Assembly: GCA_024229615.1 (NCBI GenBank)
Contig: JAAESG010000232.1
Coordinates: forward strand, 1-46,388
Source: Gammaproteobacteria bacterium
GTDB taxonomy: Bacteria > Pseudomonadota > Gammaproteobacteria > GCA-001735895
DNA: 46,388 nucleotides
Direction of reading: 5' to 3'
Below the pieces are notes generated by a model. It made no database searches, was not told where the DNA came from, and was given only the letters and a program-made list of their open reading frames with translations. Shown here piece after piece: positions 1 to 46,388 of the stretch. The position numbers and the translations under genes are program-made. Each line of letters opens with the position of its first letter. Position 1 is the stretch's first letter.

Positions 1-91
1 GGCCTGATAAACGGTGGAAATTTTCGCGAAGTAAACCGCAGGCGGCGCAGTCGCCGAGGCATTCGCGAAAATTTCCACCGTTTATCAGGCC
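1..91. repeat. Perfect 30-bp inverted repeat, 31-nt spacer
   Basis: Bases 1-30 and 62-91 are exact reverse complements; the arms start GGCCTGATAAAC and end GTTTATCAGGCC. The spacer can itself form a short GGCG/CGCC stem, so the whole unit could fold into a long hairpin or cruciform. It lies between the left window edge and the small gene at 177-539, and no coding frame was recognised in it. No T-run follows on the plus strand, so it is not a standard intrinsic terminator. It may be a palindromic repeat family member or the edge of a larger element cut by the window. Confidence 0.85.
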
Positions 92-176
92 TTGAAATCT
101 ATTGAGTATTTAAATTCTGGACAGGTTTCGAAAATCGATGCTTTCGGTCTTATCTAAGTGCCATTGTTAACAGGCT

Positions 177-539
177 CTAGGGTTTCTGTTGGCCGATCAC
201 CCATTGATGATCACAGTTCTGACAGCGTGCGTAAATGGGTCGGGCACCGATCCGGACTTCGAAAGCGCCGTAGCTCCCACAGGACTCACAGGTAGCCGAG
301 TTGGCGCATAGCTGGGCAAACGAAAATCGCATCCAGAAACGGCGAAACAATTCGATGATGGCGATTCCGATCAGGTATAAAACGAAAATCGACAGAATCG
401 AAAAGATGCCGGAGAAATTAACCCCGATAAATTCAATGATGGCAACAAACAGGAAGCCGCACATCAGGCAACTCAGCAGCCAGGCGAAGCTGAAAAACAG
501 CTGTCGTTCATGCCAGCGATTGAATTTTATGTTCTGCAT
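177..539 (-). CDS. Small membrane protein with C-terminal zinc ribbon
   Basis: About 120 residues. Two hydrophobic segments in the first half (roughly residues 20-40 and 45-65) are followed by a cytoplasmic-looking tail with two CxxC pairs (CESC and CQNC) about 20 residues apart, the pattern of a single zinc ribbon. I do not recognise the family by name, and no function can be assigned beyond a membrane-anchored zinc-ribbon protein. The ATG at 539 is preferred; a GTG at 554 would add five residues, and neither has a strong ribosome binding site. The gene points towards the inverted repeat at the window edge and is divergent from the SPFH gene at 744. Low-complexity AT-rich DNA separates the two. 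Confidence 0.6.
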   Translation of the reverse strand: MQNIKFNRWHERQLFFSFAWLLSCLMCGFLFVAIIEFIGVNFSGIFSILSIFVLYLIGIAIIELFRRFWMRFSFAQLCANSATCESCGSYGAFEVRIGARPIYARCQNCDHQWVIGQQKP

Positions 540-743
540 GAGCCTGGATTGCACGTATTTTACAAGGCCTGATTAGTATATTCCTGTTGTCGGCGAAATT
601 CCGAAAAGATTTAAATTTGGCCAGTTGCCCATATATATATTTGAATTGCTTCAGTTTTTTCCCACCCATTCATTGCTTTCAGGCAGGAATAGGCTAGAAA
701 CAAGGCTAGATTGAAGCAGCTCACAACAACAGGGAGATGAGCC

Positions 744-2417
744 ATGTTAATGGTATTTTTATCAGTCGCGGCATTGATTGTCGCTGCCGCTATCTCACAG
801 CGCAGTCTCTCCGGAAGACCGGTGATAGACCGGGCGATCAAGGGCTCGCTGGTTGTGTTTGCGATTCTCGGTTTCCTGTCGCGCTCGTTTATCATTGTCG
901 ACGGCGATGAAATCGGTGCGCTGAAACGGATTTATCTCGGTGATCAACTGCCACCGGGACGTATCATCGCGCTCGAGGGTCAAAATGGTCCGCAGGCCGA
1001 GGTGCTTGGACCGGGTTTTCACCTGATTCCGTTCGTGCGGGTTATCAATGAGATTGAGTATTTTCCGGTTCAGGAAGTCCCCGAAGGGCAATACGGATTA
1101 CTCGTGGCGAACGATGGTCGTGCCATCGACGAAGGTGCCTACCTGGCAAATCCATGGCCGGTATCGGCGCAGGAACAGTGGCATAACGCGACTTACTTTC
1201 TCGAAAACGGTGGTCAAAAAGGACCCCAGTACGATGTATTGAAACCCGGTAAATACCGGATAAACCCCTACTTGTTCAAGATCAATAAGTTGCCTGCGAC
1301 CGATGTGCCCACCGGGCATGTGGCAGTCATCCGAAGCAATGTCAAAACAACAAGCGGTACTTGCCCGGATCCAGCGAAATCATTTGGTACCGCCGACAAG
1401 AGTGTCGCCTTGCCGCTGGTACCGAAGGGCTGTGTCGGAGTTTGGGAAGATCCGATTCCCCCAGGACGCTATTACCTGAATGAAAAGGCCTTTGTCTCGA
1501 CGATTATTCCGACCCGGCTGCAGACCTGGGTTTACAAGGGCGGGTATATCGCGCGTCGTATCAACCTGACGGTCTCCGACGAAGGCAAGATCCAGCAGAA
1601 AGAAGTCTCCGAGAAAATAGTGGTTCCGAAGGATGCGGCCGATCGCGCCATCAACGTCCGCGTTGAAGGCTGGACCGTACCAGTCGAGATGCGTGTGGTA
1701 GTCGCAGTGAATCCTGCGAACGCTGCCAAAGTTGTCGCGTCAGTCGGTGGCTTGAAGCAGGTAGAAGACAACATTATCACGCCGGCCATTCGCGATATTT
1801 TGCGTACCATCGGCGGTCACCCGGATCGCAAGGTGCTGGACCTGGTGAAAAAGCGTGGTGAAATCGTCGCTGAAGTAGAGCGGGCGATTGTTCCCGAGGG
1901 ATTGAAAGCCGGCGTAACCATTCAGGAAGTGCGTATGGGCGAGCCGGCGATACCGCCGGAATTGTTGGTCGCCACCTTGCGCGAACAATTGGCGATCCAG
2001 CTCCAGGAAACTTACAAGCAGGAGCAAGATGCGCAACGCGAGCGCATCAAGGTAGAACGTGAGCGGGCTACCGCGGATCAGCAGAAAGAGCTGGTGGCCG
2101 CGGAAATTCGCAAGAAGGCTGCGGAATTCACCAAGGAACAGCTGCGTTTGCTGGGTGAAGGTGAAAAACTGAAGCTGCTTGAAATCGCCAAAGGTCAGGA
2201 AGCCCAGGCACTGGTGCTCGGAAAGGAGGCAGCGTTGCAGCTCGCCGCGCTGGAAATGGCGCTTGAAGCCGCGAAGGAAAATGATCGTATCGTCAAGGTA
2301 CCGACGGTGCAGGTCATCGGTGCGGGTGCCGGCAGCTTTGAAGGTGCCGCGGCAATCCTTGGATCATCCAATATCATCCGCGCGATGCAGGGCCTGGAAA
2401 AGAAGGCGGATCAGTAA
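744..2417 (+). CDS. SPFH/band 7 domain membrane protein
   Basis: 557 residues. Two N-terminal hydrophobic segments (about 1-20 and 33-52) anchor the protein. A long region with repeated PGF/PGRYYL-type turns follows, then an SPFH core (about 270-410). A charged, Gln/Glu/Lys/Arg-rich helical stretch (about 415-500) should form a coiled coil, and the end is Gly/Ala-rich, as in flotillin-like scaffolds. SPFH proteins oligomerise on membranes and organise microdomains or regulate proteases; this one is longer at the N-terminus than HflK/HflC or stomatins. The ATG follows a GGGAGATGAG Shine-Dalgarno region at about 731-740. It stands alone: no NfeD or HflK/C partner is adjacent, and the next gene is convergent. 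Confidence 0.85.
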   Translation: MLMVFLSVAALIVAAAISQRSLSGRPVIDRAIKGSLVVFAILGFLSRSFIIVDGDEIGALKRIYLGDQLPPGRIIALEGQNGPQAEVLGPGFHLIPFVRVINEIEYFPVQEVPEGQYGLLVANDGRAIDEGAYLANPWPVSAQEQWHNATYFLENGGQKGPQYDVLKPGKYRINPYLFKINKLPATDVPTGHVAVIRSNVKTTSGTCPDPAKSFGTADKSVALPLVPKGCVGVWEDPIPPGRYYLNEKAFVSTIIPTRLQTWVYKGGYIARRINLTVSDEGKIQQKEVSEKIVVPKDAADRAINVRVEGWTVPVEMRVVVAVNPANAAKVVASVGGLKQVEDNIITPAIRDILRTIGGHPDRKVLDLVKKRGEIVAEVERAIVPEGLKAGVTIQEVRMGEPAIPPELLVATLREQLAIQLQETYKQEQDAQRERIKVERERATADQQKELVAAEIRKKAAEFTKEQLRLLGEGEKLKLLEIAKGQEAQALVLGKEAALQLAALEMALEAAKENDRIVKVPTVQVIGAGAGSFEGAAAILGSSNIIRAMQGLEKKADQ

Positions 2418-2430
2418 CCGTTATACAGGG

Positions 2431-2456
2431 GCGGTTAGTCGTTCGCGACTAATCGC
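2431..2456. terminator. Hairpin between convergent genes
   Basis: An 11-bp stem with one G-T pair and a TTCG tetraloop sits between the stop of the SPFH gene and the end of the reductase-like gene, overlapping the last codons of the latter. There is no clear T-run on either side, so termination is plausible but not proven. Confidence 0.35.
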
Positions 2457-3202
2457 TGTTGCAACAACTCGCAGGCTTCGCGCCAGGGTTTGAAAGCCTC
2501 TTGCTGTTTTAGCAAGTCGAGCCCGAGTTTGGAAAAAGTCCCTTCGGTTGCAATACCTTCGACAATTTCAGCTGGCGTTTCAACTTTAGTGAGTGCCAGT
2601 TCGGCCGCAGCTTTTGCCATCCCCATGACCAGTTTGCTACTCAAGGCTGGCGGCAAATCGGGCCCCTGGGTTGCCTGGATCAACTCTTCGAATAGCGTGA
2701 AAAACCAGCAGTAGACGCAGGCGAGTACGCTACCTTGCGTAAAATAGGCCTCGTTATCGACCACGATTGAATTGCCACAGTAGTCGAAAAACGCTTCAGC
2801 ATATTCATTAGCCGGGTATATCAGAGTAGGACTGGAGCTGGCTTCAGCGCTGCTGACCGGCATCGCACGCACGATTTTCAGGTCTGTAGGCAACACGCTA
2901 CGCAGTTTTTCGACTTCAATACCAGCTACCACACTGATCAAAACTTGCCCGTCCCTGAATTCGAGTGCGGACAGGGTTGCCAGGCAATCCGCGGGTCGGG
3001 TTGCAATCACCACGTAGTCACTGTTTGAAACGACCGACTGGTTGTCGGCCCGTACTTCGCAGCCATGCTGTAATGCCAGGAATTCGGCCTTTTCATGATT
3101 ACGTGGAGATAACAGAATCGAACCCGTGTATCCGCCACGTCGAACACCCTTGATTGTGTATAGTGCGAGTTCGCCGACACCGATAAATCCGATAGTTTTC
3201 AA
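2435..3202 (-). CDS. Pyrroline-5-carboxylate reductase-like protein
   Basis: 255 residues with an N-terminal Rossmann motif (GFIGVGELA, residues 5-13) and the ProC-type layout: NAD(P)-binding half, then a helical C-terminal half with the EGIATEGTFSK region near residue 220 that resembles the P5CR C-terminal signature. True ProC reduces pyrroline-5-carboxylate to proline. This copy is divergent (GELA rather than the usual GNMA) and may reduce a related imine. It starts with TTG at 3202, four bases inside the end of the upstream PhyH gene, so the two are translationally coupled. That pairing suggests joint action on a proline-like or other small amino acid derivative, which is inference. An alternative is the housekeeping proC. 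Confidence 0.75.
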   Translation of the reverse strand: MKTIGFIGVGELALYTIKGVRRGGYTGSILLSPRNHEKAEFLALQHGCEVRADNQSVVSNSDYVVIATRPADCLATLSALEFRDGQVLISVVAGIEVEKLRSVLPTDLKIVRAMPVSSAEASSSPTLIYPANEYAEAFFDYCGNSIVVDNEAYFTQGSVLACVYCWFFTLFEELIQATQGPDLPPALSSKLVMGMAKAAAELALTKVETPAEIVEGIATEGTFSKLGLDLLKQQEAFKPWREACELLQQRLVAND

Positions 3203-4008
3203 TCGTGCCCCCTGGAAAAATCGTTGCGCCCCGAGCGATCTTCTCCGCGCAGTAAAAACAGTGCCCGGTTTGAATAACCATGTGGTGAACCGGCGTTTTC
3301 CTTGATTTTGCCACTGTTGTGGTTGTAGAAACTGCTGGCAGGCATGATACGCAACACCAGCCCCATACGACGTTTATCCGAATGATTCGCATCCGAACCA
3401 TGCACCAGGTAGACATCGTGCAGCGAGATCTGTCCGGGTTCGAGCAGGATGTCGCGCGCCTGCGTCAAATCGATCTGGTCGTCATCGATAACCTGTGCCA
3501 ACGTGTAGTCGTCACGATGTTCGAAATGATGTTTATAGATCTGGTGATTACGATGTGATCCCGGGATGAAACGCATACACCCCTGTTCAGGGGTCGAACC
3601 GTCCAGCGAGATCCACACGGTGATCGTTTCCAGCGGCTCGATCGGGTAGTAATCGCCATCCTGGTGCCAGGGTGTGGCTTTTCCATTCCTTGCCGGTTTG
3701 CCGAATATGGTGACACCCCAGAGAATAAAATCCCCCCCGATCAATTGTTCGACCATACCGAGAATTTCCGGAATGTGCGCGAAATCGAGCCATTCGGGAT
3801 TGCCCTTGACGCCATAAGCGCCGTTCGCGTCGAGATGCGGGCCGAGGATAAAATCCGCCGAAAACTCAGGATTGTCATGGTTATCTTCGAGCAAGTTTCG
3901 ATAAAGCCGGCTGATACGAGCCAGGGATGATTCGGGGAGGCGATAATGCGCCGGAATTACCAGGCCATCACGGTGATAGGTTTCGATTTCCTGATCGGTC
4001 AGTGGCAT
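3199..4008 (-). CDS. Phytanoyl-CoA dioxygenase (PhyH) family protein
   Basis: 269 residues, a typical length for PhyH-type Fe(II)/2-oxoglutarate dioxygenases. The facial triad is visible as H115-x-D117 (in PWHQDGD) and H203 (in LVHGS). R214 or R220 lies where the 2-oxoglutarate carboxylate is normally bound. Family members hydroxylate small molecules, including ectoine, proline-like compounds and natural products. The substrate here is unknown. The gene is the first of a two-gene minus-strand unit and overlaps the reductase-like gene by four bases. It is divergent from the truncated YrbL-like gene at 4081. Confidence 0.85.
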   Translation of the reverse strand: MPLTDQEIETYHRDGLVIPAHYRLPESSLARISRLYRNLLEDNHDNPEFSADFILGPHLDANGAYGVKGNPEWLDFAHIPEILGMVEQLIGGDFILWGVTIFGKPARNGKATPWHQDGDYYPIEPLETITVWISLDGSTPEQGCMRFIPGSHRNHQIYKHHFEHRDDYTLAQVIDDDQIDLTQARDILLEPGQISLHDVYLVHGSDANHSDKRRMGLVLRIMPASSFYNHNSGKIKENAGSPHGYSNRALFLLRGEDRSGRNDFSRGHD

Positions 4009-4080
4009 CGCCAGAGCATATTACAAAGCTGTAAACGGGTACAGCCAAGGGTCGCAAATCGTGATATCTTTTTCGGCGCG

Positions 4081-4374
4081 ATGAATTCTATGATACTCGA
4101 GATAAGTAGTGAACCGATCGGGGTAGGGCAGGAACGTGCCTGCTACCGGCACCCACAAGATCCGGACAAAGTGGTTAAAATCCAGAAAACTGCGAGTGAC
4201 AAGCAAACTCGCCGTGAGCTCACTCTGTATGATCGATTGGCGCGTCGAGGTATGACGAACTTCGAGCATATTCCACAGTATTACGGTCGGCTGCAAAATT
4301 ACTCGGCTGAAATGATGCGCGAAATTGGTGGCAGCCCGAAAACGATCGAGGCGGCTTACAGGAGGCAGGGATAA
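4081..4374 (+). pseudogene. Truncated YrbL-like gene
   Basis: From ATG 4081 the frame encodes about 97 residues whose first 75 match the start of the PhoP-regulatory-network YrbL family (GVGQERACYRHPQDPDKVVK, then RRELTLYDRL and IPQYYG). YrbL proteins are about 200 residues and kinase-like in fold. Here the match is lost after the QYYG motif and the frame stops at 4374, ten bases before a MITE-like element begins. The second half of the family is absent in frame. Residual similarity after the element (4626-4811) may be the lost 3' end. An upstream in-frame extension exists but starts inside the divergent gene and lacks family similarity. Confidence 0.6.
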
Positions 4375-4386
4375 GGAGATATGACT

Positions 4387-4605
4387 AGCCCGCATTTCTC
4401 ACCACCTTTCTACTGCGACGACACTATGCCGCACCCTGCCTGCATTTGGCTCGGTCAGAGCGCTCGACATAGTGTCAACTATGTCTGCGCACCCTCCGAA
4501 CATTGGTTGCCGGTAACTGCAAGCAATGCTCGGAGTGGTCGCAAAATACAGGCAGGGCACGACCTCTCGTCGTCTCGCTACGAAAGCTGGTGAGAAATGC
4601 GGGCT
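4387..4605. mobile_element. MITE-like palindromic element, copy 1 (219 bp)
   Basis: The ends are near-perfect inverted repeats: the left begins AGCCCGCATTTCTCACCA and the right is its complement with one mismatch over about 25 bases. Inside are further paired arms (GACACTATG with CATAGTGTC; a CCCTGCCTG block with CAGGCAGGG; TCCGAACATTG with CAATGCTCGGA), so the single strand could fold into a multi-arm structure. No transposase is encoded. A second copy lies at 44994-45237. Both sides of copy 1 show TA next to GCCCGC/GCGGGC, compatible with a TA target duplication, but this is not proven. It lies just after the broken YrbL frame. Confidence 0.85.
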
Positions 4606-4838
4606 AGGAAAAACAACGAATTAAAAGCTTTCTTCAGGCTTATTCCGACACGTCGCATCGGGAACTGCTGATCATCGATTTGTGCGGTAATGCTATCGGC
4701 AAGCGCTTGCGATCCGATGGGTTAAGATTTTCTGATGGTTATTCTGACGCGTTCGCGATTCCACTTCCCGGAGCCCTGGTTACCTGGTCACAAGAGCCAG
4801 GTGCGAGGTGAGTTAGTCAGTTTCAGCGAATGGTATCT
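4606..4838. other. Gene-free stretch, possible YrbL 3' remnant
   Basis: No intact gene. One plus-strand frame (about 4626-4811) stays open and includes ELLIIDLCGNAIGK, which is reminiscent of the DGIGN region late in YrbL-type proteins. It has no start codon, so I read it as a possible decayed 3' end of the gene interrupted upstream. The match is short and could be chance. Confidence 0.3.
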
Positions 4839-5201
4839 CTAGACGGATTCGCTGGCTGACTGACATTCGAGGCACAGGCCCGCGAAAGGTTGCGCTTGCA
4901 GGCGCGCAAAGCCGACAGGCTCCTCGCATTGCAGGCAGTAACCATATTCACCGTTGTCGACACGACGCAGCGCCGATACAACCCGTTGTAACAACCGGGT
5001 TGCCTGCTGCTGGTTGGCGAGCGCCATTTGCTGTTGCTGAATCGCATCGATGCGCGAAACCCGCCCCACCGATTGTTGATCGAGTTCCACCGGTTTGGTC
5101 GCTGAGGCCACGCTCGCTAACTGTGTTTCAAGTTCCTGTTGCTTTTCACTCAGCAAGATACGCAGCTGATCGATTTGTGATTGTTTGAGTTCAGGCAACA
5201 T
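4839..5201 (-). CDS. TraR/DksA-type C4 zinc-finger protein
   Basis: 120 residues: an N-terminal coiled-coil region (about 5-80, Gln/Leu/Glu-rich) followed by a C-terminal zinc finger with C89, C92, C110 and C113 (C-X2-C-X17-C-X2-C) and the YGYCLQCEEP/LCLECQ context typical of the family. DksA-like proteins bind RNA polymerase through the secondary channel and alter initiation. This is shorter than canonical DksA (about 150 residues) and lacks its usual N-terminal part, so it is better called DksA-like. It starts three bases after the stop of the glycosyltransferase gene, so it is co-transcribed as the last gene of the polysaccharide operon. Confidence 0.85.
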   Translation of the reverse strand: MLPELKQSQIDQLRILLSEKQQELETQLASVASATKPVELDQQSVGRVSRIDAIQQQQMALANQQQATRLLQRVVSALRRVDNGEYGYCLQCEEPVGFARLQAQPFAGLCLECQSASESV

Positions 5202-5204
5202 GAT

Positions 5205-6041
5205 TCAAGTGTATTCAGCAGGCATCTCAACGCTTGATTCGATACCGAATTCGGTGCGAGTGACCTTGTTGCTGCGGGTATGCTGGCGGATTCTACGATT
5301 CCTCGCGATCGACTCGGGGCATGCGTAACCTCGACCATGATCCAGGTGTACGCAGCTGCAACGATGACGCACCTGGCGAGGTTTGATACCCATGTTCATC
5401 AGGCGTTCACCGAATTCGCGATCCTGCCCGCCATATTGCATGCGCTCATCAAAACCATTGGTGGTGAGGATATGTTTTTTCCAGGTGGAGGAACTGTGTC
5501 CATTCCAGGTCGTGCGGGTGATTGTGAGTTTATCGAGGAATGCAGCCAGGGTTGGGTTCGAAAGCAGCTTGACCAGCTTTGGGGTAAACGGCACGCCGTG
5601 TTTCAGCAGCCAACCGGGACGGGTGCAATGACCGTCAATGATGTTCTGTCGGGTAATTGCGCGCGACACTTCGATAGGCAACTTGAAATAACCCCCGGAC
5701 AGCATTGTGTTTTCGGCTGCCAGATCGATATGATTTTTAACAAAATCAGGGTGGGGGATGCAATCACCGTCGGTAAAGATCAGGTATTCACCACCGCTTG
5801 CGAGAATGGCATTGTTCAGCGCCCGACACTTCTGAAAACCGTCGTCTTCGTGCCAGATATGTCGAATCGGAATATCGATCTCGGATTTCATCGACTCGAC
5901 CAGCTCCCGGGTCTCTGCTGTGGAACCATCGTCTGCGATGATGATTTCAAAGTCGCGATAGCTTTGCACCGAGAATCCCCACAGAGTTTTCTGCAGCCAT
6001 TTCGGATGGTTGTGAGTGGTGAACATGACCGCTGCAAACAT
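5205..6041 (-). CDS. Family 2 glycosyltransferase with galactosyltransferase-type C-terminus
   Basis: 278 residues from the ATG at 6041, which shares one base with the upstream TGA (TGATG). The GT-A fold is clear: the nucleotide-binding start with TTHNHPKWL, then ADDGST, then the DxD-like TDGDC near residue 100. The C-terminal GFDERMQYGGQDREF region matches the galactosyltransferase C-terminal domain found in chondroitin-synthase-like GT2 enzymes. It likely adds a sugar to lipopolysaccharide core or a capsule-like glycan on the cytoplasmic membrane face. A further upstream ATG (6080) would overlap the previous gene by 40 bases and adds residues unlike the family, so it was not chosen. Confidence 0.85.
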   Translation of the reverse strand: MFAAVMFTTHNHPKWLQKTLWGFSVQSYRDFEIIIADDGSTAETRELVESMKSEIDIPIRHIWHEDDGFQKCRALNNAILASGGEYLIFTDGDCIPHPDFVKNHIDLAAENTMLSGGYFKLPIEVSRAITRQNIIDGHCTRPGWLLKHGVPFTPKLVKLLSNPTLAAFLDKLTITRTTWNGHSSSTWKKHILTTNGFDERMQYGGQDREFGERLMNMGIKPRQVRHRCSCVHLDHGRGYACPESIARNRRIRQHTRSNKVTRTEFGIESSVEMPAEYT

Positions 6042-7174
6042 CAGTTTAGCCCGTCGTAGATCGATTCCAGTTTGGCGCATTGTTTGCGTACGTCAAACAG
6101 CTGTTCGACACGCTGACGTCCCGCATTACCCATATTGTGACGCAGGCTCGAGTTTTCCAGCAAGCTCTCGATGTTATGCGCAAGCCCCGCCACATCCTTT
6201 TCCTCACACAGCAAGGCAGTGGCCTGATCTTCGACCGCTTCGACGAGTCCGCCACTGCGAAAACTGACCACCGGGGTCTGCAGTGCCTGGGCCTCCAGAA
6301 AAACCATGCCGAGACCTTCTGCGTCACCGCTTTCCGCAGTAATGCTGGGGGCGACGAACAACCAGCAACGCGCCAGATGCTCACGGATCTGGGTCGCACT
6401 GGCCGTACCTGCAAATTCGACATTCAACTGGCGAGTCTCCACCTCCTGTTGCAGTGAGGACTTCAAGTCCCCCTCGCCGACGATGGTCAGGTGCAGTTCG
6501 GGTATGCGTTGCTTGAGCTGTTGCATCGCTTGCAACAGGTAAGTGCAGCCTTTTTTCTCAACCAGGCGGCCGACGAAAAGTAGTGAAGGCTCATCGGTTT
6601 CATTTTTCTGCTGGGTGAATTTATCAAGATCGATGCCAATATAATGCTGAACCAACTTGTGTTCAGGGCAACCCCTGTTGAGTGCCTGTTCGGCAATGAA
6701 CTCCGATACCGCGATGATCTTGTCGACTTGTGCGAAAAACCGGCGATTAACCGGGCTTTGTGCAACCGCGTTTTCATGTTTGGTAATGTCGTGTCCGTGA
6801 ACCGTGGTTACCACGGGCAGGGCGAGTCTTTGCGCTAGCTGGAGAGCGTCCAGGCCATCGTTAAAAAAGTGAGCGTGTATCAGCGAAGGCGAATGGCTGG
6901 CGATGGCGTCGATCCAGGTCTTGCCGCCCCCGAAACCTTTGCGCATAAGGAACTTCGACATTGCCGCCATACTGCTGTGTTCTTGCAACAGGATTCGGCT
7001 AGACCCATCGAGCATTTCAAATCCGGAACTGTCTTTCTGGTAGCCACAGAAGAGGGCTTTGTAGGTAGGCAGGAGTCGACCCTGGTCGGCGATAAATGTC
7101 TCCGAGTATGAAAGCAGGCGTTTGCGAAAAATAGCAACAGTCGGGGTCAAGGTAGTTAACTCGTGTGTGGCCAA
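6041..7174 (-). CDS. Family 4 glycosyltransferase
   Basis: 377 residues with a GT-B layout. An N-terminal acceptor half includes IHAHFFNDG and TVHGHDI; the C-terminal donor half has LFVGRLVEKKG and the E-x7-E motif (EGLGMVFLEAQ), as in WcaL/AmsK-type retaining GT4 enzymes. It probably builds lipopolysaccharide or exopolysaccharide repeat units. The start is TTG at 7174, 20 bases after the stop of the upstream GT2. The stop codon is shared with the start of the next gene, so translation is coupled. Confidence 0.88.
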   Translation of the reverse strand: MATHELTTLTPTVAIFRKRLLSYSETFIADQGRLLPTYKALFCGYQKDSSGFEMLDGSSRILLQEHSSMAAMSKFLMRKGFGGGKTWIDAIASHSPSLIHAHFFNDGLDALQLAQRLALPVVTTVHGHDITKHENAVAQSPVNRRFFAQVDKIIAVSEFIAEQALNRGCPEHKLVQHYIGIDLDKFTQQKNETDEPSLLFVGRLVEKKGCTYLLQAMQQLKQRIPELHLTIVGEGDLKSSLQQEVETRQLNVEFAGTASATQIREHLARCWLFVAPSITAESGDAEGLGMVFLEAQALQTPVVSFRSGGLVEAVEDQATALLCEEKDVAGLAHNIESLLENSSLRHNMGNAGRQRVEQLFDVRKQCAKLESIYDGLN

Positions 7175-7194
7175 GCCAGAGGTCGGTATTGATA

Positions 7195-8196
7195 TCAGGC
7201 TTGTGACAGGTTTCGTCTTATTTGCTTGAGTGCCAGTCGTAATTTAATATAGCGGCTTAGGCTGCGCAGGCCAAGCCCGTCTGCCAGAATAAGGTGAAAA
7301 AACCGAATATCCCATTGTTGACACTTTTGTTCGATCGTATGCAGTACAGGTCCGGCGCTGGCCGCAGGAATCTTGCGACATTCTCGTGCGACCTGGGTCA
7401 TGGTGCGTACCAGCAAGTCCTTATGTGCTTTTTTCTGACGGGGATTGGAAGCAAATTTCCCGCAAGACTCAACCGCGGAAATCCAGTCGATATACGAGCC
7501 TTTCTCGTATTTTCGGCCGGTAGATCCCGTCAAATGTTTGCGATAATAGTAGATATCCTTGTTCAGCAGTACCAGTGACCTGGCTGAGGCAAACAATTCG
7601 CTGAAAAACAGTAGGTCCTGTGCCATGCGAACGCCGACCGGCAAACGTATCGTGCCGAATTTGTCGCGACGGTACATCTTACCGCCTATATGCCCACGCA
7701 CCCTGGCGTGTTCATACAGAGCGGTTAACACATCGGCCCCGGACAGCAAGGTAGTTGCATTTACCGAGTCCGGGGCAGAGCGGCGGGATTTCTCATCGAA
7801 CAGGACCAGATTACCTTTGATGACATCGGCGCCGTAATACTCGATCGCATCGAACATTTCCGTGAGTGCCGAGACAGGCAGGATATCATCGGGATCGACG
7901 CACATCAGGTAACGTCCGCGCGCTTTCTCGAGGCCGAGGTTGCGAGCGACGCTGACACCACCATTTGTTTCACTTTCGATGAGTTTAAACCGGTTGGGAA
8001 GGTCGTACGTAAATTGACGGCATATCTCGATACTGCCGTCAGTCGAGCAATCGTCGACCAGGATGATTTCGTAGTCGTGCGCGAAATCCTGTTGGGCCAA
8101 ACTTAGCAGTCCCTCCTCGATGTAAGCGGCGACATTGAAAACCGGAACGATGATCGACACCATTAATTTATCATTGCTGGTCATAGTGTCATTCAT
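7195..8196 (-). CDS. Family 2 glycosyltransferase
   Basis: 333 residues from ATG 8196. It starts with MVSIIVPVFNVAAYIEE, the standard GT2 opening, followed by VDDCSTDGS and the DxD motif in CVDPDD. The remaining about 200 residues resemble EpsJ/WcaA-like family members with a helical end. It overlaps the upstream ligase gene by eight bases. ATG codons at 8220 or 8184 are alternatives; 8220 would overlap the ligase gene by 32 bases. Role: transfer of a sugar during surface polysaccharide assembly, inferred from its neighbours. Confidence 0.85.
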   Translation of the reverse strand: MNDTMTSNDKLMVSIIVPVFNVAAYIEEGLLSLAQQDFAHDYEIILVDDCSTDGSIEICRQFTYDLPNRFKLIESETNGGVSVARNLGLEKARGRYLMCVDPDDILPVSALTEMFDAIEYYGADVIKGNLVLFDEKSRRSAPDSVNATTLLSGADVLTALYEHARVRGHIGGKMYRRDKFGTIRLPVGVRMAQDLLFFSELFASARSLVLLNKDIYYYRKHLTGSTGRKYEKGSYIDWISAVESCGKFASNPRQKKAHKDLLVRTMTQVARECRKIPAASAGPVLHTIEQKCQQWDIRFFHLILADGLGLRSLSRYIKLRLALKQIRRNLSQA

Positions 8197-9460
8197 TGTG
8201 CAAGATCGGAGTCGAGGCACTGCCCGCGCTGATCCTGGCGAGCATAAAGGGCAGCATCATGCCGAAAAACATGGTCGCCGATTTGGCTTCGAAATGGTCT
8301 TCGGCCAGGCATCCGATCAGGTAGTTCATGCAAATCAGGATAACGGCGAGCTGCGCGACATGGGAGTCGCGCTCATGCGATTTTCGAGACATGGCAATAT
8401 ATATGGGTAGTACCATGACCAACAGGAACAAAATCAATCCTGGGAAGCCGCGTGTTGAAAGTGCCGCCAGATACTGGTTATGCACGTATTTGAATATGTG
8501 AATCGCTTGATTGACCTGGTAGCGTTCGGAATTCTTTCGTGCTTCAACCTTGAAACCACCGACACCGACACCCAGTACTGGATTTTCGAGAAAGATCTTC
8601 CACGCGGTTTTCCATAATTCAATACGCACCCCAAGGGATGTGGTTCGCGCCTGGTCGCGGTAGTCATCGCTCTCAATATAACTGCTGAGACTTTGTATTG
8701 TTTGGTCCACGCGATTCTCGACGATCGGTAAAAAATAGGCGCTAGCGAGGAGCAGGGTGATTCCAATCGCCATGCCGGCCCTTTTGCACAGGGATTGTGA
8801 ACCGGCGAGATAAAATGCGAAAAATACACTCAACACCACCAGAGTCATCCAAGTATTTCTGGATTTGCTGAAAACGACGGTCGCGATACCCAGTAAGAAA
8901 CCAACCAGGGTTAGCCATCGTAGCCAGTGTCCGGGATTTTTAATGAAGTAGAAAAACAAAATTCCGGACAGGCAGAGCTGAATCGGGCCAAAGGAGTTGG
9001 GATTCATGCCCTGCAGGCGGTAATCGATATTCTGGCTCAGATCGATGACTATATCGGTCAGAGAAAACAGGATGCTCGAAAATAAAGCCAGAATAATCAC
9101 CCTGTCGGAAACCGTGACTTTTCTGAACAGAAAGAAGAGTGGAATAGCAAACAGCAGATAAAAATGGCGGCCCCAGAGAAAAGACGAGCCCCGTCCTGGC
9201 TCGCCGTTTATGTAGTAGGTGAAGGCGATCCAAAGAAAATTTGCGATGACGGCACCCAAAAAAGCTCTCTCGGCTCCAGTGGTTGATTTAATCTCTCTTA
9301 AATTGAAGACAAGGTAGCCGAATGCAGTCAGGATCAGAATCACGAACCAGACTTTTGCAACATCGTTGTATCGTGGCAACATGATGATGAAAAGTATGAA
9401 CAATAAGCTTATAGACGCTGTCAGAGCCTTTTCACGTATGTTGGTGAAATCAGATTGCAT
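8189..9460 (-). CDS. O-antigen ligase-like membrane protein (Wzy_C)
   Basis: 423 residues with about ten to twelve hydrophobic segments, as in WaaL/Wzy proteins. Family landmarks are visible: the large periplasmic loop with NPVLGVGVGGF and the HNQYLAALSTRGFPGL stretch, plus SRNTWM in a transmembrane context. Such enzymes attach undecaprenyl-linked O-antigen to lipid A core (WaaL) or polymerise repeat units (Wzy); sequence alone does not separate these. It is the first clear gene of the five-gene minus-strand polysaccharide operon, whose other members overlap or nearly touch. Confidence 0.82.
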   Translation of the reverse strand: MQSDFTNIREKALTASISLLFILFIIMLPRYNDVAKVWFVILILTAFGYLVFNLREIKSTTGAERAFLGAVIANFLWIAFTYYINGEPGRGSSFLWGRHFYLLFAIPLFFLFRKVTVSDRVIILALFSSILFSLTDIVIDLSQNIDYRLQGMNPNSFGPIQLCLSGILFFYFIKNPGHWLRWLTLVGFLLGIATVVFSKSRNTWMTLVVLSVFFAFYLAGSQSLCKRAGMAIGITLLLASAYFLPIVENRVDQTIQSLSSYIESDDYRDQARTTSLGVRIELWKTAWKIFLENPVLGVGVGGFKVEARKNSERYQVNQAIHIFKYVHNQYLAALSTRGFPGLILFLLVMVLPIYIAMSRKSHERDSHVAQLAVILICMNYLIGCLAEDHFEAKSATMFFGMMLPFMLARISAGSASTPILHNE

Positions 9461-9663
9461 TTAATATTCTCAATTGAAACAGCCCGGATATATTTCCTGA
9501 GCGCCTGAAGCTGCAAAAAAATGGCTGATGTGTTTTCCGGCGCATAGAGTATCACAAGCTTCTGCGGTTGCGATTGAATCGCTTGTTGTGGTTCGACTGC
9601 CGGATTTGGCGAGTTAATATCTGGGAAAGTAAGACGTTCTAGCATCGCTATTTCATTCCTCAT
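9421..9663 (-). CDS. Doubtful small open frame upstream of the ligase
   Basis: An 80-codon frame from ATG 9663 runs 40 bases into the ligase gene. It contains KLVILYAPENTS, which resembles the first strand of a glycosyltransferase, but nothing further supports a domain. There is no good ribosome binding site. It may be a leader peptide, a remnant of a lost glycosyltransferase, or chance. Confidence 0.2.
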   Translation of the reverse strand: MRNEIAMLERLTFPDINSPNPAVEPQQAIQSQPQKLVILYAPENTSAIFLQLQALRKYIRAVSIENIKCNLISPTYVKRL

Positions 9664-9969
9664 TTTGTCGGTTCGCTGACAAGTTGTATCGCCGAGGTAT
9701 CGATGAGCGGTATGCAGACCTGTGGAATATGCAGACGGACGGTTTCCTGCCTGAATATGTTGAAAATCAAAACGACCAGGCAATGAAACCTGCTCTGACT
9801 GACATGCTCAGTGGACTGTATTTTTCGTATGAGACCCAAATTTTTACGCTTGCCGGCAAATGATCTGTGTTCTAGGCTGCAACAAAGTCTATAGTCCTGT
9901 CATGCAGCAGGATTTTAAATGCCGGTTTCGGATACCATTTGCTTATTATGTTAATAAGAGAGTTAACCA
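9664..9969. other. Intergenic region without a clear gene
   Basis: About 300 bases between the polysaccharide operon and the small gene at 9970. It should hold the promoters of both divergent units, but I see no promoter good enough to name. A 26-codon frame at 9783-9863 has no supporting features. Confidence 0.5.
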
Positions 9970-10236
9970 GTGATTCCTGAAGTAAAAGAGAGGTTGATGA
10001 AGGTAGTCAAAGATCCTCACTTTAGCCGCAGGGAAAGACACCTGGCCAAGTCATCACTACAACGGATCGATGAACTTGAACTCCAGGTTAATGACCATTG
10101 GACCGAAATGGCAAGAATGGAGTTGTTGACAGAAGTGCAGGAAAAAGCCATAAGTAAGCAGGCTGCGATTGAAGTCGACAGCTTTTTGAAAAGGCACAGA
10201 AGGCGTAGTAAGCCGGGAACCAAGGATCAACGTTAA
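9970..10236 (+). CDS. Small charged hypothetical protein
   Basis: 88 residues, GTG start with AAGAGAG at 9956-9962 as a possible ribosome binding site. The protein is highly charged and predicted helical, without hydrophobic segments; the C-terminus is strongly basic (KRHRRRSK). I do not recognise the family. The stop codon lies seven bases upstream of tRNA-Gly, in the same direction, so the two may share a transcript. Confidence 0.55.
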   Translation: MIPEVKERLMKVVKDPHFSRRERHLAKSSLQRIDELELQVNDHWTEMARMELLTEVQEKAISKQAAIEVDSFLKRHRRRSKPGTKDQR

Positions 10237-10243
10237 TGATGTT

Positions 10244-10319
<76 letters not shown>

Positions 10320-10431
10320 ATTCAACCTGGCCAGGGAGTGATTTTATTGCCAGCCAGGGTATCGAGCAGAATATCGAGTCTCTTCGATTTCCCGGATAGT
10401 GGTCATAGCCGACCGTGAAAATCTCTAGATG

Positions 10432-10470
10432 CAAAAAAAATAGCCCGGACTGACAGGGTCCGGGCTATAG
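10432..10470 (-). terminator. Rho-independent terminator of the phasin gene
   Basis: A perfect 10-bp stem (TAGCCCGGAC with GTCCGGGCTA, 10441-10450 and 10458-10467) with a 7-base loop is followed, reading on the minus strand, by eight T residues (10433-10440). It lies about 70 bases after the phasin stop. Confidence 0.9.
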
Positions 10471-10537
10471 GTACTGTAATTTGCGATTTATCTGACTGCT
10501 AGACGATCCAGAGTGTAGCAATCGGATCAGACGCTGA

Positions 10538-10924
10538 TTACGCGGCCTTCTTGGCAGCTTTGTTCATTTCCTTTTCGAGTTTTTCGACAGTCTTCTTGGC
10601 CTGGGCCTGGACTTCTGCCAGAGATCCTTCGAATACTTTACCCGCTTCAGTCAGCGCAGCTTCAACAGCAGCGGCATTTTCCCTGCTTGCGGCAACCCAC
10701 TTCTCGCCCAACTTTTCAACAAATTTCTGTTGCAGTTGAACCGCGTCATTGACGTCCTTGGTAGCAGCCAGCGCTTGCAGGTGAGTCAGGTTAGACTGCA
10801 TCATTTCAGCTGTTTTTTCAGACTGGCTTTGCAGCAGGTTAACTGCCAGGGCAGTGTTGTTTTCTGCCAGTTTCATCACTGGTTTCAGGCTTTCTTGCGC
10901 TAATTTTACAAAATCTTCGTACAT
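10538..10924 (-). CDS. Phasin family protein
   Basis: 128 residues, entirely helical and rich in Ala, Glu, Lys and Gln, with the phasin layout (FVKLAQESLKPVMKLAENNT start, QQKFVEKLGEKW middle) and a lysine/alanine-rich tail like those of PhaP/PhaF proteins. Phasins coat polyhydroxyalkanoate granules. No PHA synthase or depolymerase is in this window, so the gene stands alone with its own promoter and terminator. The control region carries two PhaR-like palindromes, which fits the usual repression of phasin genes by PhaR. GAGGAAAC upstream of the ATG is the ribosome binding site. Confidence 0.88.
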   Translation of the reverse strand: MYEDFVKLAQESLKPVMKLAENNTALAVNLLQSQSEKTAEMMQSNLTHLQALAATKDVNDAVQLQQKFVEKLGEKWVAASRENAAAVEAALTEAGKVFEGSLAEVQAQAKKTVEKLEKEMNKAAKKAA

Positions 10925-10966
10925 GATAGTTTCCTCAATTAAATATAGAAATTGGTTTAAAATTCG

Positions 10967-10981
10967 TGCTGCAGTGCAGCA
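10967..10981. promoter_or_regulatory. PhaR-like operator, proximal site
   Basis: TGCTGCAGTGCAGCA is a near-perfect palindrome containing CTGC-N3-GCAG, the form described for PhaR sites in PHA-producing bacteria. It lies downstream of the -10 of the phasin promoter, where a bound repressor would block initiation. Confidence 0.6.
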
Positions 10982-10989
10982 ATATGAAT

Positions 10990-11018
10990 AATATAGAGGC
11001 TACAAGTGTCACTGTCAA
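10990..11018 (-). promoter_or_regulatory. Sigma70 promoter of the phasin gene
   Basis: On the minus strand, TTGACA (11013-11018) and TATATT (10990-10995) are separated by exactly 17 bases. This is the best sigma70 match seen in the window. Transcription would start near 10983, about 60 bases before the phasin ATG. Confidence 0.8.
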
Positions 11019-11024
11019 GAAATA

Positions 11025-11039
11025 TGTTGCAATGCAGCA
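11025..11039. promoter_or_regulatory. PhaR-like operator, distal site
   Basis: TGTTGCAATGCAGCA differs from the proximal site at two positions. The two centres are 58 bases apart and flank the promoter, a layout that would allow a repression loop. Confidence 0.55.
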
Positions 11040-11274
11040 AAAATAATCGAATTCAACTGGGTGCAAATAATTGGGTGAGGTTAACTCAATAAGTTTAACG
11101 ACTTAAGGTGATGTTCTCAGACTATACATTAAGTTAACGAAGGACCTGGGGAGTTTCAGTCGGGAAGATTTGAAAATTTTTCGAGCAGTTGGCCAATTTG
11201 CTCACTAAAAAGCTGTCTCGTGAGCTTCAATTGGACATTTGAAATGGGGTCTTTTATTCTTCCCGGACTTTAAA
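11040..11274. other. Upstream region of the first ABC operon
   Basis: No gene. GTTAAC occurs twice (in AGGTTAACTCA near 11080 and AAGTTAACGAA near 11133), and AAGTTTAACGA resembles the second. A possible -10 (TATACA, near 11124) has no good -35. These repeats may be operator sites for the transporter operon, but the evidence is weak. Confidence 0.35.
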
Positions 11275-12222
11275 ATGAGTATTAATAACATGATCAAACA
11301 ATCGAGACGAATTGCCAGGGCAGCAGTACTGGTCCTGGGCGCAACTGTATTGCTTGGCACGGGGTCGATACAGGCAGCCGATATGGGGGCAAAGAATGAA
11401 CCCATTAAACTGGCGATGCACGAATGGACGGGACAACACATCACCACGCTTATTTCTGGTCATGTACTGGAGAAAATGGGCTACGAGGTAGAATTTGTCA
11501 CGGCGGGTTATCTCGGCGCCGGAACAGCCATCGCCGACGGCAACCTGACCGCTTCTCTTGAAGTCTGGGATAATAACCTGGGCGAATTCTTCCCTAAATT
11601 GTTAAGTGCAGGCAAGCTGGAAGATCTTGGCGACGTGGGTCTGGATGGCAAAGAAGGCTGGATATACCCCGCGCATATGAGCAAAAAGTGCCCCGGTTTG
11701 CCAGCCTGGGATGCTTTCAAGAGCTGCGCCAAGAAATTCGCATCGGCAGAAACCTATCCGAAGGGTCGTTTCCTCGAGTATCCCGCCGACTGGGGTGATC
11801 GTTCAACTCAGTTGATCAAAGCTGAAAAACTGGACTACACGCCGATTCCGGCCGGTTCTGAAGGCGCAATGGTTGCGGAACTGAAAGCCTCGGTTGAAAC
11901 AGAGACACCGCTGGTCATGATGTTCTGGGCGCCACACTGGATTCTGGCGAATGTCGATGTCGGATGGGTTGATATACCCCACGAACAGCTGGCCAATAGC
12001 AGCATGTTAAAACCACGTACATTCAAGGTCGTTTGGCCTGGCACCAAGGGCAAGTGGCCGGCAGCTTATGAAGCGCTCAAATCGATCAAGATTACCAATG
12101 CCATACAGGAGCCTCTGATGGATCTGGTCGATAATCAGGGAAAGGATGCGAAAACCGTAACCAAAGCCTGGGTAGATCAGAATGAAGCAGTCTGGAAGCC
12201 ATGGGTACAGGCTGCCATGTGA
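11275..12222 (+). CDS. OpuAC-family substrate-binding protein, operon 1
   Basis: 315 residues from ATG 11275: a signal peptide (basic start, hydrophobic core, SIQAAD cleavage region near residue 35) followed by a type II periplasmic binding domain of the OpuAC family, which binds quaternary amines such as betaine, choline or TMAO. Tryptophans at W51, W98, W129, W218 and W222 could form the aromatic box for a trimethylammonium group. It is the first gene of an ABC transporter operon. The exact ligand cannot be read from sequence. An upstream in-frame ATG at 11239 adds residues that do not look like a signal peptide. Confidence 0.88.
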   Translation: MSINNMIKQSRRIARAAVLVLGATVLLGTGSIQAADMGAKNEPIKLAMHEWTGQHITTLISGHVLEKMGYEVEFVTAGYLGAGTAIADGNLTASLEVWDNNLGEFFPKLLSAGKLEDLGDVGLDGKEGWIYPAHMSKKCPGLPAWDAFKSCAKKFASAETYPKGRFLEYPADWGDRSTQLIKAEKLDYTPIPAGSEGAMVAELKASVETETPLVMMFWAPHWILANVDVGWVDIPHEQLANSSMLKPRTFKVVWPGTKGKWPAAYEALKSIKITNAIQEPLMDLVDNQGKDAKTVTKAWVDQNEAVWKPWVQAAM

Positions 12223-12254
12223 TCTTCCGGCAGTTAGCAATGCATCTCTAAACA

Positions 12255-12290
12255 GGCCTGTCAGGGAAATCCCCGGCAGGCCATTTGTTT
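12255..12290 (+). terminator. Intercistronic hairpin after binding-protein gene 1
   Basis: A 12-bp stem with one mismatch (GGCCTGTCAGGG with CCCCGGCAGGCC, loop AAAT) is followed by ATTTGTTT. It probably lowers read-through or stabilises the upstream message, giving more binding protein than membrane components. Confidence 0.55.
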
Positions 12291-12318
12291 CATAATAAAA
12301 ATTATAGAGAGGAGTTCC

Positions 12319-13383
12319 ATGGGTGACCCCGCCAGCAGTATCGTCAAGCTTGCCTGTCGCAATATATGGAAGGTGTATGGGGACAACCCAGGGCAATATT
12401 TTAATACCAACCAGGATCACGTTAGTGATCCCGCGGCTACCCTCGAAAAAATCATCCAGGGAAACCACATTCCAGCTGCAGCCGACGTATCATTTGATGT
12501 CCATGAGGGGGAAATTTTCGTCATCATGGGTCTATCGGGCTCGGGTAAATCCACCATGGTGCGCTGCCTCTCTCGGCTGGTCGAGCCAACCGCCGGTGAA
12601 ATAATTCTCGGCGACATAGATCTCCTCAAAGCAAACGACGAAGAATTGATCGAAATTCGCCGGCACAAGATGGGTATGGTGTTTCAATCCTTCGGGCTGT
12701 TACCCCATCTCAGTGTTCTGGACAATGTTGCCTTTCCTCTCAAGATTCAAAACATCGGAGAAGCCGAAAGGCGGCGCAAGGCCGCAGAGATGATCGAACT
12801 GGTCGGTTTGAGCGGCCGTGAAGATGCTTTTCCACGCCAGCTTTCGGGCGGTCAGCAGCAGAGGGTGGGTATCGCCCGATCGCTCGCGGTCGAACCCGAA
12901 CTGTGGTTTCTCGACGAGCCGTTTTCAGCCCTTGATCCGCTAATTCGGCGGCAAATGCAGGATGAGTTTGTGCGTTTACAAACCATGCTGCACAAGACCA
13001 TAGTCTTTATAACGCATGATTTTCTCGAGGCTTTGAAGCTGGCTGATCGTATCGCCATTATGAAAGACGGGCAGGTCGTGCAGATCGGAACGCCGGCGGA
13101 AATCGTGCTCAACCCGGCGACTTCCTACGTGGCCGAGTTTACCTCGGATGTACCGCTGGTCCGGGTCATCACCTGCGGCTCGATCATGGTGCCTGCGACA
13201 CAGGATCTGGACCACTCGATCATTGCCCGTCCGGATACCACGCTGGAGGAATTGCTACCCGGATTTTCCGGACGTGTCGAACCCATACCGGTTGTCTCTG
13301 ATGACGAACTCGTCGGCATGGTGACTCCGGCCGACGTGTTGCAGGCCCTGGCTGAAAGCGAAGCCAAGGCGAGCCAGAAATGA
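12319..13383 (+). CDS. Betaine/TMAO-type ABC transporter ATPase, operon 1
   Basis: 354 residues, ProV/OpuAA-like. Walker A GLSGSGKST (71-79), Q-loop near 123, signature LSGGQQQ (175-181), Walker B LWFLDE (195-200) and H233 are all intact. A C-terminal region (about 285-350, with VEPIPVVSDDELVGMVT) looks like a CBS-type regulatory module, which in OpuA-type systems senses ionic strength or nucleotides. The start ATG follows GAGAGGAG. The stop overlaps the permease start by four bases (ATGA), so the two are coupled. Confidence 0.93.
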   Translation: MGDPASSIVKLACRNIWKVYGDNPGQYFNTNQDHVSDPAATLEKIIQGNHIPAAADVSFDVHEGEIFVIMGLSGSGKSTMVRCLSRLVEPTAGEIILGDIDLLKANDEELIEIRRHKMGMVFQSFGLLPHLSVLDNVAFPLKIQNIGEAERRRKAAEMIELVGLSGREDAFPRQLSGGQQQRVGIARSLAVEPELWFLDEPFSALDPLIRRQMQDEFVRLQTMLHKTIVFITHDFLEALKLADRIAIMKDGQVVQIGTPAEIVLNPATSYVAEFTSDVPLVRVITCGSIMVPATQDLDHSIIARPDTTLEELLPGFSGRVEPIPVVSDDELVGMVTPADVLQALAESEAKASQK

Positions 13384-15470
13384 GTAATGGGCGTGCATCA
13401 CAGCGGCCTTCAGCTTTAAAAACCGGGTTTGCTCCGTGGTTGTTTTTAGGCGTCGGCACGATCCTGTGCCTGCTGGCGGTAGATGTGGCGCCCTGGCTCA
13501 AGGAGTACCCGGAAAACTGGGTTATTCCCCTGTCTGATGGCATTACTGCGGCCGCCAGCTGGTTCGTGGATAACTTCAAGTGGGCATTTCGCGGCATTTC
13601 CTGGTTATTGAACTGGCCTATGTGGGGTGTGCAATCGGTACTACAGTGGTTACCGTGGCCGCTGACTATTGCGTTTTTTGCTATCTTCGCCCATCGCTAT
13701 GGAAGTTTCCGGCTGGCTCTGTTTACCAGCCTGGCTCTGGGCTACATGGCGGTTGTCGGATACTGGTCCGAATCCATGAACACCCTGGCCCTGGTGACCT
13801 TATCGGTACCGCTGTCGATTAGTATTGGCCTGGCTCTGGGTATTGTCGCCTTCAAGTCGGAAAGAACCGACCGGGTGATTCAGCCGACACTGGATCTGAT
13901 GCAAACCATACCGGCTTTTGCCTATCTGATACCGATTCTGTTCCTGTTCGGTTTTGGACCGGTAGTCGGGTTAATTTCGAGTGCTATTTTTGCCATTCCA
14001 CCCATGGTTCGCAATACCATCCTCGGCTTGAAGCAGGTCCCGCCAGCCGTACTCGAATCGGGCATCATGAGCGGTTGCACTCCACGCCAGCGTTTCTGGC
14101 AGGTAGAGCTGCCGACAGCGCTGCCGCAAATCATGATCGGGGTAAATCAATCCACCATGGCGGCACTTTCGATGGTCATCATCGCCGCCATTATCGGTGG
14201 TTTCGACGATATCGGCTGGGAGGTTCTGAGTACCATGCGCAAGGCGCAGTTTGGCAACAGCTTACTGGCCGGAATGGTGATCGCATTGCTGGCGATGATT
14301 CTGGATCGATTGTCCTGGGCACTGGCAAACCAGCAAAATGTTCCCAATCGACCCCGGGACAGCCTGATATCTCGTTACAAACACTCGTTTATTGCGCTAG
14401 CCGCATTCATCGTTATTACCATTTTGGCGCAATTGTTACCGGCATTCGCGACATATCCCGATGCCTGGGTTTTTTATCCGGCGGATTCTTTAAACGAATT
14501 CGTCAATTACATCGTGCGCAATTACTGGAGCGTGATGGAATCGATCAAGAACAATACGTTGTTCTTTATCATGTTACCGCTACGCAATGGACTCTCGGTC
14601 GCAATCAATCCTTTCACCTGGGGCTTCGAAGTGACCCCGGTGATGATCTGGGGGTATGCAATAGCCACCACCTTACTGACGTTGTGGCTTTATCTTCGCA
14701 AGAGCTGGCGCCATGCGACGGGTGCTGCGGTTTTTGCGCTATTCCTGTTTTTTGGCACCACTGGCACACCCTGGCCGGTATTCATCGGCATTACCACGCT
14801 AGTAGCCTACCAGGCGGGTGGTCGAAGGGTTGCGCTGTTCGCTTTTTTTTCGATGGCCTTCATGCTTATCAACGGTCTCTGGCACCCTGTTATGCTATCG
14901 GTTTACCTGTGCGGTACCGCGGTGTTACTGAGCATTATTTTGGGTGGTTTGATCGGCATCTGGGCGGCACATAACGATACCGTTTCCAGCATCATCAGAC
15001 CCATTAACGACACGCTGCAGACCATGCCTCAATTCGTCTTGTTAATTCCGGTACTGATGCTGTTCCGCGTGGGTGAATTTTCCGCATTGCTGGCGGTCAT
15101 TGCCTATGCCATCGTACCGCCGATTCGCTACTTTGAGCATGGACTACGCAGTGTGCCGACGGAAATCGTCGAGGCAGCCCGGCAGATGGGATGTACACCG
15201 CGTCAGATGTTGTTTGAAGTCAAATTACCGCTGGCGTTGCCGGTCATCATGCTCGGCCTTAACCAGGCCATTATGTATGGCCTCGGCATGCTGGTGATCG
15301 CTGCCATGGTCGGAACCCAGGGCCTGGGTCAGCAAATTTTCCTCGCACTCGGCAAGGCGGACATGGGACGGGGCATTGTCACCGGCCTGTCCATGGCCCT
15401 GGTAGCGATGGTCGCGGACCGTATCCTCCAGGCTTATAGCCGGAAGCGCCAGGAAGCCCTCGGCTTATGA
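13380..15470 (+). CDS. Fused double permease of betaine/TMAO-type ABC transporter, operon 1
   Basis: 696 residues with two binding-protein-dependent permease domains in one chain. Each half has its own EAA-type loop: GCTPRQRFW near residue 232 and GCTPRQMLF near residue 603. Single-domain ProW is about 350 residues, so this is a tandem fusion, as reported for TmoW and some choline/betaine permeases. About twelve or more hydrophobic segments are visible. An N-terminal stretch (about 35-95) with amphipathic WLLNWPMWG-like sequence resembles the periplasmic start of ProW. It is translationally coupled to the ATPase. Confidence 0.92.
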   Translation: MSNGRASQRPSALKTGFAPWLFLGVGTILCLLAVDVAPWLKEYPENWVIPLSDGITAAASWFVDNFKWAFRGISWLLNWPMWGVQSVLQWLPWPLTIAFFAIFAHRYGSFRLALFTSLALGYMAVVGYWSESMNTLALVTLSVPLSISIGLALGIVAFKSERTDRVIQPTLDLMQTIPAFAYLIPILFLFGFGPVVGLISSAIFAIPPMVRNTILGLKQVPPAVLESGIMSGCTPRQRFWQVELPTALPQIMIGVNQSTMAALSMVIIAAIIGGFDDIGWEVLSTMRKAQFGNSLLAGMVIALLAMILDRLSWALANQQNVPNRPRDSLISRYKHSFIALAAFIVITILAQLLPAFATYPDAWVFYPADSLNEFVNYIVRNYWSVMESIKNNTLFFIMLPLRNGLSVAINPFTWGFEVTPVMIWGYAIATTLLTLWLYLRKSWRHATGAAVFALFLFFGTTGTPWPVFIGITTLVAYQAGGRRVALFAFFSMAFMLINGLWHPVMLSVYLCGTAVLLSIILGGLIGIWAAHNDTVSSIIRPINDTLQTMPQFVLLIPVLMLFRVGEFSALLAVIAYAIVPPIRYFEHGLRSVPTEIVEAARQMGCTPRQMLFEVKLPLALPVIMLGLNQAIMYGLGMLVIAAMVGTQGLGQQIFLALGKADMGRGIVTGLSMALVAMVADRILQAYSRKRQEALGL

Positions 15471-15501
15471 CCGGGAAACGCTGAGACGGAGAAGCGCGGT
15501 C

Positions 15502-16320
15502 ATGCGTACCAGGCTCTTTCTGCTGGACCTTGGACGGATGCATATGCAACGTTCGGGTTTTCTCGGCGATCTCCCCAAAAATGATCCGATTGCCAGTGAA
15601 GTAGTGGAATTTCCAATTTCAGCCTGTCTTATTGATGGTCCGCAAGGGCGCATTCTGTATGACGCAGGATGTCATCCCGATGCGATGAAACCGAACGGTC
15701 GCTGGCCACAGGACTTTCAGTCACAGTTCCCGTGGTCGGGGGATGAAAGCTGTCATCTACCCAATCGTCTCGAACAACTCGGGCTCGGAGCCGACGACAT
15801 CGATCACGTGGTTTTGTCACACTTGCACTCTGATCATGCGGGTTGTGTGGAGTTCTTCAGTAATTCTCAGGTGATTGTGCACCGTAACGAATTCGATGCC
15901 GCGCTTCTGGCGCATAAACGAAGAGAGGACGATGGGTTTTATGCCTGGAGAGATATCGAGCATTGGCGAATGCCTGATCTGAACTGGCGTCTTGTTGAAG
16001 AGCAAGAAGAAGAATTGTCGATCACTGAACAAGTGACATTGCTTAACTGGGGCGCCGGGCATTCGGCCGGCATGCTGGGTCTTGAGTTATCATTGCCGGA
16101 AAGCGGTCAGGTCATACTCGCATCCGATGCTGTTTACTCCCTCGATAATCTGGGCCCTCCGTTGCGCCCAACTGGGTTTAACTTCTCGTCGGTCAAGGCC
16201 GCCCAAACGGTCGAGAAAATTCGAGTTCGCGCATTGAGTCACAACGCACAGATCTGGTGTGGCCATGATATGTCGCAATTCCTAAGCCTGCGATGCTCCA
16301 CCGATGGCTGGTACGAGTAA
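15502..16320 (+). CDS. Metallo-beta-lactamase-fold hydrolase, AHL-lactonase-like
   Basis: 272 residues with the dinuclear zinc motif SHLHSDHAG (H107, H109, D111, H112), followed by GHSAG, a SDAVYS aspartate and CGHD. The overall order matches the AiiA/AttM type of N-acyl-homoserine lactonases, but other small esterases and lactonases share it. It is 31 bases after the permease gene, so it is the last gene of ABC operon 1. It may hydrolyse an imported ester or lactone rather than a quorum signal; this is inference. No signal peptide is seen, so it acts in the cytoplasm. Confidence 0.85.
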   Translation: MRTRLFLLDLGRMHMQRSGFLGDLPKNDPIASEVVEFPISACLIDGPQGRILYDAGCHPDAMKPNGRWPQDFQSQFPWSGDESCHLPNRLEQLGLGADDIDHVVLSHLHSDHAGCVEFFSNSQVIVHRNEFDAALLAHKRREDDGFYAWRDIEHWRMPDLNWRLVEEQEEELSITEQVTLLNWGAGHSAGMLGLELSLPESGQVILASDAVYSLDNLGPPLRPTGFNFSSVKAAQTVEKIRVRALSHNAQIWCGHDMSQFLSLRCSTDGWYE

Positions 16321-16466
16321 CGCTAATCCGCACAATCCTCACCCCGAATTTAATCCGACTGAGTAGTGATCCAGAACGCCTTCCTCGCATTGTTTGTGCG
16401 GCCCGACTCTCGCCTCGACGAGGGTCAGGACAACTTTTCCAACGGCCGGTTCCGGCCTTTGCCAAA

Positions 16467-16834
16467 TCACTTAAGCAAGTGTAAAAGTATAATCGCCAGA
16501 CATATCGCAAGCGACCCATAACCCGGCAGCCACTTGAAAGAGGTCGTGGGACAGGTGTCATCGTGGCTGAGTTCGAAAAACTACCGGACAACGCGATTAA
16601 AAAAGTGACCGCCCATGAGCCGAAAAACGGGATGTAGTGAATGCCTGTTCTTGTCAGGAAAAGCCCAACCAGCATTAATCCGTAGGCGATGGCGACGACA
16701 GGGCAAATTGCCTGCCTGCCAGATGCGAACAGGCTTTTGCTGTTCTGTGAAATTAGCGTAAGAAACACTCAGACTACCCCAGAAGCCGATACCCAGTATC
16801 ATCAGTAAAGTCGTAGTGGTTTTTATTTGTCATT
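16467..16834 (-). pseudogene. Small membrane protein gene broken by frameshifts
   Basis: Read on the minus strand, three frames must be joined to give one plausible polypeptide: LLMILGIGFWGSLSVSYANF, then AIAYGLMLVGLFL and FFGSWAVTFLIALSGSFSNSA, then FKWLPGYGSLAICLAIILL ending at TGA 16467. Together they make about 115 residues with three or four membrane segments and no stop inside the joined path. Two frameshifts are required, so it is a decayed gene unless the assembly has indels. The family was not recognised. It lies downstream of another remnant on the same strand. Confidence 0.5.
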
Positions 16835-16855
16835 TTAATGAGTACCTCGCCCGGA

Positions 16856-17388
16856 TTAGAATTGCAGCTGTGTATTACTGAAATTTCCGCGCCGAACCGC
16901 TTTGCTTTCGTCGAGATAACTGACCTCGACTGTCGCCGTACTACCTTCGCTCAGGCCATGGATCGAGACATGGGATTGATCTAAACTCAGGCCTTCGCCT
17001 GAAATGAACGGCTTGCATAGCTTGCTGCCATTGGCCCGCGTGACCGTTACCATGGCGCCGATCGAAGCAACCGTATTCGTCAGTTTTACTTTCACCTGAA
17101 TCCGTACGTTGATGACGGCGCATGACGGAAGCTATTGATTCCCCGCCGTTTAAAAAATTCCCGCTTAACCTATGGGTGAAGCTAAGATTTTTTAATTCCA
17201 CTGAGAAACCAATATCTTACGCCCTGCATCCGCCCTGAACTTACGGATTCAGGTTTCAGGTAATTGTTGCTCATGCCCTGGCTGTCGGGATCGAGAAATA
17301 CGTGGATTTGCGAGAATGGTCTCATACTTGAAGATTGCATGATCGAAAGTTGATCCAGATCAATTTCAGCGCCTTGAATATCGTTGCC
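16856..17388 (-). pseudogene. ASPIC/UnbV-domain gene fragment split by an insertion
   Basis: Minus-strand bases 17388-17259, then 17094-16856, give one continuous frame of about 120 residues once the 159-bp element at 17095-17253 and one copy of its 5-bp duplication are removed. The join reads SNNNYLKVKLTNT followed by IGAMVTV, which fits the ASPIC/UnbV C-terminal domain of CRTAC-type repeat proteins (usual form: WLKVKL, then a GIGA-V core). The fragment lacks a proper start and the large upstream repeat domain, so it was a remnant with an insertion on top, or was truncated later. The reading frame ends normally after NTQLQF. Confidence 0.65.
17095..17253. mobile_element. 159-bp transposon-like insertion with 5-bp duplication
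   Basis: The left end is CCTGAATCCGTACGTTGATG; the right end is CCTGAACTTACGGATTCAGG, whose complement starts CCTGAATCCGTAAGTTCAGG (17 of 20 identical). The flanks are TTTCA at 17090-17094 and TTTCA at 17254-17258, a direct target duplication. Removing the element and one TTTCA restores the reading frame of the host fragment. No transposase is encoded, so it is a MITE or an internally deleted IS. CC ends with a 4-5 bp duplication occur in, for example, the IS1380 family; that assignment is a guess. Confidence 0.8.
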
Positions 17389-17398
17389 TTAACCCTAG
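17372..17398 (+). promoter_or_regulatory. Candidate sigma32 promoter of the small heat-shock gene
   Basis: CCTTGAA (17372-17378) and CCCTAG (17393-17398) are 14 bases apart, close to the heat-shock consensus (CTTGAA, 13-17 bases, CCCCAT). It lies about 70 bases upstream of the Hsp20 start and partly inside the decayed gene fragment. The -10 match is imperfect. Confidence 0.4.
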
Positions 17399-17467
17399 TT
17401 ACTTTGTGGTAATGGGCCGCACCTGGCAAACGGTCCCGAGTCAATCACCATCAATCAGGAGAGAGTC

Positions 17468-18043
17468 ATGAATCTAGAAAAGTATAAACCCTGGAACTGG
17501 TTCAAACATGAGGAAGGCGGCAGTGACGAAGCGCACCGGATTCCGGTCACTCGCGATAAGGTCGAATCCATGCCAACTGCACCGGGTTCACTGATGAGCC
17601 TGCACCGCGAGATGGATCGCTGGTTTGACGACGCATTCAAATCTTTTGGAATGTCTTCGCTGGCTTCCGACCGAGGCATTTCAGACCTGCCCGGAACACT
17701 TGTTTCCGGATTGTATAGTCCTCAAATCGATGTGTCGGGTGACGCTAACTGCTACGAGATCAACCTGGACGTACCCGGCCTGACTGAAACTGACCTGAAG
17801 CTTGAAGTAAATGATGATGTCCTCTGCATCAAGGGGCAAAAGGAAGAGTGCAGCGAAAACAAGGACAAGCATTTTTATCGCATCGAGCGCAGTTATGGCT
17901 CATTTCAACGAACCCTGTCGCTACCGGATGACGCCATTGCCGACGAAATCAAGGCGAATCTGGACAAGGGAGTATTGAAGCTCGAGATTCCTCGTCGCGA
18001 AAGCGTCGCCCAGGACGTCAAGCAAATATCAATCAATTCCTAG
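17468..18043 (+). CDS. Small heat-shock protein, Hsp20/alpha-crystallin family
   Basis: 191 residues. A polar N-terminal part with an amphipathic MDRWFDDAF segment is followed by the alpha-crystallin domain (about 78-180: PQIDVSGDANCYEINLDVPG, then GVLKLEIPR), ending near an ISINS tail. These proteins form oligomers that hold unfolding proteins in a refoldable state. Longer than E. coli IbpA (137 residues), it resembles Hsp20 proteins of environmental gammaproteobacteria. AGGAGAG (17457-17463) is a strong ribosome binding site. It is monocistronic and convergent with torT; hairpins near 18042-18063 and 18088-18130 lack clear T-runs. Confidence 0.92.
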   Translation: MNLEKYKPWNWFKHEEGGSDEAHRIPVTRDKVESMPTAPGSLMSLHREMDRWFDDAFKSFGMSSLASDRGISDLPGTLVSGLYSPQIDVSGDANCYEINLDVPGLTETDLKLEVNDDVLCIKGQKEECSENKDKHFYRIERSYGSFQRTLSLPDDAIADEIKANLDKGVLKLEIPRRESVAQDVKQISINS

Positions 18044-18150
18044 GAGTCTTAAGCAGCGACTCCAGCTGAAAGTGCTGTAAACAAGAGGACCGGTGGCTGA
18101 TGTAAGCAACTGCATAGGCCGCCGGTTCGATCTGCTTCAATTTCGGTTAT

Positions 18151-19221
18151 CTACGGCCAGACAAAGGTTGCCAGAAATGATGGCGGCGCTAGCGAATCCG
18201 ATATATCGAATTCCTGCCAGTTATCTTGATCGATCATGTGGATTTTTGGGCCCGCGTGTTTGACGATATCGCGCCCTTCGAGGATACGCACAGCCTGGTC
18301 AATCGAGATACGACCCTGCATTACCGGGGCATCAGTCGGTGCCGCTAGAATGCGCCCACGCCGAATGCCGCGATAGACAGCGGGTGTGAAATAGGTTGAT
18401 ATGACTTTTATCTGATTCTGAAGATTGCGATTGCGCAGGGTGGCGATGGCCGCCTCGGCCATTAGTGCATTACCGACGATATAGTCAACCTGCGGGTGGC
18501 TCTCCAGCACTTCCTGTACTAATGTGCGCTGGATTTCTTTGCCGGTATCCCCCCATTTGGTGACTACAACCTCCACTGCGCTATTTTTTAAACCGAGCTT
18601 AAAGCCGGTTTCGATAAAGTCGACCCATCCCGCACCTTGTGGTCCGGGAAACCAGGCAACCGTTACCGGCTCACTTCCAGCCCGGTGTTTTTCGGCCAGG
18701 TATTCGCCGGTCACTCGCCCCATAGTCGTCCACGACACACCGGATTTGGCCGTAATTCCGCTGTCGTCGATATCGTTCACCGTCGCGAGGACAGGTATCT
18801 TTTCAGCAATCCTGGCAATGCTTTGATTGAGTCCTCGAAACGACACGGTACCGACGATCAAGGCATCGACGCCCTCGGCGGTGCACTGTTCAATCTGTTG
18901 CCGCTGGCGCTCAAGATTGGGATAACCACCTGCTTCAATGAGGGTGAATGCGATACCAAGCCGTCGCGCCTCCTGAACCATGCCGTAGTTAACATTTAAC
19001 CAATAAGCGTCTTTCAAATGTGGGTAGGCGATACAGAGATGCCAGACACGGCTAGCCTTTGTGGTGGGCTGATACTCAATAATCCTGCTGTCGCTGGAAT
19101 AGTCGAACGGTCTCGACCAGGTTTCCAGCTGCCATGTTTCAGCCCGGGCTAAGTTAGGTGTAACCATAGGTAACGTGATTAGAAGAGTAACCAGATACCA
19201 GGAATAAAGCGTGCTTTTCAA
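18151..19221 (-). CDS. torT: Periplasmic TMAO-sensing protein TorT
   Basis: 356 residues: a signal peptide (hydrophobic to about residue 25, ending NLARAE) and a periplasmic binding-protein type I fold of the TorT family. TorT binds TMAO and contacts the sensor domain of TorS, turning on the TorS/TorR phosphorelay. Recognisable parts include WHLCIAYPHLKDAYWL and the DALIVGTVSF and GWVDFIETG segments. The start codon is TTG at 19221. It is divergent from torS, as in E. coli, with only about 75 bases between them. Confidence 0.9.
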   Translation of the reverse strand: MKSTLYSWYLVTLLITLPMVTPNLARAETWQLETWSRPFDYSSDSRIIEYQPTTKASRVWHLCIAYPHLKDAYWLNVNYGMVQEARRLGIAFTLIEAGGYPNLERQRQQIEQCTAEGVDALIVGTVSFRGLNQSIARIAEKIPVLATVNDIDDSGITAKSGVSWTTMGRVTGEYLAEKHRAGSEPVTVAWFPGPQGAGWVDFIETGFKLGLKNSAVEVVVTKWGDTGKEIQRTLVQEVLESHPQVDYIVGNALMAEAAIATLRNRNLQNQIKVISTYFTPAVYRGIRRGRILAAPTDAPVMQGRISIDQAVRILEGRDIVKHAGPKIHMIDQDNWQEFDISDSLAPPSFLATFVWP

Positions 19222-19297
19222 CGTTTTAATGTCATAAAACCAAATCCTGAAATATTGTACGCTTGCATTTTATGACTGCAAGGCGCAGCATTTTGTG

Positions 19298-22240
19298 ATG
19301 CGAAAGCTTGGCATTGCGGCAAAATTATATCTGGCATTTGGCAGCATTTTCTTGCTGGCGGTAGTGGCGTCTTCGATTGGATGGAAGGGGTTTCAGCGGG
19401 TAACCGATTCACAATACTCGGTTATCGATCAGGCGATTCCCGGTCTCAGACATGCGCACCAACTGTCGGCGCTGAATGCGTCAATCGCGGCTGCTGCCCA
19501 ACAACTGCTTCGTGCCAGGAATGAAACTGAACGATTGAAAATCAGTTCTGTCCTGTTCTCCGAGGTTCGTCAGGTCAACAGCCTTCTCGATGATTTCCAG
19601 CAGCAGGGTTTCTCATTGGGCTCGTTACAATCTTTACGTGAAACAGTAGGTATTATTGAAAACAAGCTTCATCAGCAGGATGAACTGGTGCGGCAAAGAA
19701 TTCGGCAGCAGGCGCGTTTTACTCAGCTTGCCGCAGGGCTAATTGCAACTACCGAAGAGTTAAATGATCTGGCCGACTCTCTGGTCGCCAACGCGGCGGC
19801 AACGACCACGGCTATAACCTCGAATCTGTATGATCTGGTCGAGGATAATGCCAGTAACCAGCAGCTTTACAATGTCTTTGATCGCCTGGTTGAAGTCGAT
19901 CTCGATGCCATGGAACGTATGTACGAACTACGCCTGCGCAGCGCTAATTTGAACGGGCTGTTTAATCGAGTCGCGAAGGAATCTGAATTGACGGAGCTCG
20001 ATAAATTACGCAGACGCACCGCGGAAACTATTTCAATTCTGAAACGTCGAGTGAGTGAAATAAACGATCCTCAGCGACGTCAGAAAGCAACGGGCTTGCT
20101 CGGTGCAATGGAGGTCGACAATGGGCCGATATACGTTTACGGTATTTTTGAGACGCGCGTTTCGTTATTGCAGATTGGCGAATCACTGACCCAGCTTTCG
20201 CTCGAAACTGCCGCAGCCTCGCAGACGTTAAACGGTATCGTCAATGAACTGAATGCTGCTGGTGGTACTTTAATCAACCAGGTTTCGACCACGGCGAAAG
20301 AGTCACTCGACATCAGTCGCCAATTGTTTGGTGGAATATCGATAATATTACTGCTGGTCGCTGCAGCCATATTGTGGTGGTTTATCAAACGCAATGTGGT
20401 TCGGCGCCTGTTGTCACTGCAGTCGGCTACGCATTCAATTACACAGGGTGATTATAATGTCGACATTATCGTCGAAGGTCACGATGAATTGACGGATATG
20501 GGCAGGGCGCTGCGTGGTTTCCGCAATAATGCGATTCACAACCGTAAGCTGGACGAAGAATTACGCGAACACAAGGCGCATCTCGAAGAACTGGTCGAAA
20601 AGCGTTCCGAGCAACTGCGTGAAACCAACCAGATGTTGTCCGAGGAAGTACAAAACCACACGGTCGCGCGAGTAAAGGCTGAGCAGGCGAGCGAGGCGAA
20701 AACAGCATTCCTCGCCACCATGAGCCACGAATTGCGCACGCCACTAAGCGGCGCTCTGGGAACATTGCGATTACTATCCGACACAGCGCTCCAGGCGCAA
20801 CAATCGGAGTATGTGAATATCATCAATGCGGCGAATGCGAGCCTGCTCGACATCGTCAATGACATATTAGGCTATTCACAGCTTGAAGCGGGCAGGCTGA
20901 ATATTGAAAATCGACGCTTCGAGCTCAGTGAGCTTATCAATAATGTCATCGGGTTAATGAGGGTTCCGGTCAATGAAAAAAATAACTGCCTGATACTAGA
21001 AATGGAGCCTGTAAACGGATATTCGTACGGATTCCTGGGGGACTCCGGCAAGTTACATCAAATTCTCATCAACCTGATAAGCAATGCCAATAAATTTACC
21101 GATAACGGCTCGATCACCCTCAGGATTATTGGTAATCACGATGCGCAGGAGGATGTCGTAAATTTGCAATTCGCGGTCATCGACACTGGCATTGGCATCG
21201 CTAAGGATAAACAGGAAGAGATTTTTCAGGCTTTTACCCAGGTCGATGCCAGCAGCGCCAGACGCTATGGGGGCATCGGTCTTGGTCTGGCAATATGCGA
21301 ACGCCTGGTTAATGCTATGGGTGGCAAAATATTGTTGGAAAGCAAGATCGGTGAAGGTACCACCATTGGATTTAATATTGATGCCGAAGTCTGCAGGGCG
21401 GTTTCATCGACACAGCCAAAAACACAAAAGGTAACCGACATCAGCGATAGAATTAAGGTGTTGATGGTAGAGGACGATGCCACCAATAGCATGGTTACCA
21501 GCAACTATTTGCTACATCTTGGACATCAGGTGATTGCCACGCAAAGCGGTGAAGAGGCCTTATCCTTCCTCGATGAAGGTGGTATGGCGCTCGTACTGCT
21601 CGATATCAGCTTGCCGGGCATCGATGGTTTGACCATTCTGAATTACATTCGCACCCATTCCGACAAAACGATTGTGAATCTACCCGTGATCGCGATGTCA
21701 GCGCATGTATTCAGCGAAGAAGTCGATTACTATCTGTGCGCGGGTATGAATGGATTTCTGGGTAAACCATTTACGCTGGAGGATCTCGAGCACGCAATTA
21801 GTCAGGCCATGGGTGGCCACGAAGTGATCATCACCAACACCTACCAGCCGAGTGAACAGAGCGAGGTTAACCCGTTCGATACATCTGTAGTTGAAAACGA
21901 TATAAGCCGGCTGGGGTTGGATAGTGTCGAGAAGCTGGCAGCACTGTTTTTTCAATCCACAGAGCAGCTAAAGCTCGAGTTGATTGAGGCGATGGAGCAG
22001 GGTAATTTCGAAACACTGGCTAAACTGGCACACAGGATGAATGGTGCGGCAGGTAATTTCGGGTTACAAAGATTGTGTGCTCTGTTAGCCAGAATTGAAA
22101 CCCAGGCGAACAATGGCACAAAATTGACAGCCGCGTTAATAGAGCAATTTCAGGTTGAATTTGAAGAGGCTATCGCGTCCCTCAGCAGCTACCTGTCAAA
22201 ACAAAAGCTATCCCCAGCAAAGCTATCCGTCTCACCTTAA
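19298..22240 (+). CDS. torS: Hybrid sensor histidine kinase TorS
   Basis: 980 residues from ATG 19298 (a GTG one codon earlier is possible). Order: transmembrane segment (about 10-28), long helical periplasmic sensor (to about 345), second transmembrane segment (about 346-366), HAMP, a coiled linker, HisKA with NxxHELRTP-type box (H477 in TMSHELRTPLSG), HATPase with N, G1 and G2 boxes (NLISNANKF, DTGIGI, GIGLGLAI), receiver domain with VLLDISLPG, and a C-terminal Hpt domain with LAHRMNGAAGN. This is the four-step phosphorelay layout of E. coli TorS. It is convergent with torR and divergent from torT. Confidence 0.93.
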   Translation: MRKLGIAAKLYLAFGSIFLLAVVASSIGWKGFQRVTDSQYSVIDQAIPGLRHAHQLSALNASIAAAAQQLLRARNETERLKISSVLFSEVRQVNSLLDDFQQQGFSLGSLQSLRETVGIIENKLHQQDELVRQRIRQQARFTQLAAGLIATTEELNDLADSLVANAAATTTAITSNLYDLVEDNASNQQLYNVFDRLVEVDLDAMERMYELRLRSANLNGLFNRVAKESELTELDKLRRRTAETISILKRRVSEINDPQRRQKATGLLGAMEVDNGPIYVYGIFETRVSLLQIGESLTQLSLETAAASQTLNGIVNELNAAGGTLINQVSTTAKESLDISRQLFGGISIILLLVAAAILWWFIKRNVVRRLLSLQSATHSITQGDYNVDIIVEGHDELTDMGRALRGFRNNAIHNRKLDEELREHKAHLEELVEKRSEQLRETNQMLSEEVQNHTVARVKAEQASEAKTAFLATMSHELRTPLSGALGTLRLLSDTALQAQQSEYVNIINAANASLLDIVNDILGYSQLEAGRLNIENRRFELSELINNVIGLMRVPVNEKNNCLILEMEPVNGYSYGFLGDSGKLHQILINLISNANKFTDNGSITLRIIGNHDAQEDVVNLQFAVIDTGIGIAKDKQEEIFQAFTQVDASSARRYGGIGLGLAICERLVNAMGGKILLESKIGEGTTIGFNIDAEVCRAVSSTQPKTQKVTDISDRIKVLMVEDDATNSMVTSNYLLHLGHQVIATQSGEEALSFLDEGGMALVLLDISLPGIDGLTILNYIRTHSDKTIVNLPVIAMSAHVFSEEVDYYLCAGMNGFLGKPFTLEDLEHAISQAMGGHEVIITNTYQPSEQSEVNPFDTSVVENDISRLGLDSVEKLAALFFQSTEQLKLELIEAMEQGNFETLAKLAHRMNGAAGNFGLQRLCALLARIETQANNGTKLTAALIEQFQVEFEEAIASLSSYLSKQKLSPAKLSVSP

Positions 22241-22258
22241 GCGCTTTTCAGAGGCCAG

Positions 22259-22975
22259 CTATAAAACCTCACTGGCAAACAAATAGCCTTCACCATGTAC
22301 CGTCAGGATTATCTGTGGTGCGTGGCTATCCTGCTCGATCTTATTGCGCAACCGCAGAACAAGCACATCGATGGTGCGCTCATTGGGAGACCATACGCGG
22401 TGGGTCACCTTTTCCATCAACCATTCTCGATGCAGTGTTTTACCGGGATGCTCGAGGAAAGTCACCAGTAACTCGAATTCGCCGCGTGTCAATGACAGCT
22501 TATCCTGTGTATTGGACGACAGGCAACGACGAGATAAATCCAGCGTCCAACCTGAAAATGACTTGCTTCTCTGATTTTGGTGTCTGCTCTGATCAGACTG
22601 CTTGCGACGAATGAGGTTTTTAACCCGCGCCAACAACTCACGCGGGTTAAACGGTTTGGTGACGTAATCATCGGCACCGATTTCGAGGCCGATAATTCGA
22701 TCGATCTCATCGCTGCGCGCCGATACCAGGATAATACCGACGTCGGTCTTTTCAGAAAGCTCTCGGGCGAGTTGCAGACCATCTTTACCCGGTAAATTTA
22801 TATCCAGCATCACCACATCAATTGCCGACTCTGCAATTAGACGGTTTATGCCTTCGCCGTCTTCGGATTGGCTGACTCGGTAATTCTCAGATTCGAAATA
22901 GGCAGCGATACGCGCACGAGTCACCTCGTCGTCTTCGACAATCAATACATGGTGAGTGCTACTGGTATCGGTCAC
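22259..22975 (-). CDS. torR: Response regulator TorR, OmpR/PhoB family
   Basis: 238 residues: a receiver domain with the acidic pair in VEDDE, phospho-accepting D in VVMLDINLPG and TKPF lysine, then a winged-helix DNA-binding domain (about 140-235; RGEFELLVTFLEHPG and the ERTIDVLVLRLRNKIE recognition region). It starts with GTG at 22975. In E. coli, TorR activates the divergently transcribed torCAD operon and represses its own gene. Here the gene divergent from torR is a periplasmic binding protein of a quaternary-amine ABC transporter, so that operon is the likely main target. Confidence 0.9.
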   Translation of the reverse strand: MTDTSSTHHVLIVEDDEVTRARIAAYFESENYRVSQSEDGEGINRLIAESAIDVVMLDINLPGKDGLQLARELSEKTDVGIILVSARSDEIDRIIGLEIGADDYVTKPFNPRELLARVKNLIRRKQSDQSRHQNQRSKSFSGWTLDLSRRCLSSNTQDKLSLTRGEFELLVTFLEHPGKTLHREWLMEKVTHRVWSPNERTIDVLVLRLRNKIEQDSHAPQIILTVHGEGYLFASEVL

Positions 22976-23097
22976 GGTTTGTCGTGTTTATATTTTTGAT
23001 ACGCCCGCTAACGGGAAGTCTGAAATGGTATCAGATCGGCTGACCGTGGACTATCTGTCCTTTATCAACTCGGTAACATGAGTAACTCCGGGTAAAT

Positions 23098-23148
23098 AGA
23101 TGAACAGAATGTTAATAGTTGTTAACCAAATGATATTTCTGTTAGTAA
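23098..23148. promoter_or_regulatory. Tor-box-like decamer array between torR and ABC operon 2
   Basis: Minus strand CTGTTCATCT (23098-23107) matches the E. coli Tor box CTGTTCATAT at nine of ten bases. One base further begin four contiguous plus-strand decamers: ATGTTAATAG, TTGTTAACCA, AATGATATTT, CTGTTAGTAA (23109-23148). Three share TGTTA at exact 10- or 20-base spacing, so sites lie on one face of the helix. The array ends just upstream of the -35 position of the promoter at 23178. Binding by TorR is inferred. Confidence 0.6.
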
Positions 23149-23177
23149 TTTGAAATCCATGGTTTTTAATCACCCCA

Positions 23178-23183
23178 TATAAT
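23178..23183 (+). promoter_or_regulatory. -10 element of ABC operon 2 (TATAAT)
   Basis: A perfect TATAAT with no recognisable -35 at 16-18 bases, as expected for an activator-dependent promoter. Transcription would start near 23190, placing the decamer array at about -92 to -42. A second possible promoter is TTGGCC (23215-23220) with TATATA 16 bases later. Confidence 0.5.
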
Positions 23184-23322
23184 TATTCGTGTTACTGAGG
23201 CAGCTGAAAGCCTGTTGGCCAGTAATCATTGCAAAATATATAAGAATTGACGTTAAGGCCGATCGCATTCCCAGCGCGACAGCCAAACTTGTAAATAAGT
23301 GTAAATTCCTGAGGAGGGTATT

Positions 23323-24306
23323 ATGAGTCTTAAAAGATCTAGTTATTTCAGGGCATTGCTTGTCGCCATGTTTGGCGCCCTGTTTGTCGTTTCAGGCACT
23401 TCAATTGCCGCCGACAGCAACAAGCCGATCAAAATTCCGATCAAGAACTGGTCCAGTCAAATTGTCATGGCTCACGTGATCGGGGGCATGTTCGAGAGCA
23501 TGGGCAACAAGGTCGAATATGTTCCGGTCGATAACCAGGCCAGCTTTGAAGCGGTCCGCGTGGGGGATCTTACAATTTTGCATGAAGTCTGGCAGTCCAC
23601 CATGCAAAATACCTACTACAACGCGATGGAGAAAGGCGGCTTGATTGACGCCGGTACTCATGCAGCCGCAACTCTGGAAGAAATGGGTGTGCCTAACTGG
23701 GTCATCGATAAAGGTCTTTGCCCGGGTCTCCCTAAATGGGAAGCGCTGAAAGATTGCCAGGCTGCCTTCGCGACCCCGGATTCCGGTGGTAAAGGTCGTT
23801 GGCTCGAAGGCCCGCAAAGTTGGCACGGCGACGTTATGCCGAATCGCGTCAAGGGACTGGGTCTCGATGACAAATGGGTCGTCAAATTTGCCGGTGCGGC
23901 CGACGCACTCTGGGCTGAATTGAAAGCGGCTGAAAAAGAAGGTCGTGGCACCATCATTTTTAACTGGTCGCCTAACTTTACCGATGCTTCCGGTTTTACC
24001 TTTATTGAATTTCCACCCTATTACGACGGCTGCCGCATAGCCGACGGTGGTACCCTGGAAACTACGGGTTGCGGTTCACCTCCTGGCTGGTTGAAAAAGG
24101 GCGCCAACTACAAGTTCCCGAAAACACATCCCAAGGCTTATGCCGCGTTTTCGAAGCTTTCATTTACCACGCCACAAATTGGTCAAATGGCAGCATTGGT
24201 TGATGTCGATGGGTTGACTCATGCCGATGCTGGTAAGAAGTGGCTGGCCGACAATGAGGCCGTGTGGAAGCCCTGGACAGAATCAGTACTGGGCGCCGGA
24301 AACTAA
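23323..24306 (+). CDS. OpuAC-family binding protein, operon 2 (TmoX-like candidate)
   Basis: 327 residues, signal peptide ending near SIAA-D (residues 30-31), then an OpuAC-type binding domain. Tryptophans W43 (KNWSS), W90 (HEVW), W126 (PNWVI) and W215 (FNWSPNF) are spaced as needed for an aromatic box around a trimethylated group. This resembles the layout of TMAO-binding TmoX and betaine-binding proteins. The GAGGAGGG ribosome binding site is strong. The gene is divergent from torR with Tor-box-like repeats between them, so TMAO is the favoured ligand; betaine or choline cannot be excluded. It shares only the general family with the operon 1 protein. Confidence 0.88.
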   Translation: MSLKRSSYFRALLVAMFGALFVVSGTSIAADSNKPIKIPIKNWSSQIVMAHVIGGMFESMGNKVEYVPVDNQASFEAVRVGDLTILHEVWQSTMQNTYYNAMEKGGLIDAGTHAAATLEEMGVPNWVIDKGLCPGLPKWEALKDCQAAFATPDSGGKGRWLEGPQSWHGDVMPNRVKGLGLDDKWVVKFAGAADALWAELKAAEKEGRGTIIFNWSPNFTDASGFTFIEFPPYYDGCRIADGGTLETTGCGSPPGWLKKGANYKFPKTHPKAYAAFSKLSFTTPQIGQMAALVDVDGLTHADAGKKWLADNEAVWKPWTESVLGAGN

Positions 24307-24355
24307 GTAGCACCTCGATTAGATGAATCTTTCATCTTCGAGATAATCAGTAACA

Positions 24356-24405
24356 CCTGGTTCCCCCCGGTTTGGGGGGAACCTTGTTTTGGGGAACAGG
24401 TTTTT
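24356..24405 (+). terminator. Terminator or attenuator after binding-protein gene 2
   Basis: A perfect 10-bp stem GGTTCCCCCC/GGGGGGAACC (24359-24383) is followed by TTGTTTT. Its 5' arm can instead pair as CCTGGTTCCCC with GGGGAACAGG (24391-24400), which is followed directly by TTTTT. The two pairings exclude each other. At the least this limits read-through into the ATPase gene, giving excess binding protein. Confidence 0.7.
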
Positions 24406-24602
24406 GTTCGATCGACACCAGAAATCCAGCCCGAATCTTCGGCGTTGTTATTGCCGATCCACTACAGATCCTGAAATGAACCCCAGGTTTTTGGGCAACG
24501 TGATAAACTCCGGGGAAAAAATTTGATGCCGTCTTCATATTATTCTGTGACGTGATACAGGACCGGGCATTACAAACCTAAACCGTTGAATGGGGGGCTA
24601 CT

Positions 24603-25673
24603 ATGTCTTCGGAAAGTGACCAAGCCGTTAATGAAAAGGCAATCATCAAATGTGAATCTGTGTACAAGATTTTTGGTGATAACGCACAGAAAGTGCTTGC
24701 AAGCTCAAAAGGCAATGTTAATGCCGAATCATTCCTCGATGCGGGCTGTGTAGTCGGCGTCAACAATGCCTCTTTCGAAGTGTATGAAGGCGAATTGTTG
24801 ATCTTGATGGGATTGTCCGGTTCAGGCAAGTCGACTTTACTTCGTTGTATTTCCAGGTTAACGGATCCCACGGCAGGCAACATTTATATCGAAGGACAGG
24901 ACTTGCTGGCCATGAACAGCAAGGAGCTCATCGAACTTCGTCGCAGCAAGATGGGTATGGTGTTTCAAAGTTTCGGCTTACTGCCACATAAAACTGTATT
25001 GGAAAATATTGCTTTCCCATTACAGGTAAAAGGACTAAGCACCCAGGAAAGTATCAAGCGGGCCATGGAAATGGCCGAGCTGGTCGCACTCGGTGGGCGC
25101 GAGAATTATTTTCCAAGGCAATTGTCTGGTGGCCAGCAGCAGCGTGTCGGAATAGCCCGCTCGTTAGCGGTCGAGCCCGATATCTGGTTTCTGGACGAAC
25201 CATTTTCTGCGCTGGATCCTTTAATCCGCAAGGAGATGCAGGACGAATTTATTCGATTACGGCAGGTTTTGAACAAGACCATCCTGTTTGTCACACATGA
25301 TTTTGATGAAGCATTGCGCCTGGCTGATCGTATTGCAATCATGAAAGATGGTGTCATTGAGCAGTTGGATACGCCAACCAATATCGTGCTTAATCCAGCC
25401 ACGGAATACGTGCGTAAATTTACCGAAGAAGTACCACGGGAGAAGGTGCTAAAGATCGAATCGGTCATGGACCCTTACAGTAGTTCAGAGGAGTTTAGTG
25501 ATCTGAAAGTTTCCAAAGATGCGATTGTTGAAACGGTTGCGGAATCCATACTGAGCCAGGAAAAAGCAGTTGCGGTTGTTGATGCTAATAACGAAATTGT
25601 AGGCGCTTTACATCCGTCTCACGTGATCAATGTGTTGTTTGGTGGCAAATCCGACAATAACAACCAGGACTGA
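24603..25673 (+). CDS. Betaine/TMAO-type ABC transporter ATPase, operon 2
   Basis: 356 residues with intact Walker A GLSGSGKST (70-78), LSGGQQQRVG signature, Walker B IWFLDE and the H-loop in VTHDF. A C-terminal CBS-like region (about 285-350, with AVAVVDANNEIVGAL) follows, as in the operon 1 ATPase; the two proteins are clear paralogues over the nucleotide-binding domain. It lies about 300 bases after the binding-protein gene, beyond a terminator-like structure, and ten bases before the permease gene. Function: energising uptake of a small quaternary amine, most likely TMAO given the adjacent torR. Confidence 0.92.
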   Translation: MSSESDQAVNEKAIIKCESVYKIFGDNAQKVLASSKGNVNAESFLDAGCVVGVNNASFEVYEGELLILMGLSGSGKSTLLRCISRLTDPTAGNIYIEGQDLLAMNSKELIELRRSKMGMVFQSFGLLPHKTVLENIAFPLQVKGLSTQESIKRAMEMAELVALGGRENYFPRQLSGGQQQRVGIARSLAVEPDIWFLDEPFSALDPLIRKEMQDEFIRLRQVLNKTILFVTHDFDEALRLADRIAIMKDGVIEQLDTPTNIVLNPATEYVRKFTEEVPREKVLKIESVMDPYSSSEEFSDLKVSKDAIVETVAESILSQEKAVAVVDANNEIVGALHPSHVINVLFGGKSDNNNQD

Positions 25674-25683
25674 TTCCCAAATC

Positions 25684-27744
25684 ATGAATATTCCAGATAA
25701 AAATTCGAAGGCTGTTCAGTTCGCCATTTTGCTAGCCGTGTTTTTCATTCTGTGTTTTCTAATCGGCCCGTCAGAATCCAATTACCTGTGGCGATTACCT
25801 CCGCTTCTCAAGGAATTGCCAACCGTTATCAATGACTCCGTTCAGTTTGTGATGTTCGACTGGTTTCCGATCGAGGTCTATGATCCTGATATTGAAGACT
25901 TCGAAGAAAAGCCCTTATTCAGTGAAATAACCAGGACTATTTCGAGTTCCTTTCTTTTTGTCATTACTTTCATTCGAGAAATTTTTCTCGGCGGCACCAA
26001 GACGATCGTTGCTTTTACCGGTTGGGATTTTATCAGTGAAAACTCATGGGCGGTTTGGCCGGCACTGCCATGGACAGTGATTGCCGGTTGGGCCATGGTT
26101 CTTGGATATAAGCTTCAAGGCAAGGGCCTTGCCATCCTGGCAGCGTTTTCAACAGGGTATATCGGTATTTTCGGTCAATGGGAGCCTTCCATGCAAACGC
26201 TCTCATTTGTGTTGATTGCAGCGCCGGTTTCAGTTGTTTTCGGTCTCGCTCTCGGCATCTGGGGACATAAAAACAAATGGGTGGAAGCGGCATTGAATCC
26301 CCTGCTCAATATTGCTCAAACCATGCCTCACTATTCTTACCTGGTGCCGGTAATCGTATTATTCGGAGTTGGTGATCAGGCTGCCGCGATTGCAACCATA
26401 TTCTTTGCCACCCCGCCGATGGTTCGCCTGACGATGCTGGGGCTGAAGAATATCTCCCCGGATATTGTCGATGCCGGCCTGATGAATGGCTGTAATCGAT
26501 TCCAGATTCTTTTCAGAGTACAGATTCCGACCGCGAGGCGCGATATTCTGATTGGCGTCAACCAGGTGGTCATGCAGTGTCTGGCGATGACCGTAATCGC
26601 ATCGTTCATCGGTGCGCAGGGACTCGGTTCGAACCTGATGATTGCATTGAATTCACTCAAGATAGGATCTGGACTCGAAATAGGGCTATGCATTGTATTA
26701 ATAGCAGTACTGCTGGATAAATTGTCTCTGGCCTGGGCGAACAAGCAGACCGATTATTTCGCCGATCTCAGTTTTATCAAACGTTATCAGTTCTCGTTAA
26801 TTTGCGCCGCGATCTTCGTTGCCGGAGTTATTTTCGCCTACATCGGCCGCTTTATGTTCGACGAGGACTTCAATTATTTGTACATCGTTCCGCACAACAA
26901 GGGTATTACCACGGCACCGTTCTGGCAGGCGGCGGTTGACTGGATTTGGGATACCTTCTTTTTTACATTGAAAGGTTTTAACGAGTTTCTGATCGTAAGT
27001 ATATTGGTACCGATGAAGGAGGCTTACCTGGGTATGCCCGTAGTCGCGACATTCTTACTGGTGATGGGTACTGCCTATATCCTTGCTGGCCTTAGATCGG
27101 CACTTATCGTCTGTGGGTTTTTGTTGTTCATTGCATTTTCTGAATTCTGGGACAGGGCCCTGATTACTGCCTATATGACCTCTTTTTCAGTGATTGTCGC
27201 CGCAGTTGTAGGTGTCACGGTTGGATCTTTGTGCGCGCAAAATGCGTTTGCCAGTAAAGTGATTCTGCTGCTGTGCGACTTCTTCCAGACTTTTCCGTCG
27301 TTTATCTACCTGATCCCGGTGATCATGCTATTCGGGATCACCGATACTTCGGTCATTATTGCCGCGATCGTGTATGCGCTGGTGCCGGCGATTCGATATA
27401 CCGTGGAAGGACTGCGTAACGTACCGGCAGTCTTGCATGATGCCGGTTCGATGATGGGTGTTTCGCGATTTCAACGATGGATTTCGATCGAATTTCCACT
27501 TGCTTTTCCGCACATCATGCTGGGTGTGAACCAGACTGTCATTTTCGCGTTGTTCATGGTCATCATTGGTGCATTCATCGGCACCACCGATCTGGGTCAA
27601 CTCATACTGAAGGCCATCTCGGACCCCAGAGGTACCGGTATAGGAATTACCCTGGGATTGTGTGTCGCCTTTATCGGACTCGCGGCAGATCAAATTCTAC
27701 GCACCTGGGCAAGCGAACGTAAAAAGGCACTGGGAGTGGCATAG
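25684..27744 (+). CDS. Fused double permease of ABC operon 2 (TmoW-like candidate)
   Basis: 686 residues from ATG 25684. Two permease domains in tandem, each with an EAA-type loop (GCNRFQILF in the first half; GVSRFQRWI in the second). It has an insert between the N-terminal hydrophobic segment and the first permease domain, rich in acidic and aromatic residues (about 35-90), and another long non-membrane stretch between the halves. It is paralogous to the operon 1 permease. The reported TMAO permease TmoW is a fused protein of this size. An upstream in-frame ATG at 25630 lies inside the ATPase gene and was not chosen. Confidence 0.9.
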   Translation: MNIPDKNSKAVQFAILLAVFFILCFLIGPSESNYLWRLPPLLKELPTVINDSVQFVMFDWFPIEVYDPDIEDFEEKPLFSEITRTISSSFLFVITFIREIFLGGTKTIVAFTGWDFISENSWAVWPALPWTVIAGWAMVLGYKLQGKGLAILAAFSTGYIGIFGQWEPSMQTLSFVLIAAPVSVVFGLALGIWGHKNKWVEAALNPLLNIAQTMPHYSYLVPVIVLFGVGDQAAAIATIFFATPPMVRLTMLGLKNISPDIVDAGLMNGCNRFQILFRVQIPTARRDILIGVNQVVMQCLAMTVIASFIGAQGLGSNLMIALNSLKIGSGLEIGLCIVLIAVLLDKLSLAWANKQTDYFADLSFIKRYQFSLICAAIFVAGVIFAYIGRFMFDEDFNYLYIVPHNKGITTAPFWQAAVDWIWDTFFFTLKGFNEFLIVSILVPMKEAYLGMPVVATFLLVMGTAYILAGLRSALIVCGFLLFIAFSEFWDRALITAYMTSFSVIVAAVVGVTVGSLCAQNAFASKVILLLCDFFQTFPSFIYLIPVIMLFGITDTSVIIAAIVYALVPAIRYTVEGLRNVPAVLHDAGSMMGVSRFQRWISIEFPLAFPHIMLGVNQTVIFALFMVIIGAFIGTTDLGQLILKAISDPRGTGIGITLGLCVAFIGLAADQILRTWASERKKALGVA

Positions 27745-27783
27745 CCATGCAGATCGAACGACTGTAAAAAGGGTATAAAACTA

Positions 27784-28239
27784 ATGAAGAGTATTTTAGT
27801 CGCAACCGATGCCTCGGCAGCTTCGAACCGCGCATTAAAAATGGCAATGCAATTCGCCGCACAACTCGACGCTGAATTGCTCATCATTCACGTTATTCGT
27901 GATATGCAGATACCTTTTGAAATCAAGGAAATACCAGAACTGGAATCCAACAAGTTTGAAGCCTTCAACGATGCTCGTGAGGAAGTCATGCGCAAGATCG
28001 CTGAGACCGTGTTAAGAACGGCTAAGGAAAAAGCGGAAAAGGCCGGCGCTACCATGGTTAAAACTGCGATCGGAACCGGTGATCCAGCAACCAGTATTCT
28101 CGGCTTTGCCAAACGACGGAAAGTGGACATGATCGTCGTAGGAACCCGGGGTTTGGGCAAATTGAAGGGAACCATTTTGGGCAGTGTCTCGCGAAAAATT
28201 GCCAACAATGCTGAGACTAGTTGCCTGATCGTCAGATAG
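27784..28239 (+). CDS. Universal stress protein, UspA family
   Basis: 151 residues, single Usp domain. ILVATDAS at the start and the ATP-binding G2x-G9x-GS motif (VGTRGLGKLKGTILGSVSRK, about 120-139) are intact, so it is of the ATP-binding class. It lies 39 bases after the permease gene and is probably the last gene of ABC operon 2. UspA-like proteins accompany several osmolyte transporters (for example TeaD with the ectoine transporter TeaABC), where they modulate transport; a similar role here is inference. Confidence 0.9.
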   Translation: MKSILVATDASAASNRALKMAMQFAAQLDAELLIIHVIRDMQIPFEIKEIPELESNKFEAFNDAREEVMRKIAETVLRTAKEKAEKAGATMVKTAIGTGDPATSILGFAKRRKVDMIVVGTRGLGKLKGTILGSVSRKIANNAETSCLIVR

Positions 28240-28381
28240 TCGAACGAAAGGAAAGCAGCCCAAAGAAGAGGAGGTAAGTGGCAGATTCAAATTATTTGCA
28301 TTTAGTCTTGTCAGATCTACCCCTTTGCTAGTAATCAGGATTTCTAAACACCTCTTTTTCAATTGGTTCTTTAAAAACCAC

Positions 28382-28500
28382 CGTCCTCAATAATTTTGAT
28401 GGGGGATTCGCGATTTCAGTATTGGATTTTGAGCGAATTGCCACTCGCTTTTCCGCACCCAATAATATGATCATGCCAGGCTGTTCAGTTCATTGCAGCC
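28382..28500 (+). pseudogene. Degraded fragment of an ABC permease gene
   Basis: Bases near 28398-28465 align closely with the second EAA loop of the operon 2 permease (27460-27525): both contain TTCGCGATTTCA and CGCTTTTCCGCAC or CTTTTCCGCAC. One frame reads SRFQYWI and ELPLAFPH where the intact gene reads SRFQRWI and EFPLAFPH. The match decays on either side. It is a leftover of a duplicated or third permease gene. Confidence 0.65.
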
Positions 28501-28713
28501 GCTTCCAGTCCAGGTTAATGATTTGGTGCAAATTGCCGAAATCACTATGACCGGTAGCTGGTATTTTTGAATTAAATTTACAGTTTCATATCAATCGATT
28601 TTGCGCGCTCAAAATAACCATGAAATAGACTATCGTTTGTCCTGTTAAGACTGATCAATAGTGGCTTCAGGGAGTTGTCTAAAAGTTTTCAAGGTGACCC
28701 TCCAAACCAGAAA

Positions 28714-28733
28714 AGTTGGCCTATACTCAATAG
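28714..28733 (+). promoter_or_regulatory. Shared upstream motif, copy 1
   Basis: AGTTGGCCTATACTCAATAG lies 175 bases before the first signalling gene. The same sequence minus one G occurs at 42157-42175 before the first ABC_sub_bind gene. TATACT inside it could act as a -10. Confidence 0.55.
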
Positions 28734-28907
28734 AAGGCATATTAAATATTTAAAATTTTTGTTACTCAACACTTGTAGCGCGTGGATTTTTTACGTTTTA
28801 CGTCTATATCTTGTATTTCCAAGCGTCCTGCGGAAGTTGATGCTGAATTAAATTTCACTAATTCCTGGTAGTTAGTCGAATTAGGTGAGTATTAAAAGGA
28901 AAATTTG

Positions 28908-31169
28908 ATGAAAGTAGTAGACCCTGTCAACTTGAACTCCGTCGATCCAGCGTCAAGCGTTCCGGATGAGCAGTGTGATAGTGCAATCGAACTAAAGTCA
29001 GCTAACACCTCGAAGAAGCACCGGGAAAGTATGAGCACGCATCATCGTACAACAGCTCGGTCCTCCTCTCTAGTACTGGTGGCTGATGACGATCCTATGA
29101 TTCGATTGTTGGCACATCAAACCCTCACCGATAAATCCTTTGAGGTTCTACAGGCAGAAGATGGCAGGCACGCGCTTGAACTTTTCAAGGCTGAGGAACC
29201 GGATCTGGTTTTGTGCGATGTGATGATGCCGGAAATTGATGGTTTCGAATTATGCACATCGATTCGGGCGATGAAGCAGGGTGAGCATGTACCCATAGTC
29301 ATGTTGACGGGACTCAATGATGCGAAATCCATCAAGCAGGCTTTTTCTATTGGTGCCACCGATTTTTGCGAAAAGCCGGTCAACTGGGAATTGCTTCCAT
29401 ACAAACTCGACTACATTTTGCGTGCTTCATCAACTTTCAGCGAGTTGCAGGTAAGCGAAGAACGTTACAGCCTGGTCTCTCGTGGTGCCAACGATGGACT
29501 CTGGGACTGGGACTATACAGATGACCGGGTGTATTTTTCACCCAGATGGAAATTCATGCTCGGGTTTACCGAAGATGCCATTGGCCACGATCCCCTGGAA
29601 TGGATTGATCGAATTCATGCTGATGACAGGTTCCGCGTGATTAACGATCTCCATGCACACAAAACGGAACAGACCTCGCACTTTGAATGCGAGTACCGGA
29701 TTAAAAATGCAGAAGGAGATTATCGCTGGATGGTGTGCAGGGGTCTTGCGGTCAGGGGTGAGGACGGTGTTGCCTATAGAATGATCGGTTCGCAATCCGA
29801 TATCAACGATCGGAAACAGGCGGAGGAAAAGCTGGTATTCGATGCGGTTCACGATGCGCTCACCGGTTTGCCCAATCGTATATTGTTTCTCGACAGGCTC
29901 AACCACTGCATAGAACTATCCTCCCGGCGCAAAAATTTCAGTTTCGCCATACTGTACCTGGATTTGAACCGATTCAAGATCATCAATGACAGTTTGGGGC
30001 ACTTGCTTGGGGATCAGTTGTTGGTGGAAATCGGATCACGAATCAAGCTGGTTATTCGCAAAGGTGACACCCTGTCACGACTCGGAGGCGATGAGTTTGT
30101 GATTCTGTGTGAAGATATCGAAGACATAACTGTGGCGACAAACCTGGCCGATCGTATTCACGAGAAATTATTAAGACCGATCGACCTGGATGGACAAAAG
30201 GTCGTTGTCGGCTGCAGCATAGGAATTACAGAAAGCAGCATAGGGTACCAGCGCCCCGAGGATATGCTGCGTGATGCAGATGCCGCAATGTACCGGGCAA
30301 AAGTCCGCACGGGTTCACGTTATGAAATCTTTGACATCTCTATGCACAAGAAGGCTATGAATGTCTTGCGGATTGAATCCGATCTTAGGCTTGCCCTGGA
30401 GAAGAAGCAATTTGAAGTTCACTATCAACCAATCGTCGAAATTGAAGAGGATGTGGTGTCGGGATTCGAAGCTCTGGTTCGATGGAATCATCCGAAGCAA
30501 GGAATGCTCATTCCTGAGGAATTTCTTGAAGTTGCAATTGAATCCCGATTGATTGTGCCGCTTGGCCGATGGGTATTGAAACAGGCATGCAGGCAGATGC
30601 AGACGTGGAAGGAACATTGGGAGGAGGCAAAAGATTGGACCATTAGTGTCAATTTGTCTGCACCAGAGCTGGCCCAACCGGATCTGGTCGGTGCCATGAA
30701 CGAGATTATTGATGAGAGTGGATTAGACCCCAATTTTCTGAAACTCGAAATCACTGAGACTTCACTTGTTAAAAATAGTAGTCACGCACTTGAAACGATG
30801 AATGCCCTGCGCGAGCGAGGCATACATTTGTCAATCGATGATTTCGGCACTGGATACTCCTCGTTTAGCTATCTCCATCAATTTCCTTTCGATGAATTAA
30901 AAATTGATCGAACCTTTATCAGTGAATTAGATAATCGCGCAGACAAGCAACAGATCGTCAATGCAATTGTTTCCCTGGCACACAATCTGGGGATGACGGT
31001 AGTCGCTGAGGGTAGCGCATCAGGTGCTATTTACGAGAATCTACGAGGTGCTTCCTGTGAGTATGCTCAGGGATTTTCGATCATGCAACCAAAGAGCGCG
31101 AGTGAGATTACGCGATCTATAGCGGTCGATGTTGATCGCACAGAGATTACCAGTTTTAGCACGTCTTAA
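28908..31169 (+). CDS. REC-PAS-GGDEF-EAL signalling protein 1
   Basis: 753 residues from ATG 28908, preceded by AAAAGGA. Order: receiver domain (about 50-170; VADDDP, LCDVMMPEIDG), PAS domain (about 185-305), GGDEF domain with intact GGDEF and an upstream RKGD inhibitory site, then EAL domain with [16 protein letters not shown] and KIDRTF intact. The late VET-EQ motif is replaced by ASGAIY. It should be able to make c-di-GMP; phosphodiesterase activity may be weakened by the changed end. The receiver suggests control by the nearby hybrid kinase. It is the first gene of the cassette, 21 bases before its paralogue. Confidence 0.9.
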   Translation: MKVVDPVNLNSVDPASSVPDEQCDSAIELKSANTSKKHRESMSTHHRTTARSSSLVLVADDDPMIRLLAHQTLTDKSFEVLQAEDGRHALELFKAEEPDLVLCDVMMPEIDGFELCTSIRAMKQGEHVPIVMLTGLNDAKSIKQAFSIGATDFCEKPVNWELLPYKLDYILRASSTFSELQVSEERYSLVSRGANDGLWDWDYTDDRVYFSPRWKFMLGFTEDAIGHDPLEWIDRIHADDRFRVINDLHAHKTEQTSHFECEYRIKNAEGDYRWMVCRGLAVRGEDGVAYRMIGSQSDINDRKQAEEKLVFDAVHDALTGLPNRILFLDRLNHCIELSSRRKNFSFAILYLDLNRFKIINDSLGHLLGDQLLVEIGSRIKLVIRKGDTLSRLGGDEFVILCEDIEDITVATNLADRIHEKLLRPIDLDGQKVVVGCSIGITESSIGYQRPEDMLRDADAAMYRAKVRTGSRYEIFDISMHKKAMNVLRIESDLRLALEKKQFEVHYQPIVEIEEDVVSGFEALVRWNHPKQGMLIPEEFLEVAIESRLIVPLGRWVLKQACRQMQTWKEHWEEAKDWTISVNLSAPELAQPDLVGAMNEIIDESGLDPNFLKLEITETSLVKNSSHALETMNALRERGIHLSIDDFGTGYSSFSYLHQFPFDELKIDRTFISELDNRADKQQIVNAIVSLAHNLGMTVVAEGSASGAIYENLRGASCEYAQGFSIMQPKSASEITRSIAVDVDRTEITSFSTS

Positions 31170-31189
31170 TCTGCGATGGAATTTTTTGT

Positions 31190-33394
31190 ATGAGCCAACC
31201 TCAAGTCAGTTCTCCGGAAAAATCAAAGGCATTGTTAGCAGATGACGACGTTGGTATCCAACTGACTTTGAGTGCTCTTCTTGAGCAAAAAGGATATGCC
31301 GTTACTACTGTTGGGAATGGAGTCGAGGCAGTCAATGCGTTATCAAATGATGAATTCAGTATTGTTCTACTGGATATCAGAATGCCCGAAATGGATGGAT
31401 TTGAGGCGTGTAAGTCTATTCGCGAACTGGACAACGGTAAGAACGTACCCATCCTGATGCTTACAGGGCAGGACGATACCGAATCCATTAAAAAGGCATT
31501 CGAAATTGGCGCAACCGACTTTGTCGCCAAACCGATTAATTTTGTGTTGATGGGATTTCGTATTGACTATATTGTGCGCGCGTCAAATATTGCTGCTGAA
31601 CTTCGAAACGCCCAACAGCGATCAAGTAACGCGCAGCGAATTGCAAATCTTGGTCATATCGAGTGGAATCAGGCTAAAGAAATTGTCCATTGCTCGAAAG
31701 GGATTCATGAAATTCTTTTGTTGCCAGAGCATGCGGCATTCACCCGCTTCGATCAATTTATCGAATGTGTTCACCCGGACGACAAAGCCAGGGTTAGTTC
31801 TTCAATTTGCCAATCGCTGTTAAACGGTGATGCACTTAATCTAGAGCATCGGGTGGTTCGAACGGATGGCAGTGTCCGCTTCGTCTTGCAAATTTCAGAG
31901 CGTCGATCAGAACCTCAAACACCAGCTCGAATGGTGATGACAATGCAAGATATCACCGATCGTATAGACACCGAAAAGAGAATTCACGCCCTTGCTTACT
32001 ACGACGACCTGACGGGTCTTCCAAATCGTAGCCTTTTAATCCAGCACCTGGATCAACTTTTAAAAAGCACTTCGCGGAGTCGATATACCACTGCAGTGAT
32101 TGTGTTTGGCGTAGATAAATTTGACAAGGTGGTAGAAAGCCTGGATCACAGTTCTGCGGAGGATTTAATCAAGATGATCGCAGAGCGAATAAAAAACTCT
32201 TGTCGGGAAAGTGACTTGTTGTCTCGACAGTCACTGGCACATCAGGATGAAGAAGGTATCAGTTATCAACAGCTCACTGCAAAGTTAAGAAACGACGAGT
32301 ATGTCATTGTTCTCTCAGAAATTAGTCACCTGCAGGATGCATCGGTATTTCTGCAACGACTAATGGATCAGTTCAAAAAAGCATTTCAGTTAAGTGACAG
32401 GGAGATTTATGTCAGCGCCTCTGCTGGCGTCAGTATTGCCCCAATTGACGGTAATTCAACCAACCGTCTGATTAAGTTTGCAGAAATAGCAAAAGGGTTC
32501 GCAAATACAGAAGGCTCTGGGAGTTTCAGGTACTTCAAACAGGAACTAAATGACCAGGTGACCAGGATTTCCTCTCTTGCCAATGATCTGAGAATGGCAT
32601 TGAAACAAGAGGCACTCGAGGTCCACTATCAACCCAAAGTTAGTCTGCTCGACGATAGATTAGTGGGAGTAGAAGCCTTGTGCCGATGGAATCATCCAAC
32701 CATGGGGGCAATTTCACCAGCAGAGTTTATCGAAATCGCCGAAGAAGAGGACCTGATAGGTGAGCTCGGCAGGTGGGTGCTAAAAACTGCCTGTAATCAG
32801 ATATTGGAATGGAAAGATGATTTCAAATGCGATTTCAGTGTCAGTGTCAACATTTCACCCAAGCAGCTACTCGATGAACAGGAAATGAAACGAGTCGTCG
32901 AGTTTATTTCGAAAAGCCCGATCAATAATCGGCTTGTTGAATTTGAGTTAACGGAAAGCACTTTGCTTGAGAATTTTGAAACCAGTCTGAGTATTCTTAA
33001 CCAATTTATAAAGATGGGTTGTGGATTATCAATCGATGATTTTGGAACCGGTTACTCTTCGTTGTCGTATCTCGGGAAACTACCAGCGAAGACCCTGAAA
33101 ATTGATCAATCGTTTATCCGTTCGATCGATTCGAATAAACAATATACGGCGATCGTCAGCGGTATTATCAAACTCGCGCACAGCCTGGGCATGACGGTTA
33201 TAGCTGAGGGTGTCGAAACCGATGTGCAGAGGGCAATCCTGACGCATGAGCATTGCGATGAAATTCAGGGAAGCCTGGTCAGCCTGCCGATGCCGCCACG
33301 AGAATTTACCGACTGGATGAATGGTTGGGAGGTTCGGAAAATATATGCCGATTCTGAGAATGTTACTAACGTGTTGGTCACTCAATGGCACTAA
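31190..33394 (+). CDS. REC-PAS-(degenerate GGDEF)-EAL signalling protein 2
   Basis: 734 residues, same domain order as the preceding gene, likely from duplication. The receiver is intact ([11 protein letters not shown]). The GGDEF domain is inactive: the motif reads RNDEY, and about 20 extra residues lie between the RESD site and this motif. The EAL domain keeps [30 protein letters not shown] and AEGVET, so it should be a working c-di-GMP phosphodiesterase. The degenerate GGDEF may act as a GTP or c-di-GMP sensor, as in other composite proteins. It overlaps the histidine kinase gene by ten bases. Confidence 0.9.
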
Positions 33395-36300
33395 AACTAT
33401 ATAACTCGATAAGTTCGAAAATAGTCCTTCTTATCAGCTTGGTGCTCGTCGTTACCGCGACGAGCATCATGTACTTCACACAGCAGGATGTCGGTAAGAC
33501 GATGTTTGATGCGCAACAGAAGTCGGCGCGAAATGTACTCGAACTTGTCCGTTTGAATATTCGTGGTGGTTACAATCGACTCATTGCAGATAAAATTGAC
33601 ATTCTGAACCGCATGAAGACAGACCTTAAGAATGTCGGACACATCAGCCTCTCCGTTTTTCAGGAATTCGAAATTCTTGCCAGCCAGCAAAGCGCTAACA
33701 AGATTTCAGCAAAGCAAAGAGCATTGAGCTGGTTGAGCAATGTCAGTTATGAACAGATAGATGTGTTCGTATTTAACAGCGATGGAAAGATCGTTGGGTT
33801 TTCGGATGCCAATAACACATTCGAGGATTTCGGCTCTGTCTACGATATAAAAAGCCGGCGTCTTGTCGAGGTTATGAACAATAAAAATCTGAGTGAAGAT
33901 GGTGAAATCGCGGTATTTCACTGGCAGGCCAATGGAAAACCAGCGGTGAAGAAACTGGCCTACTTCATTCCTCTCAGAAAGTGGGACTGGACCATCGGGG
34001 TCGCCATCGATTTCGATAATATCGAAGCAGAAAGCCAGAGGGTGCTCGACAATATTGTCAAGTTACTCGAAAAAACATTTAGCAAAATCAAAATTGCCAG
34101 CACGGGTTATGCCTTTTTGTTCGACGGGAATGGGGAGATTCTGATAGCGCCGCCCGGTCTGGAGTCTTCTATATTTGGCGGTGTGATCAACGCCAATACC
34201 GGAGGCTTACTAACCAATGATCTAAAGAATGCCTACAACGATAAAGTAGATTCTATCCGCTATCCGGATCCCAATAGTGAAAAAAATGAAATACTCGAGG
34301 CGCATGTCAGTTATTTCAAGGCCTTCGACTGGTATTTTGCCGTGGTCGTTCCGGTGGTGGAAATTGAAGCTCCGGGAAAAGTGGTGCTGCGTCGGCAAAT
34401 GCTGGTAATCGGCCTTATTTTTCTGGTCAGCACGGTGTTTACCTTCGTTTTCGTTTCGAAGATATCGAAACCACTTAAAGTACTTAGTGAGTACGCGAAA
34501 CAATTGCCGAAAGTTGATTTTACCAAAGAGTCAAAATCCTCGGATCAAATTGCCAATCTACCATTGAAGTACACAGACGAAGTTGGACGATTGGCACAGT
34601 CTTTTGTGTTCATGGAAAAAGAACTGAAAAAGAATATTACTGCCGCTATCGAATCAACCGCGGCAAAAGAACGTCTGGAGCGCGAAGCTGCGGAAGAGGC
34701 CAGTCGCGCGAAGGGTGAATTCTTGGCGAATATGAGTCACGAAATTCGAACTCCTATCAACGGAATGCTCGGCATGATGGAGCTACTGTCGCATACCAGC
34801 CTGGATAGCAGGCAACATGATTTCCTGGTGACATTGCGGGAGTCTGGCAACAGCTTGTTGTCCATCATTAACAATGTGCTTGATTTTTCAAAGATCGAAG
34901 CCTCAAAAATGGAGTTGGAGATAACGCCATTTTGCCCTGGCGATATCCTCGAAACCACGGGAGCCATGTTTGCGGAAATGGCACAAAATAAGGGATTGGA
35001 ACTCGTTTGCTCCCCTGATTTGAAGCTATTTAACAACAGTTTCATGGGAGATCCGTCACGGGTTCAACAAATCATCACGAATTTATGTGGCAACTCGATC
35101 AAGTTTACCGAACACGGTTACATCGAAATATCGGCGGAGATCATCGATAGGAGCAGTGATCAGGTAACTGTCAAGGTGGCTATTCGAGATACCGGAATCG
35201 GACTCGATCATCATGTACAGGAACAGATATTCAATTCGTTTTCCCAGGCCGATAGCTCAACCACACGACGTTACGGAGGAACAGGCCTTGGTCTTTCTAT
35301 CTGTAAACACCTGGTAGAACTAATGGGTGGTGAAATAGGTGTCACCAGCAACAAGGGCGAGGGTTCCACCTTTTGGTTTACTATTTCACTGCAAACTATC
35401 GATGTTAGCCAACTCGTCGAGGAGCACATGGATGAAGAGCAGAAAGCCATGGCACAAAAAATACTGCTGGTCACCGATTCCACGGTTCTTGGGGCTAGTC
35501 TTGCCACCAGAATTGCCGCAGAACAGGGACTGCTGCCTTCAGTGATCACATTCGATGAGATTCCCGAGTTTACTCGTCAGCATCGAGTTCCTTCCAGGCG
35601 TTTTGACATCATTCTTTTTGATGCAGGTTCACAGCAGAACCTGTCTATCTACCAGGACAACATCGCCGATTTGCGGGAGTTCTGTGGCAGCGAATCCGTG
35701 CGTTGCGGTTTACTGGTATTGCTAAAGCAAAAGTTTGACGATGAGATTCAGGCATTGGCAGGTGTGGACTTTGCAATCGCCAAACCCGTACCGCGTGTTG
35801 CGATTCAGAGGTTGATGTTAACCGATGCACAATTTTGGCTTGACCATAACGAACATCATGCTGGGTTGCACAGCTTCGACAGCACCAGGATCGACGCTAA
35901 AATTCTGGTTGCCGAGGATAATCCCGTCAACCAAAAGCTTATTACCGAAGTGCTGCGAATTTTTGCCTGCGACCTGACACTCGTAGCAAACGGAAAAGAA
36001 GCTGTGTCTATGAATGAGAAAAATCAATACGATATGATTCTAATGGACTGTCAAATGCCCGAAATGGATGGTTTCCAGGCGACAAGAATAATTAGATCTC
36101 AAGAACGAGAATCGGGTGTGGAAGAGGGCGTTGTAATAGTGGCGTTAACCGCGAATGCTCGAAAAGAGGACCGGAACAGATGCCTTGCTTGTGGAATGGA
36201 CGACTACCTCAGTAAACCATTTACGATGGAGCAGCTGAGGGATGTAATTTTAAAATGGCATCATGGCGAGGAAGGGTCTGACATCAAAGCCAGTCAGTTA

Positions 36301-36708
36301 TTTGCATCGGTAGATGATGAAACCGATAGTCCCGCCGCGCCAGCTGAAGATGCCATTTTGGATATCAATACATTAAATGGCATCAGGGCATTACAGAACC
36401 CGCAGTCCTCCAATATCCTTGAAAAACTATTCGAAATCTATCGCGATACTGTACCCGAACTAATTAGAAATCTAAATCTGTCGATACAGGACGAAAATCA
36501 CGAGTCAATTCGAGACGCTGCTCACAGCTTGAAGTCATCGAGTGGCAATATCGGTGCCCGAAAGATTTACGAGTTAAGTGCAAAACTAGAAGATATGGGA
36601 CGGGATGAAAAGATAGATGGCGCCCGCGAATTACTCGAAGAAATTGAACAGTTACTGCCAAAGGTCTGTGAATTACTGGAGCAGGAAGTACAGCGCTCAG
36701 CTGCGTAA
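33385..36708 (+). CDS. Cache-type hybrid histidine kinase with Hpt domain
   Basis: 1107 residues. Transmembrane segment (about 10-30), extracytoplasmic double Cache-like sensor (about 35-330), second transmembrane segment (about 335-360), HAMP, HisKA (H452 in [12 protein letters not shown]), HATPase ([23 protein letters not shown]), a divergent receiver-like domain (about 690-815) lacking the usual acidic start, a canonical receiver (phospho-acceptor D888 in [11 protein letters not shown]) and an Hpt domain (H1047 in [11 protein letters not shown]). The BarA-like relay could pass phosphate to the two upstream receiver-containing c-di-GMP proteins. Cache sensors usually bind small organic ligands or binding proteins, and two periplasmic binding proteins are encoded nearby. 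Confidence 0.92.
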
Positions 36709-36743
36709 TACCGGCCTTAATGAACCCCAGGACGACTACCTGA

Positions 36744-37937
36744 ATGACAATTACCAATTTACGTGCCCTGCGCAACACACTCGACATAGAGGTCGTCAAA
36801 TCGAGCTGTTTTGGCAATAATTTTTTGATATACGATGGAACCGATGAAGGGATTCTTGAGGAGGTTCATTTTTCCGAATTTGGACGGCAGGTCACTGATC
36901 CGCAGTTTGGTATCGGCGCTGACAATTTTCTGGTGATTCAAAATTGCAACGCGGAAGAATTGCAGGCTATCAACAACATTCATGGCTATTGGAAAAACAT
37001 TCCCGAATGTAATGCCGATTATGTGTTCAGAATGTTTGAACCTGACGGTCAGGAGGCTTTGTGTTGTGGTAATGGATTAATGTGTATAGCGAATTATATG
37101 TCCGAGAGACATCAGGTTGAAAGTGCGCGCATTATGACTGAAATTCCCCTCGCGAGGACCAATGTGACGACTATTGGTTTTGCACAAAGTAAATCATATG
37201 GTTGGGTTAATCTTGGCATTCCCCGAAAACTTCCCGACGATATACGCACAGAAGGCCCATCAGATGGATGTGTTGGTGAAATTCAGACCATCAATAGCCT
37301 ACATATCAAGTTTAGAAACCATGACTTGGAACCCTACTCTACAGATACAGAACTTGTCCTGTCTGGGCATTTAATATTTACCGGGGAACCGCACCTGGTT
37401 TTTTTGCTGGACGATGAAGATTCGCCACTTGCCGGACTTAGTGATGCGATATTTGCCAGCACGGAAGGGAACCAGGGAGCGGGTCCCTTGTTGCAGCGCC
37501 GGTGTGGGTTCGGCACATGGTTGGTTGATCACATAGGGCAATACATTAATACGCACTATCGAGACAGATTTCCCACTGGTGTAAACGTTAATTTTGTCAG
37601 GAAAGATCCAAGCACAGCTTCGATTGAATACCGTTGCTATGAACGCGGTGTATACAAGGAAACCCTTGCTTGTGGTACCGGTGCAGTGGCTGTCGCCTAT
37701 ATAGTGAATTACTTTCAGGGATATGAAGGAAGCGGCATAAAAATACTACCCCATCGATGTCGGTGGTTCAAACCGCATGCTCTCATGGCGGTAAACAATA
37801 GCGAAGATGGCTGGGTTCTCGAGGGGCAGCCGGATATAGTGGCAGAAATCGGTTTCCGGTTTGAGCCACATCCCTCAGCAAATCAAATTACCTGTCCCGC
37901 CAACACGCAAGGCAGTTCTAATTACACAAAGTCTTGA
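36744..37937 (+). CDS. Divergent diaminopimelate epimerase-like protein
   Basis: 397 residues, longer than DapF (about 275). Both catalytic cysteines are present in family context: C108 in LCCGNGLMC and C310 in ETLACGTGAVA. The N-terminal CFGNNFLIYDG resembles the DapF substrate-binding start. Such PLP-independent racemases act on diaminopimelate, proline, histidine (CntK in staphylopine synthesis) and others. The extra length and signalling context argue against housekeeping lysine or cell-wall synthesis. It is 35 bases after the kinase gene and 26 before the transporter gene, so all are probably co-transcribed. The substrate is unknown. Confidence 0.8.
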   Translation: MTITNLRALRNTLDIEVVKSSCFGNNFLIYDGTDEGILEEVHFSEFGRQVTDPQFGIGADNFLVIQNCNAEELQAINNIHGYWKNIPECNADYVFRMFEPDGQEALCCGNGLMCIANYMSERHQVESARIMTEIPLARTNVTTIGFAQSKSYGWVNLGIPRKLPDDIRTEGPSDGCVGEIQTINSLHIKFRNHDLEPYSTDTELVLSGHLIFTGEPHLVFLLDDEDSPLAGLSDAIFASTEGNQGAGPLLQRRCGFGTWLVDHIGQYINTHYRDRFPTGVNVNFVRKDPSTASIEYRCYERGVYKETLACGTGAVAVAYIVNYFQGYEGSGIKILPHRCRWFKPHALMAVNNSEDGWVLEGQPDIVAEIGFRFEPHPSANQITCPANTQGSSNYTKS

Positions 37938-37963
37938 GTAAAGACTGAAATCGCTATTCTAAA

Positions 37964-40450
37964 ATGAAGTTTAAGCTTGCAATAGGCTCGGCGGTTTTAC
38001 TGGTAATCGCATTTGTAGTCAATACTGCGTTTCTCAGATCGGCGCTGACGGACGGCTATCAAGTTTCTGAAATAAAGCGATTTCTGATTTCCCTGGAATC
38101 GGCGAGCAATGCTATTGAAAAATCGCTCGGTAATAATGATAAACGATTGTCGGTTACTGAGATGCGGGCAATCCTGGATCGCCAACGACAAGTAATAAAT
38201 AACCACTGGGAGAAGTTAATAGCCCCCGATATGGATGACCATGATTTACGCGCCAATGGACTGGTAAATATATCGATTGTTCTAAAAAGCGGATCCAAAT
38301 TGGTAACGACGGCTAGCAAAGGCAAGGAAGGCGATACATCAGCTGAGCTAGTAGAGCAGATTTTAGAGATAGCTAACGGTGAGTCTTCGGCCGGACTGGA
38401 GTTCATTGAAGACAATGACCATTATTACGTGCCGCACCTACTGGTTGATAATCAGGATCGCTGGATTGTCAGTTTGATCTTTCAGTTCCAGAAAGAAGCT
38501 CTGAGGTACAGTGTAGCCCCCAGGTTGGTCGAACATATAACCCCCACAATTTTTGTCGGAGTATTCAGTGTCTTTGGCATTTTGTTTGTCTATTTTCAAT
38601 TCGCATTTGTCAACCGTGTAACCAGGAAAAAAGATTTTGTCGTCGATTTTGTTTTAATAATGCTGGCCTCACTTGTGTGCTCTTTACTGGTCAATGCGGT
38701 TATTTTTGAACGTCAGATTCTCGAGGCCACCATAAACAATGCGCACGAGACTACAACTGAAATCTCTACCCGGTTGAATGATCGACTGTCGTTGAGGAAC
38801 TCCGGTGTGGCTTATGACAAACAAAAGTTTGGATTTAGCGAAACCTTTTCTCGATTTGATAATTTCGAAGCAATCATACTGACCAATCCACGCGGAAAAC
38901 CGGTTTACAGGAATCAGGACGATCGTGATCGTAACTCAGGGATCGAAGCGGTGGTTCAAACTGCAGTAATTGGTCGCTTGCCGGAGAAACAGTTTCGGGT
39001 AGCGGAAGAGTTAAGCGGAATCAAATTGGCAAAGGGACCCGCGGGGACAGCGGTTATTCATATTTCAAAGGATGATATCTTCAGGAATTGGGTATCCATG
39101 TTGATTAAGGGAATAACCATCCTCTTCATTACGGCTTTGGTGATGGTTGAGTGTCTGCTGTTGTATATGCATTTGCTGGAAAAGAAAAAGGGCGCTAGTC
39201 GTTCCAAATCGCGTTATGAATTAGGGTTTGTGCGGCCCGCCATGTTTTTATTCCTGTTCGCAATAGATCTCTCGATGTCGTTTGTGCCACTGCACATGCA
39301 GTCCTTTGATGCCGAATTGTTCGGCTTGTCTAGTGACGTTATCCTGGGACTTCCCATTTCATCCGAATTTTTATGCGTGGGGATATTTATTTTAATTGCG
39401 GGTGTATGGATAGATCGTCGAGGCTGGCACGAGCCCTATTTTGTTGGGTTATTCGTGGTGGGAATTGGTTCTTTATGTTCCTGGGTCGCAACAGATGCCT
39501 TGATGTTTATTCTATCGCGTGGGCTCGTCGGTGTAGGTTACGGCTTGTCACTGATGTCGGCACAAGGATTGATTGTTACCTTTGGTGGGGTAGGGGGGCG
39601 TGCTCGAGGCTTTGCCGGTCTTTTCGCCGGACTTTATTCCGGCAGCATATGTGGTGCGGCCGCGGGTGCATTTCTCGCTGAGAGTTTTGGATATGAAAAG
39701 GTATTTTTCATCGGAGCCGTCATGGTGCTGGTCCTGATTATCTTTTCATGGAAATTTATGCGCTCGCTCATCGGTCGGACCGAAAACAGTTCTGTACTGG
39801 AAAAGAAACCAAAGCAAAGTATTAAGCTCGGGCCACTGCTCAAGTTTATCGGTAATCCGATTTTTATCGCGCTCTCTGTTTTAAGTAGTCTTCCTGCATC
39901 GATTGCGGTTGCCGGATTTTTACATTTTTTCACTCCAGTCTACCTGGACCAGATTGGAGCGAGAGAATCAACAATCGGGCAGGTTTTGATGCTCTACGGA
40001 ATTTGTCTGATCTATTTTGGACCATCGATTGGTCGGTTAATCGATCGCTCGCAAAGTAAAAAGTACTACATGCTGACTGGTGGTCTGCTAGGCGGCTTGG
40101 CATTCGCGACTTTTAGTACGGATTTGGGTATTGCCTCGATGATTGTATCCGTGTTCCTTCTCGGTTTATCGAGTAGTTTTGTACTAAGCTCTCAGAGTAC
40201 GATGGTTTTGGAACTGAAGGAATCGCGCGTACTGGGAGAGGGAACGGCTCTTGGCATTTTTAGATCGATAAGTCGCATTGGTCAGGTTATTGGCCCGGTG
40301 ATCTTCGGTTGGGTCTTATTGTCAGGAGATTTGACCGAGGTTATCAACACTCTTGGATATTCCTACATTGGAGCTATGTTGATACTTGCTATCTTCGTAA
40401 TGATTAACACTGAGGATTTGGAAAATCAAAAACCTGCACTATCAAAATAG
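37964..40450 (+). CDS. MFS transporter fused to extracytoplasmic sensor-like domains
   Basis: 828 residues. A first transmembrane segment (about 5-25) leads into an extracytoplasmic domain (about 30-180), then two transmembrane segments (about 187-210 and 222-243), a second extracytoplasmic domain (about 248-375), another transmembrane segment (about 378-400), and from about 417 a complete 12-segment MFS domain with GVWIDRRGW and GRLIDRSQSK-like loop motifs. The N-terminal half looks like tandem single-Cache or CHASE-type sensor regions. A transporter whose activity is gated by its own sensor, or a sensor-linked exporter, is a reasonable inference. The end overlaps the open frame of the next gene. 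Confidence 0.82.
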   Translation: MKFKLAIGSAVLLVIAFVVNTAFLRSALTDGYQVSEIKRFLISLESASNAIEKSLGNNDKRLSVTEMRAILDRQRQVINNHWEKLIAPDMDDHDLRANGLVNISIVLKSGSKLVTTASKGKEGDTSAELVEQILEIANGESSAGLEFIEDNDHYYVPHLLVDNQDRWIVSLIFQFQKEALRYSVAPRLVEHITPTIFVGVFSVFGILFVYFQFAFVNRVTRKKDFVVDFVLIMLASLVCSLLVNAVIFERQILEATINNAHETTTEISTRLNDRLSLRNSGVAYDKQKFGFSETFSRFDNFEAIILTNPRGKPVYRNQDDRDRNSGIEAVVQTAVIGRLPEKQFRVAEELSGIKLAKGPAGTAVIHISKDDIFRNWVSMLIKGITILFITALVMVECLLLYMHLLEKKKGASRSKSRYELGFVRPAMFLFLFAIDLSMSFVPLHMQSFDAELFGLSSDVILGLPISSEFLCVGIFILIAGVWIDRRGWHEPYFVGLFVVGIGSLCSWVATDALMFILSRGLVGVGYGLSLMSAQGLIVTFGGVGGRARGFAGLFAGLYSGSICGAAAGAFLAESFGYEKVFFIGAVMVLVLIIFSWKFMRSLIGRTENSSVLEKKPKQSIKLGPLLKFIGNPIFIALSVLSSLPASIAVAGFLHFFTPVYLDQIGARESTIGQVLMLYGICLIYFGPSIGRLIDRSQSKKYYMLTGGLLGGLAFATFSTDLGIASMIVSVFLLGLSSSFVLSSQSTMVLELKESRVLGEGTALGIFRSISRIGQVIGPVIFGWVLLSGDLTEVINTLGYSYIGAMLILAIFVMINTEDLENQKPALSK

Positions 40451-40685
40451 TACGCCAGACTCGATAGAAACCTATCTATTCGCGATCAGGGATATTTTAC
40501 CGGCTGTCGAGGCACTACTTTCGCGCTATGAAACCACGAAATTAAGCGATTACGTCGCGCAACTGGGTCAGCTAAACAGCGCTGGGTTTCAGGACAATCA
40601 GGACTTCATAAACGAAATTACCAACTATACGCATGAAACACTGGGTTCTGAGTTAGGGGAAGCAATATCGGAGGACCTGCGGGAG
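40404..40685 (+). other. In-frame upstream extension of the next gene without a normal start
   Basis: The frame of the gene at 40686 is open back to a TGA at 40401-40403 and translates to protein-like sequence (DILPAVEALLSRYE, then AQLGQLNSAGFQ) but contains no ATG, GTG or TTG. ATC at 40425 has GAGG about nine bases upstream; CTG at 40434 is another option. It overlaps the end of the MFS gene in the +1 frame. Possible explanations are a near-cognate start, a +1 frameshift from the transporter, or an assembly indel. Confidence 0.5.
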
Positions 40686-42023
40686 ATGCCGCAGGTGTTG
40701 ACTGCCAATCATCATGGCATCGATACATTCGCGCAATCCACACAATCAAATTTGTTGTTTTCAATGCGCAGGAGAGTCGATGGCAAACCGGCTAAAACGG
40801 TTCCTGTACTGGCCTGCGGAAGTGTACCGATGAATAATCTCACCTATCCGCGCGGTCTTCTTATTTATGCGGGCATGGCCGCGTCTGCAGATGGCGGGAT
40901 TTGTAAACTCCCGCTATTTCCCGATAGTTACAAGAGGAAGCTGGTCAGTGTCGTCGGGCCATTTAGCGCAGAAATGCTGGCTCGCGCCAGTGCCAGGGCA
41001 AAAAAGCTGTTTGAAGAAGATAAACTGGAGCGTCCTCTCGAGTCCGCATTGAATGCGGTATTCGATGACTTTGCCAGTGTAGGTCACGAGTTCCCCGGTT
41101 ATGGCAGGCAAGCGACGGTAGTAAATCAGCGGATTTGGCAGCGCCTGTTTCGCGATCGGATTTGCCGTTCGGAACTGGTGTATATTGAACTCGAAAGTAT
41201 TGTCAGTCGTCTGTTGGAGAAAGACCTGTTTGACAAGTCTACGATTTGCCACCAACTCATGTTCGATCCGGAGTTACGGGGGCGGTTAATCGAAAATCTG
41301 GATGGACAACGGGGATGCTGGCAGCAAGAGGAATTAATGCAACGTTGCTCCAGTTCGGCGGCTAAGGGTAGTTTAAATGGGATGAATTCGGCCCAGGGGA
41401 CGATGTTCTTTTGGGGTGTCGACGCCAAGGGTAGGAAGATTCCCCTGTGTATCATGGAGGGTGCAAACGGAACAGGCGTTAATCTACGTGGTCTTGACGA
41501 TAGTGGACAACTATGGACTAACCCGTTTACACCTGCAGATATTGTCCAGTGTTTACAGGATGGTCGTTTGCTGCCATCAATTTTCACCTCATATCTTCTG
41601 ATATCGATTGCCAGAGGCGTTAGCTGTATCGGGGGATATTACCAGGCTGAGTATTTGCCGATCATGCGTAAAGCAGTTATTGAAACACTACGCGGCAATT
41701 CAGGGAAATCGGTCAAAACCATCGACAACGGAAAGCCACGCCCGGACCTCTACCTGTCCGGCATGCAGGCGATGGGATTAAAAACTGATGGCCAGCTTTT
41801 GCCTGCGGGGCCTTTGGAAATTATTGCCAGCGGGGGACTGCATGCGGAGCAGTACGAACAGATTGGAGAGATAACGGTATTACAATCACATATCGCTTCG
41901 ATGTATGACACAATCATGGACGTTGCTCCCCAGGGCAGCGACTTTGCTCGGACCAAAAAAGAAGTTACCAAACTTGTCCACGATACGGTTGCTAACAAAA
42001 TTGTGACCATCTCAATGGATTGA
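40686..42023 (+). CDS. Large protein of unknown family
   Basis: 445 residues from ATG 40686, probably longer at the N-terminus (up to about 533 from ATC 40425). No signal peptide or membrane segment; cytoplasmic enzyme-like composition. Conserved-looking stretches include TANHHGIDTFAQ, LACGSVPMNNLTYPRG, MEGANGTGVNLRG and ARGVSCIGGYYQAEYLPIMR. Paired His residues and Gly-rich turns suggest a catalytic protein. I do not recognise the family. It follows the DapF-like epimerase and MFS genes, so it may be the main biosynthetic or modifying enzyme of a cassette for a small amino-acid-derived molecule; this is inference. The ATG has GAGG too close to be a convincing ribosome binding site. Confidence 0.75.
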   Translation: MPQVLTANHHGIDTFAQSTQSNLLFSMRRRVDGKPAKTVPVLACGSVPMNNLTYPRGLLIYAGMAASADGGICKLPLFPDSYKRKLVSVVGPFSAEMLARASARAKKLFEEDKLERPLESALNAVFDDFASVGHEFPGYGRQATVVNQRIWQRLFRDRICRSELVYIELESIVSRLLEKDLFDKSTICHQLMFDPELRGRLIENLDGQRGCWQQEELMQRCSSSAAKGSLNGMNSAQGTMFFWGVDAKGRKIPLCIMEGANGTGVNLRGLDDSGQLWTNPFTPADIVQCLQDGRLLPSIFTSYLLISIARGVSCIGGYYQAEYLPIMRKAVIETLRGNSGKSVKTIDNGKPRPDLYLSGMQAMGLKTDGQLLPAGPLEIIASGGLHAEQYEQIGEITVLQSHIASMYDTIMDVAPQGSDFARTKKEVTKLVHDTVANKIVTISMD

Positions 42024-42156
42024 GATTGTATTAATCCGGCGATGATAGATGCCATATTCGGCCTTTTAGTACCGCACAGAACAGCATAACCATTTCTCGA
42101 TAGGCCTATAAATCCGGGTTTGAGAAAAATATCAAAAAATCTAAACAAATCAATAT

Positions 42157-42175
42157 AGTTGCCTATACTCAATAG
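42157..42175 (+). promoter_or_regulatory. Shared upstream motif, copy 2
   Basis: AGTTGCCTATACTCAATAG, 62 bases before the possible start at 42237. Identical to the motif at 28714-28733 except for one missing G. This is likely an internal promoter or regulator site that gives the binding-protein genes their own transcript. Confidence 0.55.
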
Positions 42176-42248
42176 TAATTACGTGAACGCTTTGAATTTC
42201 CTGGTTCAGTCAGGCGGTAAAACTCAACTAGCATAAATGGATCGAACA

Positions 42249-43406
42249 ATGAAGTTAAAATCAAAATTGCAATTATTAGTTTGCATGAGCCTGTTCATGA
42301 TATGGCCGTGCGCGAGCTTCGCAGATGAACCACTCTTTAAGGTGGATCCGAGCACCAATAATGGTGAAAAGTGGCGAATCGGTTATTACGAAGGCGGTGC
42401 GTATATTAACTACCAGAAACAGTTAACCGAGACGGTAAAGGGTTTGATGCAGCTTGGCTGGCTGGAGACTGCCGAGTTGCCAAAGCAAAGTGGTGAGTCT
42501 ACCGATACGCTGTGGGCATGGCTTAGCACCGAGGCAAAGAGCGATTATGTTCAGTTTGTTGCCGACGCGCACTACAGCGCTTTTTGGGAAAATGACAAGC
42601 GCGGTAAGATTGAGGACAAAATTGTTTTCCGATTGAACAATGACAAGGATATCGATTTGATGATCGGGATGGGCACCTGGGCCGGGAAGGGATTGGCCAA
42701 TTATCGCCATAGAACCAATACCCTGGTCTTTTCAACGAGCAATCCGATATCTTCGGGAATCATCAAGAGTGTCGAGGATTCGGGTTTTGACCACGTTCAT
42801 GTGCGAGTCGACCCAAAAAGAAACGAGCGCCAACTCATGGTATTCCATGAGATGATTGGATTTCAAAAATTGGGGGTTGTCTATGAAGACAGCCTGGCCG
42901 GGCGAAGCTATGCAGCAATCGAAACCATTGAAACCCTGGCTGAAACACACGATTTTAAAATTGCTCGCTGCCATACCAAAAGCGATATCAGCGACAAAGA
43001 ATTAGCCGAAAAAGGCGTGATCAAATGCTTTAAAGAACTGGTTAAAAATGCCGATGCGATTTATGTTACCCAACAAGGTGGTGTTAATAGTAGAAGCATT
43101 CCGGCCCTGGTTGAGATTGCCAACGAACACAAGATACCGACATTTTCTCAATCGGGCGCTAGAGAGGTCAATTATGGTGTTCTTGCCAGCCTGTCCCGGG
43201 CTGGATACAAATACGTTGGCCGATTCCATGCCGAGACGATTGCCAAGGTATTCAATGGCGCACAACCGAACCAGTTGAACCAACTCTATGAAGAGCCTCC
43301 GAAAATTGCGTTAAATCTAAAGACTGCCGAAATAATCGGTTTTGATCCCCCCATTGTTCTCATGGGCGCGACGGATGAATTTTTCGAAGATATATATAGT
43401 AACTGA
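42249..43406 (+). CDS. ABC_sub_bind-type periplasmic protein 1
   Basis: 385 residues from ATG 42249 (ATG 42237 adds four residues). Signal peptide ending CASFA-D, then a type I periplasmic binding fold with the ABC_sub_bind (TrpX-like) pattern: WRIGYYEGG, IDLMIGMGTWAGKGLANY, VFSTSNPISSGIIKS, DHVHVRVDPKRNERQL, LGVVYEDSLAGRSYAAIETIE, IPTFSQSG. No ABC ATPase or permease is adjacent. Its neighbours are sensors, so it probably binds a ligand and presents it to the Cache kinase or the sensor-MFS protein, in the manner of TorT or LuxP; this is inference. It is paralogous to the next gene. Confidence 0.85.
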   Translation: MKLKSKLQLLVCMSLFMIWPCASFADEPLFKVDPSTNNGEKWRIGYYEGGAYINYQKQLTETVKGLMQLGWLETAELPKQSGESTDTLWAWLSTEAKSDYVQFVADAHYSAFWENDKRGKIEDKIVFRLNNDKDIDLMIGMGTWAGKGLANYRHRTNTLVFSTSNPISSGIIKSVEDSGFDHVHVRVDPKRNERQLMVFHEMIGFQKLGVVYEDSLAGRSYAAIETIETLAETHDFKIARCHTKSDISDKELAEKGVIKCFKELVKNADAIYVTQQGGVNSRSIPALVEIANEHKIPTFSQSGAREVNYGVLASLSRAGYKYVGRFHAETIAKVFNGAQPNQLNQLYEEPPKIALNLKTAEIIGFDPPIVLMGATDEFFEDIYSN

Positions 43407-43487
43407 CCCCAATTCTTGAGCAAGCGACTAACTTCGAGTCAACTACCAAGCTTTAAATATTTGTAGCTTTTCAATCAGGACAGATGA

Positions 43488-44729
43488 ATGCTGAAAAAAA
43501 TGCATTGTAGGATTCTATCGGCAGTTATTCTTTGCCTATTAACGTCATCAGGTTGGGCCAAAGAACCCCCGAAGAGAGATGCTCCAGCCGCCCTGAGCTT
43601 GACTGCTGCATCTTCGAACTATCAGAACGCGATCAACCAGGTCGCTGAGAAATTTGGCACATCTCCCGTACTCAACCATGGGCGGAAATGGCGGATCGTT
43701 TTCTATGAAGGTGGGTCCCACGCCAATTACTATCACTATCTGGAAGCCACAATTCGCGGTCTGATGAAACTCGGCTGGATAGAAAGAGCGGATCTGAAGA
43801 AAATAAAGAGTAGGAAAAAGGATACCAAAAGACTGTGGAACTGGCTGGCTGACAAATCAGAGAGTGATTACATTGAATTTATTGAAGATGGTTATTATTC
43901 AGCCAACTGGGATGACGAACAGCGACAGGAAAACAGGTCCAGGCTGTTACAGCGTTTGAGATCCGAGGATGAAATTAATCTGGTCATCGCCATGGGAACC
44001 TGGGCAGGCCTCGACCTGGCAAATAACGAGCATTCGGTACCAACCATTGTCATGTCGACTAGCGATCCGGTGGAATCCGGGATAATTAAGAGCCAGGATG
44101 ACTCCGGATACGATCATGTTCATGCCCGCGTGGATCCTTACCGATATGAGCGCCAGTTAAGAATTTTTCACAACATCATCAAATTCAAAAAGCTCGGAAT
44201 AGCTTTCGAGGACTCTATTTACGGGCGCAGTTATTCAGCCATCGACACGGTTGAAAAGGTCGCGGCAGACATCGGTTTCGAGGTTGTAAAGTGCTACACG
44301 AAAAGTGATATTTCGGACACCGACGTTGCATCCCGTAGTGTTATTCAGTGCTTTGATGAATTGTCGCAAAAAGTCGATGCGATTTACGTGACCATTCAGG
44401 GTGGAGTCAATCCTGATTCGATACCGATGCTCGTTGAGATCGCTAATAAAAACAGCATTCCAACATTCTCGCAACTGGGCTCAAAAGAGGTTCAACAGGG
44501 GTTTCTGTTTAGTATTTCCCGACCGGGTTTTAAACCAGCGGGATTGTTTCTCTCCGCGACCATTGCGCAAATACTCAATGGAGCCAAACCTCGTCAACTA
44601 AAGCAAGTGTTCGAGGAAACTCCCAGTATTGCGATCAACTTGAAAACTGCCGAGATCGTTGGATTGTATCTATATGCTGATATCCTCGCTGCGGCTGACA
44701 CCATCTACCGGGATATAAAGAATCCGTAA
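43488..44729 (+). CDS. ABC_sub_bind-type periplasmic protein 2
   Basis: 413 residues, signal peptide ending GWAK-E. It repeats the motif order of the preceding protein (WRIVFYEGG, INLVIAMGTWAGLDLANN, VMSTSDPVESGIIKS, DHVHARVDPYRYERQL, GIAFEDSIYGRSYSAIDTVE), so the pair arose by duplication. It has about 35 extra residues after the signal peptide. An 81-base gap separates the two genes. Different residues around the binding cleft may mean two ligands or one ligand with different affinities. It is the last gene of the cassette; no terminator with a T-run was recognised immediately after it. Confidence 0.85.
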   Translation: MLKKMHCRILSAVILCLLTSSGWAKEPPKRDAPAALSLTAASSNYQNAINQVAEKFGTSPVLNHGRKWRIVFYEGGSHANYYHYLEATIRGLMKLGWIERADLKKIKSRKKDTKRLWNWLADKSESDYIEFIEDGYYSANWDDEQRQENRSRLLQRLRSEDEINLVIAMGTWAGLDLANNEHSVPTIVMSTSDPVESGIIKSQDDSGYDHVHARVDPYRYERQLRIFHNIIKFKKLGIAFEDSIYGRSYSAIDTVEKVAADIGFEVVKCYTKSDISDTDVASRSVIQCFDELSQKVDAIYVTIQGGVNPDSIPMLVEIANKNSIPTFSQLGSKEVQQGFLFSISRPGFKPAGLFLSATIAQILNGAKPRQLKQVFEETPSIAINLKTAEIVGLYLYADILAAADTIYRDIKNP

Positions 44730-44993
44730 CTTCGTTAGAGTAGAGATGCTTTGTTAAAAGCGCGACAGCGCCAACACCGTTGGTGAATCTTGTTACAATC
44801 CTTATTTTCGCCATTGATCCGCTCCATTTTAAGTGCCGATGCATCGATTAACGTCATCAAAATGGCAAGCCTGGAGTCGGTGACAAACAGATCGGTTACC
44901 TCAAGCCACAAAGCGCCTACAAGCTACCCGTAATCCTGTGAGCAGTAAGCCTCCGCTGTCAATGCTGTAAAATTTACAGCCGGTTGTCGTATC
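44730..44993. other. Intergenic region, nothing recognised
   Basis: No gene with support. A minus-strand frame reading LAILMTLIDASALKMERING is open for about 60 codons but lacks a start and could not be assigned; it may be a gene remnant or chance. The repeat element begins at 44994. Confidence 0.45.
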
Positions 44994-45237
44994 AGCCCGC
45001 GTTTCTCACCTCCCTTCTACTGCGACGACGCTATGCCGCAGCCTGGCTGCATTTGGCTCGGTCAGAGCGCTCGACATAGTCATGAACCTACGGATTCAGG
45101 ATAGTGTCAACTATGCCTGCGCACCCTCCGAACATGGGTTGCCGGTAACTGCAAGCAATGTTCGGAGTGGTCGCAAAATACAGGCAGGGCACCACCTCTC
45201 GTCGTCTCGCAACGAGTGGTGGTGAGAAATACGGGCT
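44994..45237. mobile_element. MITE-like palindromic element, copy 2 (244 bp)
   Basis: Same element as 4387-4605, in the same orientation, with about 90% identity by eye and the same internal paired arms. Excluding a 25-base nested insertion (20 bases plus a 5-base duplication) its length is exactly 219 bases, equal to copy 1. The right side keeps TA after GGGC; the left side has CA instead of TA. No transposase. Confidence 0.85.
45081..45100. mobile_element. 20-base nested insertion with ATAGT duplication
   Basis: CATGAACCTACGGATTCAGG is absent from copy 1 of the MITE and is flanked by ATAGT at 45076-45080 and 45101-45105, where copy 1 has a single ATAGT. It matches the ends of the 159-bp element at 17095-17253 (18 of 20 with the right end). 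It is probably the minimal remnant of the same transposon family after internal deletion. Confidence 0.75.
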
Positions 45238-45623
45238 AGACCAGTCGAAATAGCCAGTAAATCCAAAGGTTTCGAATTTTCAGGTATGAGAGGGAACCCG
45301 GGCCATTCGCGACTTTCAGCCGCCACAGAATCCCGGCTCAATGCCGTAATGTTGGGTGAATATATACAATAATCAGGCATTTTCAACTACGGAATTGAAC
45401 AAAATACACAGGGTTCGCTATGGTTTCACAATGCCAATAATCTGTAGCAGCGATCCGTCGAAGTACTTGAAAATTTGATCAAAGCTTGATCTGGTTCACA
45501 ATTTTCGTCCCCTAACATGCGATTCGTACAATTTTAGTCGCAGCAAAAAAGGTAGTATTTAAGAGTCAGTTACAAAACAACTCTGGCCGTAACAGGCGAC
45601 TTGAGTTATGGAGCGGTAAGGTC
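45238..45623. other. Intergenic region upstream of the DUF3135 gene
   Basis: No gene with support. An imperfect palindrome GATCAAAGCTTGATC near 45477-45491 could be an operator. No convincing promoter was found. Confidence 0.45.
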
Positions 45624-46007
45624 ATGGCAAAAGACAACAAAAATGAGCAGGGGTCGACGACTAGACTGAAAACCCAGAGAATGGGATTTGAGCAATGGCG
45701 AGCGCTTCATTTGGAAGATCCCCAAAAGTTTGAACAAAACCGTCAACAAGTATTGAACGATTTTATCGATTCGGCACCTGAAAAATATCAGGCCCGTTTA
45801 AAAGGCCTTAAATTTCAAATGGAATGTGAAGCCAGACGCTTAAAATCTGACGAAGCCTACCACATGCGTTTGTTTACCATGATGATGGAGTCTCTGGCGT
45901 CATTGAATGATCAGTTTCAAGAACTATTGCAAACTGTCAATAGTGATCATATTCCCGAGCAGGACCAAAAAGACGCAATTGTTCTACCGATGGTGAAACC
46001 TGACTAG
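45624..46007 (+). CDS. DUF3135-like protein
   Basis: 127 residues, soluble, helical and charged. The central part (about 20-95: GFEQWRALHLEDPQKFEQNR, then APEKYQARLKGLKFQMECEARR) matches the DUF3135 pattern of gammaproteobacterial proteins of unknown function, including the run of basic residues after the second helix and the MMMESLASL segment. The N-terminal 20 residues and C-terminal 25 are variable extensions. It has no operon partner within the window. A GGTAAGG ribosome binding site precedes the ATG. Confidence 0.8.
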   Translation: MAKDNKNEQGSTTRLKTQRMGFEQWRALHLEDPQKFEQNRQQVLNDFIDSAPEKYQARLKGLKFQMECEARRLKSDEAYHMRLFTMMMESLASLNDQFQELLQTVNSDHIPEQDQKDAIVLPMVKPD

Positions 46008-46388
46008 TATCGGCGCATTGCACGTTTTCTGCCTCTAGATTGATATCAAATTGGTGGAGACGGCGTCTATCGAATATAGCACCTAACTAGTTGAGAAATA
46101 TAACAACATATAATTATAGATTGCGTAGTTGCCCCCAGAAGTCTCAGCTGATATTCGGTTACTGAGGCGCTATATCTGCCTTATTTTGGCGTAATTTGTT
46201 ATATGCGAATATCCATTGGTAGTATCGCCTAACTATTATTTCTCGTTAGGGAACTGAACTGCCGTCGAAATGGATGTTATTTTACTGTTTGCTGCGCGTT
46301 TGAAGGCAACTTCAGCATCAGGTGTACCAGAGTAATGCCTCGCCTGGCTGCATAAGGTTCCGATGCATGTGGGCTTACCTTCGACAAA
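46008..46388. other. Right-hand end, nothing recognised
   Basis: About 380 AT-rich bases with no supported gene on either strand and no recognisable repeat or RNA. A gene entering from the right beyond the window cannot be excluded. Confidence 0.5.

Follow-up and report, generated by a model that had tools for sequence, protein, structure and literature searches.

TorTSR genes paired with a TmoXVW-type importer point to an assimilatory TMAO-response system in Gammaproteobacteria and Rhodobacterales

In the genome of a gammaproteobacterium, genes for the TorTSR sensory system lie beside an operon for an ABC importer of the TmoXVW type, and the same pairing recurs across two bacterial classes. 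TMAO, a compound of fish whose respiration E. coli switches on through TorTSR, is plentiful in the sea as a source of nitrogen and serves animals as an osmolyte. It is very probable that the locus represents an assimilatory Tor module, in which TorTSR senses TMAO and activates the tmoXVW-uspA importer operon, and the import is demethylated by Tdm. According to this scheme TorT would bind periplasmic TMAO and present it to TorS, which would pass phosphate on to TorR along a His, Asp and Hpt-His relay. Once phosphorylated, TorR would occupy four tor boxes in the torR-tmoX interval and activate tmoXVW-uspA, so that the importer would be made mainly when TMAO is present. Tdm would demethylate the imported TMAO, and the nitrogen and one-carbon units would be processed by methylamine (N-methylglutamate) enzymes whose genes lie elsewhere in the genome.

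The window analysed here is a stretch of 46,388 nucleotides (contig JAAESG010000232.1), in which the open reading frames named in an earlier note were all found where it had placed them. The three regulatory genes were assigned by NCBI curated family cut-offs, each of which was exceeded. They are torT (18151 to 19221, minus strand; TIGR02955, 352 bits against 310), encoding a periplasmic sensor protein predicted to bind TMAO; torS (19295 to 22240, plus strand; TIGR02956, 744 bits against 676.5), encoding a hybrid sensor kinase; and torR (22259 to 22975, minus strand; NF008034, 290.8 bits against 275), encoding a response regulator of the OmpR family. TorS comprises the TorS sensor (PF21689), HAMP, HisKA, HATPase, receiver and Hpt domains, with the phosphorelay residues H478, D770 and H913 all intact, and D58 of TorR is conserved. 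The arrangement had been described as E. coli-like, which holds in that all three genes are present, the sensor genes are divergent and torR diverges from its putative target, but the torT/torS pair is inverted: the order in MG1655 is torS(-) torT(+) torR(-) torCAD(+), whereas in the window it is torT(-) torS(+) torR(-) tmo(+). The target also differs, being a reductase and a cytochrome in E. coli and an importer here. Profile and Pfam matches bear out the earlier reading of the genes that diverge from torR as an operon for a binding protein of the OpuAC type, its ATPase, a fused permease and a UspA protein, without torCAD. No homologues of TorA, TorC or TorD were found in the window, nor were any of these the target in the tmo-linked loci checked.

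The importer operon, on the plus strand, opens with a tmoX-like gene for a binding protein (binding protein 2; 23323 to 24306). This is followed by a gene for the ProV-type ATPase of a tmo ABC transporter (24603 to 25673; TIGR01186, 336 bits against 326.6), in which a Pfam scan found no CBS domain, and by one for a fused double permease with two BPD_transp_1 stretches (25684 to 27744). The permease reading frame spans 25630 to 27744, its likely start at 25684 being judged by relatives of 686-690 amino acids. Thus the ATPase and fused double permease share an operon with the binding protein, as in TmoXVW. A gene for a UspA-family protein (27784 to 28239; PF00582) closes the operon, and is found at the same position in several congeners. 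The interval between the tmoX and ATPase genes contains a hairpin of 11 pairs (24359 to 24383, plus strand), possibly a differential-expression element that would let the binding protein be made in excess.

Sequence and predicted fold both place binding protein 2 closest to TmoX. Its nearest solved relative is TmoX of Ruegeria pomeroyi (4xz6; 272.7 bits, E = 4.2e-80; 46% identity), compared with 42 bits for the dimethylsulfoniopropionate (DMSP) protein DmpX and about 25 or less for betaine proteins. An AlphaFold2 model (mean pLDDT 83) matches TmoX with TMAO at E = 1.4e-37, the next protein following at about 1e-18. TmoX is therefore the nearest by both measures when TmoX, ChoX, OpuAC and ProX are compared, in keeping with the earlier suggestion of a TMAO importer, and at the sequence level the protein falls outside the betaine and choline proteins. 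Identities as a DmpX (DMSP), choline or betaine protein were rejected on the same ranking. The TMAO pocket of TmoX is lined by W55, W102, F106, E131, W177, F220 and W222 (PMC8918994). Six of these seven residues are kept in binding protein 2, the F106 position being occupied by Met, while all seven are present in the congeners G001, G002 and G022 and in all Rhodobacterales compared. This substitution is the chief caution about the ligand of the window protein, as replacement of the equivalent residue in Pelagibacter TmoX (Phe89Ala) severely reduced TMAO binding (PMC8918994).

It is conceivable, then, that sensor and importer are mismatched, with TorTSR sensing TMAO and the importer carrying glycine betaine, choline, DMSP or a methylamine. 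The ligands of the OpuAC family are broad, Phe106 is Met in the window lineage, and the orthologue is preceded, in some congeners, by a GcvT-like gene with distant similarity to DMSP demethylase. Such a mismatch nevertheless appears improbable given that TmoX is a far better match than any of DmpX, ChoX, ProX and OpuAC, that binding protein 2 (24% identical to DmpX) has the Phe of TmoX F220 where DmpX has its diagnostic Tyr, and that tdm is linked to the cluster in three relatives (G023, G022 and L052).

The distribution of tdm and associated genes makes uptake followed by demethylation the likely fate of TMAO. In G023 and G022, tdm lies near torT with one to three small genes between them (NF053776, 1181 and 1209 bits against 1100), and in G023 a single contig carries tmm (827 bits against 675), folD, amt, tdm, usp, torTSR and tmoXVW; the assimilation regulon of this genome possibly also includes amt and folD. 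In L052 the N-terminal half of tdm (451 bits, profile positions 12-363) is directly 3' of the permease gene on the same strand, where the contig end cuts the gene. The window genome encodes tdm on another contig (1225 bits against 1100), with a GntR regulator upstream, together with N-methylglutamate-pathway-like genes (glutamine-synthetase-III-like and MgsC-like) that are 93-94% identical to those beside the G022 cluster. Neither tmm nor a TorA above its cut-off was found in the window genome, the best TorA-family match being a BisC-like enzyme. Because tdm and N-methylglutamate-pathway-like genes are present without recognisable TorA or tmm, TMAO is probably a nutrient for this organism. Among the congeners, carriage of TorTSR was not significantly associated with absence of tmm (Fisher p = 0.07).

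The BisC-like enzyme, an S/N-oxide reductase, could be taken to mean that a respiratory system persists, with TorR mainly controlling TMAO reduction elsewhere in the genome and its adjacency to tmo being incidental. As a candidate for torCAD outside the window it is the only one, and it scores below the TIGR00509, NF011682 and TIGR02164 cut-offs, with neither torC nor torD beside it. Together with the conservation of torTSR-tmo adjacency across two classes, this makes a residual respiratory role exceedingly improbable.

The earlier note had proposed uptake of TMAO as an osmolyte or nutrient. The importer is indeed TmoX-like in silico, and of the two uses nutrition is favoured, because tdm is present in the genome and linked in relatives and the ATPase has no detectable CBS domain. 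A role for accumulated TMAO in protection against pressure or as a compatible solute, and not in nutrition, would fit with the UspA gene that closes the operon, with the presence of osmoprotectant importers in the same transporter family and with the occurrence of the same cluster in the animal-associated Olavius algarvensis Gamma 3 symbiont. It is, however, unlikely in view of the tdm and N-methylglutamate-pathway-like genes in the genome and the physical linkage of tdm in relatives. The lack of a CBS domain in the tmo ATPase, where the ATPase of the neighbouring operon has one, tips the balance slightly towards nutrition and away from osmoprotection. One use does not preclude the other.

This neighbouring operon (11275 to 16320, plus strand) had been viewed as a second, similar one. 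It is real and OpuAC-type, encoding binding protein 1, the CBS-containing ATPase, a fused permease and an AhlS-like lactonase, but the ATPase and the lactonase end set it apart, no tor-box array precedes it and nothing ties it to TorR; it is placed outside the proposed regulon. Binding protein 1 is 34% identical to TmoX, with the cage W W L E W M W, and the last gene encodes a protein of the metallo-beta-lactamase fold (308 bits, under the AhlS cut-off of 475). The substrate may be a quaternary-amine lactone or ester.

In 23 loci examined it is the importer operon that diverges from torR; these are the window, six congeners, 15 loci from Rhodobacterales and L052, a further gammaproteobacterial bin. 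Seven genomes within the genus of the window (G000, G001, G002, G009, G023, G011 and G022) have the order torT-torS-torR-binding protein-ATPase-permease, which is split across contigs in G011 and G022; of these genomes, G001 is the Olavius algarvensis Gamma 3 endosymbiont (L047). The same order occurs in 11 Leisingera/Rhodobacteraceae loci and in Leisingera thetidis, Paracoccus aminophilus, P. yeei and Gemmobacter fulvus, and those Rhodobacterales binding proteins that were compared share 72-80% identity with characterised TmoX and have all seven pocket residues. As the arrangement is repeated in six congeners, 15 Rhodobacterales loci and L052, it is not due to chance. Close orthologues of the binding protein are also present in congeners without TorTSR, and the importer must therefore be under other regulators elsewhere. 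Several of these orthologues adjoin a GcvT-like gene, and genes of this kind, encoding 360-395 amino acids, precede tmoX-like operons at L128:38-1222, L130:11057-12241, L129:8047-9234, L127:6414-7496 and L135:4651-5829. Their products are 27-30% identical to part of Tdm and fall below the DMSP demethylase cut-off, and are possibly another methyl-group transfer enzyme. In G009, one contig (L138, C592) is 98.5-100% identical to window positions 23740-31800, the importer-to-GGDEF region, and the genome also has its own copy of this region on C503, at 84-88% identity; C592 is likely to be a mis-binned contig or a recent transfer.

Two TorTSR loci, from Azospirillum and L053, have no link to tmo. 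The Azospirillum torTSR adjoins a gene for a TorA-like molybdenum enzyme; in Azospirillum ramasamyi the order is torT-torR-torS, and a single CTGTTCATAC lies between torT and the molybdenum enzyme gene (L161:8824-9006). In L053, torTSR (6065-11026) has as its divergent neighbour a gene (4109-5782) for a predicted secreted protein of 557 amino acids that has no match in Pfam or NCBIfam, and which may be a target of TorR distinct from both torCAD and tmo. A maximum-likelihood tree of TorS places the tmo-linked proteins and L053 in one group (support 85/88), separate from the Azospirillum sequences and from those of Vibrio/E. coli. Because the tmo-linked TorS proteins group together (with L053), the pairing represents a conserved assimilatory branch and not a local accident. 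The earlier description of TorTSR as rewired to an importer is thus upheld by sequence as regards the pairing itself; the tree is unrooted and is silent on the direction of change between respiration and assimilation.

Similarity of TorT as a whole is no proof of TMAO sensing, because TorT-like proteins that serve as binding proteins of sugar-type ABC importers, beside PxpA/carboxyltransferase genes, are 46% identical to window TorT, nearer than Vibrio TorT at 41%. It might be argued from this that window TorT senses a ligand other than TMAO, as these close relatives presumably do. The residues D71, Y73, W74, Y100, W164 and Y277 (window numbering), which we take to be the TMAO contacts, are common to all TorS-linked TorT proteins examined, those of E. 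coli and Vibrio included, whereas the ABC-type proteins have Phe or Pro at W164. With TorS and TorR also present, and a TMAO-type importer as the target, a different TorT ligand is very unlikely. Genes labelled "TorT" on plasmids of Sulfitobacter, Ruegeria TM1040, Diaphorobacter and Agrobacterium (L163-L166) share operons with genes for PxpA, biotin carboxylase and carboxyltransferase, and no TorS or TorR was found near any of the four (L163, L164, L165 and L166). These labels are probably misannotations, the proteins being ABC binding proteins that are perhaps pyroglutamate-related.

The published E. coli tor boxes are CTGTTCATAT (boxes 1, 2 and 4) and CCGTTCATCC (box 3) (PMC9239176), spaced 10, 21 and 22 bp in the torR-torC interval of MG1655. 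The window has a predicted array of nearly identical spacing, 10/20/22, on the plus strand: box 1, ATGTTAATAG (23109 to 23118), box 2, TTGTTAACCA (23119 to 23128), and box 3, CTGTTAGTAA (23139 to 23148), are identified by array spacing and a leave-one-out matrix, while box 4, GGTTTTTAAT (23161 to 23170), is degenerate, yet strongly conserved among congeners. Three of the four fall within 23098-23148, the region singled out in the earlier note. Box 4 is followed by a -10 element, TATAAT (23178 to 23183, plus strand), that is kept in most congeners. It has no consensus -35, and a sigma-70-type match is absent among the matches listed, as expected of an activator-dependent promoter.

The torR-tmoX intervals were scored with an E. 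coli-only model (four CTGTTCATAT boxes at 10/(20 or 21)/22), and 300 dinucleotide shuffles of each served as the comparison. All seven Rhodobacterales promoters tested gave 24-31 of 40 matches at exactly 10/21/22, a result reached by 0 of 300 shuffles in each case. The window promoter gave 23/40 at 10/20/22, equalled in 5 of 300 shuffles, and four of the seven congeneric promoters were indistinct from shuffles under this model, support for them coming from mutual conservation. As the E. coli-only model is overly stringent for promoters of the gamma lineage, in which the box core is TGTTAA (TGTTAAC) rather than the TGTTCA of E. coli, a leave-one-out matrix was added. When trained on the six other congeners, it ranks 23109 first in the window, at 31.7 bits against 6.8 bits for the best unrelated site. 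Across the 1.15 Mb of DNA scanned, sites above 20 bits were confined to tmoX promoters (training ones included) and one untrained site, in the amt/tdm interval of G023. No tor-box array above shuffles was found upstream of the second operon, between torT and torS or after uspA, and no tor boxes were found upstream of tdm in the window genome on its 3.7-kb contig. The recognition helix of TorR has Leu in the window lineage and Arg in most others, a change that may explain the altered box core.

The sensor and the importer are each well known, and their conserved combination is, provisionally, new. The window system shares with torSTR-torCAD of E. coli the three Tor protein families, the divergent sensor pair, the divergence of torR from its target and the four-box operator, but with torT and torS swapped, a different box core and an importer in place of the reductase and cytochrome. 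With TmoXVW (TmoXWV) of R. pomeroyi and SAR11 it shares an OpuAC-type binding protein, in which six of the seven TMAO-cage residues are kept, as well as an ATPase, a fused double permease and the link to the tdm pathway; relative to the R. pomeroyi protein (46% identical), the window protein differs by F106M. The TMA cluster of R. pomeroyi is reported to be governed by TmaR (AraC family), which is unresponsive to TMAO itself, and TmoR (GntR family), which responds mainly to dimethylamine, and TorTSR is unmentioned (PMC13390433). A dedicated TMAO sensor for the importer is thus undescribed in this model organism, and it is TorTSR that is apparently wired to TmoXVW here. On plasmid pAMI5 of Paracoccus aminophilus, torTSR-tmo has an identical gene order and 10/21/22 boxes, and the binding protein is 72% identical to TmoX of DSS-3. 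On the basis of annotation, TorS of this plasmid has been assigned control of an operon for TMAO reductase (PMC3925955), whereas the adjacent operon encodes an importer. A literature search of papers available without subscription found none that joined TorTSR with TmoX or TMAO demethylase.

Collectively, these comparisons incline us to regard TorTSR as a portable TMAO-response module and not primarily a respiration switch. On balance, a four-box geometry of 10/20-21/22 seems to have been kept from Enterobacteria to Rhodobacterales while the function under control varies, being respiration in some bacteria and assimilation (uptake, tdm) in others. If so, many annotations of "TMAO reductase regulator" in aerobic bacteria would mark a catabolic regulon, and the window lineage would have shifted in the pocket (F106M), the box core (TGTTAA) and the TorR recognition-helix residue (Arg to Leu). 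TorT, TorS and TorR are named for TMAO reductase, yet the torR-divergent operon is an importer throughout the tmo-linked loci, and their annotation merits correction accordingly. The predicted operator is also present in the culturable Leisingera and Paracoccus.

Two further groups of genes were observed in the window. At 42237-44729 there are two similar tandem periplasmic binding proteins, the first with an ABC_sub_bind domain (PF04392), with no transporter genes in view beside them; upstream are an MFS-type protein and a protein of 445 amino acids without a family match. On the same strand as the tmo operon and following it, positions 28905-36708 encode a pair of response regulators whose output is of the GGDEF-EAL type, together with a dCache hybrid kinase (receiver, Hpt); these possibly form a separate cyclic-di-GMP sensory cluster.
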